NCBI GenBank assembly: GCA_947629175.1
Contig: CANRCT010000020.1
Span: 1 to 58,006 of the forward strand
Origin: an uncultured Muribaculaceae bacterium
GTDB lineage: Bacteria; Bacteroidota; Bacteroidia; Bacteroidales; Muribaculaceae
Direction of reading: 5' to 3'
DNA length: 58,006 bases
Position numbers and translations under genes: made by a program. The notes under the pieces were generated by a model. That model saw only the letters and a program-made list of their open reading frames with translations, did no database searches and was not told where the DNA came from. Shown here piece after piece: positions 1 to 58,006 of the stretch (position 1 is its first letter; the number at the start of each line of letters is the position of its first letter).

Positions 1-70
1 CCGAACAGAGAAGTTAAACCTCACTACGCCGATGATACTGCGAAAGCGGGAAAGTAGGTAATCGCCACCT
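1..70 (+). rRNA. rrf: 5S ribosomal RNA, 3' part
   Basis: The window opens inside a 5S rRNA: the CCGAACAGAGAAGTTAA stretch is the conserved loop B/C segment, followed by the GGTAATCGCCACC 3' side. The 5' part lies outside the window. It is followed within ten bases by a strong terminator, so this is the end of an rRNA operon. The exact 3' end is uncertain by a few bases. Confidence 0.9.
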
Positions 71-78
71 TTTCAACG

Positions 79-126
79 AGAGCTGCCTTCATGGTCACAC
101 CGACCGTGAAGGCAGCTCTTTTTTTA
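79..126 (+). terminator. Rho-independent terminator of the rRNA operon
   Basis: Perfect 13-bp stem (AGAGCTGCCTTCA / TGAAGGCAGCTCT) with a 15-nt loop, followed by a run of seven or more T residues. It lies immediately behind the 5S rRNA. Confidence 0.93.
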
Positions 127-250
127 TGTTCGCTCCATCGGAGCGGCTGCCTGCGCTGACGCAAGCGGCCGGTCTCGCTCCCTCCGGGGCTCGGCCGGGA
201 AGCTCCGGCGCGATATCCGGGGTCTCCGCTGCGCTCCGAACCCCGGTTAA
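127..250. repeat. Cluster of GC-rich imperfect palindromes
   Basis: Three or four consecutive hairpin-forming units lie between the rRNA terminator and the next gene: CGCTCCATCGGAGCG, CGGCTGC...GCAAGCGGCCG, CCGGTCTCG...CTCGGCCGG, and GGGGTCTCC...CGAACCCC. They resemble REP-type intergenic elements in layout (short stem, conserved centre such as CTGCGCTCC). The last unit reaches the start codon at 253. No coding potential is convincing here. Confidence 0.55.
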
Positions 251-252
251 CG

Positions 253-1254
253 ATGCCCGCAGCCTCCGGCGCTCCGAGGATTGATTCGGACGACTGGGAG
301 AAACTGTTTGCTTCGTCGGCCGACAAGGCGTTGCTCGACAATATCCATTGGGACAAGGATGAGTTCAGAAGTAATGTGCGTCGTGCGTTTGAGATAGTGT
401 ATGATCCTGCGTCGGCGGAGCAGTGCGACAGTATGGTGCGTCTTCTCGACGATATGGATAATATCCGAGAAAATCTTCCTTTTTTCGTTTCGACGGCCTA
501 CAGCATAAAAAACAGGCTTGACGAATATACTTCTTTGATGGCGTCGGCCGATGTGGACAGCCTCGTATGTGTGGCCGACTCGATGGCGAGAGATCTCGTT
601 CCGGGCCGCGGTGAGAATCTGGAGGCGCAGGCTTCGCCAATCTACTTTATCGTATGGGATCTTGAATGCCGCAATCTCCCTTCCGGAGTATATCTTGATG
701 TCAACAGCTTTTTCCATGGCGGACTTCAGACGGCTATAGAGGGTCTGGCCCATGAGATCCATCATTTCTATCTTGGCCCACTGTTTGAATCGGTCTATGC
801 CAAGGATATCAATGATGGTGCAGCCATTGCTCTCGCCGAAAACATGAGGGAAGGGGTGGCAGATATAATCAATAAGAAGCATATGCCGCTGGAATCGCTT
901 GAGCCCTATGGCGACAATATACTCAAGATTTATAATGACGACTATTTTGCTTCTCCCAAAGTGCTCGCTGAACTTGATTCACTGACATGCGGATATCTTG
1001 ACAAAACGATCGGGGAGAGGGAATACAGGCGTGGAGCTATACAGTGCGCTCATTTCGGCGGTCATACGACTGGCGATTTCATGGTGTTCCTGATACGTGA
1101 TCAGCTTGGAATTGACGCCGTGGTGGAGAGTCTCGGGGATCTCGACCGATTTGTAGTCAATTACAACAAGGCCGCAGAAAAGGCCGGCACGTACGTCTTC
1201 TCCGACCGGTTCACACAATATATCTGCGATCTGTCAAAGGAGGCAAAGAGATAA
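253..1254 (+). CDS. DUF5700-like putative zinc-dependent peptidase
   Basis: A 333-aa protein with a HEIHH motif at residues 167-171 (HExxH type) and a downstream ENMREGVAD segment at 196-204. The Glu of that segment could be the third zinc ligand of a gluzincin-like fold. This arrangement matches the DUF5700 family of putative zinc peptidases in Bacteroidetes; the substrate is unknown. Family members are usually exported, yet no signal peptide is visible. The first eight residues (Pro/Ala/Gly-rich) are encoded by the edge of the palindrome cluster, and the frame stays open upstream with no better start. The natural N-terminus may have been lost or replaced. Product assignment rests on the metal-binding motifs and overall resemblance, not on a search. 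Confidence 0.72.
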   Translation: MPAASGAPRIDSDDWEKLFASSADKALLDNIHWDKDEFRSNVRRAFEIVYDPASAEQCDSMVRLLDDMDNIRENLPFFVSTAYSIKNRLDEYTSLMASADVDSLVCVADSMARDLVPGRGENLEAQASPIYFIVWDLECRNLPSGVYLDVNSFFHGGLQTAIEGLAHEIHHFYLGPLFESVYAKDINDGAAIALAENMREGVADIINKKHMPLESLEPYGDNILKIYNDDYFASPKVLAELDSLTCGYLDKTIGEREYRRGAIQCAHFGGHTTGDFMVFLIRDQLGIDAVVESLGDLDRFVVNYNKAAEKAGTYVFSDRFTQYICDLSKEAKR

Positions 1255-1272
1255 CTCTTAAGGCCGCGGTGT

Positions 1273-1647
1273 TCAGCGCGTGGCCGAGAGCGGTGCCAGA
1301 AAAGCGTCGGGATAATGCTCGATCGTGTAGTCGCCATGGGGCGAACCGGCGACTATCACGATATCGAACTGTACTTCATGGGGGATCCGGCGCGATCTGA
1401 CGTAGGCATCGGCGGCATAGCTCAGATTGCGTATTTTCCTGGCATCCATAGCATCAAGAGGATCGAAGTCGGGATTGGTGCGCGTCTTTACTTCGACGAA
1501 TACGATCCGTGATCCGTGGATTGCCACTATGTCGATCTCTTTTTTACCTATCCTCACATTGGTCTCAACAATGGCATATCCTTTGGCCGAGAGATATTCG
1601 CGGGCGACGTTTTCGCCCCAGCGCCCTATGTCGTTGTGTTCTGCCAT
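1273..1647 (-). CDS. YraN/UPF0102 family nuclease-like protein
   Basis: A 124-aa protein starting MAEHNDIGRWGE, the usual start of the YraN (UPF0102) family, with GKKEIDIVA followed by VFVEVKTR. That D...ExK arrangement is the PD-(D/E)xK nuclease core of the family. YraN proteins are predicted Holliday-junction-resolvase-like and their biological role is unsettled. The frame stays open further upstream, but a start inside msrAB is implausible; the ATG at 1645-1647 gives family-typical length. It follows msrAB by 4 bp and is probably co-transcribed with it. Confidence 0.88.
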   Translation of the reverse strand: MAEHNDIGRWGENVAREYLSAKGYAIVETNVRIGKKEIDIVAIHGSRIVFVEVKTRTNPDFDPLDAMDARKIRNLSYAADAYVRSRRIPHEVQFDIVIVAGSPHGDYTIEHYPDAFLAPLSATR

Positions 1648-1651
1648 AATC

Positions 1652-2635
1652 TCAGTCGGGGAGCAGAGGCAGATAGTCGCCGTAGCCCTGTTCCTCCATC
1701 TGTGAGCGCGGTATGAAGCGAAGTGATGCGGAATTGATGCAGTAGCGAAGACCGCCTGTCTGTCGGGGGCCGTCGTTGAATACGTGCCCCAGATGTGCGT
1801 CGCCGATGCGGCTGCGCACTTCCACACGGTGCATTCCCGCTGAATCGTCGGGAAGCGTCGAAAGAAGCGAGTCGTTGATCGGGCGCGAGAAACTCGGCCA
1901 TCCGCATTCCGACTGGAATTTATCGGTCGACAGGAAGAGCGGCTGCCCGTTGGTGATATCCACGTAGATCCCTTCGCGCCGTTCACGCCAGTAGGCGTTG
2001 TCAAACGGCGGTTCGGTGGCGTTTTTTCGTGTGACTTCATACTGCGTTGCCGACAGTTGCCTCCGGAGTTCATCGTCGCTGTGGCGCGCATAGCGTTTCA
2101 GATCGCTTTCCGGAGCATCCGGGTCGTGAAAACCGGAGGCTTTGCGCATCAGCGATGGATTGATGTGGCAATATCCTCCTGGGTTCTTGTCGAGGTAATC
2201 CTGATGATACATTTCGGCCGGGAAGAAGTTGCGCAGAGGCTGATTCTCCACTACGATCGGACTGTCATAGTCGGCCGCGGCCTGTCGGAGAGATTCGGCT
2301 ACAATCAGATGGTCGGCTTCGCTGACGGTATAGATGCCCGTGCGGTATTGCGTGCCGGCGTCTCCTCCCTGACGGTTGACCGATGTGGGATCGACAGTCA
2401 TAAGATACAGATTTATCAGGTAGGGGAGTGTTACGCGCCGTGGATTGTAGACCACTCTGACCGTCTCTGCAGCGTTGGTTAGCCCGGTGCATACCTGCTG
2501 GTATGAGGGATGCTGGATGTCGCTGTTGGCATATCCGACCTCAGTCTCGACTACTCCCGGCACATTTCTGAAGAACTTTTCGGTGCCCCAGAAGCATCCT
2601 CCGGCAAAATATATTGTAGAATTGTCCATAATCAT
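1652..2635 (-). CDS. msrAB: Bifunctional peptide methionine sulfoxide reductase MsrA/MsrB
   Basis: Fusion of MsrA (residues about 5-160) and MsrB (about 180-320), reducing the S and R forms of methionine sulfoxide in damaged proteins. The MsrA active-site GCFWG is at residues 13-17. The MsrB half shows CGWPSF and the catalytic-Cys segment RYCINSASLRF. There is no signal peptide, so it is probably cytoplasmic. A second ATG two codons in (2629) is an equally plausible start. The gene probably heads an operon with the YraN-like gene, 4 bp downstream. A divergent -7 box at 2769-2776 could drive it through a leader of about 130 nt. Confidence 0.95.
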   Translation of the reverse strand: MIMDNSTIYFAGGCFWGTEKFFRNVPGVVETEVGYANSDIQHPSYQQVCTGLTNAAETVRVVYNPRRVTLPYLINLYLMTVDPTSVNRQGGDAGTQYRTGIYTVSEADHLIVAESLRQAAADYDSPIVVENQPLRNFFPAEMYHQDYLDKNPGGYCHINPSLMRKASGFHDPDAPESDLKRYARHSDDELRRQLSATQYEVTRKNATEPPFDNAYWRERREGIYVDITNGQPLFLSTDKFQSECGWPSFSRPINDSLLSTLPDDSAGMHRVEVRSRIGDAHLGHVFNDGPRQTGGLRYCINSASLRFIPRSQMEEQGYGDYLPLLPD

Positions 2636-2768
2636 GAATTTGATTTATTTGAAAGAAACAAACAGGCCGGCTGTAATGTTGAATCAGCGGCTTATCCGTG
2701 CATGACTGGTGTTTACGCCAAGTCGACAGCCTTTCGCGACCGACTTATTTATTTCACGCGGCCGAATG

Positions 2769-2776
2769 CAAAATTA
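2769..2776 (-). promoter_or_regulatory. Putative -7 box upstream of msrAB
   Basis: TAATTTTG on the minus strand, matching the Bacteroidetes housekeeping consensus TAnnTTTG. It faces msrAB and lies back to back with a plus-strand box at 2789-2796. Confidence 0.45.
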
Positions 2777-2788
2777 ATGATTATTTTG

Positions 2789-2796
2789 TAAATTTG
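2789..2796 (+). promoter_or_regulatory. Putative -7 box upstream of the rseC-like gene
   Basis: TAAATTTG matches TAnnTTTG. It ends 9 bp before the ATG at 2806, which supports that start over the upstream in-frame ATG at 2698 and implies a very short leader. Confidence 0.5.
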
Positions 2797-2805
2797 AACC
2801 CTGAA

Positions 2806-3231
2806 ATGGAAAACCTGACGGCAACTGTGATCTCTGTGGATTACGATATGGCGGTAGTGGAGCTCGACGTCGCGGATGAGACGTGCGATAGCTGCCGTCT
2901 GGCATCAGTGTGCTCCCGTCCGGAGTCGTCACGATGCCGGTTTGAGGCCTGGGTAGAACCGTCGGAATGTATCGTGCCCGGCATGAAGGTGGGCGTTACG
3001 GCAAGAAACTTTTCCTGGAGCCGTGCTTTAATATTGGGTCTGGCTGTTCCGCTCACACTGATGATAGTTTCAGCTATTGCCGCTTCATGGGGCCGGCTGC
3101 CTGATGCGTTGACAGCGATTGTTTCGATTGCCGTGCCGGCCGGTTTTTATCTGCTCCTGTATCTTTTGCGCCGACGCATTTTCAGGCGTTCGGGCTTAAT
3201 ATGTCACCGTTTAGATTTCTCAAATAAGTGA
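2806..3231 (+). CDS. RseC/SoxR-reducing-system family membrane protein
   Basis: A 141-aa protein with an N-terminal cysteine-rich segment (CDSC, CSR...CRF), a beta-rich stretch, then two hydrophobic segments (about residues 70-92 and 98-118) and an Arg-rich tail. This is the RseC layout found in front of rnf genes in Bacteroidetes, where it is thought to help the electron-transfer complex. The upstream in-frame ATG at 2698 is rejected because a promoter box lies at 2789-2796. The stop overlaps the rnfB start (GTGA), indicating translational coupling. Confidence 0.85.
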   Translation: MENLTATVISVDYDMAVVELDVADETCDSCRLASVCSRPESSRCRFEAWVEPSECIVPGMKVGVTARNFSWSRALILGLAVPLTLMIVSAIAASWGRLPDALTAIVSIAVPAGFYLLLYLLRRRIFRRSGLICHRLDFSNK

Positions 3232-4061
3232 TACTTTCTGCTCTCATTCTTTCAGTTATAGGTATTATTGCGGCCGCACTGCTTTATGTCGTCGCCCGAC
3301 GGTTTCATGTGGAAGCTGATCCCCGTATCGACGAAGTGGAGTCGCTGCTCCCCGGCGCCAATTGCGGAGGGTGTGGTTTCAGCGGTTGCCGTGCGTTTGC
3401 TCAGGCCTGTTGCAAAGCCGCATCGCTCAACGGACTATCGTGCCCGGGCTCGGATGCAACGGTAATGGAGAAAATCGCAGGGATTCTCGGTCAGAGGGTA
3501 GCAGAAGCGGACGACAGGCGCAATGTGGCTGTTGTGGGATGTGGAGCTGCTTGTTTCGTGCGGCAGAATATTGCCCGGTATGAAGGCCCGGCGTCATGTG
3601 CCGCTCTCGCGTCGATCGGCTCCGGCCCTACGCTTTGCAGCTACGGTTGCCTTGGCTTGGCCGACTGTGTGAGGGCGTGTCCGTTCGGCGCGATCGGGAT
3701 GAATAGCACTACTGGACTTCCAGAGGTGGATTATTCACGATGCACCGGGTGCGGAGCATGTGCAGCCCGGTGCCCGCGTGCGGTCATCAGCATAAGGCCA
3801 GCCATTAAATCGGCTGCTTTCTCTTATGTGGCATGTTCCAATTCCGTGGGAGGAGCGTTGGCTCTGAAAGCCTGCCGCTCGGCATGCATAGCCTGCGGCA
3901 AGTGTGAGCGCGTTTGTCCCGAATCTGCCATAACTCTTAATCTTCCCGAAGGCTCGCGCACAGCCGTTCCTCCTGCACGTATCGACGCAACCCGCTGCAC
4001 GGCTTGCGGCCGCTGCATCGAAGCGTGTCCCACCCACGCCATCCTTGCCGCCCACGCCTGA
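3228..4061 (+). CDS. rnfB: Electron transport complex subunit RnfB
   Basis: A 277-aa iron-sulfur subunit of the Rnf (ferredoxin:NAD+ oxidoreductase, ion-pumping) complex. An N-terminal membrane anchor (residues 3-22) is followed by the CGGCGFSGC cluster-binding segment (from residue 46), a second cysteine region (CSYGC...CVRACP), and three ferredoxin-type CxxCxxCxxxCP motifs. The start codon is GTG and overlaps the upstream stop by four bases. In Bacteroidetes rnfB is normally followed by rnfC, D, G, E and A. None follows here: the next 1.6 kb is reversed Mu-like phage sequence. The protein itself looks complete, so this is an orphan or displaced copy unless the other subunits lie elsewhere. 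Confidence 0.93.
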   Translation: MILSALILSVIGIIAAALLYVVARRFHVEADPRIDEVESLLPGANCGGCGFSGCRAFAQACCKAASLNGLSCPGSDATVMEKIAGILGQRVAEADDRRNVAVVGCGAACFVRQNIARYEGPASCAALASIGSGPTLCSYGCLGLADCVRACPFGAIGMNSTTGLPEVDYSRCTGCGACAARCPRAVISIRPAIKSAAFSYVACSNSVGGALALKACRSACIACGKCERVCPESAITLNLPEGSRTAVPPARIDATRCTACGRCIEACPTHAILAAHA

Positions 4062-4472
4062 CCCTTGCGGGGAATGAGGTTGTAGAAGTGGATGTGATTC
4101 GATTTTTTGAAAGAATACGCTCGCGTTCTTAATAGTAATGATATTGCCTCCCTCGTTGTGGATGGCGGCGTATATGAGGTTGTTGTAAATCGTGGCGCGT
4201 CCCGCGGAGGCCCGGAAGTTGATGCGATTGCGCAGGGTATTGGTGCGCGACAGCAGCGGCCCGCGCTGGCCGTCCGCCCCGGAGAGCGTTTTTTGTCTCC
4301 ATGTGACCTCCCACGGCTCCAGATCGCGGTCGACAAAGCCGCCCCGGGCGAAGTTCTCGCGGAAGTGCTGCATCGCCTTGGTGCCGACGATGCGCGGCAG
4401 GTCGTCGCGGATGAGTTTCAGCAGCTCCGGCTGCTGCTTTTCGATTAATTTTAGAAAATTTTGAGGAGTCAT
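4062..4472 (-). pseudogene. Truncated phage virion morphogenesis protein (Mu gpG-like)
   Basis: The first ~115 codons read as a phage virion-morphogenesis (tail completion, Mu gpG-like) protein: MTPQNFLKLIEKQQPELLKL, then the RDDLPRIVG, HFRENFARGG and AIHNEGG segments typical of the family. After AIHNEGGNI the family resemblance fades. The frame then runs on, antisense, into rnfB as far as 3735, which cannot be native. The gene is therefore truncated where phage DNA meets rnfB, near 4062-4100. It lies downstream of the gpF-like gene in the Mu order F then G. Confidence 0.72.
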
Positions 4473-4496
4473 TGATTGAAATTGAAGAGATTTTAT

Positions 4497-4580
4497 TAAT
4501 TTTGCGCAAGCCCGTAAGGGTTAGCGTGTGCTACGGCACGTCGCATCGCGGGGAGGCGTAAGTCTCCCCGTCGTCGTTTA
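4497..4580 (+). ncRNA. Possible small structured RNA or terminator-like element in the prophage remnant
   Basis: A plus-strand TAATTTTG box (4497-4504) is followed by a chain of short hairpins: CCCGTAAGGG, GTGC-TAC-GGCAC, and GGGGAG-loop-CTCCCC. They occupy the gap between the two reversed phage genes. A transcript from this box would be antisense to the gpF-like gene. This is only a structural observation; it could equally be a minus-strand terminator or a phage intergenic repeat. Confidence 0.25.
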
Positions 4581-5645
4581 ATAAATTTGTCCGTCTTTGT
4601 AAAATAATCTCGTCTCGCCTTTTTCGTATATCCAGACTTCAAGAACGTCATGTCCGGGCAGATTTACTCTTGCCATAACTGCCTTACGAAGGATCCGGTC
4701 GCTGCAACCTTTATTGTTGTCGATAACGATACGGGGCGATTGTTTCAAACCATGGGTCAGCATAGATTTAACCTTTCTGCGATTCCAGGGCCGTTCAAAA
4801 CCCTCATACTCATAGAAGTTTTCACCAACCTGAAAATCCGGACACTTTCTTTCATATTTTGTTCCGATCAAAGGTTTATATATCTGCTTGTATTCCTCCG
4901 ATTTGAAGTGTACAGCGGGCGTGATTTTGACAACTTCGCCATTCTTTGCAAACGACTGCGCAATATTGACGATAGCCTTGTAATCTCGTTTTGCCTTGTC
5001 AGCAGCTTCATGGATTAAAAGCTGACCACCATTGCGATATTTGTTTTTCATCAAAAATCCATCTTTGCGCTGGAGAACATGCTTTATATTTTGACAGCGG
5101 CTGCAGTCCTTTTTCTTATTGCGGAACGCCAACCCCAGCCGGTTTGTGAGGCCGCCGGCGAACGGGCACGACGAGCACGACTCCGGATAGTAGGGGTGAT
5201 CCTGACCGAAGAGATTGCCGGTTTTGCCCGGATTGTCCTTGAGGCCTTTTTGCGGGCCATTCTTTCGAGGATCCACCGCATCCTCATGCCTGATCCCGGT
5301 CGCCGGCTCGTCGGTCGACTCCAGAGAGCACTGGCAGTTCCACCGGTCGCCCGGACGATGACGGCTCCAAAACGGGTGATCCACCGGGAGGATCGTCCCC
5401 CAATAGATCCGGTGATCCGCGCCCGGATTCGGCGACGTCGACGGCACCCATTTGAGATTGGGGAGCACATCCTTGTCGCGTTCAAACCGCTGCCATTCCG
5501 CCGCCTGGTGCGCCCTGATGACGGCTGTATCATACTCCGTCCGGAGCCACGACCCGCACTGGTGCGAGGCTATCGGTAAAACGTCATTCAACCACCGGTC
5601 GAACGGCTTTAGAGCGCCGTTTGAATCGAGCAGCTTGGCGGCCAT
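4578..5645 (-). CDS. Mu gpF-like minor head protein with C-terminal toxin-like domain, 5'-truncated
   Basis: A 355-aa protein. Residues 1-115 match the conserved part of Mu F-like head morphogenesis proteins (AAKLLDSNGALKPF, WLRTEYDTAVIRAHQAAEW, PGADHRIYWGTILPVDHPFW, RPGDRWNCQC). A linker with CSSC and CSRC pairs follows (to about residue 185). The C-terminal ~165 residues look like a nuclease toxin module (PDFQVGENFYEYEG, then a basic stretch and IVIDNNKGCSD), comparable to CdiA-type or PBECR-type domains attached to phage head proteins. Family members normally begin 100 or more residues earlier. Here an in-frame stop lies about 40 bp upstream of the ATG, so the N-terminus is lost. No candidate immunity gene is adjacent. 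Confidence 0.68.
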   Translation of the reverse strand: MAAKLLDSNGALKPFDRWLNDVLPIASHQCGSWLRTEYDTAVIRAHQAAEWQRFERDKDVLPNLKWVPSTSPNPGADHRIYWGTILPVDHPFWSRHRPGDRWNCQCSLESTDEPATGIRHEDAVDPRKNGPQKGLKDNPGKTGNLFGQDHPYYPESCSSCPFAGGLTNRLGLAFRNKKKDCSRCQNIKHVLQRKDGFLMKNKYRNGGQLLIHEAADKAKRDYKAIVNIAQSFAKNGEVVKITPAVHFKSEEYKQIYKPLIGTKYERKCPDFQVGENFYEYEGFERPWNRRKVKSMLTHGLKQSPRIVIDNNKGCSDRILRKAVMARVNLPGHDVLEVWIYEKGETRLFYKDGQIY

Positions 5646-5701
5646 GTCGTTTTTTCGAAAATAATCAGCCGCATTATTCCTTTAATATCCGATAAAATCA
5701 T

Positions 5702-5709
5702 TAGCTTTG
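5702..5709 (+). promoter_or_regulatory. Putative -7 box for the 5750-8531 operon
   Basis: TAGCTTTG matches TAnnTTTG, 40 bp before the first ATG and just outside the prophage remnant. Confidence 0.45.
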
Positions 5710-5749
5710 CATATCACCTTTTCAATCTTATCACCATTCTCTACAGGCT

Positions 5750-6202
5750 ATGTTACATTCAGCATCTGTTACAGCTCTTATCGCAAATATTTCGTTGAGC
5801 GGTCTTGATCACTGTCTCTCTGACAGGTGTGTCGATCTGGCGTGGATCGACCTTTTGAGCCTGCTGATCATTTGTCTGACGGTGCTTGTCGGCCTTGCGG
5901 TTGTGGCAGTATTGCTTTACCGTCTGTACAGCAGTGCGGCGCAGCATAAATATCTTAACGAGGGCCGGCGTCAGCGTCATGACGACATGAAGTCGAGCAG
6001 AGAATATGAAGGGCGGTATAATCGTGAAACGTACGAGAGCGCATGGCGCTGCGTAGAGCATTACTGGAAAGCGGCAGAGGCTGGAAGCGCTTCCGAATTT
6101 GACAGAAAGTCCGCTGCCAGAGCTATGGAATATCTGGCCTGCTCGTGGGATTCGCTGGTATCGGAAGTCAGTACTGACGGAAAAAATGATTCAGCCTCAT
6201 GA
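5750..6202 (+). CDS. Small single-pass membrane protein, unknown function
   Basis: 150 aa. It has one strong hydrophobic segment (about residues 33-60, LLSLLIICLTVLVGLAVVAV) and then a soluble, charged C-terminal region rich in Arg, Glu and Ala. I do not recognise a family. The stop overlaps the next start (ATGA, 6199-6202), so it is translationally coupled to the large TrkA/RyR-type protein and may be its partner or accessory subunit. Confidence 0.7.
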   Translation: MLHSASVTALIANISLSGLDHCLSDRCVDLAWIDLLSLLIICLTVLVGLAVVAVLLYRLYSSAAQHKYLNEGRRQRHDDMKSSREYEGRYNRETYESAWRCVEHYWKAAEAGSASEFDRKSAARAMEYLACSWDSLVSEVSTDGKNDSAS

Positions 6203-7134
6203 GAAATAGTGCATTTCTGCGAGGCACACTGGTTATAGCCGGTGTCGGCGTACTTCTGGCAGTGATAGCGCTCGGCGGAGAGTCCGGACTGGCTTTCGCC
6301 GTCATTCTTCTCGCGCTCGGAGGCGCCGCGTTGCTGTGGTCTATAGTAGGCCAGCTGCGCGAAGCTTTCCTCCGGCCTGCGCAGAGGCTCTATGCCCGCG
6401 ATTTCTCGCTGAAATTCCTTGCTACTCTGATGGGACTTTTCCTCATCACAGGGACTCTGATGTTCATGTACGTATTCCGTCAGATAGTAAGCGAGCCGGT
6501 CGACGGACATATTGTCAGGTTTTCCAATACCGAATACCTCCTGCGGTCACTTATATGTTCGCTCGAACTGTTCATGCTCAATGTCGACGGCAATATATAT
6601 GATCATCTGAACCAGTATCCCGCTTTGAAGGGATGGATATCCGTGCAGACCCTGTTGTCGTTTTCATGCACGGTGGCTGTGGTGCTCGGACTGGTTTACT
6701 CGCGTCTGTCGGCATATCTGCGTCTGTCATACGGCACCCACATAGGCCGTTCCCACAGTCACCTATATCTTTTTTTCGGCAACAACCATCCCTCGCAGCT
6801 TCTCGCAAAGGACATAACGAGGAAGGATCCGAAAGCGGTCGCAGTGATCATCGACGAGGCCAATGTGAGCGAGGACGACAATGATGAATGGACCGGCATT
6901 GTCGGACTGATGGCCCACAAGCGAAAAGTATTCAGAGAGGCACGGAAGACGGGAGCAAAGGTGGCTATCGCAAGCCAGCAGCTCGACGATATCGACGACG
7001 ATATCACTGCACGCGCTGATTTTGACGCTTTCGGTTATCTTGGCCTGGCTAAGATACGGCAACTTATCCATCGCCTCCATGAGATATCAGATCCGCAGCT
7101 CCACGTTTTTTTATGGGTGATGATGAAGAGCTGA
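6199..7134 (+). CDS. TrkA/RyR-domain membrane protein, N-terminal part (interrupted by frameshift)
   Basis: 311 aa as read. Four hydrophobic segments (about residues 8-28, 32-50, 73-92, 153-172) are followed by a Rossmann-like beta strand with a nucleotide-binding style loop (HLYLFFGNNHPSQLLAKDI). This resembles potassium-channel or transporter proteins with cytosolic NAD-binding domains. The reading frame leaves the protein at the T7 run near 7107-7113 and ends 20 bp later. Shifting by -1 joins it exactly to the following frame (FF-MGDDEEL). A shifted product would be about 775 aa. The heptamer at the junction, T TTT TTA, is in the correct phase for -1 slippage. A sequencing error or a real mutation is equally possible. 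Confidence 0.8.
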   Translation: MRNSAFLRGTLVIAGVGVLLAVIALGGESGLAFAVILLALGGAALLWSIVGQLREAFLRPAQRLYARDFSLKFLATLMGLFLITGTLMFMYVFRQIVSEPVDGHIVRFSNTEYLLRSLICSLELFMLNVDGNIYDHLNQYPALKGWISVQTLLSFSCTVAVVLGLVYSRLSAYLRLSYGTHIGRSHSHLYLFFGNNHPSQLLAKDITRKDPKAVAVIIDEANVSEDDNDEWTGIVGLMAHKRKVFREARKTGAKVAIASQQLDDIDDDITARADFDAFGYLGLAKIRQLIHRLHEISDPQLHVFLWVMMKS

Positions 7135-8531
7135 ATATCAGAAATATAATTGCTCTTGCAAAGGATTCGACCATAAGCCGGATAGCGGCCGACCGCCGGG
7201 TGAAGCACCGCGTTTACTGCCACGCGCGTTACAACGGGCCGAACAGAGTGATCCAGGATGTGGCGTTGAAAAAACACATAAGTCTGAAGATTGTCGACTC
7301 GTCACACATGGCTGTGGAGCTGCTTAAAACGGATCCGGAGTGTCATCCCGTCAGAGTAGTGAAATTAAGCGAGAGCAATCCCGCTACGGTATCGTCTCCA
7401 TTGAAAGCGCTCATAGTGGGCTTCGGGGAGGTAGGGCGCGACGCATTCAGATTCCTGTATGAATTCGGGGCTTTTCCCGGCGACAAGTCAACGGATGCCG
7501 ACGCAGTCAAAAGCCCCGTGGAGTATGTGATAGCCGACAAGAATCTTGCCGACATACAGGGCACTCTCAAAGCGGCGATGCCGGGAGTGTTTTGCAATGG
7601 CGCTTCCCGGGATGTCATAAGGATGGAGGCCGTAGACTATAACAGTGACCGTTTTCATTCCGGTGTCCTCTCCGATGAATTCCTCGCAGGCCTCAATTAT
7701 GTGGTCATTTCCATAGGCGACAACGACGAAGCCATTGCGCTTGCCACGAGGATCTTCAACCGTGTGCGCCGGCTGAGGGAAGATCTTTCGGATCTGCGTA
7801 TCTTTGTCAGATGCACCGACGACAATAAGGTGGAGGCGATAAGAAAGGTCGCCGACCATTACAACTTCGGCTATGGCAAAGGCACCGACAATATTCCTGT
7901 CATCAGGATATTCGGACAGCCCGGACTCACTTATACATACGATCTTGTGGTAAGCGACCGACTGACCGACACTGCCAGAAAATTCCATGAGGAATACCGT
8001 CGCCTGAGCGGCGAGGGCAAAAGCTGGGACGAGCGCCATCGGGAGATGACGGCTACCGGCGTGCCGCAGATCGACAAGCTCCGCAAACTGCGCCGCCAGG
8101 AGTCGCAGGACATGGCCAACGCATTCCATTGCGCCACCAAGACCTATATTCTGCGCCGGGCGATGGGCAATGAAGTGGACTGGCAGTCGTTCTGTCTCAG
8201 ATATTTCAGCGCCGACGGCACGGCGAAAGTGACAGGTTCGCGCACAGCCATCAGATACCCGGATCTTTCGCCGGCTGAAAACCGGATAATTCTGCGCCTG
8301 GCCATGCTTGAGCATCTGCGCTGGAATGCCGCACATGAATTGCTCGGCTACCGCTTCAACGAGCATGGCGCATGCTGCGACGAACGCACCATGATGCATA
8401 ATTGCCTTTGCCCCTGGAGTCGCCTCGACGCCAAGAGCGACGAAGTGACCGGCTGGGACTGCGACTACAAGAGATACGACTTCTGCGTGGTCGACACTTC
8501 CATAGCTCTCGGCATGGAATCGCTAATGTGA
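7113..8531 (+). CDS. TrkA/RyR-domain membrane protein, C-terminal part
   Basis: 472 aa, the continuation of the preceding frame after a -1 shift. It contains a second Rossmann fold starting ALIVGFGEVGRDAF (GxGxxG, about residues 99-112). It ends in a RyR-like domain: LAMLEHLRWNAAHELLGYRF, then HNCLCPW and a KRYDF tail, the HxRWNA pattern of PF02026. RyR repeats, best known from ryanodine receptors, occur in bacterial proteins next to TrkA-N domains. The ATG at 7113 might serve as an independent start, but it lies inside the upstream frame with no obvious leader, so a joined protein is more likely. Confidence 0.82.
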   Translation: MGDDEELNIRNIIALAKDSTISRIAADRRVKHRVYCHARYNGPNRVIQDVALKKHISLKIVDSSHMAVELLKTDPECHPVRVVKLSESNPATVSSPLKALIVGFGEVGRDAFRFLYEFGAFPGDKSTDADAVKSPVEYVIADKNLADIQGTLKAAMPGVFCNGASRDVIRMEAVDYNSDRFHSGVLSDEFLAGLNYVVISIGDNDEAIALATRIFNRVRRLREDLSDLRIFVRCTDDNKVEAIRKVADHYNFGYGKGTDNIPVIRIFGQPGLTYTYDLVVSDRLTDTARKFHEEYRRLSGEGKSWDERHREMTATGVPQIDKLRKLRRQESQDMANAFHCATKTYILRRAMGNEVDWQSFCLRYFSADGTAKVTGSRTAIRYPDLSPAENRIILRLAMLEHLRWNAAHELLGYRFNEHGACCDERTMMHNCLCPWSRLDAKSDEVTGWDCDYKRYDFCVVDTSIALGMESLM

Positions 8532-8585
8532 CATCATCGGAAATATGACGCGATGGAATAGTCGGGAATTTTGAGTGATTTTGAG

Positions 8586-8593
8586 TAATTTTG
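8586..8593 (+). promoter_or_regulatory. Putative -7 box upstream of the YczE-like gene
   Basis: TAATTTTG matches TAnnTTTG, about 120 bp before the ATG at 8715. The leader shows no clear riboswitch. Nothing else is recognisable in 8532-8714. Confidence 0.4.
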
Positions 8594-8714
8594 CAGCCGT
8601 ACCAGCATTCCGCCGGATGATTGAGGAATAAAGTGGAAGCGATTCCGAAGCCTTATAATGATACGGCTGCATGCGGTCGGAAACGCTGAAAGATGTGAAT
8701 GACCAAGTGAATAT

Positions 8715-9485
8715 ATGATATTTTCAACCACTATTCCGCGTAAAGACGCTGTCCTCTCGTTCCTCTGGCAGCACATTCTCCTGCTCGCATCGCTCTATCT
8801 GATGACCCTCGGCGTGGTGCTCTGCATCAAATCCGCGCTCGGCAGCAGTGTCATCTCGTCATTGCCTCTGTCGTTCTCGCTCGCCGGCGCTAAGGGCATA
8901 ATGCCGTCGCTTACGGTGGGAGGATATACGATAGTGATGAATTTCGTGCTGGTGTTGCTGCAGATTCTGGTGTTGCGGCGACTCTTCAATCCGATGCGGC
9001 TTTTTCAGCTTGTCATAGGTTTTGTGTTCGGCTGGCTTATCGACGTCAATATGATGGCCACGGCATGGCTTGAATGTGCGTCGGATCTTTCGAAGATTGT
9101 CACACAGTTTGCCGGATGCGCCGTGATGGGCATAGGTATAGCTTTCGAAGTCAGATGCGGGTCGGTCACGATGCCGGGCGAAGGTTTCCCGGTGGCATTG
9201 AGCCGCGTGACCGGCATCCCGTTTCCGAAAGTGAAGATGATCGTGGATACCAGTCTTGTGGCGCTTGCCGTGGTCAGCAGTTATCTCTTTTTCGGCCGCT
9301 GGGCCTGGAATATCGTCGGTCCGGGCACATTGTTCGCTATGCTTTTCGTAGGCTATGAGATAAAGCTTGTCAATCCGCATCTCGGATGGTTCGACAGGCT
9401 GCTGATGTATCGTCCCGGATTCCGGCGCTACATTGTCGGCCTGGCCCGTTTTATCTACCCTAGCTCCCGCGGCTCTCAGTCGTAG
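8715..9485 (+). CDS. YczE/DUF6198-like integral membrane protein
   Basis: 256 aa with five or six membrane segments. It has the family-like opening SLYLMTLGVVLCIKSALGSS and an internal PGEGFPVALS motif. This is typical of YczE/YyaS/DUF6198 (YitT-related) membrane proteins of unknown, possibly transport, function. The 3' end overlaps the convergent cysK stop by 10 bp. Confidence 0.78.
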   Translation: MIFSTTIPRKDAVLSFLWQHILLLASLYLMTLGVVLCIKSALGSSVISSLPLSFSLAGAKGIMPSLTVGGYTIVMNFVLVLLQILVLRRLFNPMRLFQLVIGFVFGWLIDVNMMATAWLECASDLSKIVTQFAGCAVMGIGIAFEVRCGSVTMPGEGFPVALSRVTGIPFPKVKMIVDTSLVALAVVSSYLFFGRWAWNIVGPGTLFAMLFVGYEIKLVNPHLGWFDRLLMYRPGFRRYIVGLARFIYPSSRGSQS

Positions 9486-10408
9486 ATGCCGGTGGAGAGA
9501 TAACGTTCGCCTGTATCAGGAAGGAGCGCCACGATCATTTTGCCGCGGCATTCCGGCCGTCTTGCGATTTCAAGAGAGGCGGCGAGCGCGGCTCCGGAAG
9601 AAATGCCTGCAAGAAGTCCCTCTTCGCGTGCTATCCGGCGTGTCATGTTCTTGGCGTAATTGGTATAGACAGTCACCACTTCGTCTACCACTGACGGATC
9701 GTAAGTGGCCGGAATGAAGCCGGCGCCAATTCCCTGTATGCCGTGCGATCCGGGATTCTCTCCTGAAAGCACTGCCGATTCGCGTGGCTCCACGGCTACG
9801 ATCCTGACGTTGGGTTTACGTCCTTTCAGATATCGTCCGACTCCTGTGATAGTGCCTCCGGTTCCCACTCCGGCTACAAATATGTCGACTTTCCCGTCAG
9901 TCCCGGTCCATATTTCGGGGCCTGTCGTCGCTTCATGTATGGCCGGATTGGCCTGATTAGTGAACTGTCCGAGGATGACTGCGCCGGGGGTGGCCTGCCT
10001 GATCTTTTCAGCCTCAGCGATGGCGCCGGCCATTCCCTCTTTTCCTGGCGTGAGCACAATCTCAGCACCGTAGGCCGCGAGAAGCTCCCTGCGCTCCTTG
10101 CTCATAGTGTCGGGCATGGTAAGTATCACTCTGTAGCCTTTCATCGTTCCTATCCATGCGAGCCCTACTCCGGTATTTCCGCTGGTAGGCTCCACGATCA
10201 CACCGCCCTGACGCAGAGTGCCGGCACGTTCGGCTTCGGTTATCATGCTGAAAGCCACACGGTCCTTCACGCTTCCTCCCGGATTGAAATATTCCAGTTT
10301 CGCTATTATATCGGAGTGGAGGCCCATCGCTTTGGTGAATCTATCAAGACGCAGCAGAGGGGTGCCTCCTATCAGGTCGGTCAGCTCTCGGGCTATATGT
10401 GTCGGCAT
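9476..10408 (-). CDS. cysK: Cysteine synthase A (O-acetylserine sulfhydrylase)
   Basis: 310-aa PLP enzyme making cysteine from O-acetylserine and sulfide. The PLP lysine lies in NPGGSVKDR (residues 42-50), the substrate loop is EPTSGNTG, and the phosphate-binding loop is GVGTGGTITG. ISSGAALAA near the C-terminus completes the family signature. Length and start match the family. It is not in an obvious sulfur operon here and converges with the upstream membrane-protein gene. Confidence 0.96.
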   Translation of the reverse strand: MPTHIARELTDLIGGTPLLRLDRFTKAMGLHSDIIAKLEYFNPGGSVKDRVAFSMITEAERAGTLRQGGVIVEPTSGNTGVGLAWIGTMKGYRVILTMPDTMSKERRELLAAYGAEIVLTPGKEGMAGAIAEAEKIRQATPGAVILGQFTNQANPAIHEATTGPEIWTGTDGKVDIFVAGVGTGGTITGVGRYLKGRKPNVRIVAVEPRESAVLSGENPGSHGIQGIGAGFIPATYDPSVVDEVVTVYTNYAKNMTRRIAREEGLLAGISSGAALAASLEIARRPECRGKMIVALLPDTGERYLSTGIYD

Positions 10409-10454
10409 TTTGGCTATGGTTTATGTGGATTGATCGACGTTATAACAACGTCTC

Positions 10455-11204
10455 TTATCCTATGGTTCGCAGAATGGCTGTCGCCGCGAGCAGAAAGCAC
10501 AGCTCCGAGATGCAGAATACGGCTCCGCAGCAGTCGCCCGTATATGCGCCGATCTTATGGCGGATATATATTATCATAATCGCCGTAGTAATGATCGGAG
10601 CCAGGGCGGCAAGAGTCTCGGGCCATGGCAGCAGCGCAAGAGGCCATGCCGACAGAATGAATCCGGTGATAAGAGTCGCCGGCCTGATACGCCGGTAGAT
10701 GGTAAGGTTTTTTGCCTCTTCACGCGGGCGCCCGTAGGGGAGCGCGTTTATGATCATGCCGGCGCAGTATTTGCTCCATACGTCGGCCGCCAGCACTGTG
10801 GCGCAGGCCAGGGCCGTCGGCATGGAGGCTATCGCGCCGGCGCAGATCAGGTAGTAGAATGCAAGGGTGAGGACGCCGTAGGTGCCGATATGCGAATCCT
10901 TCATGATGGCCAGTATGCGTTCGCGCGATGTGCCCCCTCCCATGCCGTCGGCGAAGTCGGCCAGCCCGTCTTCATGAAGCGCTCCCGTAAGCAGCGTGCG
11001 AGCCGCCAGGGCGAGCAGTGCGGCCACAAGCGGACTGAAAGCCATCGAGGCGAGCCACAGCACGAGCGCAAACAGTCCGCCTGTGAGATAGCCTGCGACA
11101 GGCCACAGCTCCACTACGCGCTCATAGTGTCGCGGATCGATCTTCATCACACGCCAGAGCGGCAGACGTGTAAAGAATGATATGGCTGCGGCGAGGCGTT
11201 GCAT
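10455..11204 (-). CDS. cobS: Adenosylcobinamide-GDP ribazoletransferase (cobalamin synthase)
   Basis: A 249-aa polytopic membrane protein that joins adenosylcobinamide-GDP to alpha-ribazole (phosphate) in the last stage of B12 assembly. The signature LLTGALHEDGLADFADGMGG (about residues 71-90) with its Asp residues is intact, followed by RILAIMKDSHIGTYG. It is the third gene of cobU-cobT-cobS, 5 bp behind cobT. A cobC-type phosphatase is not in the window. Confidence 0.95.
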   Translation of the reverse strand: MQRLAAAISFFTRLPLWRVMKIDPRHYERVVELWPVAGYLTGGLFALVLWLASMAFSPLVAALLALAARTLLTGALHEDGLADFADGMGGGTSRERILAIMKDSHIGTYGVLTLAFYYLICAGAIASMPTALACATVLAADVWSKYCAGMIINALPYGRPREEAKNLTIYRRIRPATLITGFILSAWPLALLPWPETLAALAPIITTAIMIIYIRHKIGAYTGDCCGAVFCISELCFLLAATAILRTIG

Positions 11205-11209
11205 GGTGT

Positions 11210-12250
11210 TCAGTCGAAGTATTTTGTGACGTTTACGTCGGCGAACGAGTCCATCTCGTTGATCATCCTGACCGCCGATTCAAGTATGGGATATGCGCAT
11301 ACGGCGCCGCTCCCTTCGCCGAGCCGCAGGTCGAGATGGAGCAGCGGACGGGCGCCGAGCGCCTGTAGCGCGAGTTTATGGCCCGATTCATCGCCCTGAT
11401 GGCCATAGACGGCATATCCCTTCACTTCGGGGTGAAGCTTCGAAGCGGCCAGCATGCAGCTCGTCATGATGAAACCGTCGACAATGATCACCATCCCGAG
11501 CTCTGCAGCGCGTAGCATTCCTCCTACAGCCATGGCCATCTCGTAGCCTCCGAACCATGCCATGAGATCTTCAGTCGTGCCGTCGCCCGTATAGTTGTCC
11601 CATGCCTGCGTCAGGACATCGAGTTTATGCCGTATTCCGGCGTCGTCGAGACCGGCTCCGGCGCCCACGCACTGAGGGAGGGGAGTCCCGGCGAAAGCAT
11701 GCATCCACATTGATGATGATGACGTGTTGCCGCTCCCCATCTCTCCGAAGCTTATTGTGTTGGTGCCTTCGGCGGCTACCATGTCGACGATTTCGGCTCC
11801 GCTGCGCAGGCATTGGTCAAGTTCTTCGCGGGTCATAGCCGGGCCATGGAGAAAATTACGGGTCGAACGGCCTACCTTGCGGTCGATGATGCCGTGGCCC
11901 GACGGGATGTCGTAATCAACGCCGGCATCCACGAGTACCAGACGGAACCCATGCTGACGGCACAGGAAATTGATGCCGGCCCCCCCTTTGGCAAAATGGC
12001 CGAGCTGCTGCCAGGTGACCTCTTTGGGCGATACACTCACTCCCTCTTCGATAATGCCGTGGTCGGCCGCGAAGAGGATGTTGCAGGGCCTGTCGAGGTG
12101 GGGAGTGAGCGTATGCTGTATCAGGCCTATCTGTATGGCAAGCCGTTCAAGCATGCCGAGCGAGCCTTTCGGTTTGGTGAGATTGTCCACTTTGTGCCGG
12201 AGAGCCGGCTCCAGGGAGCTGTCAGGGCTTTTGATTGAGAATGTGATCAT
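11210..12250 (-). CDS. cobT: Nicotinate-nucleotide--dimethylbenzimidazole phosphoribosyltransferase
   Basis: 346 aa. It activates the lower-ligand base as its alpha-ribotide for cobalamin assembly. Recognisable parts are [12 protein letters not shown] near the N-terminus, [28 protein letters not shown] and the C-terminal [11 protein letters not shown], where the catalytic Glu of the family lies. The ATG overlaps the cobU stop by 4 bp, so it is translationally coupled. Together with cobU and cobS this points to salvage and lower-ligand attachment rather than de novo corrin synthesis, since no corrin-ring genes are present here. Confidence 0.96.
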
Positions 12251-12759
12251 TTTATCTTGATGGGTATTCCTGATACGGTGAGATATACTTCTGAAGCGGT
12301 GTCGGCAAGATATCGGTTTGCCAGCCCCTGCAGGTCGGTGAATTTTCGCTGCAACGGATTAGGGCTGATGCCTCCAAGACCGATCTCGTCGGTGACGGCT
12401 ATGACGGTCGCGCCGTCTGTTGAGGCCATGCGGGTTATTTCACTTTTGAATGCGTCGAGCGCCTTCTCCGCATCCTCCTCGTGATGCAGCAGCAGATTCG
12501 TCACCCATGTCGTGATAGAGTCGAGCAGGGCAGTGTCGCCCGGCGAGATATGTCGCGACGGCCACAGACTCTCCTCGGCGAGCCTCCATCGCTGTCCGCG
12601 TCGCTGTCGGTGGGCTTCTACACGTCGCGCCATCTCGTCGTCGGTTATCACGGCTGTGGCTATATACAGCGGTTTGGCCGACAGTTCAATCGTCAGCTGT
12701 TCGGCCAGTTCGCTTTTGCCGGAGCGCTGTCCGCCTGTTACCATTATGATTTTTGCCAT
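12247..12759 (-). CDS. cobU: Adenosylcobinamide kinase / guanylyltransferase
   Basis: 170-aa bifunctional P-loop enzyme. It phosphorylates adenosylcobinamide and transfers GMP to it. The P-loop GGQRSGKS is at residues 8-15. The following EVEAHRQRR-type region ([11 protein letters not shown]) carries the histidine that is guanylylated in this family. [15 protein letters not shown] is the conserved C-terminal block. It is the first gene of cobUTS. Confidence 0.95.
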
Positions 12760-12767
12760 AGCAACGG

Positions 12768-12775
12768 CAAAATTA
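12768..12775 (-). promoter_or_regulatory. Putative -7 box of the cobUTS operon
   Basis: TAATTTTG on the minus strand ends 8 bp before the cobU ATG, implying a leader of only a few bases. No cobalamin riboswitch fits in the short gap to the dnaJ terminator. Confidence 0.5.
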
Positions 12776-12821
12776 CAAAAAAATCATGGAGCGACGCTCT
12801 TATGACAGATGTCGCTCCATG
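12775..12821 (-). terminator. Rho-independent terminator behind dnaJ
   Basis: Perfect 11-bp stem CATGGAGCGAC / GTCGCTCCATG with a 15-nt loop. It is followed on the minus strand by A and a run of seven T. It ends exactly where the cobU promoter begins. Confidence 0.88.
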
Positions 12822-12848
12822 AAAATTATATGTTTCCGCTGCCGGGAA

Positions 12849-14015
12849 TCAGTCGAATATGTGGCGCAGCTTGCTGAAAATACGCTCCTTGACGCTGTCG
12901 CTCGGTTTCATGTCGGGTTTGTCGCTGAGCTTTTCTATGGCGGCGCGTTCTTCGTCGTTAAGTGTTTCCGGCACGTAGACCATCACGTTGACAAGCTCGT
13001 CGCCCGTACCGTAGCCTTCGGTGGAGGGGAGCCCTTTGCCGCGCAGACGCAGTATCTTGCCCGGTTGCGTACCCGGAGCTATCTTCAGTCGGGCGCGTCC
13101 GCCGATGGTCGGCACTTCCACCGATCCTCCGAGAGCTGCCGTCGGGAAGTCGAGCATGAGGTTATAGACCACGTCGTTTCCGTCGCGTATCAGCTCCGGA
13201 TGCTTTATCTCCTCGATGACCACGAGCAGATCGCCGTTGACGCCGCCATGCATCGGCGCGTTGCCTTTGCCTTTCACCGTCAGGGTCATTCCGTCGGCCA
13301 CGCCTGCAGGGATGTTGAACGATACTACCTGCTCTTTATGCTGCACTCCGGTGCCGTTGCAGTAGGTGCAGTTCTCCTTTATTATCTTGCCGTCGCCGTT
13401 GCATTCGGGGCAGACGGCTGCGCTCTGGCTCATGCCGAAGATGGTCTGCTGGGTGCGCATCACGGTTCCCGAACCATGGCATGTCGGACAGGTGACGAAT
13501 GCCGTGCCGTCCGTGGCTCCGGTGCCGTTGCAGTGGTCGCATTTGGCGAATGCTTTAAGCTTCAGCGTCTTGCTTACCCCTTTAGCTATATCCTCAAGAG
13601 TGAGTTTAAGAGTGATGCGCAGATCGTCGCCGCGCCGCTGACGCTTGCGCGGACGTCCGCCGGCGGCGCTTCCGAAGCCTCCCATGTCGAAGCCTCCGTG
13701 ACCGCCGAATATGTCGCCGAACTGTGAGAAGATATCCTCCATCGTGAAGCCGCCGGCGCTGAAACCGCCGCCTCCTCCGGGAAATCCCTGCGGCCCCATG
13801 TTGTGGCCGAACTGGTCGTATTTCTGACGTTTCTCCGGGTCGGAGAGCACATCGTAGGCTTCGGCGGCCTCCTTGAATTTCTCTTCAGCCTCCTTGTTGC
13901 CGGGGTTCTTGTCGGGGTGATACTTGATAGCCAGCTTGCGGTAGGCTTTTTTAAGCTCTTCCGGAGTGGCTGTCTTCGCTACGCCGAGCACTTCGTAGTA
14001 GTCTCTCTTTTCCAT
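12849..14015 (-). CDS. dnaJ: Chaperone DnaJ
   Basis: 388-aa type I Hsp40 co-chaperone of DnaK. It has an N-terminal J domain with HPD (KYHPDKNPG), a long Gly/Phe-rich region ([13 protein letters not shown]), four zinc-finger repeats CxxCxGxG ([32 protein letters not shown]), and the C-terminal substrate-binding domain. It follows grpE by 28 bp on the same strand. Confidence 0.98.
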
Positions 14016-14043
14016 CTTTTCCTTTTGCCTCTCGATAAAACAA

Positions 14044-14646
14044 TCACTGTCCGACAGCCACCTTGGCGTGACGGAGCACCTTGTCGTTGATCATGTAGCC
14101 CTTCGTGGGGGTGTCGATCACCTTGCCTTTCAGATTCTGATCCTCGACCGGAACCATGGCTATGGCCTCATGCATGTCGGGGTTGAAGTCGGCTCCGGTG
14201 CTCTCCATAGCTTTCACGCCGTTCTGCTCAAGAAATTTCACAAACTTGTTGTAGATGATCTCCATGCCCTCACGTATGGCCTGAGGGTCGTCCACGCCTT
14301 TGGTGGCCTCAAGACCGCGCTCGAAGTCATCTACGATCGGGAGCAGCCCTTTCATCGCCTGCTCGTTGGCATTGCGTATGATGTCGCTCTTTTCCTTTAA
14401 GGTGCGTTTGCGGAAATTATCAAACTCGGCCATCAGGAAAAGGTATTCTTTCTTCTCTTTCTCGACCTTCAGCTTTTCGTCGGCAAGCTCTTTTGCCAGG
14501 CGGTCGATCTCGCTCATTTCGGCGTTCTCGATATCCTGATCGGTCATGTTCTCGGTCTCTCCGGCGGCTTCGCCGACGTTGTCCAATATCTCTTCGGCCT
14601 GAGGCTCTTCGGCGTGGCCGGATGTTTTAGTTTTCTTGTCGCTCAT
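14044..14646 (-). CDS. grpE: Nucleotide exchange factor GrpE
   Basis: 200-aa protein that releases ADP from DnaK. It has an acidic, low-complexity N-terminus, a long coiled coil (about residues 45-85, [20 protein letters not shown]), then [13 protein letters not shown] and the C-terminal beta domain ending [17 protein letters not shown] chose [10 protein letters not shown] at 14644-14646; an upstream in-frame ATG adds 22 atypical residues and would include a palindrome at 14684-14698. Confidence 0.96.
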
Positions 14647-14683
14647 AATTGACGCTATTTTTCTTATGCCATGCAAAAATCTT

Positions 14684-14698
14684 GCCAAACTGTTTGGC
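14684..14698. promoter_or_regulatory. Perfect palindrome upstream of grpE
   Basis: GCCAAAC-T-GTTTGGC, a 7+1+7 perfect palindrome, 37 bp before the grpE ATG. With a 1-nt centre it looks more like a protein operator than a hairpin. It is not the CIRCE sequence. On the minus strand it is followed by AAGATTTTTG, so a weak ispE terminator is the alternative. Confidence 0.35.
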
Positions 14699-14738
14699 CC
14701 TTTATCTGACATAACAATCGAGGACTGATAACGTTCAG

Positions 14739-15563
14739 TCAGTCAAGACAACCGACATAGGTGTGGGATGACGGGAACTCTCTGCCGACCTCTTCTGCCA
14801 AAATGTCACGGTCAAACAGTCCGTAGACCGCCGATCCCGACCCCGACATGGAGGCATATGCGGCTCCCATGGCGATAAGGCGCCGCTTGATTGCCGCCAC
14901 TTCGGGGAGCTGTGCTGCGACAGCGGTCTCGAAATCGTTGACCAGACGGCCCTGCCACTGCGATATCGGCATCGACAGCGCATCGGCCACTCTTCCTGGC
15001 GCGGAATATGATGTCACTCCTGCATAGGCTTCGCGTGTGGATACCGATCCTGCCGGTTTGACTATGACTATGGTATACCCGGCTAATGATACTCCGGCAG
15101 GGGTGAAGGTGGTGCCCATGCCTGTGGCCATCACCGGAGTGTCGCTTATGAAAAACGGGCAGTCGGCTCCGATGGTGGCCGCCGTTTCCTGCAGCTGCCG
15201 GTTGTCGATGCCGAGGGCAAACATCGTATTGAGCGCCCTAAGCGTGAAAGCCGCGTCGGCCGATCCTCCCCCGAGGCCGGCGCCGTCGGGTATCACCTTG
15301 TGAAGATAGATGCTCACAGGGGGCAGCGGCGCTATCGCATCGAGAGCGCGATAAGCCTTCATCACGAGATTTTTTTCAGGGGGGCACTCCACCCGATGGC
15401 CGGATGTGAACAGTTCGGTGCGTCCCGATGGCGACGGCACGATTTCAAGAATATCAGTCCAGCCGACAGGATACATCACTGTCTCGATATCATGATATCC
15501 GTCCTCTCTCCGGCGCGTTATGGCCAGCCCGAGGTTGATTTTTGCGTTAGGAAATACTATCAT
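14739..15563 (-). CDS. ispE: 4-diphosphocytidyl-2-C-methyl-D-erythritol kinase
   Basis: 274-aa GHMP kinase of the MEP isoprenoid pathway. FPNAKINLGLAITRRREDGYH carries the N-terminal substrate-binding motif, and PDGAGLGGGSADAA is the ATP-binding GHMP loop. The C-terminal MSGSGSAVYGLF motif is present. Two starts are possible: 15581 and 15563. I prefer 15563 (MIVFPNAKIN) because a TAACTTTG promoter box lies between them and the family starts close to the PNAKINL motif. Confidence 0.94.
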   Translation of the reverse strand: MIVFPNAKINLGLAITRRREDGYHDIETVMYPVGWTDILEIVPSPSGRTELFTSGHRVECPPEKNLVMKAYRALDAIAPLPPVSIYLHKVIPDGAGLGGGSADAAFTLRALNTMFALGIDNRQLQETAATIGADCPFFISDTPVMATGMGTTFTPAGVSLAGYTIVIVKPAGSVSTREAYAGVTSYSAPGRVADALSMPISQWQGRLVNDFETAVAAQLPEVAAIKRRLIAMGAAYASMSGSGSAVYGLFDRDILAEEVGREFPSSHTYVGCLD

Positions 15564-15568
15564 GGAGG

Positions 15569-15576
15569 CAAAGTTA
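15569..15576 (-). promoter_or_regulatory. Putative -7 box of ispE, abutting the start
   Basis: TAACTTTG on the minus strand ends 5 bp before the ATG at 15563. If used, the ispE message would be leaderless or nearly so. Confidence 0.4.
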
Positions 15577-15625
15577 GCCATTTTCCTGCAAACCCTGTCA
15601 AAATTCCGGCCGTATATCCATGCGT

Positions 15626-16921
15626 TCAGCTGACGGCCAGCGCGCCCAGAGTTGTGGAATAATCCGGCGATTTCAGGGAGCGGCGTATGGCGCTGACGAA
15701 TTTCACGCTCTTGCCGTCGGGCGATTTCTCGCGATATTGTTGCGATGCAAGCATTACGGTGTCGGCTCCCATGCGGCGGTTGATGATGTCGATCGTATCC
15801 GACATGGCTGTGAGTTTATGACGCTGGGCTGCGTCGTAGGTAAACAGGTCGGGCTGTATGGCTGTGGCGGATGATATGCCCGACACCATGGCTCCCGCTC
15901 TTTTGTAGCGTATGCCCTGACGGTATATGCCGGCAAGTGTGGCGAGTGCTGCCGCCACTATCTCGCTTGACGTGTTGGTGGGCGTGGTCAGCAGGTAGGA
16001 GGCGCTGTTGTCGTATTGCGGGAGATCCTCGCGGAAATGGTTGGACTGCAGGAATACGGTCACCATAGAGCTTACCGAACGCTGGCGCCGCAGCTTCATG
16101 GCGCAGCGGGCGGCATAGTTGGCTATATGCGGCCGCAGATCCTCAATGTCCGATATCATCTCCGGAAAGCTTCGGCTGGTGACGATGCTCTTCTTGTCCA
16201 CAGTGTCGAGGCCGTCGATGTCTATCACGCTTTCACCCATCAGTTCACGCCAGGTCCGCTCGCCGGTGATGTGGAAATTGGCCCGTATCCAGCTGCGCGG
16301 GCAGCGGGTGAAGTCATAGGCCGTCACTACACCGTATTTTTCAAGCGAGCGGGTGATCCTGCGTCCTATGCCCCACACATCGTTGACCGGAATGAGCCGC
16401 AGGGCTGTCTGCCGCTGGGATTCGCTGCCGATCACGCAGCATTTGCGGTAAGCCGGATACCTTTTGGCAAACCGGCTCGCCACCTTTGCCAGAGTACGGG
16501 TCGGGGCTATGCCGAGGCTGACGGGCAGCCCTGTGCATCGCTCCACTTTCCGACAAAGATCGGCCCCCCACTGGTGCAGGTCGTCGAGGCTTATCCCGTC
16601 AAGATTCAGGAATGCTTCGTCGATGGAGTATTGCACCACTTCGGGCACGCTTTCCCGCAGTATGGTCATGACACGAGCCGACATGTCGCCGTAGAGCGCA
16701 TAGTTCGACGAAAAAGCCACCACACCGCTGCGGGGATATTGCTGGAGCATCTGGTAGTAGGGCATCCCCTCCTTGATCCCCATGGCTTTCGCTTCTCTGG
16801 AGCGGGCCACCACGCATCCGTCATTGTTGCTGAGCACTACAAGAGGGGTTCGGGCGAGATCGGGCCGGAACACCCTCTCGCACGAACAGAAGAAATTGTC
16901 GCAGTCAATCAGCCCGAACAT
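15626..16921 (-). CDS. umuC: DNA polymerase V catalytic subunit UmuC
   Basis: 431-aa Y-family translesion polymerase. It starts MFGLIDCDNFFCSCERVF, with the catalytic Asp residues in LIDCDNFF and YSIDEAFL. VVLSNNDGCVVARSREAK is the finger region of UmuC proteins, and KVASRFAKRYP is the thumb-proximal part. The ATG at 16919-16921 lies 2 bp past the umuD stop; an ATG four codons earlier overlaps umuD. With umuD it forms Pol V. Confidence 0.94.
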   Translation of the reverse strand: MFGLIDCDNFFCSCERVFRPDLARTPLVVLSNNDGCVVARSREAKAMGIKEGMPYYQMLQQYPRSGVVAFSSNYALYGDMSARVMTILRESVPEVVQYSIDEAFLNLDGISLDDLHQWGADLCRKVERCTGLPVSLGIAPTRTLAKVASRFAKRYPAYRKCCVIGSESQRQTALRLIPVNDVWGIGRRITRSLEKYGVVTAYDFTRCPRSWIRANFHITGERTWRELMGESVIDIDGLDTVDKKSIVTSRSFPEMISDIEDLRPHIANYAARCAMKLRRQRSVSSMVTVFLQSNHFREDLPQYDNSASYLLTTPTNTSSEIVAAALATLAGIYRQGIRYKRAGAMVSGISSATAIQPDLFTYDAAQRHKLTAMSDTIDIINRRMGADTVMLASQQYREKSPDGKSVKFVSAIRRSLKSPDYSTTLGALAVS

Positions 16922-16923
16922 AT

Positions 16924-17394
16924 TCAGTCCCACTTGTCGGTGCCGTGACGGCGCCGCCGGTTGGCTTTAATCGTATAAAGCACCACTCCCCACACCTTGA
17001 ATTCGTCGCCGTCGGCAATATCTATCGGTCGGTAATGCCTGTTTGAAGGCATCAGCCTTATGCCTTGGCCTCGGGATGTGAAGCATAGCCGTTTCAGCGT
17101 GAACTCTCCGTTAAGACAGCATACGGCCAGGTCGCCGTGCTCCGGCTCAATGGATTTGTCCACTACAAGTATGTCGTTTTCCGTAATACCCTCTTCAGAC
17201 ATAGAGTCGCCTGTCACCCGTGCATAGAAGGTCGATGCCGGATGTTCTATCAGCTCGCGGTTGAGGTCGATGCTGCGTGATATATAGTCCTGAGCCGGGC
17301 TCGGAAAGCCGGCACGGATCCCGTCGTCGGCATAATCAAGCGGCATGGCCGTCGTCATGTCGGGAGTATATAGTATGATGGTGCCCATACGCAT
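16924..17394 (-). CDS. umuD: UmuD-like S24 autoprotease, Pol V subunit
   Basis: 156 aa of the LexA/UmuD family. GFPSPAQDYISRSIDLNREL is the conserved segment around the cleavage region. GDSM holds the nucleophilic Ser and LKRL the catalytic Lys. RecA-stimulated self-cleavage would activate it for mutagenic lesion bypass with UmuC. The start could be the first Met or the Met two codons later. A TAACTTTG box lies 24 bp upstream; I see no recognisable LexA-type palindrome beside it. Confidence 0.92.
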   Translation of the reverse strand: MRMGTIILYTPDMTTAMPLDYADDGIRAGFPSPAQDYISRSIDLNRELIEHPASTFYARVTGDSMSEEGITENDILVVDKSIEPEHGDLAVCCLNGEFTLKRLCFTSRGQGIRLMPSNRHYRPIDIADGDEFKVWGVVLYTIKANRRRRHGTDKWD

Positions 17395-17418
17395 GTCGGT
17401 GAAAATGTTTTAAGCGAT

Positions 17419-17426
17419 CAAAGTTA
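17419..17426 (-). promoter_or_regulatory. Putative -7 box of umuDC
   Basis: TAACTTTG on the minus strand, 24 bp upstream of the umuD ATG. Confidence 0.5.
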
Positions 17427-17581
17427 ATTCCTCGCCGGAGCCACAACGCTGCATTGCGGCGTTAATAAATGTTTACGACGTCAATCCGTAATCACTCGTG
17501 ACGAACAATTCTGCTGATATTGCCGTTTTTTGTAATGTGAAAGATCATCATTATTTCAGACAATAAACAAATATATTGATT

Positions 17582-17743
17582 ATGGACAAGTATGTATGCG
17601 AAGTCTGCGGCTGGGTGTATGATCCCGCTGTAGGCGATCCGGAAAACGGCATTGAGCCCGGGACGTCGTTTGAAGATCTTCCCGCCGACTGGGTATGTCC
17701 TCTCTGCGGAGTCGGAAAAGATCAGTTCGCTCCGGAAAGTTGA
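17582..17743 (+). CDS. Rubredoxin
   Basis: A 53-aa electron carrier with a single Fe(Cys)4 site: CEVCGW near the N-terminus (residues 6-11) and CPLCGV (39-44), with the conserved YDP and [17 protein letters not shown] stretch between them. Length and motif spacing match classic rubredoxins. It is likely involved in oxidative-stress electron transfer in an anaerobe. It is flanked by umuD (divergent) and a beta-lactamase (convergent), so no partner gene is apparent. Confidence 0.96.
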
Positions 17744-17829
17744 GCTATCAAACGTTGAAAGCATCTGCGCGCGGGATTCTGTCTATTGGCAGGATCCCGC
17801 GCTTCATCGTGCCGTTCGCGTGCCGGCAG

Positions 17830-18786
17830 TCAGCTGTAAAGCTGTCCGGCGACGATGGAATATACTGCAGCCGATATCCGTGAGATCGCCTCGGACGCTT
17901 CCGATTCCGGGCCGTTGAAGTCCTTGACGAGAACCACAAGAGTGTAATGCCGCCCTCCCGGCAGCGTGATGAATGCCGCATCATTGTGGGCCGTCAGGAT
18001 TCCGTTCGCGTTCCTGAATCCTGACCCCGTCTTGTGACCTACGGCAACGCCGTCGATGCCCGTCAGCGGAGCTGTGATCCGGTCGGCGCCGGTAGAGCAT
18101 TCGGCCATGGCCGTGCATATGAACTGGCGGTAGCCGTCGGCCAGGATGCTGTCGGTATACAGCCGTTGCAGCAGCAATCCCACTCCCAAAGGCGACGAAT
18201 GGTTGTCATAGTAGAGCGAGTGATTGTCCCACATGTCGGCCTCGGTGACATTGAGCCTGAAACTCTCGCGTGGAATAAGCGTGGCTATGAAGCTGTCCAC
18301 GGCCGCCACTCCCTGCAGATGATCAAACATGTAGTTGCTCGCATTGTTGTCGCTCTGCATGAGTGTGTATCTCAGCAATTGTCCGAGCGACAGCGTTATA
18401 TCTCCCTCGGTGTGATCCTTCATCATCGGCGACCATGTGTCGGGGTTGAGTTCGTCGCGCCGTAGCGTCACGATGCTGTCGAGCGACGCATCCTGCTGTT
18501 CCAGCCGGTGGCAGAGCGCAATAGCCTGATGCAGTTTGAAGACGCTCATCAGAGGATAGTTGTCGGTGTTGCCCACGGTGACTGTATCGCCGCAGTCGGT
18601 GATCACGGCTACCCCGATCTCTCCCTCATACATCTGCGTGATCGCAGTCAGCGAGTCCTGGAGCTGTGCTATGGCGGCCGTGTGTTCCGGCGACACTTCC
18701 CGTGTCTGACGCTTGCCTGACGCGCTGCAGGCTGCCATTGCGGCTATCATGCATCCCGCTGCCGTCAGCGCTAATATATGTTTCAT
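17830..18786 (-). CDS. Class A beta-lactamase, lipoprotein (A2/CfxA-PER-like)
   Basis: A 318-aa serine beta-lactamase. A lipoprotein signal (AAMAAC lipobox, Cys at residue 20) would anchor it in the cell envelope. Catalytic motifs: SVFK (SxxK, residues 81-84), SDN (in LMQSDNNASN), an omega-loop Glu in VTEADMW, and KTG (VGHKTGSG). The FRLN...TEADM layout and the length fit subclass A2 enzymes of Bacteroidetes. The position corresponding to Asn170 of TEM-type enzymes appears to be Trp (EADMW). Hydrolytic spectrum cannot be read from sequence. No mobile element is next to it, so it looks chromosomal and resident. Confidence 0.92.
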   Translation of the reverse strand: MKHILALTAAGCMIAAMAACSASGKRQTREVSPEHTAAIAQLQDSLTAITQMYEGEIGVAVITDCGDTVTVGNTDNYPLMSVFKLHQAIALCHRLEQQDASLDSIVTLRRDELNPDTWSPMMKDHTEGDITLSLGQLLRYTLMQSDNNASNYMFDHLQGVAAVDSFIATLIPRESFRLNVTEADMWDNHSLYYDNHSSPLGVGLLLQRLYTDSILADGYRQFICTAMAECSTGADRITAPLTGIDGVAVGHKTGSGFRNANGILTAHNDAAFITLPGGRHYTLVVLVKDFNGPESEASEAISRISAAVYSIVAGQLYS

Positions 18787-18812
18787 CTGTATGTTGAAAA
18801 GTGGGGGATAAT

Positions 18813-18852
18813 GAAAAAATCAAGCAGTCAGGTGTGATGCGACTGCTTGATT
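18813..18852 (-). terminator. Terminator behind tRNA-Arg
   Basis: 12-bp stem AATCAAGCAGTC / GACTGCTTGATT with an 11-nt loop, followed on the minus strand by a T-rich run. It sits just downstream of the tRNA and upstream of the beta-lactamase start. Confidence 0.82.
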
Positions 18853-18870
18853 GTTAACGATTTAACTCCG

Positions 18871-18944
18871 TGATCCGGATGCGACTCGAACGCATGACCG
18901 TCTGCTTAGAAGGCAGATGCTCTATCCAGCTGAGCTACCGGACC
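18871..18944 (-). tRNA. tRNA-Arg (anticodon TCT)
   Basis: 74-nt cloverleaf. The 7-bp acceptor is GGTCCGG/CCGGATC (one G-T), the D arm GCTC..GAGC, the anticodon stem TCTGC/GCAGA with loop CTTCTAA (anticodon TCT), and the T arm ATGCG-TTCGAGT-CGCAT, with discriminator A. CCA is not encoded. Confidence 0.96.
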
Positions 18945-18963
18945 GGCCATTGATTACGGAGTG

Positions 18964-18971
18964 CAAAGTTA
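18964..18971 (-). promoter_or_regulatory. Putative -7 box of tRNA-Arg
   Basis: TAACTTTG on the minus strand, 19 bp before the mature 5' end of the tRNA. It sits between the tRNA and the dapA stop, so the tRNA probably has its own promoter. Confidence 0.5.
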
Positions 18972-18977
18972 CAAAAA

Positions 18978-19862
18978 TTAGTTGAGCGAGTCAAGCACTT
19001 TGCGTATCTTTTCGTAAGTGGTGATACGGGTCGGTACGAGGGGGAGTCGCAATTCGTTTTCAATGAATCCCATAGCATGTAGCAGACATTTCACTCCCGC
19101 CGGATTGCCGTCGACAAAGAGCAGGGAGAAAAGGTCGGTAAAGCGATGGTGGATGGTGCGGGCCGCATCGAAATCGCCTTCGAGAGCCAAGCGTGTCATC
19201 TTGGCGAACTCTTTTGGGAAAGCGTTGCCGATCACCGAGATCACTCCTACGGCTCCGAGCGTGATCAGGGGGAAAGTGATGCCGTCGTCGCCCGAGATCA
19301 CCGAGAAGTCGTCGGATTTGTGCTTGATGATGTCGTCCATCTGGTTGATGTTGCCCGATGCTTCCTTGATGGCCACGATGTTGGGATTTTCTGCGGCAAG
19401 GCGCAGGGTGGTGTCGGCGACCATGTTGACTCCGGTGCGGCCCGGGACGTTATACAGTATCACCGGCACAGGCGACGCTTTGGCTATGGCGGAATAGTGC
19501 TGGTAGATGCCTTCCTGCGAGGGTTTGTTGTAGTAAGGCACTACTGAAAGTATGGCATCGAATCTTGAGCTGTCGATCTTCTCGGCCTCGCGGACGACGT
19601 CGGACGTGCAGTTGCCGCCGCAGCCTACCACAAGAGGCACTCTGCCGGCCACGCGTTCGGCAACGAACTGCTTTATGTCACGCCGTTCTTCAGGGCTGAG
19701 CGCCGGTGTCTCGGCCGTAGTGCCGAGTACCACCAGATAGTCTACCCCGTTTTTTATCTGATAGTCGAGAAGCCGGGCCAGCGCCTGATAGTCGACCGAT
19801 TTGTCTTTCTTGAATGGCGTGATGAGGGCCACGCCCATTCCCCGGAGGTTGATATGCGACAT
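18978..19862 (-). CDS. dapA: 4-hydroxy-tetrahydrodipicolinate synthase
   Basis: 294-aa (beta/alpha)8 enzyme condensing pyruvate with aspartate semialdehyde in the lysine/diaminopimelate pathway. GTTAETPALS is the substrate-loop motif, YNVPGRTG contains the proton-relay Tyr, and VAIKEASG holds the Schiff-base Lys. The ATG at 19860-19862 (MSHINLRGMGVALITPF) fits the family; an upstream ATG adds a His-rich tail and falls near the promoter. Confidence 0.96.
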   Translation of the reverse strand: MSHINLRGMGVALITPFKKDKSVDYQALARLLDYQIKNGVDYLVVLGTTAETPALSPEERRDIKQFVAERVAGRVPLVVGCGGNCTSDVVREAEKIDSSRFDAILSVVPYYNKPSQEGIYQHYSAIAKASPVPVILYNVPGRTGVNMVADTTLRLAAENPNIVAIKEASGNINQMDDIIKHKSDDFSVISGDDGITFPLITLGAVGVISVIGNAFPKEFAKMTRLALEGDFDAARTIHHRFTDLFSLLFVDGNPAGVKCLLHAMGFIENELRLPLVPTRITTYEKIRKVLDSLN

Positions 19863-19895
19863 ATGTGAGTGAGGGTATCTGTGTAAATGTTGTAG

Positions 19896-19927
19896 CAAAA
19901 TTACGGATTAATTGAAAAAACACAAAA
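19896..19927 (-). promoter_or_regulatory. dapA promoter
   Basis: Minus strand: TAATTTTG (19896-19903) with TTTTG 19 bp upstream (19923-19927), a good match to the Bacteroidetes TTTG-N19-21-TAnnTTTG promoter. It is 33 bp from the dapA start. Confidence 0.65.
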
Positions 19928-19979
19928 TCGCTTCCTTTTTTTATCCATTTTTAGAATATGTGAATCACATGTTTTTTTG

Positions 19980-19987
19980 TACTTTTG
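19980..19987 (+). promoter_or_regulatory. Putative -7 box of nadE
   Basis: TACTTTTG matches TAnnTTTG, 21 bp before the ATG at 20009. It overlaps an earlier in-frame ATG (19985) and so argues against that one. Confidence 0.55.
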
Positions 19988-20008
19988 CACAAAATTAATG
20001 CATATTTT

Positions 20009-21898
20009 ATGACAAACGGTTTTTTCAGAGTGGCCGCTGTGGCGCCGCGCGTTAAGATAGCCGATGTCGACGCCAATGTCGACACGATTCTCCGCTATGC
20101 TGCCAGCCTTGATGCCAAGGGTGTCGAGGTCGTGGTTTTTCCCGAACTGAGCATCACCGGCTATACGTGCGGTGATCTGTTTCATACGGAGCTGTTGCTT
20201 CAGAGTGCGCTGTCGGGATTAAGGCGCATCGAGCAATTCACTCTGAATGCCGGGATCGACGTCATAGTCGGTCTGCCTGTGGCCTCGGAAGGGACGGTGT
20301 TCAACTGCGCGGCCCATGTGTCGGGCGGCGTGTCGACGATCATCCGCAAGACGTATATTCCGAACTATAACGAATTCTATGAGCGCCGGTGGTTCGCACA
20401 GGCGCCAAACGACGAATACCAGCCGGTCATAAAGACCCACGGAGTGTATATCGGCATGGAGATATGTGAGGATCTGTGGGTCACCGTCCCACCTTCGTGC
20501 GCTCTTGCCATGGGCGGTGCGGAAGTGATATTCAATCTGTCGGCATCCGACGAACTCATCGGCAAGCATGCGTCGTCGCTCACGCTCATACGCCAGCAGT
20601 CGGGCAGATGCAAGGCCGGATATGTCTATGCTTCGGCCGGCAGGGGCGAGTCGTCATCCGACGTGGTGTTCTCCGGAAAGACGATTGTGGCCGAGCAGGG
20701 ACGCATACTTGTGGCCAACGACCGATGGGATCCCGACGACAACTGTGTGATAGCCGACATCGATATCGAGGCCCTGCGGCATGACCGCATACACAGCACC
20801 ACTTTTGCCGACTGTGCGCGCCGCCACGGGCGTCAGGCGCCGCGACTGACGGAAATTCCTCCCGAGAGTCCGTTTGACCTGAACTATGATCTGGCTTACC
20901 GCACGATAGATCCACATCCTTTCGTCCCGTCAGATCCCAAACTCCTTTCCGATACCTGCGAGGAAGTGGAGCATATCCTTGTCACGGCTCTGGCGCAGCG
21001 TCTGACCTCCATCGGCTGCCGTCGGGCGGTCATCGGTATATCGGGCGGCCTCGACTCGACTCTCGCGCTGATGATCACCTCGCGCACATTCGACCGTCTG
21101 GGCTACGACCAGCGTGATATCATCGGCATCACGATGCCCGGATTCGGCACAACCGACCGCACTTATACAAATGCTCTTGAAATGATGCGCTGTCTCGGCA
21201 TAACGATGCGCGAGATCCCTATAGCAAAGGCCGTGACGCAGCATTTCGCCGACATAGGCCATGATCCGGAGGTGCATGACGCCACTTATGAGAATGCCCA
21301 GGCACGCGAGCGTACGCAGATACTGATGGATGTGGCCAATCAGGACAACGCCATCGTCATAGGCACCGGCGACATGTCGGAGATCGCTCTCGGATGGTGC
21401 ACTTACAACGGCGACCAGATGTCGATGTACTCCATCAATGCCGGAGTGCCGAAGACTCTGATACGCAGTATCGTCGAATGGTTCGCTTCACATTCCGAGC
21501 CGAAGCTTGCGGCTACACTGCGTGATGTCGTGGCTACTCCCATAAGCCCGGAGCTGACACCCGCCGACAATGAGGGCGCCATAAAGCAGAAGACGGAGGA
21601 TCTTGTAGGGCCGTACGAGCTGCATGATTTCTTCCTGTTCTATTTCATCCGCTTCGGATTCTCGCCGCGTCGCATCTATTACCTTGCGCTCAATGCCTTC
21701 CGAGGTGTCTACGACCGGGATGTCATTTTGCACTGGCTCAAGACATTCTTCCGGCGGTTCTTCTCCCAGCAGTTCAAGCGTCAGGCATTGCCCGACGGCC
21801 CGAAAGTGGGCAGCGTGGGCCTCTCGTCACGTGGCGACTGGCGCATGCCCTCCGACGCGTCTGCCGCCATGTGGCTCCGTCAGCTCGACGAGCTCTGA
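20009..21898 (+). CDS. nadE: Glutamine-dependent NAD+ synthetase
   Basis: 629-aa two-domain enzyme. The N-terminal nitrilase-like glutaminase shows the triad in FPELSITGY (Glu), RKTYIPNYNEFYERRWF (Lys) and GMEICEDLW (Cys). The C-terminal synthetase shows the PP-loop GISGGLDSTLAL, plus GTGDMSEIALGW. It makes NAD+ from deamido-NAD+ using glutamine nitrogen. The start at 20009 (MTNGFFRVAAVAP) is chosen because the -7 box covers the upstream ATG. It is divergent from dapA. Confidence 0.96.
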   Translation: MTNGFFRVAAVAPRVKIADVDANVDTILRYAASLDAKGVEVVVFPELSITGYTCGDLFHTELLLQSALSGLRRIEQFTLNAGIDVIVGLPVASEGTVFNCAAHVSGGVSTIIRKTYIPNYNEFYERRWFAQAPNDEYQPVIKTHGVYIGMEICEDLWVTVPPSCALAMGGAEVIFNLSASDELIGKHASSLTLIRQQSGRCKAGYVYASAGRGESSSDVVFSGKTIVAEQGRILVANDRWDPDDNCVIADIDIEALRHDRIHSTTFADCARRHGRQAPRLTEIPPESPFDLNYDLAYRTIDPHPFVPSDPKLLSDTCEEVEHILVTALAQRLTSIGCRRAVIGISGGLDSTLALMITSRTFDRLGYDQRDIIGITMPGFGTTDRTYTNALEMMRCLGITMREIPIAKAVTQHFADIGHDPEVHDATYENAQARERTQILMDVANQDNAIVIGTGDMSEIALGWCTYNGDQMSMYSINAGVPKTLIRSIVEWFASHSEPKLAATLRDVVATPISPELTPADNEGAIKQKTEDLVGPYELHDFFLFYFIRFGFSPRRIYYLALNAFRGVYDRDVILHWLKTFFRRFFSQQFKRQALPDGPKVGSVGLSSRGDWRMPSDASAAMWLRQLDEL

Positions 21899-21916
21899 GC
21901 CCGACAGCGGTTGCTG

Positions 21917-23083
21917 TCAGTCGTTGCGGAGCTGCTTGCTCACCTTGGCTCCCATCTCCTGAAGCTTTTCGGCGCGGGAGAGGAGTGATCCTTTGCCGTC
22001 GCTGAGCTTGTTGAGCGCAGCCTCGTAGGCGCGCTGGGTGCTCCCGAGCGATGCTCCGATACGGTTGAGATCCTTGACGAAGTCGGAAAATTTGTCATAC
22101 ATCCGTCCGGCGGCCTCGGCTATCTCGATGGTGTTGCGGGTCTGCTTGTCGCGCACCCACAGCTGCGAGATCAGCCGGAGAGCCGATATCAGATGGGTCG
22201 GCGATACGATCAGCACCCTCTTGTCGTAGGCTCTTTGCCATAGATCGGCATCAGTCTGCATGGCGGCCATATAGGCGGCCTCGTTGGGGATGAACATCAT
22301 GACGAAATCGAGAGTCTCGCCGTCGGCCGTTGTCTCGTAATGCTTCGCGCCGAGTTCATCCACGTGCCTTCTTACAGACTCCACGTGGCGCCTTGCTGCC
22401 ATGCTCCGCTGCTCTTCGGTCTGTGCTTCGGTCATGTCTATGAAAGCTGTAAGCGACGCCTTTGAATCAATAATGATGCATCTGTTGTCGGGGTAGTGCA
22501 CCACTACGTCGGGGCGAAGGCGCTGACGGTCACTGTCGGTGTCGGCGTCATGCGAGGCCTGTGTGGTGAACTCGTGCCCTTCGCGGAGTCCCGACTTCTC
22601 GAGAATGGTCTGCAGCACGATCTCTCCCCACTGGCCCTGCCGGCGGTTGTTGCCGCGGAGCGCCTGTGAGAGTTCTCGTGCTTCCCGCCCGATGCTCTGG
22701 TTGGTCTCCACAAGATTGCGTATGGCCTGTTGCAGCGAGAATCTCTCCCGGGCCTCCTCGGAGTAGCATTGGCCTACGGTGGCGCTGAACCGTTCGATGT
22801 CAGCTTTAAGCGGAGCGAGCACCTGTTGCAGCCGCTCCTCGTTGCGTTGTCTCAGATCGGTGGCCTGTGCCGCCATTAAGTCTGAAGCTATGTGGCGGAA
22901 CCGTTCGCTGTCCTCCTCGCGGCGCCGACGTTCCTCATCGGCGGCCGATGCAGTAAGGCGCAGCCGCTCCTCAAGCCTGACGCGTTCCTTTTCCGACTCG
23001 CGCAGCCTGTTTTGAGAGCGGACAAATAAGGCGGCCGTGCATGCGAGCATGGCCGCCAGAAAAATCAGAATTATCGTTGTCAC
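21917..23083 (-). CDS. rmuC: DNA recombination protein RmuC homologue
   Basis: 388 aa. An N-terminal membrane anchor (residues 3-22) is followed by a long coiled coil rich in Arg/Glu (about 25-150) and the RmuC domain with GQWGEIVLQTILEKSGL, RPDVVVHYPDNRCIIIDSKASL and VMMFIPNEAAYMAA. The D...DSK arrangement is nuclease-like, and RmuC limits inversion of short repeats in E. coli. It converges with nadE across an 18-bp gap holding a small hairpin (GACAGC/GCTGTC). Confidence 0.93.
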   Translation of the reverse strand: MTTIILIFLAAMLACTAALFVRSQNRLRESEKERVRLEERLRLTASAADEERRRREEDSERFRHIASDLMAAQATDLRQRNEERLQQVLAPLKADIERFSATVGQCYSEEARERFSLQQAIRNLVETNQSIGREARELSQALRGNNRRQGQWGEIVLQTILEKSGLREGHEFTTQASHDADTDSDRQRLRPDVVVHYPDNRCIIIDSKASLTAFIDMTEAQTEEQRSMAARRHVESVRRHVDELGAKHYETTADGETLDFVMMFIPNEAAYMAAMQTDADLWQRAYDKRVLIVSPTHLISALRLISQLWVRDKQTRNTIEIAEAAGRMYDKFSDFVKDLNRIGASLGSTQRAYEAALNKLSDGKGSLLSRAEKLQEMGAKVSKQLRND

Positions 23084-23090
23084 TTTATCG

Positions 23091-23651
23091 TCACTTCTTT
23101 TTGACGGTCCATCCGAACTTGCCGATCTCTTCGCCCTGCCGGTAATAGTGGCCGTGGGAATAGTTGATGAGGCCGGCGCGTCCGAGATCGAAAGCCCCGG
23201 TGTCGGGATCGAGCAGTGAATCGTCGGCCAGCACGCCGAGCACTTCGGCTATCATCATATCATGGCTGCCAAGATGCATTATCTCTTTGACGCGGCACTC
23301 AATGTTGAGCGGCGATTCGACAATATACGGGCACGCCACGTTCACGCCTTTGCCTTTCGTCAGTCCGGCAGCCTCCCATTTATCGATATCGCGGCCCGAC
23401 TTCACTCCGCATAGATCAGTGGCCCGGGCCATGCTTTCCGTAGTCAGGTTGATGGTGAATTCCATCGTCGACGTTATTAGGGGATAGGAGTAGCGCTCGG
23501 GGCGTACCGATATATAGCACATGGCCGGATTGGTGCAGATGGTGCCGGTCCAGGCCACAGTGATCAGATTGGACTTCTCCATCGTGCCGCAGCTGACAAG
23601 CACGGCCGGGAGCGGATATATCATCGTGCCCGGTTTCCAGTTCTGTCTCAT
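23091..23651 (-). CDS. Flavin reductase-like domain protein
   Basis: 186 aa of the FMN-binding split-barrel/flavin reductase-like family, starting MRQNWKPGTMIYPLPAVLVSCG. The NLITVAWTGTICTNPAMCYISVRPERYSY segment is typical of Bacteroidetes members that bind FMN and reduce small substrates. The frame is open upstream into pyrI, but residues before this Met look like antisense coding. It lies 10 bp behind pyrI on the same strand. Confidence 0.88.
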   Translation of the reverse strand: MRQNWKPGTMIYPLPAVLVSCGTMEKSNLITVAWTGTICTNPAMCYISVRPERYSYPLITSTMEFTINLTTESMARATDLCGVKSGRDIDKWEAAGLTKGKGVNVACPYIVESPLNIECRVKEIMHLGSHDMMIAEVLGVLADDSLLDPDTGAFDLGRAGLINYSHGHYYRQGEEIGKFGWTVKKK

Positions 23652-23661
23652 TCTTTCAGGT

Positions 23662-24123
23662 TCAGCAGAGTTGCACGTCGGCGCTTCCCACCTCCTTGCA
23701 GCAGTAGTTGCAGCGGAGCGTGAGCGACTGGCGGTCGGCCACAGTGAACCGGGTGCGCATCGGCTCATTGTTGGTGATGCACTTCGGATTGCCGCACTTC
23801 ACTATGCCTACGATCTCGTCGGGCAGTTCCACATGGCGCTTCTCCACCACCTCGAAGTCGCGTATGATGTTGATTACCGCGCCCGGAGCGATGATGGCTA
23901 TGCGGTTGAGCGTCTCTTCGGGAAAAAACACGTCGGCTATCTTGATGATACCCTTGGTGCCCATCAGGCGCGAGTCGAGATTATTGCCGATAGTCACGTG
24001 TGTGCCGACATTCTCAATGCCGAGCAGCTTCACTACCTTGAAAAGGGCTGTGCTTGGTATATGGTCGATCACCGTGCCGTTGCGGAGCGCGGCTACGGCC
24101 AATTCTTTCTTCTGAGTGTTCAT
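23662..24123 (-). CDS. pyrI: Aspartate carbamoyltransferase regulatory chain
   Basis: 153-aa allosteric subunit of aspartate transcarbamoylase. The N-terminal allosteric domain (AALRNGTVIDHIPS) binds nucleotides. The C-terminal zinc domain has CGNPKC and CNYCC, giving the four zinc ligands. I chose MNTQKKELAV (153 aa) as in other PyrI proteins. An ATG nine codons earlier overlaps the pyrB stop by 4 bp and remains a plausible coupled start. Confidence 0.95.
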   Translation of the reverse strand: MNTQKKELAVAALRNGTVIDHIPSTALFKVVKLLGIENVGTHVTIGNNLDSRLMGTKGIIKIADVFFPEETLNRIAIIAPGAVINIIRDFEVVEKRHVELPDEIVGIVKCGNPKCITNNEPMRTRFTVADRQSLTLRCNYCCKEVGSADVQLC

Positions 24124-24146
24124 AGGAGTTTCACTTTTGATGGTGA

Positions 24147-25064
24147 TCATGCTTGTTCGATGCCGAGTGCGCGGCAGATGATAGCCTGTCGGGCATAAAG
24201 TCCGTTGCGCGCCTGGTCGAAATAATAAGCTTTCGGATTGTCGTCGACATCCTGGTCGATCTCGGTGATGCGGGGGAGAGGATGGAGCACCTTGAGATTG
24301 TCCTTCGCGTCGGCCAGCATGGCGTTGCGCAGCGTGTAAAGGCTTTTTACCTTTTCGTATTCCATAATGTCGGTGAAGCGCTCGCGCTGCACGCGGGTCA
24401 TGTAAAGGATATCCGAAGAATTGATCACATCCGCCGAGAAGTCGGTGTGCTCGGTGTATCTGATGCCGTTGCGGTCGCAGAGCTCCTTGTATTCGTCGGG
24501 CATGCGCAGCTCCTCGCAGGCCACGAAGTGGAATGTCGGGTTGAAGTATCTCATGGCCTGGATCAGCGAGTGGACCGTGCGGCCATATTTCAGGTCGCCC
24601 ACCATCGTGATGGTCAGATCCTCGAGTTTGCCCTGGGTCTTGTAGATGGAGTAGAGGTCGAGCATCGTCTGCGACGGGTGCTGGTTGGCACCGTCGCCGG
24701 CGTTGATCACAGGCACGTCGGTCACTTCCGTGGCATATCGCGCCGCCCCTTCGAGATAATGGCGCATTACGATGAGATCCACGTAGTTGCTCACCATTTT
24801 TATCGTGTCTTTCAGGGTCTCACCCTTGGCGGAGCTGCTGGTGCTCGCATCCGAAAAACCGATCACGCGGCCACCGAGGCGGTTTACTGCCGTCTCAAAG
24901 CTCAGGCGTGTGCGTGTGGAAGGTTCGAAAAACAGTGTGGCGACAACCTTGCCGTCGAGCAGTCGGCGGTTGGGGTTCTCTTCGAAGCGTCGCGCTGATT
25001 CCAGAAGCTGGAGTATTTCGTCGCGGCTGATATCATCTATTGAAACGAGACTTTTGCTGTTCAT
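24147..25064 (-). CDS. pyrB: Aspartate carbamoyltransferase catalytic chain
   Basis: 305-aa catalytic subunit of the first committed step of pyrimidine synthesis. It contains [13 protein letters not shown] (carbamoyl-phosphate loop), [28 protein letters not shown] and VHSLIQAM, all standard for PyrB. It is followed by pyrI and a flavin reductase on the same strand. A complete Bacteroidetes promoter lies upstream. Confidence 0.97.
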
Positions 25065-25092
25065 GGCTCGCGTGTGATTGAAATGGTTTACG

Positions 25093-25124
25093 CAAAGTTA
25101 GCGGATTCCCGCGCCCCCTGCAAA
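25093..25124 (-). promoter_or_regulatory. pyrB promoter
   Basis: Minus strand TTTG (25121-25124), 20 bp, TAACTTTG (25093-25100): a near-perfect Bacteroidetes promoter, 28 bp from the pyrB ATG. The rest of the gap to 25203 contains a short inverted repeat, CAATAC-CTT-GTATTG (25156-25170), of unknown role. Confidence 0.7.
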
Positions 25125-25203
25125 TGTTCCGCCCGATTTTTTTCATCACTGCGATCAATACCTTGTATTGCCAAGGGTCATTTCCATTTTTCAGCCAAAA
25201 ACA

Positions 25204-25629
25204 CTAAAAATCATCATCCATCATATCGTAGTCGTCCTGTTCGTCAGGGAAATCATCGTATGGTTGAGAATCGCTCCCCGAAGTCCATTCATTCCCGGTG
25301 CTATGACGACCGATGCGGTTATAATCAATATCATAGTTTCCGTGATGCTGGTAGGAGCGATTAAAGCCTTTATTATCGCGCATGAATATATCCAGATCAT
25401 CGAGATCCTCGGAATTGCCCGAATCATCAATTGAATTATCACTGACATCTGTAACTGCATCATCAGGGGCTATTCCCACATCAAGATTGCCGTTCTGATA
25501 TTCACTGTTTCCGTCAACTGAAGCTCCTGCAACCTCAGCGTGCATATCATGCTCCGTTGTGGGCTTCCTGAATTTATCAAACAGCCAGCGAAACAAGAAA
25601 AACTCACCTATGTATTTCCAGAATTTCAT
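25204..25629 (-). CDS. Small strongly acidic protein closing the accessory operon
   Basis: 141 aa. A hydrophobic/basic start (MKFWKYIGEFFLFRWLFDKF) is followed by a hydrophilic, very Asp-rich region (SIDDSGNSEDLDDLDIF, then DDFPDEQDDYDMMDDDF at the C-terminus). I do not recognise a named family. It starts 2 bp behind the GIY-YIG gene. The acidic tail could mimic DNA or bind a basic partner, and the amphipathic N-terminus could touch the membrane; both are speculation. Confidence 0.7.
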   Translation of the reverse strand: MKFWKYIGEFFLFRWLFDKFRKPTTEHDMHAEVAGASVDGNSEYQNGNLDVGIAPDDAVTDVSDNSIDDSGNSEDLDDLDIFMRDNKGFNRSYQHHGNYDIDYNRIGRHSTGNEWTSGSDSQPYDDFPDEQDDYDMMDDDF

Positions 25630-25631
25630 GT

Positions 25632-26822
25632 CTAATGATAAATTATTTGTTGGAGTTGTGGATTATATTCAATTGATTTACCCGATATAATCCCATTAAC
25701 AGCCTCATTGATAACTCTAAATGGAACTATAAACCATTCTTTGGGATTGTGACCGTCCACAGTAACCTGTAATTGGACTGATGCAAAGAGTTTATGGATA
25801 AGGGATTCGAATGTTGATGATTTCACGTTATAGACTTTCCATGTAGCCACGACCTCGACATCAGCGCAAAGGTATGTGGGCTCGTTTTTTGCGTTAGCTA
25901 TTCGGCTTTCAACCGATGTAACGGTGAAACCGATTTTATAGAGGTCTTTGATGGCAGCTATCTCGGGACGAGTAGATTTTGATCGCAATACATAGATTGT
26001 ACCACTCTCAACGTCCTTATCAGTAATAGTGAAGCACTGCTCAAATTCTTCATCGGTCATGTCGGAACAATCAACAACGGAATACCCGGTAACAGATAGG
26101 TTCTTTGCGATAGTCTTATATTTTATGTCAGACTCAGCACCGTTCTCATATATAACCCTTGTGCGTCCATCTCGATCTCCGTGCTTATTCACACCCTCAT
26201 CTTCAAAGGCTGCGAGATATGCAATCATACCATTATCAACAAAGAAGGAGCCAACTTTAAGGTTTTTGACACTGAATTTGATAAGACAATATCTGCCCGA
26301 TTTCAACCCGAGTTGAATCTCCTTAAAGCTTTCGGCGTACTTGTCGAAGTCCTCGCAAGGGCGACGTTTGCCGATATACTCGGCTTCTTTACGGGCTTCA
26401 AGGCGTTGGTGCATATATTCGGGTATGTCAAACAGCCCGAGGTCATTACCCGCCTCAATATCAGCGAGCAATGGATCGTTAAGAATAGCTTCAAGCTGTT
26501 CTTCTTCCGTCAGCTCGCGTTGATATTCAGGCAAAGGTTCTTCCACCGTCTGAACAGGCTGTGGAAGAATACCGATGTCATCAAACGGGCGGCAACGCTC
26601 AATCTTTTTCTCGCTTTTAAGTATGCCGGTCCATTTGTGAAAAAGAGAGGCTTCCGCCGGAATGTCCCCGGGCAGTCGGCCATTGGTTTCGTAGAAAGTC
26701 AATATCTCCTGAAAGCCGGCTATAAGGCGGTCGCTCGACGTGGTGCGCTTTTTCGGTGCGGTAACATCTGCCAAAAGCGGATCTTCAAAAATCTTTTCAA
26801 ATTCCTTATCCCAGTTTATCAT
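25632..26822 (-). CDS. GIY-YIG nuclease (T5orf172/MUG113-like) with duplicated N-terminal motif
   Basis: 396 aa. The C-terminal catalytic domain shows TIYVL (275-279), LYKIGFT (294-300), the following Arg in ESRIANAK (307) and Glu339 in TFESLIHKLF: the GIY, YIG, Arg and Glu landmarks of GIY-YIG nucleases, close to the T5orf172/MUG113 type. The N-terminal half contains two copies of a short element: DPLLADV at 14-20 and DPLLADI at 116-122. Each is followed by an Arg-Pro motif (ERCRPFDD, 75-82, and GKRRPCEDF, 151-159). The ATG overlaps the helicase stop by 4 bp. It would be the cleaving component of the operon. Confidence 0.86.
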   Translation of the reverse strand: MINWDKEFEKIFEDPLLADVTAPKKRTTSSDRLIAGFQEILTFYETNGRLPGDIPAEASLFHKWTGILKSEKKIERCRPFDDIGILPQPVQTVEEPLPEYQRELTEEEQLEAILNDPLLADIEAGNDLGLFDIPEYMHQRLEARKEAEYIGKRRPCEDFDKYAESFKEIQLGLKSGRYCLIKFSVKNLKVGSFFVDNGMIAYLAAFEDEGVNKHGDRDGRTRVIYENGAESDIKYKTIAKNLSVTGYSVVDCSDMTDEEFEQCFTITDKDVESGTIYVLRSKSTRPEIAAIKDLYKIGFTVTSVESRIANAKNEPTYLCADVEVVATWKVYNVKSSTFESLIHKLFASVQLQVTVDGHNPKEWFIVPFRVINEAVNGIISGKSIEYNPQLQQIIYH

Positions 26823-28795
26823 TGTTGCTGTGCGAGTTTATGACGTTTGAGTTGGCGTAGGTGTTCGATAGCCATAGCGATGCGGCGAGCCAACGGGTCG
26901 CCGTCGGTAATCTCCGGCTTTGTTTTGCCCGGATTTTCCTCGCGCCACTTGGGAAGATACTTGGTGAAAAGCAGTATTGCCTCTTCATCAGTAAGTTTCT
27001 CTGAACGTTTATCCTCGATAACATACTGAATGGTGCGCAGCACCTCGGGGGTAAGCGATTTGCTGACAACCTCGTAAGCGCGTTGGAAAGGATTGATTTC
27101 GGCAATAAGATTTATGTCAAGGTCATTGAGATTAACGAACTTGTTTGCAATCTTGATGAATTTATTGCCGGAATCGTCGGGCCCAATAACCTGCTCGCCT
27201 TGTGTGGCGATAGTCAGGATTGTGTGTTTTGCAACCGCATCGACATCGTCCTCTGACAAGTCGGGATATGTTTCGCGGATAATCTTGGGGATATAGACCT
27301 CGGTAATCATCTCGGTCATTCCTTCACCGATTATAGCTTCACGTATATTCTTATCGGAGAGCGTAGTGGCAACGAGGGTATCAAGATCGTTCTCAACTAT
27401 AGCTTTGGTTTTGTCGTTGAGTTCAGGCAGACCTTTGACCTCGATAACGTGGTCATCCTCGTCCGGCTTCTTCGGCTTATCAGGCGTGTCTTCATCGTCG
27501 ACCTTGGTCTTGAAATTCCATTTGGGAGCCATAACCTGCTCCATTAGCAATGACGCGGATATTGCTTTGAGAAAATCGTTGACTGCCATTGAAACATCAT
27601 CCTGCGCCGCGTCGGGGCAAGGGATAAGGTTCGTGAATTGCGCGTGGTTTTTGCCCTCGCAGTCGCGGGTGCAACGTCCGATGATTTGTACAACCTCAGT
27701 TAGAGAAGCACGTATGCCGATGGTAATGCAGTGCTCGCACCACTCCCAGTCGAAACCCTCTTTGGCTGTGCCGAGTGCGATAAGGATGTCGAGCGAGTCG
27801 CGGCTGTTCATTCGTTGCAGATATGACTGCAATGCATCGCGCTGTTCTTTGCTGTCTTCTACAAGGTCACCGACGGTGAGAATACGGCCATCGGCAGTTT
27901 TCACCTTGTAGAGATAGTTGTTATAGTCGCGGTCGACAATCTCACCGATATATTTGATAATTTCTGCCACCTGGTCGTGCTTATTCATGAACGCCCCGGT
28001 CTTGCTGTTGGGATGGGGAATATGGATAAGCGTTTTCTTGTGAGTATCGAGTACATCGGGAATGGCAGTAAGGTAATTACCTTGGAAGAAACTGTAGCCG
28101 ATACCGAGACTTTTCAGCCATTTATAACCGTTGAGCTGCTGATAGTAGTTATAGTTGATGGTCGGCTGAAACATAGCCTCGTCTTCTGGGCGCATCACAG
28201 GTACGGCATCACCACGGAAGTATGAGCCGGTCATAGCGAGAATATGAGCCGAAGTTTCGTTGAGAAGTCGGCGTATCAGTGTGCCGAGGCGGTTGTCCTC
28301 GTCAGCTGAACCGTGGTGAAACTCGTCTATACCAAAGAAAACATTGTCGAGTTTTCGGGCATCAATACCGTTGAGCGAATTAAGTAGCGTGGCATGAGTG
28401 CAGACGAGTTTTGTAGCGGTGGGATGATCGAGAAATTCTCTGACAATCGACTTCTTGGAGTTCTCGCTTCCGGCATTGAGGCAAAGGTTCCAATAAGGGG
28501 CAACGTTCCAGTCTGCAAAAAATCCGAACTTCTTCAAGGGGGTGTCCTTGAAGCTTCGACCGATATTTTGCTGAGGAACGGCCACGATTACTTTCTTCAC
28601 ACCTTGATTGGCGAGTTTATCAAGAGCCACAAACATCATGGCTCGGCTCTTGCCCGATGCAGGTGGTGCCTTGACGAGCAAGTGCTGACGATGGCGTTGG
28701 CCATAAACCATAGCTTGCATTTCGCGCATACCGAGCGCATCAGTATTGCTTGACTTGCTAGTTTGGGCATATTGAACTTCAACAAGGTTACTCAT
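26819..28795 (-). CDS. DEAD/DEAH-like superfamily 2 helicase
   Basis: 658 aa. Motif I is PPASGKS (44-50), motif II is the unusual DEFHH (157-161), motif III-like AMTGSYFRGD (187-196), and motif VI QIIGRCTRDC. A Q-motif-like MREMQ precedes motif I. The C-terminal ~250 residues after the helicase core have no recognisable domain. The overall form is that of the restriction-type (ResIII) helicases that move on DNA. It starts 7 bp behind the DUF2971 gene and overlaps the GIY-YIG gene by 4 bp. Confidence 0.88.
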   Translation of the reverse strand: MSNLVEVQYAQTSKSSNTDALGMREMQAMVYGQRHRQHLLVKAPPASGKSRAMMFVALDKLANQGVKKVIVAVPQQNIGRSFKDTPLKKFGFFADWNVAPYWNLCLNAGSENSKKSIVREFLDHPTATKLVCTHATLLNSLNGIDARKLDNVFFGIDEFHHGSADEDNRLGTLIRRLLNETSAHILAMTGSYFRGDAVPVMRPEDEAMFQPTINYNYYQQLNGYKWLKSLGIGYSFFQGNYLTAIPDVLDTHKKTLIHIPHPNSKTGAFMNKHDQVAEIIKYIGEIVDRDYNNYLYKVKTADGRILTVGDLVEDSKEQRDALQSYLQRMNSRDSLDILIALGTAKEGFDWEWCEHCITIGIRASLTEVVQIIGRCTRDCEGKNHAQFTNLIPCPDAAQDDVSMAVNDFLKAISASLLMEQVMAPKWNFKTKVDDEDTPDKPKKPDEDDHVIEVKGLPELNDKTKAIVENDLDTLVATTLSDKNIREAIIGEGMTEMITEVYIPKIIRETYPDLSEDDVDAVAKHTILTIATQGEQVIGPDDSGNKFIKIANKFVNLNDLDINLIAEINPFQRAYEVVSKSLTPEVLRTIQYVIEDKRSEKLTDEEAILLFTKYLPKWREENPGKTKPEITDGDPLARRIAMAIEHLRQLKRHKLAQQQ

Positions 28796-28802
28796 ATATA
28801 AC

Positions 28803-29636
28803 TCAGTTACGATATGGGATTTCAGACTCGATTATATTATCAGCCAAATGTCTAAGCCCTTTAGACATAAAGAATAAACGCAAAGTATTAATATTGCGTT
28901 TATCACAATCCGGTCCTATGGTTATTGATTTAAGTGAATCCAATGGAAGTTTTATTATCGTATAAGGGGTAAGTATGTCATTTATAACCCTAAACTTAGG
29001 CGTTTTACAATTTGTAATTAAGCGAGTTTCCTTTTCATAACTGTATATGCCATTTTTTATGCGGGCTGCAATTACACCAATAGCTTCTAATGAACGTACT
29101 AAATCGTAATCTCTTTGAGGTATATCAAATGGAGGCTGACCTAATTTAGAGAAGAATAACTCCATCCCTTCTTGAATAGTATTCACTATTGAGTCATAAT
29201 CCTTTTCACAATTATAAATACAGTCACTCAAATCACAATTTTCAGACTTGATTTGATTGTGATCAAGTCCTAAAACGACGCCCCTTCCTTCATTTCCATA
29301 CATCCTCCACATATTGATATTATCACAATTCCGAGAGAATGATATAGCATACGCAATACCTAAATTACTACTTATTGCGGAACCAATAAGCATCATATCT
29401 TTTAGATTTTCACAATCTAAAATTACCTTCGCCCTATCTTTTAGAATTGGGCACGAAATATTCTCGATAGCATCTTTTATAAGATCAATGCCTTCGGAAA
29501 TCTCTCGCGGATCATTCATATACGCGCAATTTGTTGCCCAAAAAGTTAAGTACGGGGTTTCTGGAGTATAGCCGTCAAATATACACTTGACAACTTCTAA
29601 AGACGTATAATGGTATAGTTGATATTCGTCATTCAT
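28803..29636 (-). CDS. DUF2971 protein
   Basis: 277 aa with the DUF2971 landmarks: YQLYHYTSLE at the N-terminus, FWATNCAYMNDPREI, AISFSRNCDNINMWRMYG and a later YEKETRLI segment. Function is unknown; DUF2971 genes are common passengers in defence and phage-related loci. The gene is clearly richer in A+T than its neighbours. It is nevertheless stitched into the operon, overlapping the methyltransferase stop by 4 bp and ending 7 bp before the helicase. Confidence 0.85.
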   Translation of the reverse strand: MNDEYQLYHYTSLEVVKCIFDGYTPETPYLTFWATNCAYMNDPREISEGIDLIKDAIENISCPILKDRAKVILDCENLKDMMLIGSAISSNLGIAYAISFSRNCDNINMWRMYGNEGRGVVLGLDHNQIKSENCDLSDCIYNCEKDYDSIVNTIQEGMELFFSKLGQPPFDIPQRDYDLVRSLEAIGVIAARIKNGIYSYEKETRLITNCKTPKFRVINDILTPYTIIKLPLDSLKSITIGPDCDKRNINTLRLFFMSKGLRHLADNIIESEIPYRN

Positions 29637-32374
29637 TTCTTGATCATTTTAGCATAGAGTTTGAAAAGGTGTTCGAGGCGTTCTTCGTCGGAAGTGAACG
29701 GCTCGGGGCGGTAGATGCGCTCCACGGCGAGGTCAAGTTGATGGTGAGCCTCGCGCAGTTCCTCTGGCATGGATTCGGGATTATACATTTCGCCAAGCGT
29801 CATATCGAAGTTCTCGTCACGAATATTGAGGATGTTCTGCGCAAGACGCTCCAATTCCTCTTTCTCAGCTGTTGTCAGCTTAGGGAAAGGGAATGAGTCA
29901 TAAACTAAGTTTGAGTATCTGTAGTCATTCTTTAGCTTTCCTCCAATAGCAGAAAGCCAAATTGTGTGCATACGATTGGCTAATAGAGCAAAAGTGAGCA
30001 ACGAAGCACCATATATAACTTGTGTAGAATCTGATGCAATAGTATTTGAGTCAACGAAACCGATGGGTATGTATTGGCGTCTTTCAGACGATACACGTGG
30101 CACTAAAAGCGCTTTGCCGTCACGATGTGCTCGCTGTCTGAACATATGAGGATATTCTGCGGCTTCGACTGTTGAAGCTGCTACACTATTGTTTCTGAAT
30201 TCTGCAACTGCTTCTATCCGAGTTTTTAAGGGTGGGAATTCCTCGGCTTCCTCACGTTCGTTTTCTCCTATCCAAATGCAATAACGTGTATCTCCATTGA
30301 TAAAGCTATCAGAACCTTGATAGAACCGAATAAATTTATCTGATTCGGGATAGTCGGCAAGGATTTTCTCTCGTTCCTGTGGCGTTAAGATTAGATTACC
30401 TCCATCAGTGGGCTTATTCCCGAACACCATTTTGGGAAGATTAGATATAGGATTCTTTCTCCGCTCAATAATGATTTCCGGTGCAGCTAATAAATATCCA
30501 TTGATATGCTCGCAACTTTGTATGGATTTTTTGCTAACAAGTTTCTTATTCTCTTTGCTTCTGTTTGCGAGTCCAATAATTACTACTATTACCGCAGCCT
30601 TAGCTTTCGCATTGTTACTCCATTTGAATGATTGATATGCAAAATTTATTTCGACATTTTTGGCAAAAATATTCGGCCATAACAGTGCAACACTGTCTCC
30701 TTGGCATATTGAATTGGTTGACACAAAAGCGCATTTTGCATTGCATCCACTTATATACTTGGCACCTTGATAAAACCATGAGGCGATATAATCAAGATTT
30801 TTATAATTCTTGAAGTGGCCACAGACTACTTCAAGATCTTCTTTTTGGTTTTCATCTTGCATGGAACTACCGAGATATGGCGGGTTGCCCATGATATAAA
30901 CTTCATCATCGGTGGTGTGGGGGCAGACAGTGTTCCAGTCGAGCCGACAGGCGTTGCCGCAGACTATATGGCCGGAAGGCTTTAACGGCAGAGTTTCGGG
31001 GAGGACATATAGTTCTTCCTGAAACTTGACGTTCATCTGATGCTCGGCGAGCCACATTGAGAGTGTGGCAGTTTCAGCGGCATACTCGTCGAGTTCGATG
31101 CCGTAGAACTGCGTGAGCGTGATGTTGGGAAATGGCAGTAATGCCATGCCGGTTATTTCGCGCATCGCTTTCCAAATGCGTATTTCAAGCTCGCGCAGTC
31201 GCTTATAGGTGATGATAAGGAAGTTACCGCTACCGCACGCCGGGTCAAAGAATTTAATCTTTGACAGGCGTATGAGCAGATTGCGCAGTCGCTGTGAAGC
31301 GCGGTCGTGATTGACTTTCTTTGCTATCTTGTCGCGGGCTTCGGCGCAAGCAGCCTCAAATTCTTCTTCGAGGGCATCGAGGAAAAGTGGACGTATAACC
31401 TTTTCGATGTTCGGCACCGATGTGTAGTGCATACCGAGACCTGCGCGATGTTCCGGCGTTACGACCGCCTGAATCATCGAGCCGAAGATGTCGGGATTGA
31501 TTTCGCGCCAGTTGTATTCGCCACAGTTGAGAATCAGAGTGCGTGCACGGCGAGAAAGAACGGGGATGGGATAACGTTCGCGGAACAGACCGCCATTGAC
31601 ATACGGAAATACCTCGTAGAGCTTCGGGAGGGTCGCGAGCACTTGAGTGTCGTTGGTAGACATGGCAAGAAACGCACGGTCGATGAACTCGCCGAGATCT
31701 GAACCGTCCTCTTTTGTATGAGTCTTGAGCGTGTTGGTAAACAGGTTGTCTTCGGGGAAAAGACCGGTATCTTCGGCAAAGAAGCAGAAAAGCAGACGCG
31801 ACATAAACACGTTGAGCGCATGAACGGTCTGCGGGTCGCGTATATCGTTATAGCGGCGAATATCGTCGAAGAGCTTCGCCATCAATTCAGCAGACTTGAC
31901 ATCGGCCTCTGCTTCTTGGGTGAACTGTATTTTCTCGATACCTGCAAGGGGCGTGAAAAATTCAAAGTCTTTCCAAAGGAGGTCGATGCGGTTCTCGTAC
32001 CAGTCGTTTTCTTTGGGGTCGTATGCCACAACCATTACGCCATTGCTCACGATGTAGAGACGCGGAGAGTGCTTTGCAATCTTCGCATCATCGCGCATAT
32101 CGTTGATAATATCATACATCGCCGAGCAGTTGCCGTCGAGGGTATTGACAGCAACCGGGCGATATGCGACAAGATTCTTGATAAGGATAGTTTCGCCATC
32201 CTTGGCAAGATTGCCGGGGCCGTCCTTTGTACGGCGTATCTGACCGTCGCCATATCCGGCGAAGACGCGCAGGAGATCATAAATGAACTCCGTCGCCGAT
32301 GTTCCGCGCTTACCAAGCAGCTCCAGTTCATCGGTAGCCTGAACCTGTGAATATGATTTGGTTTTCTTTGCCAT
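29633..32374 (-). CDS. MmeI-like class I DNA methyltransferase
   Basis: 913 aa. The N-terminal and helical spacer regions (1-370) match MmeI-like proteins. The methyltransferase core has motif I FFDPACGSGNFL (375-386), GIELDEYAAETA (425-436) and motif IV NPPY (497-500), indicating N6-adenine (or N4-cytosine) methylation. Residues ~500-780 form the target-recognition region, followed by the typical C-terminal SDSFPFP-like segment (YDSFPFPKL). In MmeI the N-terminus carries a PD-(D/E)xK nuclease. Here I cannot find a D...ExK motif (the corresponding stretch reads ETILIKNLV), so the protein is probably a methyltransferase only. DNA for the recognition region is noticeably AT-richer than the rest of the gene. 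Confidence 0.9.
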   Translation of the reverse strand: MAKKTKSYSQVQATDELELLGKRGTSATEFIYDLLRVFAGYGDGQIRRTKDGPGNLAKDGETILIKNLVAYRPVAVNTLDGNCSAMYDIINDMRDDAKIAKHSPRLYIVSNGVMVVAYDPKENDWYENRIDLLWKDFEFFTPLAGIEKIQFTQEAEADVKSAELMAKLFDDIRRYNDIRDPQTVHALNVFMSRLLFCFFAEDTGLFPEDNLFTNTLKTHTKEDGSDLGEFIDRAFLAMSTNDTQVLATLPKLYEVFPYVNGGLFRERYPIPVLSRRARTLILNCGEYNWREINPDIFGSMIQAVVTPEHRAGLGMHYTSVPNIEKVIRPLFLDALEEEFEAACAEARDKIAKKVNHDRASQRLRNLLIRLSKIKFFDPACGSGNFLIITYKRLRELEIRIWKAMREITGMALLPFPNITLTQFYGIELDEYAAETATLSMWLAEHQMNVKFQEELYVLPETLPLKPSGHIVCGNACRLDWNTVCPHTTDDEVYIMGNPPYLGSSMQDENQKEDLEVVCGHFKNYKNLDYIASWFYQGAKYISGCNAKCAFVSTNSICQGDSVALLWPNIFAKNVEINFAYQSFKWSNNAKAKAAVIVVIIGLANRSKENKKLVSKKSIQSCEHINGYLLAAPEIIIERRKNPISNLPKMVFGNKPTDGGNLILTPQEREKILADYPESDKFIRFYQGSDSFINGDTRYCIWIGENEREEAEEFPPLKTRIEAVAEFRNNSVAASTVEAAEYPHMFRQRAHRDGKALLVPRVSSERRQYIPIGFVDSNTIASDSTQVIYGASLLTFALLANRMHTIWLSAIGGKLKNDYRYSNLVYDSFPFPKLTTAEKEELERLAQNILNIRDENFDMTLGEMYNPESMPEELREAHHQLDLAVERIYRPEPFTSDEERLEHLFKLYAKMIKK

Positions 32375-32378
32375 GACT

Positions 32379-32600
32379 TTATGCGACTTTGCCGGTTTCT
32401 ATTTCGGATTTTAGGAACTGGAAGATATAGACTGCTCCCTGATAGTAGAGGCCACATTCGGGGTCGTTGAGTTTGGCGAAGGTAGCTGATGAATACAGCT
32501 CATCAAGGGCGCGGTGTATGTCCCAGCCATATTCCGCCATAAGCATTTCAGCAAGTTCTGCCGCAAGGCATTCTATCTGAAACTGTATGTCTGGTGTCAT
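32379..32600 (-). CDS. Small protein linked to DUF3791
   Basis: 73 aa, soluble, starting MTPDIQFQIECLAAELAEML, with the pattern ALDELYSSATFAKLNDPECG and GAVYIFQFLK. Small proteins of this look regularly accompany DUF3791 genes in Bacteroidetes; the function is unknown. It overlaps the DUF3791 gene by 4 bp upstream and ends 4 bp before the methyltransferase start. Confidence 0.78.
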   Translation of the reverse strand: MTPDIQFQIECLAAELAEMLMAEYGWDIHRALDELYSSATFAKLNDPECGLYYQGAVYIFQFLKSEIETGKVA

Positions 32601-32821
32601 ATCTTACCTCCTTCCCGTTGGCAAATGACCTGAAGGTCTGAAACTGCATCGTCAATAGAGAGGGTATGTTCGGCGGCATAGCAGTCGAGAAGGAAATCTA
32701 TGCCTGTGAAACGGCGCAAATATGCGTATGCCTGCATATTGGAGAGCTGATACCGCTGGGCGAAAGCTCCTACACAAGCCACTACATATTCAATTCTATC
32801 AAATATTTCTTTCTTGTCCAT
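32597..32821 (-). CDS. DUF3791 protein
   Basis: 74 aa with the DUF3791 pattern: IEYVVACVGAFAQRYQLSN, AYAYLRRFTGIDFLLDCYAAEHTLS and DAVSDLQVICQREGG. DUF3791 genes are often paired with DUF3990 (ADP-ribosyltransferase-like) genes in what look like toxin-antitoxin loci; no DUF3990 gene is present here. It begins 2 bp behind the stop of the HTH fragment and overlaps the next gene by 4 bp. Confidence 0.85.
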   Translation of the reverse strand: MDKKEIFDRIEYVVACVGAFAQRYQLSNMQAYAYLRRFTGIDFLLDCYAAEHTLSIDDAVSDLQVICQREGGKI

Positions 32822-32823
32822 GA

Positions 32824-32910
32824 CTATGCTTTGTTGCTCACAATTAAATCTTTAACATCAATATCAAGTAATTCTGAAATCCTTACAAGCGTGTCAGTCA
32901 AAGGTCGCAT
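32824..32910 (-). pseudogene. C-terminal fragment of an XRE-like (C-protein type) regulator
   Basis: A 28-codon frame beginning MRPLTDTLVRISELLDIDVK and ending DLIVSNKA. It reads like the last two helices of short XRE regulators that often precede restriction-modification genes in Bacteroidetes. The DNA-binding helix-turn-helix is missing and I cannot find it in any frame upstream. A TATCTTTG box lies 11 bp before the ATG, so the fragment may be transcribed as the leader of the operon. Confidence 0.55.
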
Positions 32911-32921
32911 TGATGTTATAG

Positions 32922-32929
32922 CAAAGATA
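32922..32929 (-). promoter_or_regulatory. Putative -7 box of the accessory operon
   Basis: TATCTTTG on the minus strand, at the upstream edge of the eight-gene array and just before the regulator fragment. No other promoter-like box is visible up to 33049, where bioD ends. Confidence 0.5.
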
Positions 32930-33049
32930 CGAATTATTTTTTAGAGAAATCGAAATGTGGTCAGATCCTGTACAAAAAAACATTAGGACTTGTCTGGCGG
33001 TCATCAGCAGATATGGGGAGGGTTGGGGAGAATTGGGGCGGAGCAGGTG

Positions 33050-33688
33050 TCAGAGGGTGGGGACGAGCATGAAGGGGGTGCCGGGGAAGTGGCGCTCGAC
33101 GTAGGCGCGGAGATAGGCCTGGGTGTCGGGCGAGATGACCGGGTCGGTGTCAAACCGTGTGTTGTAGAGAATGGAGTGAAGCGTCATGCCGCGCGAGGCG
33201 AGGGCTTCAAGCGAAAGGATCGTGTGGTTGATCGATCCGAGCTTGCCATTGGTGACCAGTGCGACCGGGAGATTCCTCTCGCGGGGATAGTCGATCGTCA
33301 GCGTGCTGTCGGTGAGAGGCACCATCAGGCCGCCCGCTCCCTCTACAAGCACGGTGTCATAAGCCTGCGTCAGGCGTCGCAGCGCAGTGTCGATCGCGTT
33401 GAAGTCGATCTCTCGCCGGTCGATCTTTGCGGCGAGATGAGGCGATGCCGGATAGCTGAAAATTTGGGGCGCGGTGGTAAGATCGGCGTCCTCCGGCAGG
33501 GGAGTGCCGGTAATGCGCCGGTGGATTTCGATATCCTCTGAATGGCCCTGGCATCCGGTCTGGATGAATTTCATAGTCGCGACGCGAAGTCCGCGGCCGC
33601 CAAGCTCCTTTGCAAGCCAGCCTGTGGCATAGCTTTTGCCGGCATCGGTGTCGATGCCGGATATGAAAATCACTTTTGATTCATTCAT
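33050..33688 (-). CDS. bioD: ATP-dependent dethiobiotin synthetase
   Basis: 212 aa. P-loop SGIDTDAGKSY near the N-terminus (a variant of GTDTxVGKT), catalytic Lys in TMKFIQTG, and EGAGGLMVPL. It closes the ureido ring of biotin from diaminopelargonic acid. It overlaps the lgt stop by 4 bp. The other bio genes are not in the window. Confidence 0.94.
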   Translation of the reverse strand: MNESKVIFISGIDTDAGKSYATGWLAKELGGRGLRVATMKFIQTGCQGHSEDIEIHRRITGTPLPEDADLTTAPQIFSYPASPHLAAKIDRREIDFNAIDTALRRLTQAYDTVLVEGAGGLMVPLTDSTLTIDYPRERNLPVALVTNGKLGSINHTILSLEALASRGMTLHSILYNTRFDTDPVISPDTQAYLRAYVERHFPGTPFMLVPTL

Positions 33689-34551
33689 TTTCTTCTCTTG
33701 TCTGTCGGTTCGTCGGCATAACGGTCGGGAAATTCGATATGAACTTTCGGGCGGCTAAGCGACCATATGACCAGGATGATGCCTGCTAAAATGAACGGTA
33801 TGCTGAGCCACTGGCCCATGTTGAGAGTCATGTCGGCTTCGAACGCGGTCTGGTCGTTCTTGATAAACTCGATGAGGAATCTGGGAAGGAATATGCCGAT
33901 AAAGAATACTCCGAAAAGGAGCCCCGGACGTTCTTCGGCATTTTTCTTCCAGTACATCCACATCAGCAGAGCGAACAGCGCGAAATAGCACAGCGCCTCG
34001 TAGATCTGTGTGGGATGGCAGGCCTGTCCGAGATACATTTCGTGCCACTGGCGCGAGCGCACGAACATGAATCCCCAGGGAAGCGTCGTGGCCGTGCCGT
34101 AGATCTCCGAGTTCATCAGATTGCCTAAGCGGATCAGGCCTCCCACCAGCGCTATCGGTATCACCAGACGGTCGAACGTCCATATCGGACTGCGCTTTGT
34201 GGTGAAGATCGAATAGAGTATCACGGCCAGTATGATGGCTATCGTGCCGCCATGGCTTGCCAGACCGCCCTCCCAGATTTTAAGTATCTCAAGCGGATGC
34301 TGGCTGTAGTATGACCATTCGTAGAAAAACACGTGGCCCAGACGCGCGCCGATCATCGTGGCGCATACCACCCATATGAGCAGTATGCCGACCCATTTTT
34401 CAGGAGCGCCCTCATGGCGGTAGATGCGTCCGAGTATGCTGGTGCCTAACAGGAAGCCGACGGCAAACATCAGACCGTACCAGCGCACGGTTATGGGACT
34501 TGTGATTATTTCCGGACTTGCGTTCCAGACTATGAAATCCAATATGCCCAT
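33685..34551 (-). CDS. lgt: Prolipoprotein diacylglyceryl transferase
   Basis: 288-aa membrane enzyme that attaches diacylglycerol to the lipobox Cys of prolipoproteins. It has the family blocks RWYGLMFAVGF, ARLGHVFFYEWSYY, EGGLASHGG and IRLGNLMNSEIYG (signature region), with about seven membrane segments. The start at 34551 fits the family. It is followed by bioD (4-bp overlap) and preceded by a lipoprotein gene 12 bp away, a likely substrate. Confidence 0.96.
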   Translation of the reverse strand: MGILDFIVWNASPEIITSPITVRWYGLMFAVGFLLGTSILGRIYRHEGAPEKWVGILLIWVVCATMIGARLGHVFFYEWSYYSQHPLEILKIWEGGLASHGGTIAIILAVILYSIFTTKRSPIWTFDRLVIPIALVGGLIRLGNLMNSEIYGTATTLPWGFMFVRSRQWHEMYLGQACHPTQIYEALCYFALFALLMWMYWKKNAEERPGLLFGVFFIGIFLPRFLIEFIKNDQTAFEADMTLNMGQWLSIPFILAGIILVIWSLSRPKVHIEFPDRYADEPTDKRRK

Positions 34552-34563
34552 GATATCATTGCA

Positions 34564-36030
34564 TTAATATTTGATTTTGATTTTTGCCGGGAAAATGCGT
34601 CGCGGGTCTCCGAAGAGCGCGCAGCTTTCTACGGCTGTATTGCGGTTGGCAGTCACTCTGCCTGTGAACCTCGGCTCACCGTTGATGTTTACAGTCACCT
34701 CTTTTGTCAGATCCACCATCGTTTCGTCAAGAAACAGGGTGAGTTCCCCTCCCGAAGCCGCCGTATATGTCTTGGTAAGTCCGAAATCCATGTTCCATTC
34801 GGTGTTGTGGTCGGTCGTCGAGAGGCTGACTATAGAAGCAGTGATGTCGACCGTATTGTCAGCGACGTGGAATTCATACGACGGACGGATCATCTCGCCG
34901 AGCGTGCCGTCAGGTGCTTTGTCCTGACGGAGACAGTAAAACGAGGTGCGTGAGCGGTATTCCTCTCCGAGCTGGCCGCCCATAGGGAACACTTCCCAGC
35001 GGAAGAACGTCGGCACAGCTTTGCGCCGCGCTGTCTTCAGCCATGGCGATGTGGCAAGGTCGGCAAGATCTCCGTGGCCCAGACCGCCCGGCACCATCAC
35101 ATGGTGGGAATAATAGCCCGGGTATTGTTTTTCAAGTTTGTCGAGCTCGGTTTTGAAACGGCGCGACAGCTCATCGCGGCCATATCCGTAGTCGGCTCCT
35201 CCGGTATGGAGGGCAAACGCTATGTTGGCCATGTTTTCCGGCGGGCAGTTGGCCATCAGGTCGCCGCCTGCCATCGGACCGGCGCCCGCGAGGTAGTCGG
35301 CATAGAACGACGCCAGACGCTGGCTACCGTATGCGCCCTCAGATATGCCGATGAAGAATATCGCATCGGGATTGATGTCATCGGAGAGCATCGCGCGGCG
35401 GAATACGCGTTCGAAGAAGTCCTGACGCGTGGGTGTGAACCAGCGGCAGCCAGTGCCGCCTGCCGGACTCCGTGGCACGAGATAGACCGACGGCCCGTCG
35501 TTGAACCATATTCCCCATCCGAGAGTCGCCCTCCAGTCTTCGTCGGCATCGGAGCCGGAGCCATGCAGATGGATAAACAGCGGGTATCCGTCGGCGGGTT
35601 TGCTTCCCTTGCTGCCGTAGACGAAATAGGATGAAATGTTTCCCATTTTCCACTGGCCGTTGGGAGTGACGGTGTTTTCATTGAGGTTGTCAATGGCCAT
35701 AAGGTTGGGCAGCCTTTCTTTATCAGTGAGCTGATTGGCTTTTTTCCAGGCACTCCATATTTCGTCGCGCACGGTTTTCAGATCTCCGGCGCCCGCAGGG
35801 ATCTCCTTGTCTTCGGGCATGTTTGTATCCGTGCCCGACAGTATGCCCTGAAAATAAGCCGTGGTGGCGTCGACCGGTTCTTCAGGTTGTTCAGGCTCTC
35901 CCGGTTGTTCCGGCTGTTGCGGTATCTCGGGCTCCGGTTTTGGATCATCAGAGCTGCAGGCTACGGCAATAAGCGGCAGCATGAAAAGTGCTGCCGCTAA
36001 AAGTCGCGATATGATTGATCGTGATATCAT
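34564..36030 (-). CDS. Lipoprotein esterase-like alpha/beta hydrolase
   Basis: 488 aa. Lipobox LPLIAVAC (Cys at residue 25) followed by a Pro/Glu linker with imperfect PEQPxEP repeats (residues ~31-52). The catalytic domain has the nucleophile elbow GISEGAYGS and an upstream oxyanion segment FIHLHGSGSD. C-terminal residues ~400-488 look like a separate beta-sandwich. It resembles PHB-depolymerase/esterase-type hydrolases; a polysaccharide-esterase role is possible. It is placed between glyA (13 bp) and lgt (12 bp). Confidence 0.8.
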   Translation of the reverse strand: MISRSIISRLLAAALFMLPLIAVACSSDDPKPEPEIPQQPEQPGEPEQPEEPVDATTAYFQGILSGTDTNMPEDKEIPAGAGDLKTVRDEIWSAWKKANQLTDKERLPNLMAIDNLNENTVTPNGQWKMGNISSYFVYGSKGSKPADGYPLFIHLHGSGSDADEDWRATLGWGIWFNDGPSVYLVPRSPAGGTGCRWFTPTRQDFFERVFRRAMLSDDINPDAIFFIGISEGAYGSQRLASFYADYLAGAGPMAGGDLMANCPPENMANIAFALHTGGADYGYGRDELSRRFKTELDKLEKQYPGYYSHHVMVPGGLGHGDLADLATSPWLKTARRKAVPTFFRWEVFPMGGQLGEEYRSRTSFYCLRQDKAPDGTLGEMIRPSYEFHVADNTVDITASIVSLSTTDHNTEWNMDFGLTKTYTAASGGELTLFLDETMVDLTKEVTVNINGEPRFTGRVTANRNTAVESCALFGDPRRIFPAKIKIKY

Positions 36031-36043
36031 GAAAGAGATATGG

Positions 36044-37324
36044 TCAATAGGCGAATATAGGATAGTTGGCCATCATTGCGTTCACGCGGTTTCTGACGGA
36101 AGCTATCACTTCAGGGTTCTCCGGATCGGAAAGCACAGTGTCGATAAGCTCGACGATCGTTTCCATCTGATCCTCTTTCACGCCGCGGGTGGTGATGGCC
36201 GGCGTGCCGAGCCGTATGCCCGAAGTCTGGAACGGCGAGCGGCTGTCGAACGGCACCATGTTTTTGTTGGCCGTAATGTCGGCGTCGACAAGAGCACGTT
36301 CAGCTACCTTGCCGGTCAGATCGGGGAATTTGGTACGGAGGTCTACAAGCACGCAGTGATTGTCGGTGCCTCCGGAGACGATCTTGTAGCCTCGTTTGAT
36401 GAGGGCGTCGGCCATGGCACGCGCGTTTTTCTGCACCTGCTTCTGATATTCCTTGAATTCCGGCTTCAGAGCCTCGCCGAGCGCTACAGCCTTGGCTGCA
36501 ATCACGTGTTCGAGCGGGCCGCCCTGAGTGCCCGGGAATACTGCAGAGTCAAGCAGCGCCGACATCATCCTTATCTGTCCCTTCGGAGTGGTCTTGCCCC
36601 ATGGGTTGGGGAAGTCTTTACCCATGAGTATCATTCCGCCGCGAGGGCCGCGGAGTGTCTTGTGGGTCGTAGTGGTGACGATGTGTGCATGGCGGAGAGG
36701 ATTGTCAAGCAGTCCGGCAGCGATTAGTCCGGCAGGGTGTGCCATGTCGATCACCAGGATAGCGCCTATTTCGTCGGCAATCCGGCGCATGCGGGCATAA
36801 TCCCACTCGCGGCTGTAGGCGCTGGCTCCTCCGATGATCAGACGGGGACGCTCGCGACGGGCCACTTCCTCCATCTGGTCATAGTCGACCAGGCCGGTTT
36901 CGGGGCTCACATTGTATTCGAGAGCATGGAACATGAGGCCCGAGAAGTTGACCGGGGATCCGTGTGAAAGATGTCCGCCGTGTGAGAGATTAAGACCAAG
37001 GAATTTGTCGCCGGGCTTGAGGCAGGCCATGAATACAGCCATATTGGCCTGTGCGCCCGAATGAGGCTGCACGTTGACATATTCGGCTCCGAAGAGTTCC
37101 TTCGCGCGGTCGATGGCGATCTGTTCCACTTCGTCGACCACGCCGCATCCGCCGTAATAGCGGTGGCCGGGATAGCCCTCTGCATATTTGTTGGTGAGGC
37201 ATGAGCCCATGGCTTGCATCACCTCGTCGCTGACGAAGTTTTCGGATGCGATGAGTTCTATACCCTTGGCCTGGCGCTGATGCTCGCGCTCGATGAGGTC
37301 AAAAATCACTGAGTCTTTTTCCAT
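36044..37324 (-). CDS. glyA: Serine hydroxymethyltransferase
   Basis: 426-aa PLP enzyme interconverting serine and glycine with tetrahydrofolate. It has the PLP-Lys motif in [26 protein letters not shown] and [15 protein letters not shown]. It is the first gene of a closely spaced run with the lipoprotein esterase, lgt and bioD. A -7 box lies 29 bp upstream. Confidence 0.97.
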
Positions 37325-37353
37325 TGTCGGTGAGATTGATGTGTATTTGACGG

Positions 37354-37361
37354 CAAAGTTA
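37354..37361 (-). promoter_or_regulatory. Putative -7 box of glyA
   Basis: TAACTTTG on the minus strand, 29 bp upstream of the glyA ATG. Confidence 0.5.
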
Positions 37362-37427
37362 CAAAAAATATTCCTAAACTATGGCGGCCATATCATACAA
37401 ATCAGAAATGTGTCAGCCGGGGTGATG

Positions 37428-38795
37428 TCATTTGGCAGACACTCCTTTCCCTCTGATAAACTCAAGAATTATTTCCAGCACTTCAGGCGATATGGTTTCT
37501 TTGATCTCATCGTATTCCGTCATGTCGCCGGTCAGCGCATGTTGCATCATATGATTCAGCGACGGCATCATTTTGATTTCCGCGTGCTTGCAATGCTGTC
37601 TTATGACAGCGAGATTCGGAGCTGCCTCTACCTGAGTGTCCTTGTCGCCGTTTATGGCGAGCACCGGGCATTTGATTTTTGAAATGCTTTCTCCCGGGTC
37701 AAGGCCAAGCAATATGTCATACCATTGAGTACGGATCTTCTGGGTGGATTTAAGTGACGCGATCACTTCCTGCGGCACTTTCAGGCTGTAAGCCTCAGCA
37801 AGTGAATCGGGATCGACCGGTATCGAAATCCCCCGTTTCCCCTGTCGCGCGTATTCATCAAACAGATGGCTGATAAGGGCCATGCTGTTGTCTCTCTCCT
37901 CACCGGAAAGTCCTGATCTGTCGAGCAGACGAGCGTTCTGTGCAAGCAGTCCTTCTTTTCCGGTCACCGCCATTCCGGCAAGTGATATGATGAAATCTGG
38001 AACGTCTTCGGCCCCAAGCATGAATGCTATAGTCCCTCCTTCGGAATGCCCGATCGCTCCTACCTTGCCGGTCATGGGAAGCGAGCGCATAAAAGCGATA
38101 CCGCTACGCGCATCATCTCTGAATGTGTAGGTGGTGCCTTTAAGAAAATCGCCCTGAGATTCACCGGTACCACGGTCGTCATATCTCAACGATGCCACTC
38201 CGTTTCTGGCCAGATGATCAGCTATGACCGCAAAAGGCTTATGATCGAAAATCTCCTCATCGCGGTTTTGCGGGCCGCTGCCGGATATCATTACGACGGC
38301 CGGCACGGCCATATCCTCGCTCATGACCGGGAGTGTGAGAGTGCCGCTGAGCGCCGCACCGTCAGGAGCTGTAAACACGGTGTCTTTGACCGTATAGGGG
38401 TATGGCGGTCTCGGCGTTTGCGGACGGCGGTTTTCCAGCGCTTCATCCTTCGACAGTTTCAGCGGGAAAGAGAAGCCACGCTGCGTGAATTCGCCCGAAA
38501 TGGCATTATCGGAGATCCTGCCGCTGAATCTGGCGCCTATGGCTTTGCATTCGAGTGATACCGAATCGGATGTGCATTCTGTCACCTCCACCGGTATCCC
38601 CTTCGCTCCCTGCGACGGGGAGTCCATAGTGCAGACGGTCACTCCATTTTTATCCTCTGTGAAATTGAACACGAGCGGTATCTGCATCTCACCCAAGGAA
38701 AGCTTGCCTCGCCAGCTTCCGCTTAATGCTGATGCCTGCGCGCTAAACGATGCAGCCATGGCGGCCACAGCCAGCAGTGTCTTCAATAGCCTCAT
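37428..38795 (-). CDS. Exported alpha/beta hydrolase (peptidase S9/serine aminopeptidase-like)
   Basis: 455 aa. Signal peptide LLAVAAMAASFSAQA (cut near residue 22), an N-terminal beta domain (~23-130) of the kind that precedes such hydrolases in Bacteroidetes, then the alpha/beta domain with RYDDRGTGES, nucleophile IGHSEGG, Asp in INGDKDTQV and His in PSLNHMMQH. It is probably periplasmic; the substrate is unknown. It stands alone. Confidence 0.88.
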   Translation of the reverse strand: MRLLKTLLAVAAMAASFSAQASALSGSWRGKLSLGEMQIPLVFNFTEDKNGVTVCTMDSPSQGAKGIPVEVTECTSDSVSLECKAIGARFSGRISDNAISGEFTQRGFSFPLKLSKDEALENRRPQTPRPPYPYTVKDTVFTAPDGAALSGTLTLPVMSEDMAVPAVVMISGSGPQNRDEEIFDHKPFAVIADHLARNGVASLRYDDRGTGESQGDFLKGTTYTFRDDARSGIAFMRSLPMTGKVGAIGHSEGGTIAFMLGAEDVPDFIISLAGMAVTGKEGLLAQNARLLDRSGLSGEERDNSMALISHLFDEYARQGKRGISIPVDPDSLAEAYSLKVPQEVIASLKSTQKIRTQWYDILLGLDPGESISKIKCPVLAINGDKDTQVEAAPNLAVIRQHCKHAEIKMMPSLNHMMQHALTGDMTEYDEIKETISPEVLEIILEFIRGKGVSAK

Positions 38796-38860
38796 GCACT
38801 CTGATTATTGATGATGATTTATTTGACGGATAAGATATAGTAGTATGTAAAAAGAGTCGC

Positions 38861-39451
38861 CTAAGCATCAAGATCCGCCCGAAGCTCGGCAAGCGACCGT
38901 TTAATACTGTTCCTTATGTTCAGTCCTATTGCCACACCGGCTACAGCTCCCAGACAGCCGCCAATCAGCATGGGCAGTTCATTGAAGCCGATAGCGCTGA
39001 AAAACCACAGCAGTATCGGCAGTCCCAGCGAAGAGCCGACGATCGTATGGCGTTTCAGGCCGATCTCGACTGAAGAGACCGCTTTGAGTGAATCGACAAT
39101 TTTACTGCGGGAGCAATCCACTGTGTCAAGGCGACGGCGCAACATGTAGATGCTTGTCGCCATTATAATGAAGAATAACCCCATGGCTACGCTCAGCCAT
39201 ATATTGCCGTGGCTGACCGGATAGACCGTAAGAGGGATCGTCACGATACACAGGCAGGCCAGCCGGATCTGTCGCGAGAAGATGCGGCGCAGCCGTTGAA
39301 GACTTGAGTCGATATTGCGTTTGCGGAGCGCCATGACGGTCTTGTCGACATTAGTCTGCAACGAGTCGATGCGCAGACAGGCATTTTTCCATGCCTGTCT
39401 CAGGTCGGAAGTGTTGTCAGGCATATCTTGTATGTTTGATGATTCGTTCAT
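38861..39451 (-). CDS. Membrane protein coupled to ECF sigma factor (possible anti-sigma)
   Basis: 196 aa. A soluble N-terminal region of about 70 residues is followed by two hydrophobic hairpins (about 67-84, 88-107 and 138-158, 160-176). It starts with a 4-bp overlap with the sigma factor gene, which suggests a regulatory partner. It lacks the usual zinc anti-sigma HxxxCxxC motif, so the role is inferred from position only. Confidence 0.68.
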   Translation of the reverse strand: MNESSNIQDMPDNTSDLRQAWKNACLRIDSLQTNVDKTVMALRKRNIDSSLQRLRRIFSRQIRLACLCIVTIPLTVYPVSHGNIWLSVAMGLFFIIMATSIYMLRRRLDTVDCSRSKIVDSLKAVSSVEIGLKRHTIVGSSLGLPILLWFFSAIGFNELPMLIGGCLGAVAGVAIGLNIRNSIKRSLAELRADLDA

Positions 39452-39942
39452 TCGGTTTGTTGTCTCAGTCTTTGTTTGATACGATGAAGACGCGACGCCA
39501 CGTTGGCGCGTGTCATACCGATGATTTCAGCGATCTGGTCATATGAACACTCTTCAAGCCAGAGCAGCACGATCGCTTTGTCGATCTTGCCGAGCGATCC
39601 TATAAGGCGGTACATCTCGTGGAGCTGCTCCAGATGAGATCCGTCGTCGGCTTCGATCTGTACAGCCTGGTCAAGGCTCACGCTTACTCCCCTCTGACGG
39701 TGTTTGCGGTAAAAGCTGACACATGAATTCAGCGCCACCCGGTAGATCCATGTCGATTCGGCCGACTCTCCGCGAAAGGAGCTCAATCCGGTCCACATGT
39801 TGATCATCACTTCCTGGCACAGATCCTTGAAATGCTCGGCATCGGTCGCGTAGAGATAGCACACCTTGTAGATCAGCTGGCGGTGTCGGGCAAGCAGATC
39901 CATGAATCGCTCGTTGTTGTCGGATGGTGTGATAGGGTTCAT
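39448..39942 (-). CDS. ECF RNA polymerase sigma factor
   Basis: 164 aa. Region 2 is ERFMDLLARHRQLIYKVCYLY...LCQEVMINMW and TWIYRVALNSCVSFYRKHRQ. Region 4 is KAIVLLWLEECSYDQIAEIIGMTRANVASRLHRIKQRL, the sigma-70 helix-turn-helix. The start at 39942 (MNPITPSDNN) fits better than the ATG 27 codons earlier. It is coupled to the membrane protein behind it. Confidence 0.92.
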   Translation of the reverse strand: MNPITPSDNNERFMDLLARHRQLIYKVCYLYATDAEHFKDLCQEVMINMWTGLSSFRGESAESTWIYRVALNSCVSFYRKHRQRGVSVSLDQAVQIEADDGSHLEQLHEMYRLIGSLGKIDKAIVLLWLEECSYDQIAEIIGMTRANVASRLHRIKQRLRQQTE

Positions 39943-39985
39943 ACTGATTATGTGACGCACGTTTTTGTGAAAAGTTGCACGGTCT

Positions 39986-40024
39986 CTAAAAAAATGACGC
40001 CGCTTCATGATGAAGGGCGTCATT
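39986..40024 (-). terminator. Terminator behind the beta-barrel gene
   Basis: Stem AATGACGCC / GGCGTCATT enclosing CTTCAT/ATGAAG, followed on the minus strand by a run of seven T. It is positioned just behind the gene at 40047. Confidence 0.85.
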
Positions 40025-40046
40025 GCAAGAGGTGTCAGACGGTCTG

Positions 40047-40646
40047 TCAGAACAGGTAGGCGGCCGTGACTGTCCAGTAACGGTTTTTCGCGTCAATATT
40101 CTGCTGACCCTCGATCAGGCCTGTGCTTTTGAATGCCTTTGTCATGCCTATGCCGTAGCTCGCGCCTACCTGAAGATGCTTGAGCAGTTCCACGCCGAAG
40201 CCGAAGTTCCAGGCTACATCGGTCTTTTTGTTGCGGAATTCACGGAAGCTCTCCTTGCTTGTCAGGAATGCGAACGACGGGCCGGTGGTGAGATACGGTT
40301 TTACAATCGAGGCAACGACCGGAATGTTGATCTTCCATTTGAGATTGACGGGTATCTCGATATATTCACGCTTGTCGATAGGCTGTCCCTTGATTTCGGC
40401 GGAGCGGCGCACGTACATGGCCGAGATATCAGCGCCCACGCCGATCACCGGCACAGTGAATTCAGCCATGAGACCGGCATTGAAACCTACACGGTTGCTG
40501 GCGTCGAATGTGCTCTCGTTGAAGTGGAGGCTGTTGACGTTGAGTCCTACTTTGGGGCCGAAGCGGAGCTGGGCCTGACTTGCCATCGGCGAGATGGCTG
40601 CTATGACCAGGATGGTCATGATTGCGATGTTCTTGATTGTTTTCAT
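40047..40646 (-). CDS. PorT-like outer-membrane beta-barrel protein
   Basis: 199 aa. Signal peptide ending AISPMASQA, then alternating beta strands (GPKVGLNVNSLHF, GFNAGLMAEFTVP, YIEIPVNLKWKI) and a terminal aromatic strand ending VTAAYLF. This is the outer-membrane beta-barrel 2 family, common in Bacteroidetes with unknown function. It is monocistronic, with a terminator of its own. Confidence 0.88.
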   Translation of the reverse strand: MKTIKNIAIMTILVIAAISPMASQAQLRFGPKVGLNVNSLHFNESTFDASNRVGFNAGLMAEFTVPVIGVGADISAMYVRRSAEIKGQPIDKREYIEIPVNLKWKINIPVVASIVKPYLTTGPSFAFLTSKESFREFRNKKTDVAWNFGFGVELLKHLQVGASYGIGMTKAFKSTGLIEGQQNIDAKNRYWTVTAAYLF

Positions 40647-40677
40647 ACTGTTTTTGTTTGTGTATGTCGTTTTGTAT

Positions 40678-42743
<2,066 letters not shown>

Positions 42744-42795
42744 ACAATTCGACAAAAAATTTCATAAACTTAGTCATTATTTCGTAACAAAGCCG

Positions 42796-42803
42796 TAACT
42801 TTG
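42796..42803 (+). promoter_or_regulatory. Putative -7 box of the glutaminyl cyclase-like gene
   Basis: TAACTTTG on the plus strand, 55 bp before the ATG at 42859, divergent from the ligA promoter. Confidence 0.5.
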
Positions 42804-42858
42804 TCGTCAAATCAACTGACCTTTGCATCGTTTTCAGGTGCATGAATCACATGCCATA

Positions 42859-43869
42859 ATGAATGCTATCTTTTCAAATATAGTTTTAACAGCCGCGCTG
42901 ATGCTGACAGGATGCGGCTCATCCGAAACCCGTAAGACTGAAGCGGAGATGCAGTCTGCTTCCGCAGCTACTCCGCAGCTTCGGGCCAAATTCAGGGCTG
43001 ACAGCGCTTATGAGAATGTGCGCCGCCAAGTGGAGATGGGGCCTCGTGTGCCGGGTTCGGAGGCTCATCGCCGGTGTGCTGAATTTCTTGCCAATGAGCT
43101 CGCGCGCCATGGCTGTGACACGGTGATAGTACAGAATGCCATTGTCAGTGCCTTCAATGGCGATGAGCTGCCGATCAGCAACATAATGGGACGGTTTAAT
43201 GTCGGCAACAATCGGCGCATACTGCTTGTCGCCCACTATGACAGCCGTCCGTGGGCTGATAACGAAGACAAGGAGGCTGACCGCCACATGCCTGTGGATG
43301 GCGCCAACGACGGCGCCAGCGGAGTCGGCGTGATCCTTGAGATAGCGAGGGTGCTCGGCGCCGAGCGGCCCGATGTGGGGGTCGACCTGCTTCTTGTGGA
43401 TGCGGAGGACTACGGCGACTCAAGCGGCTTCAGCAATCAGGAGGATACCTGGTGTCTCGGCACGCAATACTGGGTGCAGCATATGCCTTATGGGGCCGAC
43501 AATCGTCCGATTTTCGGTATCGTTCTCGATATGGTCGGAGGCACCAATGCCCGTTTCCACCGTGAATACTATTCCAATCAGGCCGCTCCTTCGGTAGTAA
43601 GCAAGGTGTGGGGGATTGCTGCACGCGAGGGCTTTTCAAAGATCTTCATCGACGAGGTGGGAGGATCGATCATAGACGATCATGTATTCATCAACCGCGC
43701 GGGAATTCCGTGTATTGACATCATTGAGTGCAACAATGCTCTTACTCACTCTTTCCCGCCGACATGGCACACCCGCTCCGACAATATGTCGTCGATTGAT
43801 CAGCGCTCTCTTCAGGCTGTCGGAAAAGTGGTCATGGCTGTCATCGACAGCGAGTCATCTCCCCGCTGA
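42859..43869 (+). CDS. M28-type glutaminyl-peptide cyclotransferase-like lipoprotein
   Basis: 336 aa. Lipobox LMLTGC. The M28 metallo-fold shows AHYDSRPWAD, DGANDGASGVGV, the DAEDYGD acidic pair and the HTRSDN metal-binding tail, with ITEV-like FIDEVGGS. Together with the length and the internal FSNQEDTWCLGTQYW segment this points to the bacterial glutaminyl cyclases of Bacteroidetes, which convert N-terminal Gln of exported proteins to pyroglutamate. The general label M28 peptidase remains possible. The start is moved 12 codons downstream to the Met that precedes the signal peptide. Confidence 0.84.
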   Translation: MNAIFSNIVLTAALMLTGCGSSETRKTEAEMQSASAATPQLRAKFRADSAYENVRRQVEMGPRVPGSEAHRRCAEFLANELARHGCDTVIVQNAIVSAFNGDELPISNIMGRFNVGNNRRILLVAHYDSRPWADNEDKEADRHMPVDGANDGASGVGVILEIARVLGAERPDVGVDLLLVDAEDYGDSSGFSNQEDTWCLGTQYWVQHMPYGADNRPIFGIVLDMVGGTNARFHREYYSNQAAPSVVSKVWGIAAREGFSKIFIDEVGGSIIDDHVFINRAGIPCIDIIECNNALTHSFPPTWHTRSDNMSSIDQRSLQAVGKVVMAVIDSESSPR

Positions 43870-44022
43870 CTCCCGGGTAGCACCGGTCATGCTTCGGTTT
43901 CAGTCAGGCACATCATCCCGTAGCCCTTATCAGCTGGCCCGGCTGATTGTCGGATAGATCGTCGGCATGGCGTGAATTATCGAAAAATCTTGGGTGATAG
44001 GCTTAGTTTCAGAGAAAATGAG

Positions 44023-44030
44023 TAATTTTG
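44023..44030 (+). promoter_or_regulatory. Putative -7 box, 4 bp before an ATG
   Basis: TAATTTTG ends only 4 bp before the ATG at 44035, so a message from here would be leaderless or the real start is further in. Confidence 0.45.
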
Positions 44031-44034
44031 GGGC

Positions 44035-44814
44035 ATGATTTGTAAACGCGGAAATATAATAAATGCCATAGCGGTATCGGCCGCTCTTGTCATCATGCTC
44101 GTTTTGCCGGCCGGAAGAGCTCACGCACAGGGTTTCGTGTCCTTTGCACCCGCGAAGCAGTTTGTGGAAGTGGATATCCATCTGCTCGGAGGCGGAAGCG
44201 GTCTTACCCAGAATTACGCATCATGCTTCGATGAGATACGTGAGATCAACACCTCGATGGGCGGCAGCTATGGTGTGGGAGCCGGAGCCGTCTTCGGCCT
44301 TAATTCGTTTCTCGGGCTTGGCACGGAGTTTAATCTGCTGTTGAACCATTGCAGTATGGATATGGCCGTCAGCAACGACGATGCCACGACTGTGAGCAAT
44401 ATATTTCTCCGCAACCGTTACTGTTATGCCAATATTCCGGTATTCTTGTCGTTCAGATTCCACGTGTTCGGTCCGGTAAGATGGAATGTCGACGCAGGTC
44501 TGTTCTATCAGTACGGTCTTTCCGGATCACAGAGCCAGACGATATTCAATTCGGAAATTAATGATCTGGGGCAGCTCGTTCCAAGTGTGGTCAAGAGCAA
44601 GCCGGATTATTTCAATAGCAAGGATACGTTCATCAACTCATTCCGCCGCAGCGACATAGGTCTGCATTTGTCCACGGCCCTGCAGTTCGGGAGCCATTTT
44701 GCCGTCGGGGCGAGGCTTCAGGTCGGCTTCAAGAATGTAGCACGCACCGACGGAATCGTCTCGCCGCGTATCCACAATTATAATTTCAGCGCCCTTGCGG
44801 CATATAAGTTCTGA
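44035..44814 (+). CDS. Outer-membrane beta-barrel protein
   Basis: 259 aa. Signal peptide AVSAALVIMLVLPAGRAHAQ, then strand-like repeats (GVGAGAVFGLNSFLGLG, RYCYANIPVFLSFRFHV, VGARLQVGF) and a closing strand YNFSALAAYKF with a C-terminal Phe. It is in the PorT-like/outer membrane beta-barrel superfamily with unknown function. It lies between the M28 enzyme and glnS on the same strand, with 30-170 bp gaps. Confidence 0.82.
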   Translation: MICKRGNIINAIAVSAALVIMLVLPAGRAHAQGFVSFAPAKQFVEVDIHLLGGGSGLTQNYASCFDEIREINTSMGGSYGVGAGAVFGLNSFLGLGTEFNLLLNHCSMDMAVSNDDATTVSNIFLRNRYCYANIPVFLSFRFHVFGPVRWNVDAGLFYQYGLSGSQSQTIFNSEINDLGQLVPSVVKSKPDYFNSKDTFINSFRRSDIGLHLSTALQFGSHFAVGARLQVGFKNVARTDGIVSPRIHNYNFSALAAYKF

Positions 44815-44850
44815 CAACAACGATTATTACTATTACATCATCATTATCAT

Positions 44851-46557
44851 ATGACTGAAGAAAAAGACATGCAGCCTGCTGCGGAGCCCCGCGGCCTCAA
44901 TTTCGTAGAGCAGATAGTGGCCGATGACCTGCGTGAAGGAAAGAACGGCGGACGACTGAATACCCGTTTTCCGCCTGAGCCCAACGGATATCTTCATATC
45001 GGACACGCCAAGGCTATCTGCATGGACTTCGGGGTCGCCGAGCGTTTTGGCGGCACTTGCAATCTCCGCTTTGACGATACCAATCCTGTAAAGGAGGACG
45101 TGGAATATGTCGATGCGATACGCGACGACATCCACTGGCTCGGATTTGACTGGGGCAACCGTGAGTATTATGCAAGCGATTATTTCCCCCAGCTCTTTGA
45201 TCTCGCATGCCGCATGATCAGGGAGGGTAAGGCTTATGTCGACGATCAGAGTTCGGAAGAGATAGCGCGTCAGAAAGGCACCCCCACCGAACCCGGACAG
45301 GAGAGCCCTTTCCGCAGCCGTACTCCCGAAGAGAATCTCGATCTTTTCATGCGCATGAATGCGGGAGAATTCGACGAGGGGTCGCGTGTGCTGCGTGCCA
45401 AGATAGATATGGCGTCGCCCAACATGCATTTCCGTGATCCGATAATGTATCGCATCATCAAGACGCCCCACCACCGCACAGGCGACAAATGGAAAGTGTA
45501 TCCCATGTATGACTTTGCCCATGGTCAGAGCGACTATTTCGAAGGGGTCACCCATTCGATATGCACGCTGGAATTTGTGGTTCACCGGCCGCTTTACGAG
45601 TATTTTGTCAAGGAGCTCGCCGACGAATCATACTGCCCGCGACAGATCGAGTTCAACCGTCTGAATCTGACTTATACCGTCATGTCGAAGCGCAAGCTTC
45701 TGCAGCTTGTCAAGGAGGGGCTGGTCGACGGCTGGGACGACCCCCGCATGCCGACCATCTCCGGTATGCGCCGCCGTGGCTATACTCCCCGGTCGATCCG
45801 TAATTTCATCGACAAGATCGGTTATACCAAATATGAGGCCCTCAACAGTGTGTCGCTCCTTGAGCATGCCGTGCGCGATGATCTCAACGCCATCGCCACG
45901 CGCGGCATGGCCGTCATCAATCCCGTAAAGCTGATCATCACCAATTATCCCGAAGATAAAGAGGAGATGCTCTCGATGGACAACAATCCCGAGCAGCCCG
46001 ACAGCGGCACTCACTCTATGCCTTTCAGCCGGGAACTTTACATAGAGCGCGAAGACTTCATGGAAAATCCCCCGAAGAAATTCTTCCGTCTCGCTCCCGA
46101 TCAGGAAGTGCGTCTCAAGGGAGGATATATCATAAAATGCACAGGAGTCAAAAAAGCCGGTGACGGCACGATTGAGGAGATCTACTGCACGTATGATCCT
46201 GACACCCGCAGCGGCCTGCCCGGAAGCATGCGTAAGGTGAAGGGCACGCTTCACTGGGTATCGGCACGCCACGCGGTGGATGCTACGGTGAAACTCTATG
46301 ACCGGCTTTTCAATGTGGAAAATCCGGCGGCCGAGACCGAGCGCGACTTCCGCGAACTGCTCAATCCCGACTCGCTCATTACTGTGGAAGGTGTGAAGAT
46401 TGAGCCCTTCCTTGCGGAGAATGCACGCCCGGGAGAGCATTTCCAGTTCCAGCGTATCGGGTATTTCACCCCCGACCGCTCGTCGTCATCCGGCCGGCTG
46501 GTGTTCAACCGGACAATCGCTCTGAAAGACAGTTGGGAAAAAGAACAGAAAAAGTGA
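44851..46557 (+). CDS. glnS: Glutaminyl-tRNA synthetase
   Basis: 568-aa class I synthetase. PPEPNGYLHIGHAKA holds the HIGH motif and VMSKRKL the KMSKS loop. FDDTNP, RMPTISGMRRRGY and the C-terminal anticodon-binding barrel (YCTYDPDTRSG) are present. It charges tRNA-Gln directly, so this organism would not need the amidotransferase route for Gln. The ATG at 44851 is the family start. Confidence 0.97.
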   Translation: MTEEKDMQPAAEPRGLNFVEQIVADDLREGKNGGRLNTRFPPEPNGYLHIGHAKAICMDFGVAERFGGTCNLRFDDTNPVKEDVEYVDAIRDDIHWLGFDWGNREYYASDYFPQLFDLACRMIREGKAYVDDQSSEEIARQKGTPTEPGQESPFRSRTPEENLDLFMRMNAGEFDEGSRVLRAKIDMASPNMHFRDPIMYRIIKTPHHRTGDKWKVYPMYDFAHGQSDYFEGVTHSICTLEFVVHRPLYEYFVKELADESYCPRQIEFNRLNLTYTVMSKRKLLQLVKEGLVDGWDDPRMPTISGMRRRGYTPRSIRNFIDKIGYTKYEALNSVSLLEHAVRDDLNAIATRGMAVINPVKLIITNYPEDKEEMLSMDNNPEQPDSGTHSMPFSRELYIEREDFMENPPKKFFRLAPDQEVRLKGGYIIKCTGVKKAGDGTIEEIYCTYDPDTRSGLPGSMRKVKGTLHWVSARHAVDATVKLYDRLFNVENPAAETERDFRELLNPDSLITVEGVKIEPFLAENARPGEHFQFQRIGYFTPDRSSSSGRLVFNRTIALKDSWEKEQKK

Positions 46558-46564
46558 CGGCCTG

Positions 46565-48007
46565 GTGAGCAGACTTGACGACGCACACAATAGCTACAAC
46601 GACGAACTGAAGCGGCTTTACGACCGTTTCAGAGAGGAAGCGGGGCACCCCGACGCCTATTTCGACGAGGACGATCTTATCGAGATTTTCGATTATGCCT
46701 CCGATATGGCCGACGATGCCACGCGCCTCGAAGTGCTGATGGCGGGGGCGCGTCTATATCCTTCGAGCGAGCCTCTGATGCAGCGCAAGGCCTGTCTGGT
46801 GTTGGACACCTCGGGCGATGAAGCGGCGCGGCGCGCGCTGGCGCCTATAGCTGATTCGGTGATCGGACGGCTTCTGGCGTTGCGTATCGACAAGCCTCCA
46901 CATGAGGAGGCCCGCAACAGGCTCGAAGGCATTATCGCCGTAGCGACAGACTTTGAGGACGAATGGATCATACAGCTTGTGCAGACGGCGTCGGAAATCG
47001 GCGAGTTCGCGTGGCTGGTGGAATCGAAGGACCGCATCATGCGTCTGACGGATTATCCGCAGACTTTCCTTTACGAAATGGTTGAGGCGGCGCGTCTCAA
47101 TTTCGATTATGAGGTGGCGGCCGCGTGCGCCGAGCAGCTTACTGATCTTGAGCCTTTCAACGGAGAGTTCTGGGAAAGTCTTGCCGATATCCAGATTACG
47201 AATTCGAAATTTACTGAAGGACTGAATGCCGCCGACTATGCGCTGGCCATAAACCCTGGCTCAGTCAAGGCCCTGATGCTCAAGGCACAGGCGCTGTATG
47301 AACTCAACCGGCCCACTGACGAAGTCGTCAGGTGGCTTGACGATGCCATAGCTGTCGATCCCGACGATCCGGCGCCATCGCATTATAAGGCTCTCGTGCT
47401 TTATGCGGCAGGATTCAATTCCATGGCTGTCGACACTCTCGAAGCATTCCGTCACCGTCATCCCGATGACTTTCCGACTCTGGAATACCTCAACACCATT
47501 ACCGACGGAGCTATCGGCTCCGACGCACTGATGGAGGTGATGGAAGAAGAGGATGCGGGCGATGACGACTGGAATGCCAAAGCGGAAGAGCTTATCCGGG
47601 CCGGACGTCATGGAGCCGCCGTCAACCTGCTTGTGTCGAGCTTCCGTCTGCGTCATACCCCTCCGGTATCTTTGATGTTCGTCGAGCTGTATGTATGCCG
47701 CCGCTATAAGGAACTGCAGGATTTCATTGATCTCTCCTCCATAGCCGGCTGGAACCTGCGGCTGCCTGAACGTCTGGCATATCTGCTGTCGCTTCTGCGC
47801 ACTGGAGCTGACGGTCAGAAAGTGCTTGCCGTGATTTCGCAGACGGAGGCGCTGCTTGAAGCGGATGTCTCCGACGAGCGCCGCATTCAGGCTTCCCCGC
47901 TGGAGATCGCCGGCTACAGAGCCGTGACATCTGCTATCCGACGGGCCGTTCTCGCGGGTCAGCAGGTAGATCTCGATGCCATAGATCCATTCCCGGCGGT
48001 AAAATAA
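46565..48007 (+). CDS. Tetratricopeptide-repeat protein
   Basis: 480 aa, starting at a GTG 7 bp behind glnS. Helical repeats of TPR type run through the middle (EFWESLADIQITNSKFTEGLNAADYALAINPG...ALYELNRPTDEVVRWLDDAIAVDPDDP), with an acidic N-terminal region. No signal peptide, so cytoplasmic. Proteins of this kind follow glnS in other Bacteroidetes, but no function can be stated. Confidence 0.85.
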   Translation: MSRLDDAHNSYNDELKRLYDRFREEAGHPDAYFDEDDLIEIFDYASDMADDATRLEVLMAGARLYPSSEPLMQRKACLVLDTSGDEAARRALAPIADSVIGRLLALRIDKPPHEEARNRLEGIIAVATDFEDEWIIQLVQTASEIGEFAWLVESKDRIMRLTDYPQTFLYEMVEAARLNFDYEVAAACAEQLTDLEPFNGEFWESLADIQITNSKFTEGLNAADYALAINPGSVKALMLKAQALYELNRPTDEVVRWLDDAIAVDPDDPAPSHYKALVLYAAGFNSMAVDTLEAFRHRHPDDFPTLEYLNTITDGAIGSDALMEVMEEEDAGDDDWNAKAEELIRAGRHGAAVNLLVSSFRLRHTPPVSLMFVELYVCRRYKELQDFIDLSSIAGWNLRLPERLAYLLSLLRTGADGQKVLAVISQTEALLEADVSDERRIQASPLEIAGYRAVTSAIRRAVLAGQQVDLDAIDPFPAVK

Positions 48008-48073
48008 TTTTTGCGGCATCCGACAAAATCGGTCGACACGTGTTATAAATATTGAACCATAAAATCATCAGTT

Positions 48074-48763
48074 ATGAAAAAATATTTGGCTGAAGGAATC
48101 GGTACAATGTTCCTCGTGTTGATGGCTTGCGGCAGTGCCGTGCTTGCAGGTCCGAAGATCGGCGTCCTCGGCATAGGATTGTGTTTCGGCCTTGTGCTGA
48201 TATGTCTCTGTTATTGCATCGGCAACATCTCCGGCTGCCATGTGAATCCGGCCGTGTCGTTCGCCATGTTCGTTTCAGGCAAGCTCTCCGGCCGTGATCT
48301 GTGTGGCTACGTGGTGGCCCAGCTGCTCGGAGCGGCTGTCGGAGCCGGTTTCCTCTATTGGTTTGTCAACATGGACATGGGCTTCGATTTCGGAGGCGTC
48401 ACAGGCGACAATATACTGGCAGCCAACGTGCTTCAGCCAGGAGCTACCTCAGGCATGGCTCTTCTGATGGAGATTCTCTTCACATTTTTCTTTGTCCTGA
48501 CGATCCTTGGCGTCACAGATGAGAAGCATGGTTTCGGACGTTTCGCAGGTATCGCCATCGGTATAGCTCTCGGATTGGTAAATATCGTAGGCATTCCTGT
48601 CGACAACTGTTCGGTCAATCCTGCCAGAAGCTTCGGCCCGGCACTTTTCTCGCCCGACGCCTGGGGCGACTTCTGGATTATGGTAGTAGGCCCTCTGGCA
48701 GGCGCTTTGATAGCCGTTCTTGCCTGGAAGGCTATCTCCGGTGCGCGCACTGCGATCGAATGA
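48074..48763 (+). CDS. aqpZ: Aquaporin Z-like channel
   Basis: 229-aa major intrinsic protein with six membrane segments and both NPA boxes: GCHVNPAVSF and NCSVNPARSF. The Arg after the second NPA and small pore residues favour a water-selective aquaporin over a glycerol facilitator. It has its own terminator downstream. Confidence 0.93.
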   Translation: MKKYLAEGIGTMFLVLMACGSAVLAGPKIGVLGIGLCFGLVLICLCYCIGNISGCHVNPAVSFAMFVSGKLSGRDLCGYVVAQLLGAAVGAGFLYWFVNMDMGFDFGGVTGDNILAANVLQPGATSGMALLMEILFTFFFVLTILGVTDEKHGFGRFAGIAIGIALGLVNIVGIPVDNCSVNPARSFGPALFSPDAWGDFWIMVVGPLAGALIAVLAWKAISGARTAIE

Positions 48764-48797
48764 CATACAGGCGCCTTAATGGCGCACAGGCATTAGA

Positions 48798-48830
48798 AGC
48801 TATGGCGGCGATATCGGCCGCCATAGCTTT
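48798..48830 (+). terminator. Terminator behind aqpZ
   Basis: Stem AGCTATGGCGGC / GCCGCCATAGCT with a short loop, followed by TTTT. The rest of the gap to 49018 contains a -7 box and no gene. Confidence 0.75.
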
Positions 48831-48971
48831 TACGTGGTCAGACAGGATTGTAATTACTGGAATTATTCCGCCCGGATCGCGGAGAGAGGAGGAGAGAGGG
48901 TAAAGCTGGCGTGAATGCCGGTGAAATTCAAACACTCTCTAAAAAATGAGGCGAAATTGATTTCTTTTTCC

Positions 48972-48979
48972 TAATTTTG
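48972..48979 (+). promoter_or_regulatory. Putative -7 box of topA
   Basis: TAATTTTG, 38 bp before the topA ATG. Confidence 0.5.
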
Positions 48980-49017
48980 CCGGATGATTTAACGAATGAA
49001 GTGTTAAGCTCTCAGAT

Positions 49018-51354
49018 ATGGTCAAGAATCTCGTCATTGTAGAGTCGCCCGCAAAGGCGAAAACTATCGGAAAGTTTCTCGGTCCCGATTATACGGTGAT
49101 GTCGAGCTACGGTCACATACGCGACCTCGCTCCCAATAATCTGGGCATAGATACCGACAATGGTTTTCAGCCCGAATATGTCATACCCGATGAAAAGCGT
49201 CAGCTGGTGCGCGACCTTCGCAAGGCAGCCTCGCAGGCATCGATGGTGTGGCTCGCTTCCGATGAAGACCGCGAGGGAGAAGCCATATCATGGCATCTGT
49301 ACGAGGTGCTGGGGCTTAAGCCGGAGAAAACACGGCGCATAGTATTCCACGAGATCACAAAGGACGCCATACTCCATGCCATAGCTAATCCGCGCGAGAT
49401 CGACCTCAATCTTGTCGACGCGCAACAGGCAAGGCGTGTGCTTGACCGTATAGTCGGTTTCGAATTGTCGCCTGTGTTGTGGCGCAAGATCCGTCCGGCA
49501 CTTTCGGCCGGAAGAGTGCAGTCGGTAGCTGTCAGGCTCATTGTGGAGCGTGAGGAGGAGATCAAGGCTTTCAGGCCCGAACCTTACTTCCGTGTTACCG
49601 GCCGGTTTGCCATCCCTGAAGGCACTCTCGACGGGGAATATTCCCGCCGTCTGCCGGCTGAGGATGAGGCAAAACGTCTGCTTGACGAGTGTTCAAAAGC
49701 GTCATTCGCTATTTCCGACATAAATGTAAAACCGCTGCGTAAAAGTCCGGCTCCGCCGTTCACTACTTCCACGCTTCAACAGGAAGCATCGCGTAAACTC
49801 GGCTTCTCGGTGAGCAAGACGATGATGGTGGCCCAGCATCTGTATGAAGCGGGACACATTACGTATATGCGTACCGATTCGCTTAACCTCTCCACTCTGG
49901 CTCTCAATTCGATAGCAAAAGTAGTGGGCGACACGATGGGAGCCGAATACTTAAAGCGACGCACCTATCACACATCATCCAAGGGCGCTCAGGAGGCGCA
50001 TGAGGCTATCAGGCCTACATATGCAGAGAGGCCCGCGATATCGGGCAATGCCGATGAACAGCGTCTTTACTCACTTATCTGGAAGCGGACTGTCGCATCG
50101 CAGATGGCCGACGCCCAACTTGAGAAGACCACCGTGGAGATCGGGGCCCCGGGAGTCGACGGGCATTTCACGGCCTCGGGCGAGGTGATAAAATTCGACG
50201 GATTTCTCCGTCTGTATATCGAAGGTACCGACGACGACAGCGACGTGGCTGCTCCCGGCTCGACGCTTCTGCCCCCGGTGAAAAAAGGAGAGGCTTTGAC
50301 ACCGATCTCCATAGAGGCAGTCCAGCGGTTCACGCAGGCGCCTCCGCGGTACACTGAAGCCTCTCTTGTCAAGAAAATGGAAGAGCTGGGCATCGGTAGA
50401 CCGTCGACATATGCTCCCACCATCTCAACGATTCAGCAGCGTGAATATATTGTCAAGGGCGACCGTCCGGGCGAGCCACGGGATTTCGTGGTGTTGAGCA
50501 TGGCTGGCGGCAAACTGAGCCGCACTGTGAAAACCGAAAATACCGGTTCGGATCGCGGCAAGCTGATCCCCACTGATACAGGTACGATAGTCAATGAATT
50601 CCTTACCAACTACTTCCCGAATGTCCTCGACTATAACTTCACTGCCAGGGTCGAAGAGCGTTTCGACAAGATAGCCGAAGGCGACGCGCAGTGGAGCCAT
50701 GAGATAGGGGAGTTTTATGATGTGTTCCATCCCGAGGTGAAACAGGCTTCTGACATGAGGCTCGAACACCGTGTCGGAGAGAGATTGCTTGGCAAGGATC
50801 CGGCATCGGGGCGCTCGGTTTATGTCAAGATCGGTCGTTTCGGTCCGGTCGTTCAGATCGGTGACAGCACAGATGAGGAGAAACCGCAGTTTGCATCGCT
50901 CCGCAGGGATCAGTCGGTGCTCGACATTACTCTGGAGGAAGCCTTGAAGTTGTTCGAGCTGCCTCGCGTGCTCGGTTCATATGAGGATGCCGAGGTGAGT
51001 GTCGGCCTGGGGCGTTTCGGGCCCTACGTGAAGCATGCCGGTAAATTCGTCAGCATACCGAAGGATATGGCTCCGCTTGACGTCACTCTCGATCAGGCGA
51101 TAGCCCTTATCGAGGAGAAGCGTCAGGCAGAGATCAAGAAGACAGTGAAGGAATTTTCTGAAGATCCCGACGTGAAGATACTCAACGGCCGTTATGGTGT
51201 ATATATCCATGCCGGAGGCAATAACTATAAGATTCCGAAGACGGTGACCGATCCGGCCTCACTTACTATAGAGCAGGTCAGAGAGATAATGGCCAAGCAG
51301 GATGCCGCGCCAAAACGCTCGACACGACGCTCAGCAACCACTCGACGCAAATGA
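49018..51354 (+). CDS. topA: DNA topoisomerase I
   Basis: 778-aa type IA topoisomerase that relaxes negative supercoils. Toprim domain (VKNLVIVESPAKAKTIGKFL, ASDEDREGEAISWH), catalytic Tyr in GHITYMRTDSL, ending in C-terminal Toprim_Crpt-type repeats (GRFGPYVKHAGKFVSIPK) and a Lys/Arg-rich tail (STRRSATTRRK). No zinc-ribbon cysteines are visible, as is usual for Bacteroidetes TopA. The stop overlaps the next gene by 4 bp. Confidence 0.97.
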   Translation: MVKNLVIVESPAKAKTIGKFLGPDYTVMSSYGHIRDLAPNNLGIDTDNGFQPEYVIPDEKRQLVRDLRKAASQASMVWLASDEDREGEAISWHLYEVLGLKPEKTRRIVFHEITKDAILHAIANPREIDLNLVDAQQARRVLDRIVGFELSPVLWRKIRPALSAGRVQSVAVRLIVEREEEIKAFRPEPYFRVTGRFAIPEGTLDGEYSRRLPAEDEAKRLLDECSKASFAISDINVKPLRKSPAPPFTTSTLQQEASRKLGFSVSKTMMVAQHLYEAGHITYMRTDSLNLSTLALNSIAKVVGDTMGAEYLKRRTYHTSSKGAQEAHEAIRPTYAERPAISGNADEQRLYSLIWKRTVASQMADAQLEKTTVEIGAPGVDGHFTASGEVIKFDGFLRLYIEGTDDDSDVAAPGSTLLPPVKKGEALTPISIEAVQRFTQAPPRYTEASLVKKMEELGIGRPSTYAPTISTIQQREYIVKGDRPGEPRDFVVLSMAGGKLSRTVKTENTGSDRGKLIPTDTGTIVNEFLTNYFPNVLDYNFTARVEERFDKIAEGDAQWSHEIGEFYDVFHPEVKQASDMRLEHRVGERLLGKDPASGRSVYVKIGRFGPVVQIGDSTDEEKPQFASLRRDQSVLDITLEEALKLFELPRVLGSYEDAEVSVGLGRFGPYVKHAGKFVSIPKDMAPLDVTLDQAIALIEEKRQAEIKKTVKEFSEDPDVKILNGRYGVYIHAGGNNYKIPKTVTDPASLTIEQVREIMAKQDAAPKRSTRRSATTRRK

Positions 51355-52334
51355 ACAGCAGACCACGCAATTTCAAGCCAGGAGCCGAACGCACAGCGTT
51401 TGTCCCCGACCGTATAGAGACTTATCAGGTGAAAGAGGAGTGCGGCCTGCTCGATTTCCTGCTGGCGTCGATGCCTCAGAGGAAACGCACCAATGTGAAG
51501 GAGCTCCTCAAGCATCGTCAGGTCGCTGTCGGAACGCTCCCGGTGACACAGTTTGACCATCCCCTCAAACCGGGCGATGAGATCAGGGTAAACCTTACTC
51601 GCGAATTCAAGGTCTTCTATCACCGCAGGATGAAGCTCGTTTATGAGGACGATGACATCATAGTGGTCAACAAAGGCTATGGACTTCTCTCCATAGGCAA
51701 CGACAAGGTGCGCGAAGGTACAGCCTACTCTATCCTCCGGGAATATGTGAAGTGGGGCGATCCGCGCAACAAGATATTCATCGTCCATCGTCTCGACCGC
51801 GACACCTCCGGACTCATGGTTTTCGCCAAAAACGAGAAAGCGAAGGAGACCCTGCAGCACAACTGGAACAATATGGTGCTGGAGCGCCGATACCTCGCTG
51901 TCACCGAAGGAACTCCCGAGCCATCGACCGGCACTTACAGAAGTTATCTTACGGAAAACTCCGTCCACGAAGTCTATTCCACCGATAAGCCTGAAGAGGG
52001 CAAACTCGCTGTCACAAGATATACCACTCTCAAATCCTCCAATCCCTACGCGATGCTTCAGGTAGAGCTTGATACGGGCAGGAAGAACCAGATAAGAGTG
52101 CACATGTCGGAGCTGGGATGCCCCATCAGCGGCGATCGCCGCTACGGCGGACACAGCAATGTGATCCACCGTCTTGCGCTCCATGCACAGACCCTGAGGT
52201 TCGTCCATCCGGTGACACGACGCGAAATGGCATTTTCCACTCCTGTCCCGTCATCGTTCGAGCGGCTTCTCTCATATCATAAGCCGCTGCCGAAGGATCC
52301 CGCGCCTGTCCGCGAGGAGGAGTATGACGATTGA
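51351..52334 (+). CDS. RluA-family pseudouridine synthase
   Basis: 327 aa. An S4-like N-terminal segment (LLKHRQVAVGTLPVTQFDHPL) and the catalytic HRLDRDTSGLMVFA motif (Asp nucleophile). RKNQIRVHMSELGCPISGDRRYGG is the family's C-terminal block. Substrate (23S rRNA or tRNA) cannot be fixed from this. It is translationally coupled to topA (ATGA overlap). Confidence 0.9.
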   Translation: MNSRPRNFKPGAERTAFVPDRIETYQVKEECGLLDFLLASMPQRKRTNVKELLKHRQVAVGTLPVTQFDHPLKPGDEIRVNLTREFKVFYHRRMKLVYEDDDIIVVNKGYGLLSIGNDKVREGTAYSILREYVKWGDPRNKIFIVHRLDRDTSGLMVFAKNEKAKETLQHNWNNMVLERRYLAVTEGTPEPSTGTYRSYLTENSVHEVYSTDKPEEGKLAVTRYTTLKSSNPYAMLQVELDTGRKNQIRVHMSELGCPISGDRRYGGHSNVIHRLALHAQTLRFVHPVTRREMAFSTPVPSSFERLLSYHKPLPKDPAPVREEEYDD

Positions 52335-52378
52335 GCGACTTTTATTACCGACCATAAATCTCATAATAATACACAAAT

Positions 52379-53428
52379 ATGAAAAGACTACAGAAAGCTG
52401 CCTTGGCTACGGCAGCAATCATGTCAGCCACAGCATGCCTCGACGGCTGCAGGCAAGCCTCTTCTACGGCTTCGGAAGTAGCAACCGACTCAGCGTCACA
52501 GATCGTTGTGGCCTACGTCACCGGATGGAGCAGCTGTATGCCCGATCCGAGCCAGATGACCCACATCAACTATGCGTTCGGCAAGGTGACTCCGAGTTTT
52601 GATTCAGTCACGGTTCAGAACCCGGCGCGTCTCGATTCAGTAGTAGCCCTGCGGCAGATCAATCCTGATCTGAAGATTATGCTCTCCGTCGGCGGATGGG
52701 GTGCCGGCAACTTCAGCGAGATGGCAGCCGACTCAGCTCTCCGTGCGAAATTTGCCGAAGACTGTCTGGCCAAGGTGGAGCGTTACGGACTCGACGGCAT
52801 CGATATCGACTGGGAATATCCGACCAGCAGCTCGTCGGGCATCTCTTCGTCGCCCGACGATACAGAGAATTTCACACTGCTCATGAAGCAGCTCCGGTCT
52901 ACTCTCGGCTCCGAACGGCTTCTGACGCTCGCTACAATCTGGAGCGCGAAGTATATAGATTTCAAGGCGATCATGCCCTACGTGGATTTCGTCAATATCA
53001 TGTCGTATGACATGTCGCCGGCTTCAAGCGGACGCCCCCATGCGCCGCTCTATGCAAGCGAGGCGTCGGGCACCCACTCGGCCGACTCTGCCTACCGCGC
53101 TCATCTTGCAGCAGGAGTCCCCGCGGAGAAGCTCGTGCTCGGCCTTCCGTTCTATGGCCGCGGTGTGGATCCCTACCCCGACTATATGGACTACAAGGAT
53201 CTTAAAGTGCTTCCCGGCACAGTGGAGATCTATGACTCCATCGCCGAGACTCCCTATATGGCCGATTCCGTCAGCGGCCGCATACTCATGGGCTTCGAGA
53301 ATCAGCGTTCGATGGCTGCAAAACTTCATTACATCAAGGAGAAAGGCATGCTCGGCGCCATGTATTGGGAATACTGCGCCGACAACGGTGATCTCGCCCA
53401 GCAGGTAGCTGACAGCATACTCCATTGA
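52379..53428 (+). CDS. GH18 chitinase-like lipoprotein
   Basis: 349 aa. Signal peptide with a lipobox-like end (SATAC, Cys at about residue 20), then a GH18 TIM barrel. MLSVGGWG and DGIDIDWEYP (acid Glu), plus MSYDMSP and GLPFYGRG, are the classic GH18 blocks. Length is short for multi-domain chitinases. Likely activities are chitinase or endo-beta-N-acetylglucosaminidase on glycans at the cell surface. Confidence 0.91.
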   Translation: MKRLQKAALATAAIMSATACLDGCRQASSTASEVATDSASQIVVAYVTGWSSCMPDPSQMTHINYAFGKVTPSFDSVTVQNPARLDSVVALRQINPDLKIMLSVGGWGAGNFSEMAADSALRAKFAEDCLAKVERYGLDGIDIDWEYPTSSSSGISSSPDDTENFTLLMKQLRSTLGSERLLTLATIWSAKYIDFKAIMPYVDFVNIMSYDMSPASSGRPHAPLYASEASGTHSADSAYRAHLAAGVPAEKLVLGLPFYGRGVDPYPDYMDYKDLKVLPGTVEIYDSIAETPYMADSVSGRILMGFENQRSMAAKLHYIKEKGMLGAMYWEYCADNGDLAQQVADSILH

Positions 53429-53462
53429 ATCGGGAGAAGTCTGAAAACGACAAAATAACTGA

Positions 53463-53506
53463 AATGCGGATGCCACGCTGATGGATAGTGGCATCCGCAT
53501 TTTTTG
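53463..53506 (+). terminator. Terminator between GH18 gene and convergent permease
   Basis: 14-bp stem AATGCGGATGCCAC / GTGGCATCCGCATT with an 11-nt loop and five or more T. It can serve the plus-strand gene. Confidence 0.9.
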
Positions 53507-53528
53507 TTGCCGGTATGGGATGGGGCGA

Positions 53529-54725
53529 TCAGCGTCTTGGCGAGAAAGATCGGTCTATCGTGCGTCTGATCGCGATAATGGCTCCGAATGTCATGATGAT
53601 GCTGACGGCCGCTCCGGCGGCGATTGCTTTCATGGGGGAGCTTCCGGATATGCCCGCGCTTTCGAGCGGCCCTGTCCATGTTGCGGATATGGCTGTCATG
53701 GCTGCGATCGCTATGACCAGCAGGGCGGCGTTTACCGCCGCAATCAGCCGGCTGTAGTAGCCGCAAATCTGTGAGGCTGAGAATCCCTCAAGCATCAGAA
53801 GTTCGGTCGTATGACGGTTTTTATACAGCAGCAGCCATACGCTGAGCAGCAGCAGTCCGAACGAAAGCAATGTGATGACCGCTCCCACTCCTGCTATTAT
53901 GGCGGTGAGCACGCCGGCTATCATCGAAGCGCGTCCTGCGAAAGCCTTGTCACCGCCGAGATCGTAACCGTTGTCAGCCAGATACGCTTTTATCGCGGGG
54001 TCGCCCGGATTGTCAGTCTCGACAATGACTCTTGACGGACTTATCTCTGTTTCGCCGCCGGCATACACGCTGTTGGCCCAGTCCATAAACGATTGGGGCA
54101 CTGCGATAGTGTTGAGCCGATTGGAAAAGCCGACTATTCGTGCTCTGAACACGTGGCGCAGGCCATTCCCCGATACTGTAAGATTTATCGGCAGCAGGCC
54201 GCTCATCGTGTCGCTTATCTGCGGCAGCCCCCTCGATGAAGCGAATCCGAAATTATATAGCGCCAGATAATCCTTGCTGATGACGATAGGCACGACATCT
54301 GTCGTTCCGGGCGTGAAGTGCCATTGCGAGGGCTCGGCGTCAACAAACTCGTCGGGGAGCGATTCGAGAAACAGGGCAGTCGACAGGCTGTTGTCCCCCA
54401 GATCGATGCCTGCGCTGACACTGAACCCGGCCGTGGTGAAGATGCCCAGACGTTTTACCCATGGTTGATTTTTCATCCGTTCTATCTCTTCGACGGTGAA
54501 CCCTTCGGCGCCTCCGGTGATGCTGCCTACGCCGCTTATGCCGTGGGAGATCACCAGATAGTCGGTAGACCCGTCGGCAGAAGATGTCGACGTAATGTCG
54601 GTGTAGAATTTGACAGAAGTCAGTATTATGACGAGTCCTACAAGGCTTGATGCCGCGAAAGCAGCTATCTGGCCAGGACTTATGTTGCGGCGCAGAAGCC
54701 GTCCGAGAAGCTTGCTGTCGGTCAT
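53529..54725 (-). CDS. FtsX/MacB-like ABC transporter permease
   Basis: 398 aa. One membrane segment near the N-terminus (FAASSLVGLVIILTSVKFY), a large extracytoplasmic domain, then three C-terminal segments (GVLTAIIAGVGAVITLLSFGLLLL, AAVNAALLVIAIAAMTAI, AIAAGAAVSIIMTFGAIIAI): the FtsX topology. It overlaps the ATPase gene by 4 bp. With the lipoprotein in front it forms a three-gene export or envelope-stress type transporter; the cargo is unknown. Confidence 0.85.
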   Translation of the reverse strand: MTDSKLLGRLLRRNISPGQIAAFAASSLVGLVIILTSVKFYTDITSTSSADGSTDYLVISHGISGVGSITGGAEGFTVEEIERMKNQPWVKRLGIFTTAGFSVSAGIDLGDNSLSTALFLESLPDEFVDAEPSQWHFTPGTTDVVPIVISKDYLALYNFGFASSRGLPQISDTMSGLLPINLTVSGNGLRHVFRARIVGFSNRLNTIAVPQSFMDWANSVYAGGETEISPSRVIVETDNPGDPAIKAYLADNGYDLGGDKAFAGRASMIAGVLTAIIAGVGAVITLLSFGLLLLSVWLLLYKNRHTTELLMLEGFSASQICGYYSRLIAAVNAALLVIAIAAMTAISATWTGPLESAGISGSSPMKAIAAGAAVSIIMTFGAIIAIRRTIDRSFSPRR

Positions 54726-55378
54726 AGAGCGTAAGTGGTTGTGTAGTTGAGCAGGAGTGGATTCCCGACTGAGGTCACGATGATGCCGGCCCCAGTGGAG
54801 CCTGCTTCTTCTTCGATGAAAGCTGCGACGGCCCGGTTGCTCTCCGTGTCAAGATGGCTGACCGGCTCGTCAAGAAGAATGAAATCCGATGGTTGAGCCA
54901 TTGCACGTATGATGGCCACGCGTTGCTGCTGTCCCACCGACATCCGTCCCACCTGCGCGTCGATGCGGTCGGCTATTCCAAGGCGTTCGAAAGCCTCTTC
55001 GATCCATTCAGCCGGTCTCCATCCGGTGAGTGACATTTTTATCTCCACGTTTTCACGCGCGGTGAGCTCGGGAAACAACAGCATCTCCTGGGGCAGCCAT
55101 GCCAGAGCCCGTCGGCGGAGGGCGGTCCAACGCGCCTTGTCGAGCAGTCGGATATCGTTCCCGTCGAACGCAATTGTGCCATTGTAATCCGTCCTTCGCC
55201 CATAAATGAAGCTTATAAGTGATGACTTGCCCTTGCCCGACGACGACTCGACAAGCACACGGCTACCACGGTCAATCGTGATCGTACGGTCTGAAAGCCA
55301 TATGTCAGATTGCAGTCCGGCGTTTTCATCAGCAAATACCTCCGGGATCAGGCCGTGGATTGAAATGGTTTGTATCAT
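54722..55378 (-). CDS. ABC transporter ATP-binding protein with atypical H-loop
   Basis: 218 aa starting MIQTISIHGLIPEVFA. Walker A is SSSGKGKSS, with Ser in place of the first Gly. The ABC signature is MSVGQQQRV rather than LSGGQ, and Walker B is FILLDEP. The switch segment reads IIVTSVGNP, without the histidine expected of the H-loop. The P-loop itself is usable, but hydrolysis may be unusual. It partners the FtsX-like permease and overlaps both neighbours by 4 bp. Confidence 0.86.
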   Translation of the reverse strand: MIQTISIHGLIPEVFADENAGLQSDIWLSDRTITIDRGSRVLVESSSGKGKSSLISFIYGRRTDYNGTIAFDGNDIRLLDKARWTALRRRALAWLPQEMLLFPELTARENVEIKMSLTGWRPAEWIEEAFERLGIADRIDAQVGRMSVGQQQRVAIIRAMAQPSDFILLDEPVSHLDTESNRAVAAFIEEEAGSTGAGIIVTSVGNPLLLNYTTTYAL

Positions 55379-56700
55379 TCGGCGATTTTGCTGAAAGTCC
55401 GGATAAGAGTGGGAAGGATAGGGCAGTCGCCGCATTCGGTCAGACGGAGGGTCACCAGATTATGTGTATTGCCAGCTTCTGCAGCGACGGTGATCCCGTA
55501 TCCGGCTGAAGGGATGAACTCCTCCAGAGTCGGTCGGTCGATCGTGAGTACAGCGGCTCCGAGCTTGCCCTTGATCATGTCGGCCAGCTGTCGGTCGGGA
55601 GCGCTCTTTGAAGGCGTGAAATTAGATATGGCGAGGCATCCGTCTATATACGCCGCATGAAACCGATAGCTTCCGAAGCCAACGGACAGTGATCCGTCAG
55701 CAGCTTTGCTGACAGGCAACCCCAGCTTTCCTACATAGGAGCTGACTGTCTGCATCGCTTTGTCGGCGGCTGCCGCCGGCATCTGCGCCATGATTATGAA
55801 CCTTACCGCGCCCTCGTCGATATCGGTCAGCAGATTTCCTCCGGTCGGAGCCGCCACTACGGATATGGTGCCGTCGATATCTTTAAGATACGGAAGGATT
55901 GCCTCATAAAATCCATAATAAGTGAAGCCTCCGATCATGCCGATAGCCTTGCCTATGGCATCCCAGTCGACATTGTCTCTGTCAATGCCTGCGGCCATCA
56001 GAAGGGCTGCAGGTTGCGGTGCGTAATTGAGAAAACGAGTGTTGATCGGTTCCAGACCGGCAGTCGGAGCTACCATGCCATTGCCGTTTACCCGGAAATG
56101 ATCGAAAACCAGTGCGTTATTGTCGATTTTCATTTCGATGCACTGCCATTGGTCGGTAAAACTCTTTCCAGCTACAGCAAGTCCGGCCAGCATCTGGCGG
56201 CGCCGCAGGAAATCACCGACTCCGGGCACTTTCAGGATACTGCCGTCGCCATCGGGATCTGTGGCTTTCTTCACCATCGCCGCCGGTGAGCCCATGGATG
56301 ATCCCGCGGCTATCCACACTTGTCCGTTGCGTGTATAGGCCTTGAGAGAGTTGGCTGACCGGTAGGACGTGAAGCCGTCGGAATCTTTCTCCGCCGGCTC
56401 GCCGAGAGCGATTCTGAGCGAATCCTCTTCCGTCACGATGCCGGTGAGCCATATGTCGCGTCCGCCGGCGTCGACTATCATGAATATTTCCGAGAGGTCT
56501 ACGGCCCCTTTGAAACGACTTATCTTTTCAGCAAAAGCAGGAGGCAGTGACTGACCGCATTCCGATGCGATCCTGCTGATGTCAATACGAGCCAGAGCGT
56601 CGACGTCGGCGGGAACGGTGTCGAGCAGTTCGACTTCCCTGTTGCAAGCGGCGGCCATCATACAGATGGCCGCCAGTATAAATATTCGGGTGGATTTCAT
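55375..56700 (-). CDS. Lipoprotein of unknown function upstream of the ABC genes
   Basis: 441 aa. Lipobox AAICMMAAAC (Cys at about residue 19). The opening LLDTVPADVDALARIDISRIAS and overall layout resemble DUF4836-type Bacteroidetes lipoproteins, but I am not certain of the family. It has no membrane segments beyond the signal. Its stop overlaps the ATPase ATG by 4 bp, so it is probably a surface or periplasmic partner of the transporter. Confidence 0.7.
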   Translation of the reverse strand: MKSTRIFILAAICMMAAACNREVELLDTVPADVDALARIDISRIASECGQSLPPAFAEKISRFKGAVDLSEIFMIVDAGGRDIWLTGIVTEEDSLRIALGEPAEKDSDGFTSYRSANSLKAYTRNGQVWIAAGSSMGSPAAMVKKATDPDGDGSILKVPGVGDFLRRRQMLAGLAVAGKSFTDQWQCIEMKIDNNALVFDHFRVNGNGMVAPTAGLEPINTRFLNYAPQPAALLMAAGIDRDNVDWDAIGKAIGMIGGFTYYGFYEAILPYLKDIDGTISVVAAPTGGNLLTDIDEGAVRFIIMAQMPAAAADKAMQTVSSYVGKLGLPVSKAADGSLSVGFGSYRFHAAYIDGCLAISNFTPSKSAPDRQLADMIKGKLGAAVLTIDRPTLEEFIPSAGYGITVAAEAGNTHNLVTLRLTECGDCPILPTLIRTFSKIAE

Positions 56701-56712
56701 AGAAACAAGTGA

Positions 56713-57906
56713 TTACTGAAGTCGCGAGAGAGCTTCACCGATACGTCGCATCGCTTCACGGATATTGTCGTCGGATGTGGCGTAGCTCAGACGGATATAT
56801 CCCGGCAGACAGAAGGCAGAGCCTGCCACCGTGGCCACGTGGCCCTCTTCGAGAAGGTACATTGCCAGATCTGAATCGGTAGCGATGACCTTGCCGTTGA
56901 AGCTTTTGCCAAGATAGGCCGAAACCTCGGGGAAAAGATAGAATGCTCCCTGCGGACGATTGACCTTGAGTCCGGGTATCTCGCTTGCGAGGGATACTAC
57001 CAGATCGCGGCGACGCTCGAAGGCCTTGCGCATCTCCTCCACGCAGTCCTGCGGGCCGAGATATGCCGCTTCGGCTGCTTTCTGCGCTATCGACGAGGGG
57101 TTGGAGGTATACTGGCTCTGCAGTTTGGAGCAGGCTTTGGCTATAGGACGGGGAGCGGCGAGGAATCCTATGCGCCATCCTGTCATGGCATAGGCTTTCG
57201 ACACGCCGTTGATCACCACCGTGCGGTCGGCGATCTCGGGGAACGCTGAAAGCGAAGTGAAGCTTCCGGTGAAGTTGATATGCTGATATATCTCGTCGGC
57301 TATGACAGTGATCTGCGGGTGACGGCTGATGACGTCGACCAGACCCTGCAGCTCCTCACGCGAGTAGACGCTGCCTGTCGGATTGGAGGGCGTGCAGAGA
57401 ATGATAAGCCTTGTGCGTGGGGTGATGGCTGCCTCAAGCTGTTTCGGGGTGATCTTGAAGTCCTGCTCGATGCCTGCCGGAACGAGCACGTTGGTGCCTT
57501 CGGCCAGCTTGACCATCTCCACATAGCTTACCCATGCGGGAGTGGAGATGATGACTTCGTCGCCGGGATTGACGAGGGCAAGCACTGCGTTGCAGAGCGC
57601 CTGTTTCGCGCCGTTCGACACTACAATCTGTTCAGGTGCGAAATCGACTCCGTCGGTATCCTTGAGGTTCGCCGCGATCGCTTTGCGCAGCGACATATAG
57701 CCGGGAACCGGAGTATAGAACGTGAAATTATCGTCAATCGCACGTTTTGCCGCCTCCTTGATATGGTCGGGGGTATTGAAATCAGGCTCTCCTACCGAGA
57801 GATTGATAACGTCGACGCCGCTGGCTTTGAGCTCGGCGCTTTTTTGTGACATGGCAAGGGTCTGAGAGGGCGAAAGCGACTCTACGCGTGTTGATATTCT
57901 GTTCAT
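56713..57906 (-). CDS. Pyridoxal-phosphate aminotransferase (aspartate aminotransferase family)
   Basis: 397 aa, fold-type I. Start MNRISTRVESLSPSQTLAM, substrate-binding NLSVGEPDFNTP, LCTPSNPTGSVYS, and the PLP lysine in NGVSKAYAMTGWRIGF. This is the subgroup Ib pattern of aspartate (or aspartate/prephenate) aminotransferase. It is preceded by ~100 bp of AT-rich, featureless DNA at the window end. Confidence 0.93.
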   Translation of the reverse strand: MNRISTRVESLSPSQTLAMSQKSAELKASGVDVINLSVGEPDFNTPDHIKEAAKRAIDDNFTFYTPVPGYMSLRKAIAANLKDTDGVDFAPEQIVVSNGAKQALCNAVLALVNPGDEVIISTPAWVSYVEMVKLAEGTNVLVPAGIEQDFKITPKQLEAAITPRTRLIILCTPSNPTGSVYSREELQGLVDVISRHPQITVIADEIYQHINFTGSFTSLSAFPEIADRTVVINGVSKAYAMTGWRIGFLAAPRPIAKACSKLQSQYTSNPSSIAQKAAEAAYLGPQDCVEEMRKAFERRRDLVVSLASEIPGLKVNRPQGAFYLFPEVSAYLGKSFNGKVIATDSDLAMYLLEEGHVATVAGSAFCLPGYIRLSYATSDDNIREAMRRIGEALSRLQ

Positions 57907-58006
57907 GTTGGATATGTATTTTGTTTCAGAATTAGTAGTGGTGCGATAAAAATCTTACCACTGTTATTAAAATATTAATATTTAGTCAAATACAAGAGGA
58001 CATTGA

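Follow-up and report, generated by a model that had tools for sequence, protein, structure and literature searches.

A probable DnmA-YeeB-YeeC-type restriction-modification operon with an exchangeable cargo slot in an uncultured Muribaculaceae bacterium

The closest described counterparts of the operon analysed here are the dnmA-yeeB-yeeC clusters of Bacillus subtilis and its relatives. PMC7261158 presents their three-gene core, with credit to a 2009 paper on MmeI, PMC9973331 surveys the synteny of the cluster, and a Type I-like restriction-modification (R-M) system has been suggested. DnmA methylates GACGAG (PMC7261158). In B. subtilis, deletions of yeeB and yeeC left phage sensitivity and plaquing unchanged, transformation was unimpaired when dnmA was lost, and the authors termed the cluster a relic; the DnmA motif was also found not to be avoided by phages (PMC7261158, PMC9973331). 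In Vibrio crassostreae, deletions of dnmA and yeeB reportedly resulted in higher sensitivity to some phage subclades (PMC9973331). An "uncharacterized protein family" is mentioned as occurring throughout the neighbourhood and as a possible extra member in some bacteria, and the passages of these papers considered here describe no variable slot (PMC7261158, PMC9973331).

The window, i.e. the whole stretch of 58,006 nt that was analysed, contains a tightly packed array of seven genes on the minus strand, running from 32821 to 25204. It opens with a small ORF of the DUF3791 family (32597..32821; PF12668, E 1.9e-22; PADLOC PDC-M13A, E 2.2e-27), which is overlapped by 4 bp by a second, PDC-M13C-like small ORF (32379..32600; E 1.8e-14). 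The following genes encode a DnmA/YeeA-type methyltransferase of 913 aa (29633..32374), a DUF2971 protein of 277 aa (28803..29636), a YeeB-type SF2 helicase of 658 aa (26819..28795), a YeeC-type T5orf172/GIY-YIG nuclease of 396 aa (25632..26822) and an acidic protein of 141 aa (25204..25629). Overlaps of 4 bp join methyltransferase to DUF2971 gene and helicase to nuclease gene, while gaps of 7 bp and 2 bp separate DUF2971 gene from helicase and nuclease gene from acidic protein, respectively. Coordinates and junctions thus confirm the original prediction of four genes that follow the methyltransferase on one strand with 4-bp overlaps or gaps of at most 7 bp, and its identification of DUF2971, helicase and GIY-YIG proteins holds in the Pfam matches (Helicase_C alone scoring just under its cut-off); the array itself starts further upstream, with the methyltransferase and the two small DUF3791/PDC-M13-type ORFs. 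Scans for promoter-like sites returned 21 against 16.1 expected (sd 4.0), and for terminator-like sites 6 against 8.2 expected (sd 3.2), neither count being informative. The gene order surrounding a pyrB-like gene is not the same in the window and in its relatives, and because of this difference the exact empty chromosomal site was not recovered.

Judged by domain architecture, gene order and the descriptions in the two papers, the core of the operon is of the published dnmA-yeeB-yeeC kind, so that the proposal of an undescribed system fails for the three genes already presented in PMC7261158 and surveyed for synteny in PMC9973331. With B. subtilis and its relatives the window shares gene order and strand: an MmeI-like methyltransferase free of an endonuclease motif is followed by the SF2 helicase and then the T5orf172/GIY-YIG protein. 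It differs in the DUF2971 gene that parts methyltransferase from helicase, in the two DUF3791-type ORFs ahead of the core and in the acidic protein behind it.

The methyltransferase matches the Pfam family MmeI_Mtase (E 2.7e-105) together with the MmeI target-recognition, spacer, C and N domains, and it aligns with the MmeI structure 5hr4 (E 1.6e-170, 572 bits) from residue 133 onwards only. The PD-ExK motif of MmeI would presumably sit before this residue, where no D...ExK set is conserved in the window protein and 96 homologues; the motifs DPACGSGNF and NPPY are conserved at 90-100% in the same sequences. In the helicase, which lies downstream of the methyltransferase on the same strand with the cargo gene in between, DEAD (30.6 bits) and ResIII (28.1 bits) score over their cut-offs and Helicase_C (22.7 bits) just below its 23.5, and the motifs GKS, DEFHH and QIIGR.TR are kept in an alignment of 16 sequences. 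The adjoining GIY-YIG protein matches MUG113 (48.9 bits) and T5orf172 (46.0 bits) and its catalytic residues are intact, with a conservation of 1.00 for G274, Y277, K296, G298 and R307 and of 0.98 for E339 and H343 across the window protein and 131 homologues. Searches of solved structures with the helicase and the GIY-YIG protein as queries gave no useful match.

The core recurs widely and in differing surroundings, and helicase loci number at least 558. Among 295 genomes of the window's order (its own genome counted in), 14 carry the helicase; the nuclease gene adjoins it in 13 of these, the fourteenth locus being cut by a contig end, and a methyltransferase lies upstream in 12. The adjacency of helicase and nuclease exceeds chance. 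The order methyltransferase-helicase-nuclease was also found in five annotated plasmid loci, and the same core as in the window is present in Bacillus mediterraneensis (L093); one locus (L032 and L214, which cover a single region) carries the helicase and nuclease genes, with the methyltransferase absent from about 10 kb upstream. An R-M-like operon of helicase, GIY-YIG nuclease and predicted self-marking methyltransferase, as initially proposed, is upheld as a recurring unit.

The variable slot is the new element on this already published core. In the window it spans 28796..29632 on the minus strand, from the methyltransferase stop to the helicase start, and inserts occur at the corresponding junction of relatives. 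Inserts longer than 250 nt were found there in 50 of 109 judged loci, whereas the junction of helicase and nuclease has such an insert in 0 of 123 (Fisher p 1.7e-20); these percentages are not prevalences because the loci are related and were picked by likeness to the window's helicase. Within the sample of the order, 7 of 12 loci have an insert. The slot is empty in the other 59 of the 109 loci, and the core can therefore do without cargo. One of the 50 inserts (L062) merely lengthens the helicase, in frame, at its N-terminus and in two (L133, L137) no co-directional ORF was picked, leaving 47 loci with separate co-directional ORFs. L130 and L138 are apparent duplicate records. Altogether there are 70 co-directional slot ORFs in 41 clusters, and additionally three ORFs of at least 90 aa on the opposite strand (L026, L056, L058); the slot ORF of L038, outside the domain scan, is possibly spurious, and the second one of L089 is a helicase fragment. 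The families include Schlafen-AlbA, RhuM, YhcG, Zeta, Fic, Abi and PIN, the commonest cargo being a Schlafen protein with histidine-kinase-like and winged-helix parts, and 12 of 38 scanned slot proteins have no Pfam match at all. Many inserts overlap the methyltransferase gene by 4 bp. Slot contents turn over rapidly: of the 17 pairs of loci whose helicases share 90% identity or more, 12 differ in the slot and ten of these have nothing in common there, and in L091/L094 and L055/L086 one slot is full and the other empty.

The target-recognition region of the methyltransferase (29896..30865, minus strand) appears to be a second exchanged segment; between it and the slot lies a conserved block at the 3' end of the gene (29633..29895, minus strand). 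Between the window and L020 no DNA alignment was obtained for the recognition region, while its flanking blocks are 87% and 90% identical; the conserved 3' block shows 89.5% identity to L020 over 267 nt and 92.3% to L024 over 169 nt, and its equivalents measure 276-403 nt in seven other locus pairs. Recognition region and slot stood out as two gaps around the conserved block in the 12 pairs compared at the DNA level, with some exceptions. GC contents are 0.343 for the DUF2971 gene, 0.391 for the recognition region and 0.438 for the GIY-YIG gene. The methyltransferase blocks and the helicase stand at 0.517, 0.498 and 0.488, the first value being that of the methyltransferase N-block. Both segments may be swapped by homologous recombination through the shared blocks.

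The DUF2971 protein is one exchangeable cargo among many and not a fixed part of the operon. It meets the PF11185 cut-off (35.3 bits versus 22) and matches the PADLOC candidate PDC-S31 (E 1.4e-9) and phrog_1762 (E 1.6e-25); its residues W110, Y113, K194, E203 and R205 are invariant. Although its H-Y-T and E-x-E-x-R motifs bring, to our eyes, an ADP-ribosyltransferase-like fold to mind, a profile search of solved structures did not support such a fold and returned matches at chance level only (best E 0.75, to ADP-ribosylation factors). DUF2971 proteins occur in 57 of the 295 genomes, and in the slot they were seen in the window and L021 only. The acidic protein matched nothing in Pfam, PADLOC, NCBIfam or PHROGs at the limits used; its only confident homologue lies in L020, downstream of a second DUF2971 gene, and three weak matches exist in other genomes, which led us to reject it as a core part. 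It is optional and lineage-restricted, and presumably an accessory. It is accordingly most improbable that both proteins are constitutive parts of a new system, as the original prediction had it. The tight one-strand spacing speaks for that version, as do the slot DUF2971 of L021 and the DUF2971 gene and acidic protein that L020 holds in rearranged form. However, a slot DUF2971 is missing from the very close relatives L020 (helicase 96% identical) and L022 (86%), and the spread over 57 genomes, the 59 slots without a gene and the swapped content of close pairs contradict a constitutive DUF2971, while the acidic protein recurs in a single other locus; both genes are separable.

We consider it likely that the locus is a DnmA-YeeB-YeeC-type (Type I-like, MmeI-related) R-M operon composed of a core and a slot for exchangeable cargo. 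The methyltransferase would read an asymmetric site and mark one adenine, an unmarked site would license translocation by the helicase and cutting by the GIY-YIG protein, and the three proteins together would restrict DNA as a complex. That the core is instead a relic, with the methyltransferase as a regulatory orphan and helicase and nuclease as inactive remnants, seems unlikely. It was proposed for B. subtilis, and deletions without phage or transformation phenotype there and a DnmA motif that phages do not avoid (PMC7261158, PMC9973331) speak for it, but all three core genes are full length in the window, the helicase and GIY-YIG residues are near-invariant among aligned homologues, which is unexpected for remnants, and V. 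crassostreae reportedly shows phage phenotypes (PMC9973331).

The cargo, here DUF2971, might act as a back-up or guardian effector that steps in once the R-M complex has been inhibited or overrun, like PrrC inside EcoprrI, a step which we propose only tentatively. Alternatively, with somewhat less than even confidence, the cargo is a passenger: the R-M operon would be mobile and the slot a transcribed place where insertions are tolerated, with DUF2971 and the others as independent single-gene defence or addiction genes that have no functional link to the core; such a reading opposes the guardian step only and leaves those of core and slot untouched. DUF2971 is indeed mostly found away from the core (57 genomes versus 14 with the helicase), PDC-S31 is a stand-alone candidate model, the different DUF2971 gene of L020 lies after the nuclease and outside the slot, and the slots of L044, L047 and L025 hold toxin-antitoxin-like pairs, as judged by size and position. 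Against a mere passenger speak the fact that inserts occur at just one of the two junctions within the core, the many 4-bp overlaps with the methyltransferase gene, suggesting coordinated expression, and the recurrence of like effectors, Schlafen RNases included, within BREX operons (PMC12839542). Taking guardian step and exchange together, the operon could possibly, though with less than even confidence, be a two-cassette defence platform, in which recognition and effector cassettes are exchanged independently via a conserved anchor, mostly of 260-400 bp, and the effector forms an R-M-coupled second line acting on blocked restriction; if so, DUF2971 would represent an uncharacterised class of defence effector.

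The slot is an apparent fixed position at which defence and toxin genes gather in a widespread, little-studied relative of R-M systems and, if functional, a place to look for new effectors. On the same condition, a core that is partnered in many genomes may help to explain the absent phenotype of the B. subtilis core, and whether an embedded gene is guardian or passenger becomes testable within one operon.

Several other classes were considered. N6_Mtase and ResIII, families to which HsdM and HsdR also belong, score over cut-off in array proteins, and the DUF3791 ORF has one weak PADLOC match to Specificity_I (E 0.038); a Type I system was rejected, no HsdS or HsdR nuclease family being among the Pfam matches of the seven proteins. 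The methyltransferase resembles the DrmMI type, and DISARM was rejected as neither DrmA nor DrmB is among the PADLOC matches listed (25 of 37 for the methyltransferase, all for the six others). The same matches include no PglZ or BrxC, and the likeness to PglX (28.8 bits) is far below the NCBIfam cut-off of 500; BREX was rejected as well. A single-chain Type IIL system was rejected since the PD-ExK motif is absent from the methyltransferase chain. With MmeI the enzyme shares methyltransferase, spacer, recognition and C-terminal domains, but in MmeI the PD-ExK nuclease is part of the same polypeptide (PMC7261158), whereas the window's enzyme lacks the motif and cutting would fall to a separate GIY-YIG protein together with a helicase. 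CglI, compared here by its subunit plan, is likewise a restriction complex of separate subunits, the nuclease R.CglI and the helicase-like ATPase H.CglI (PMC5737866). BREX operons are also methyltransferase-based and contain auxiliary nucleases, among them Schlafen proteins that, like the commonest slot cargo, have histidine-kinase-like and winged-helix parts (PMC12839542); the window differs in having, among the PADLOC matches listed, no BREX core protein beyond the weak PglX likeness. The Type IC system EcoprrI with its guardian PrrC similarly holds an unrelated effector gene inside an R-M locus (PMC12707154), but its core proteins are different, and the window's type offers many alternative effectors for one slot, with a putative guardian role.

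Seven ORFs form one array on the minus strand of the window from 32821 to 25204: a DUF3791 small ORF, a PDC-M13C-like small ORF, a 913-aa methyltransferase, a DUF2971 gene, an SF2 helicase, a GIY-YIG nuclease and an acidic 141-aa protein, with adjacent ORFs overlapping by 4 bp or separated by gaps of 2 to 7 bp. ORF positions and domain matches confirmed the coordinates, strand, spacing and domain names that the original prediction gave for the last four genes, but its description of the operon as undescribed cannot be kept for the core of methyltransferase, helicase and nuclease. By domain architecture and gene order, this core corresponds to the dnmA(yeeA)-yeeB-yeeC cluster of B. subtilis as given in published descriptions (PMC7261158 and PMC9973331). 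According to the former, DnmA yields GACG-m6A-G and has no MmeI endonuclease motif, and its gene precedes yeeB and yeeC; the paper also passes on the suggestion, credited to the 2009 MmeI paper, that these genes make up a Type I-like R-M system. The latter describes conserved synteny, with the helicase first downstream and GIY-YIG second. In the window, the DUF3791-type pair heading the array (32379-32821) has no DUF3990 partner.

The methyltransferase shows the complete MmeI domain architecture (572 bits to MmeI, 5hr4), and its alignment to this structure begins only at residue 133, presumably past the nuclease part of MmeI. No conserved D...ExK set was found before residue 133 in the window protein and 96 homologues of 860-1000 aa; in this set DPACGSGNF and NPPY, both methyltransferase motifs, show 90-100% conservation. 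The helicase motifs GKS, DEFHH and QIIGR.TR are kept in a 16-sequence alignment, and across the window GIY-YIG protein and 131 homologues G274, Y277, K296, G298 and R307 are conserved at 1.00 and E339 and H343 at 0.98. The GIY-YIG protein is often split, an N-terminal ORF of its own (mostly 72-96 aa) preceding a shorter nuclease ORF, as in L017 (9936-11141), L018 (9930-11136) and various Bacteroidota loci.

We drew 295 genomes evenly from the window's order (Bacteroidales, judging by its nearest named relatives), of which 14 carry the helicase, the window's genome counted in. The GIY-YIG gene adjoins it in 13, the remaining one being cut by the end of its contig. Twelve have the methyltransferase upstream in the helicase's orientation; L216 has it split, and the contig of L218 holds just its end. 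L224 is cut off by a contig end with no methyltransferase seen on its stretch, and none was found within the 9.5 kb read upstream in L214. This is the same region as L032, where about 10 kb ahead of helicase and nuclease contain no methyltransferase. The same core occurs in five annotated plasmid loci (Arthrobacter, Lactobacillus, Providencia, Acinetobacter, where the methyltransferase is annotated as two pieces, and Bosea), taken from 263 plasmid records matching the helicase. Because of this linkage in the order sample and on plasmids, the core is a unit in varied surroundings; neighbourhood conservation is the check that the original prediction had proposed.

Two genomes of the same genus without the island (L206, L207) read pyrB-pyrI-flavin reductase-like-glyA-lgt-bioD (names by eye). 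This order is permuted in the window (21917-37324; glyA-34564-lgt-bioD-island-pyrB-pyrI-flavin reductase-like, likewise named by eye), and the island therefore sits at a rearrangement point. In L023 (3-13152) the pyrB-pyrI-flavin reductase-like genes are found ~3 kb ahead of the operon, so integration may recur in this neighbourhood. Elsewhere in the window, a 318-aa lipoprotein-like ORF (17830-18786) appears by eye class A beta-lactamase-like, with SxxK, SDN and KTG motifs.

The interval between methyltransferase stop and helicase start, here called the slot, is where the operon varies. We surveyed 130 helicase loci, comprising 80 from genomes (the best 80 of at least 558 confirmed), 45 from viral collections and the five from plasmids, and could judge this junction in 109; the others were 19 loci in which <2.5 kb precede the matched helicase, L032 with about 10 kb lacking a methyltransferase end, and L057 without a recognised end. 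The slot is tight (3-136 nt) in 59 of the 109 and measures 269-4379 nt in 50. No helicase-nuclease junction among 123 judged exceeds 138 nt, measured to the first stretch matching the nuclease profile, separate N-terminal ORFs included (Fisher p 1.7e-20 for inserts at the two junctions, the loci being related). In the order sample the helicase-nuclease distance is at most 139 nt (L221), and 7/12 loci have a slot insert. Separate co-directional ORFs fill the slot in 47 of the 50 insert loci, since L133 and L137 had no co-directional ORF chosen and the insert of L062 is a helicase extension. In this Porphyromonas somerae locus the helicase ORF (9521-11971) is extended in frame by ~160 N-terminal aa where others carry cargo; the extension has no Pfam match and is possibly a cargo-helicase fusion.

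The cargo is diverse. Seventy co-directional slot ORFs of at least 90 aa, including those of the window, L005 and L141 (all outside the 109), form 41 clusters (phmmer E below 1e-4, single linkage), and three opposite-strand ORFs of at least 90 aa were also chosen. We scanned 40 proteins with Pfam, two being flanking genes of L020, so that 38 slot proteins cover 37 of the clusters, the rest being L038, the L047 133-aa ORF, the L058 273-aa ORF and the L089 helicase fragment. Families found are Schlafen AlbA_2 with HATPase_c_4 and winged helix, RhuM, DUF1016/YhcG PDDEXK, DUF2971, Zeta toxin, DUF3990 (as a DUF3791-DUF3990 pair in L025), AbiJ_NTD4, AAA_21 with DUF4435, polyvalent-protein kinase, SF1-type helicase, AAA_15, Abi_C, PIN, DUF5615, PDDEXK_3, KAP NTPase, Fic, DUF3800, CoiA, PDDEXK_4 and DUF6169, together with ParE (above cut-off in L047, below in L044) and 23S-IVP (above in L083, below in L048). 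Twelve of the 38 have no Pfam match and L045 has marginal ones only; of these 13, eight were scanned with PADLOC and one matched (L016, PDC-S32). Further scans added RhuM, PDDEXK_3, Y1 transposase, IVP, Schlafen, KilA-N, Abi_C, DUF3791 and Fic, and gave no match for two further L213 slot proteins and one 248-aa protein of L023. The largest cluster (11 members, mostly of Schlafen type as far as scanned) is linked via winged-helix parts and takes in the Fic protein of L059. An IS200-like Y1 transposase sits among the slot genes of L218 (3548-4003) and is a possible carrier of cargo.

Slot content turns over between close relatives. Among the window and the best 80 of at least 558 genome loci, helicase identity is 90% or more in 17 judged pairs; content differs in 12, two of which have one gene family in common (window/L021, L078/L091), and agrees in five, two of them both empty. 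At helicase identities of at least 70% it agrees in 67 of 302 pairs, which are not independent. In L020, the closest relative of the window (96% helicase identity), the slot holds an unrelated 246-aa gene; L021 (91%) carries DUF2971 and a Zeta toxin, L022 (86%) YhcG, and L023 (81%) and L024 (80%) other genes with Schlafen. DNA alignments between the window and L020-L024, and within seven further pairs, gave one block order: an N-terminal methyltransferase block of ~1.4-2 kb, a gap at the target-recognition region, a conserved 3' methyltransferase block, the slot gap, and helicase plus nuclease alignable across ~3 kb, in pieces for some pairs. L067 lacks the upstream block because the locus is cut. 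The 3' block measures 259-403 nt, except in L023 (559 nt, with a recognition gap of ~0.4 kb only), L024 (169 nt) and L021 (352 nt, continuing into the common DUF2971 gene). Alignment ends near the methyltransferase stop (~45 nt short of it in L091) and resumes close to where the helicase begins: for L091/L094 at its start codon, for L022 up to ~60 nt inside. GC is 0.343 in DUF2971 and 0.391 in the recognition region, in contrast to 0.517 and 0.498 in the methyltransferase blocks, 0.488 in the helicase, 0.438 in the GIY-YIG gene and 0.54-0.56 in the flanks. From these alignments we infer that recognition region and slot may both be swapped by recombination through common blocks.

DUF2971 occurs in 57 of the 295 genomes of the order. 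The window protein matches the PADLOC candidate PDC-S31 and a functionally uncharacterised phage family, no relative of solved structure was found, and D42, W110, Y113, G119, Y147, K194, E203 and R205 are invariant in 27 aligned sequences. A profile built from it matched only the window and L021 among the compared loci and missed a different DUF2971 gene in L020, which lies after the nuclease and is followed by the acidic protein (8049-9244), so divergent copies may be overlooked; the Pfam scans of slot proteins revealed none. The L020 operon has a Bro-N gene upstream (560-1390), and the window's own genome holds a second DUF2971 gene on another contig (G000:C4:86529-86771, L196). The acidic protein is single-copy in its genome and has three weak matches in the 295 genomes, none with its terminal motifs.

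Judging from families and motifs, the methyltransferase most likely methylates one adenine of an asymmetric recognition site, and on unmarked DNA the helicase would translocate and the GIY-YIG protein cut. The core would restrict DNA, but data from B. subtilis speak against activity there: PMC9973331 reports no phage phenotype in this species and no avoidance of the DnmA site by phages. For V. crassostreae the paper cites a separate study that saw phage phenotypes. Cargo would act as a back-up effector; the main rival is that these genes are passengers. Natural pairs with full and empty slots exist: RhuM fills the slot of L091 while that of L094 is empty, with helicases 96.5% identical, and L055 has Schlafen where L086 has nothing, with a helicase identity of 90.7%. 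Several slot families are tied to defence or toxin-antitoxin systems.

Among the matches listed in searches of open-access literature, none describes such a slot, or effectors exchanged within this cluster, which is weak evidence of absence; DUF2971 is mentioned there in one paper. As a kind, effectors embedded in R-M or BREX operons are known. The back-up role favoured for the cargo is modelled on PrrC, which sits inside EcoprrI (PMC12707154), and on the auxiliary effectors of BREX operons (PMC12839542). The core shares its methyltransferase architecture with MmeI but lacks a conserved D...ExK set before residue 133 of that protein, and its proposed division of labour resembles that of CglI, where restriction is carried out by separate helicase-like and nuclease subunits (PMC5737866).
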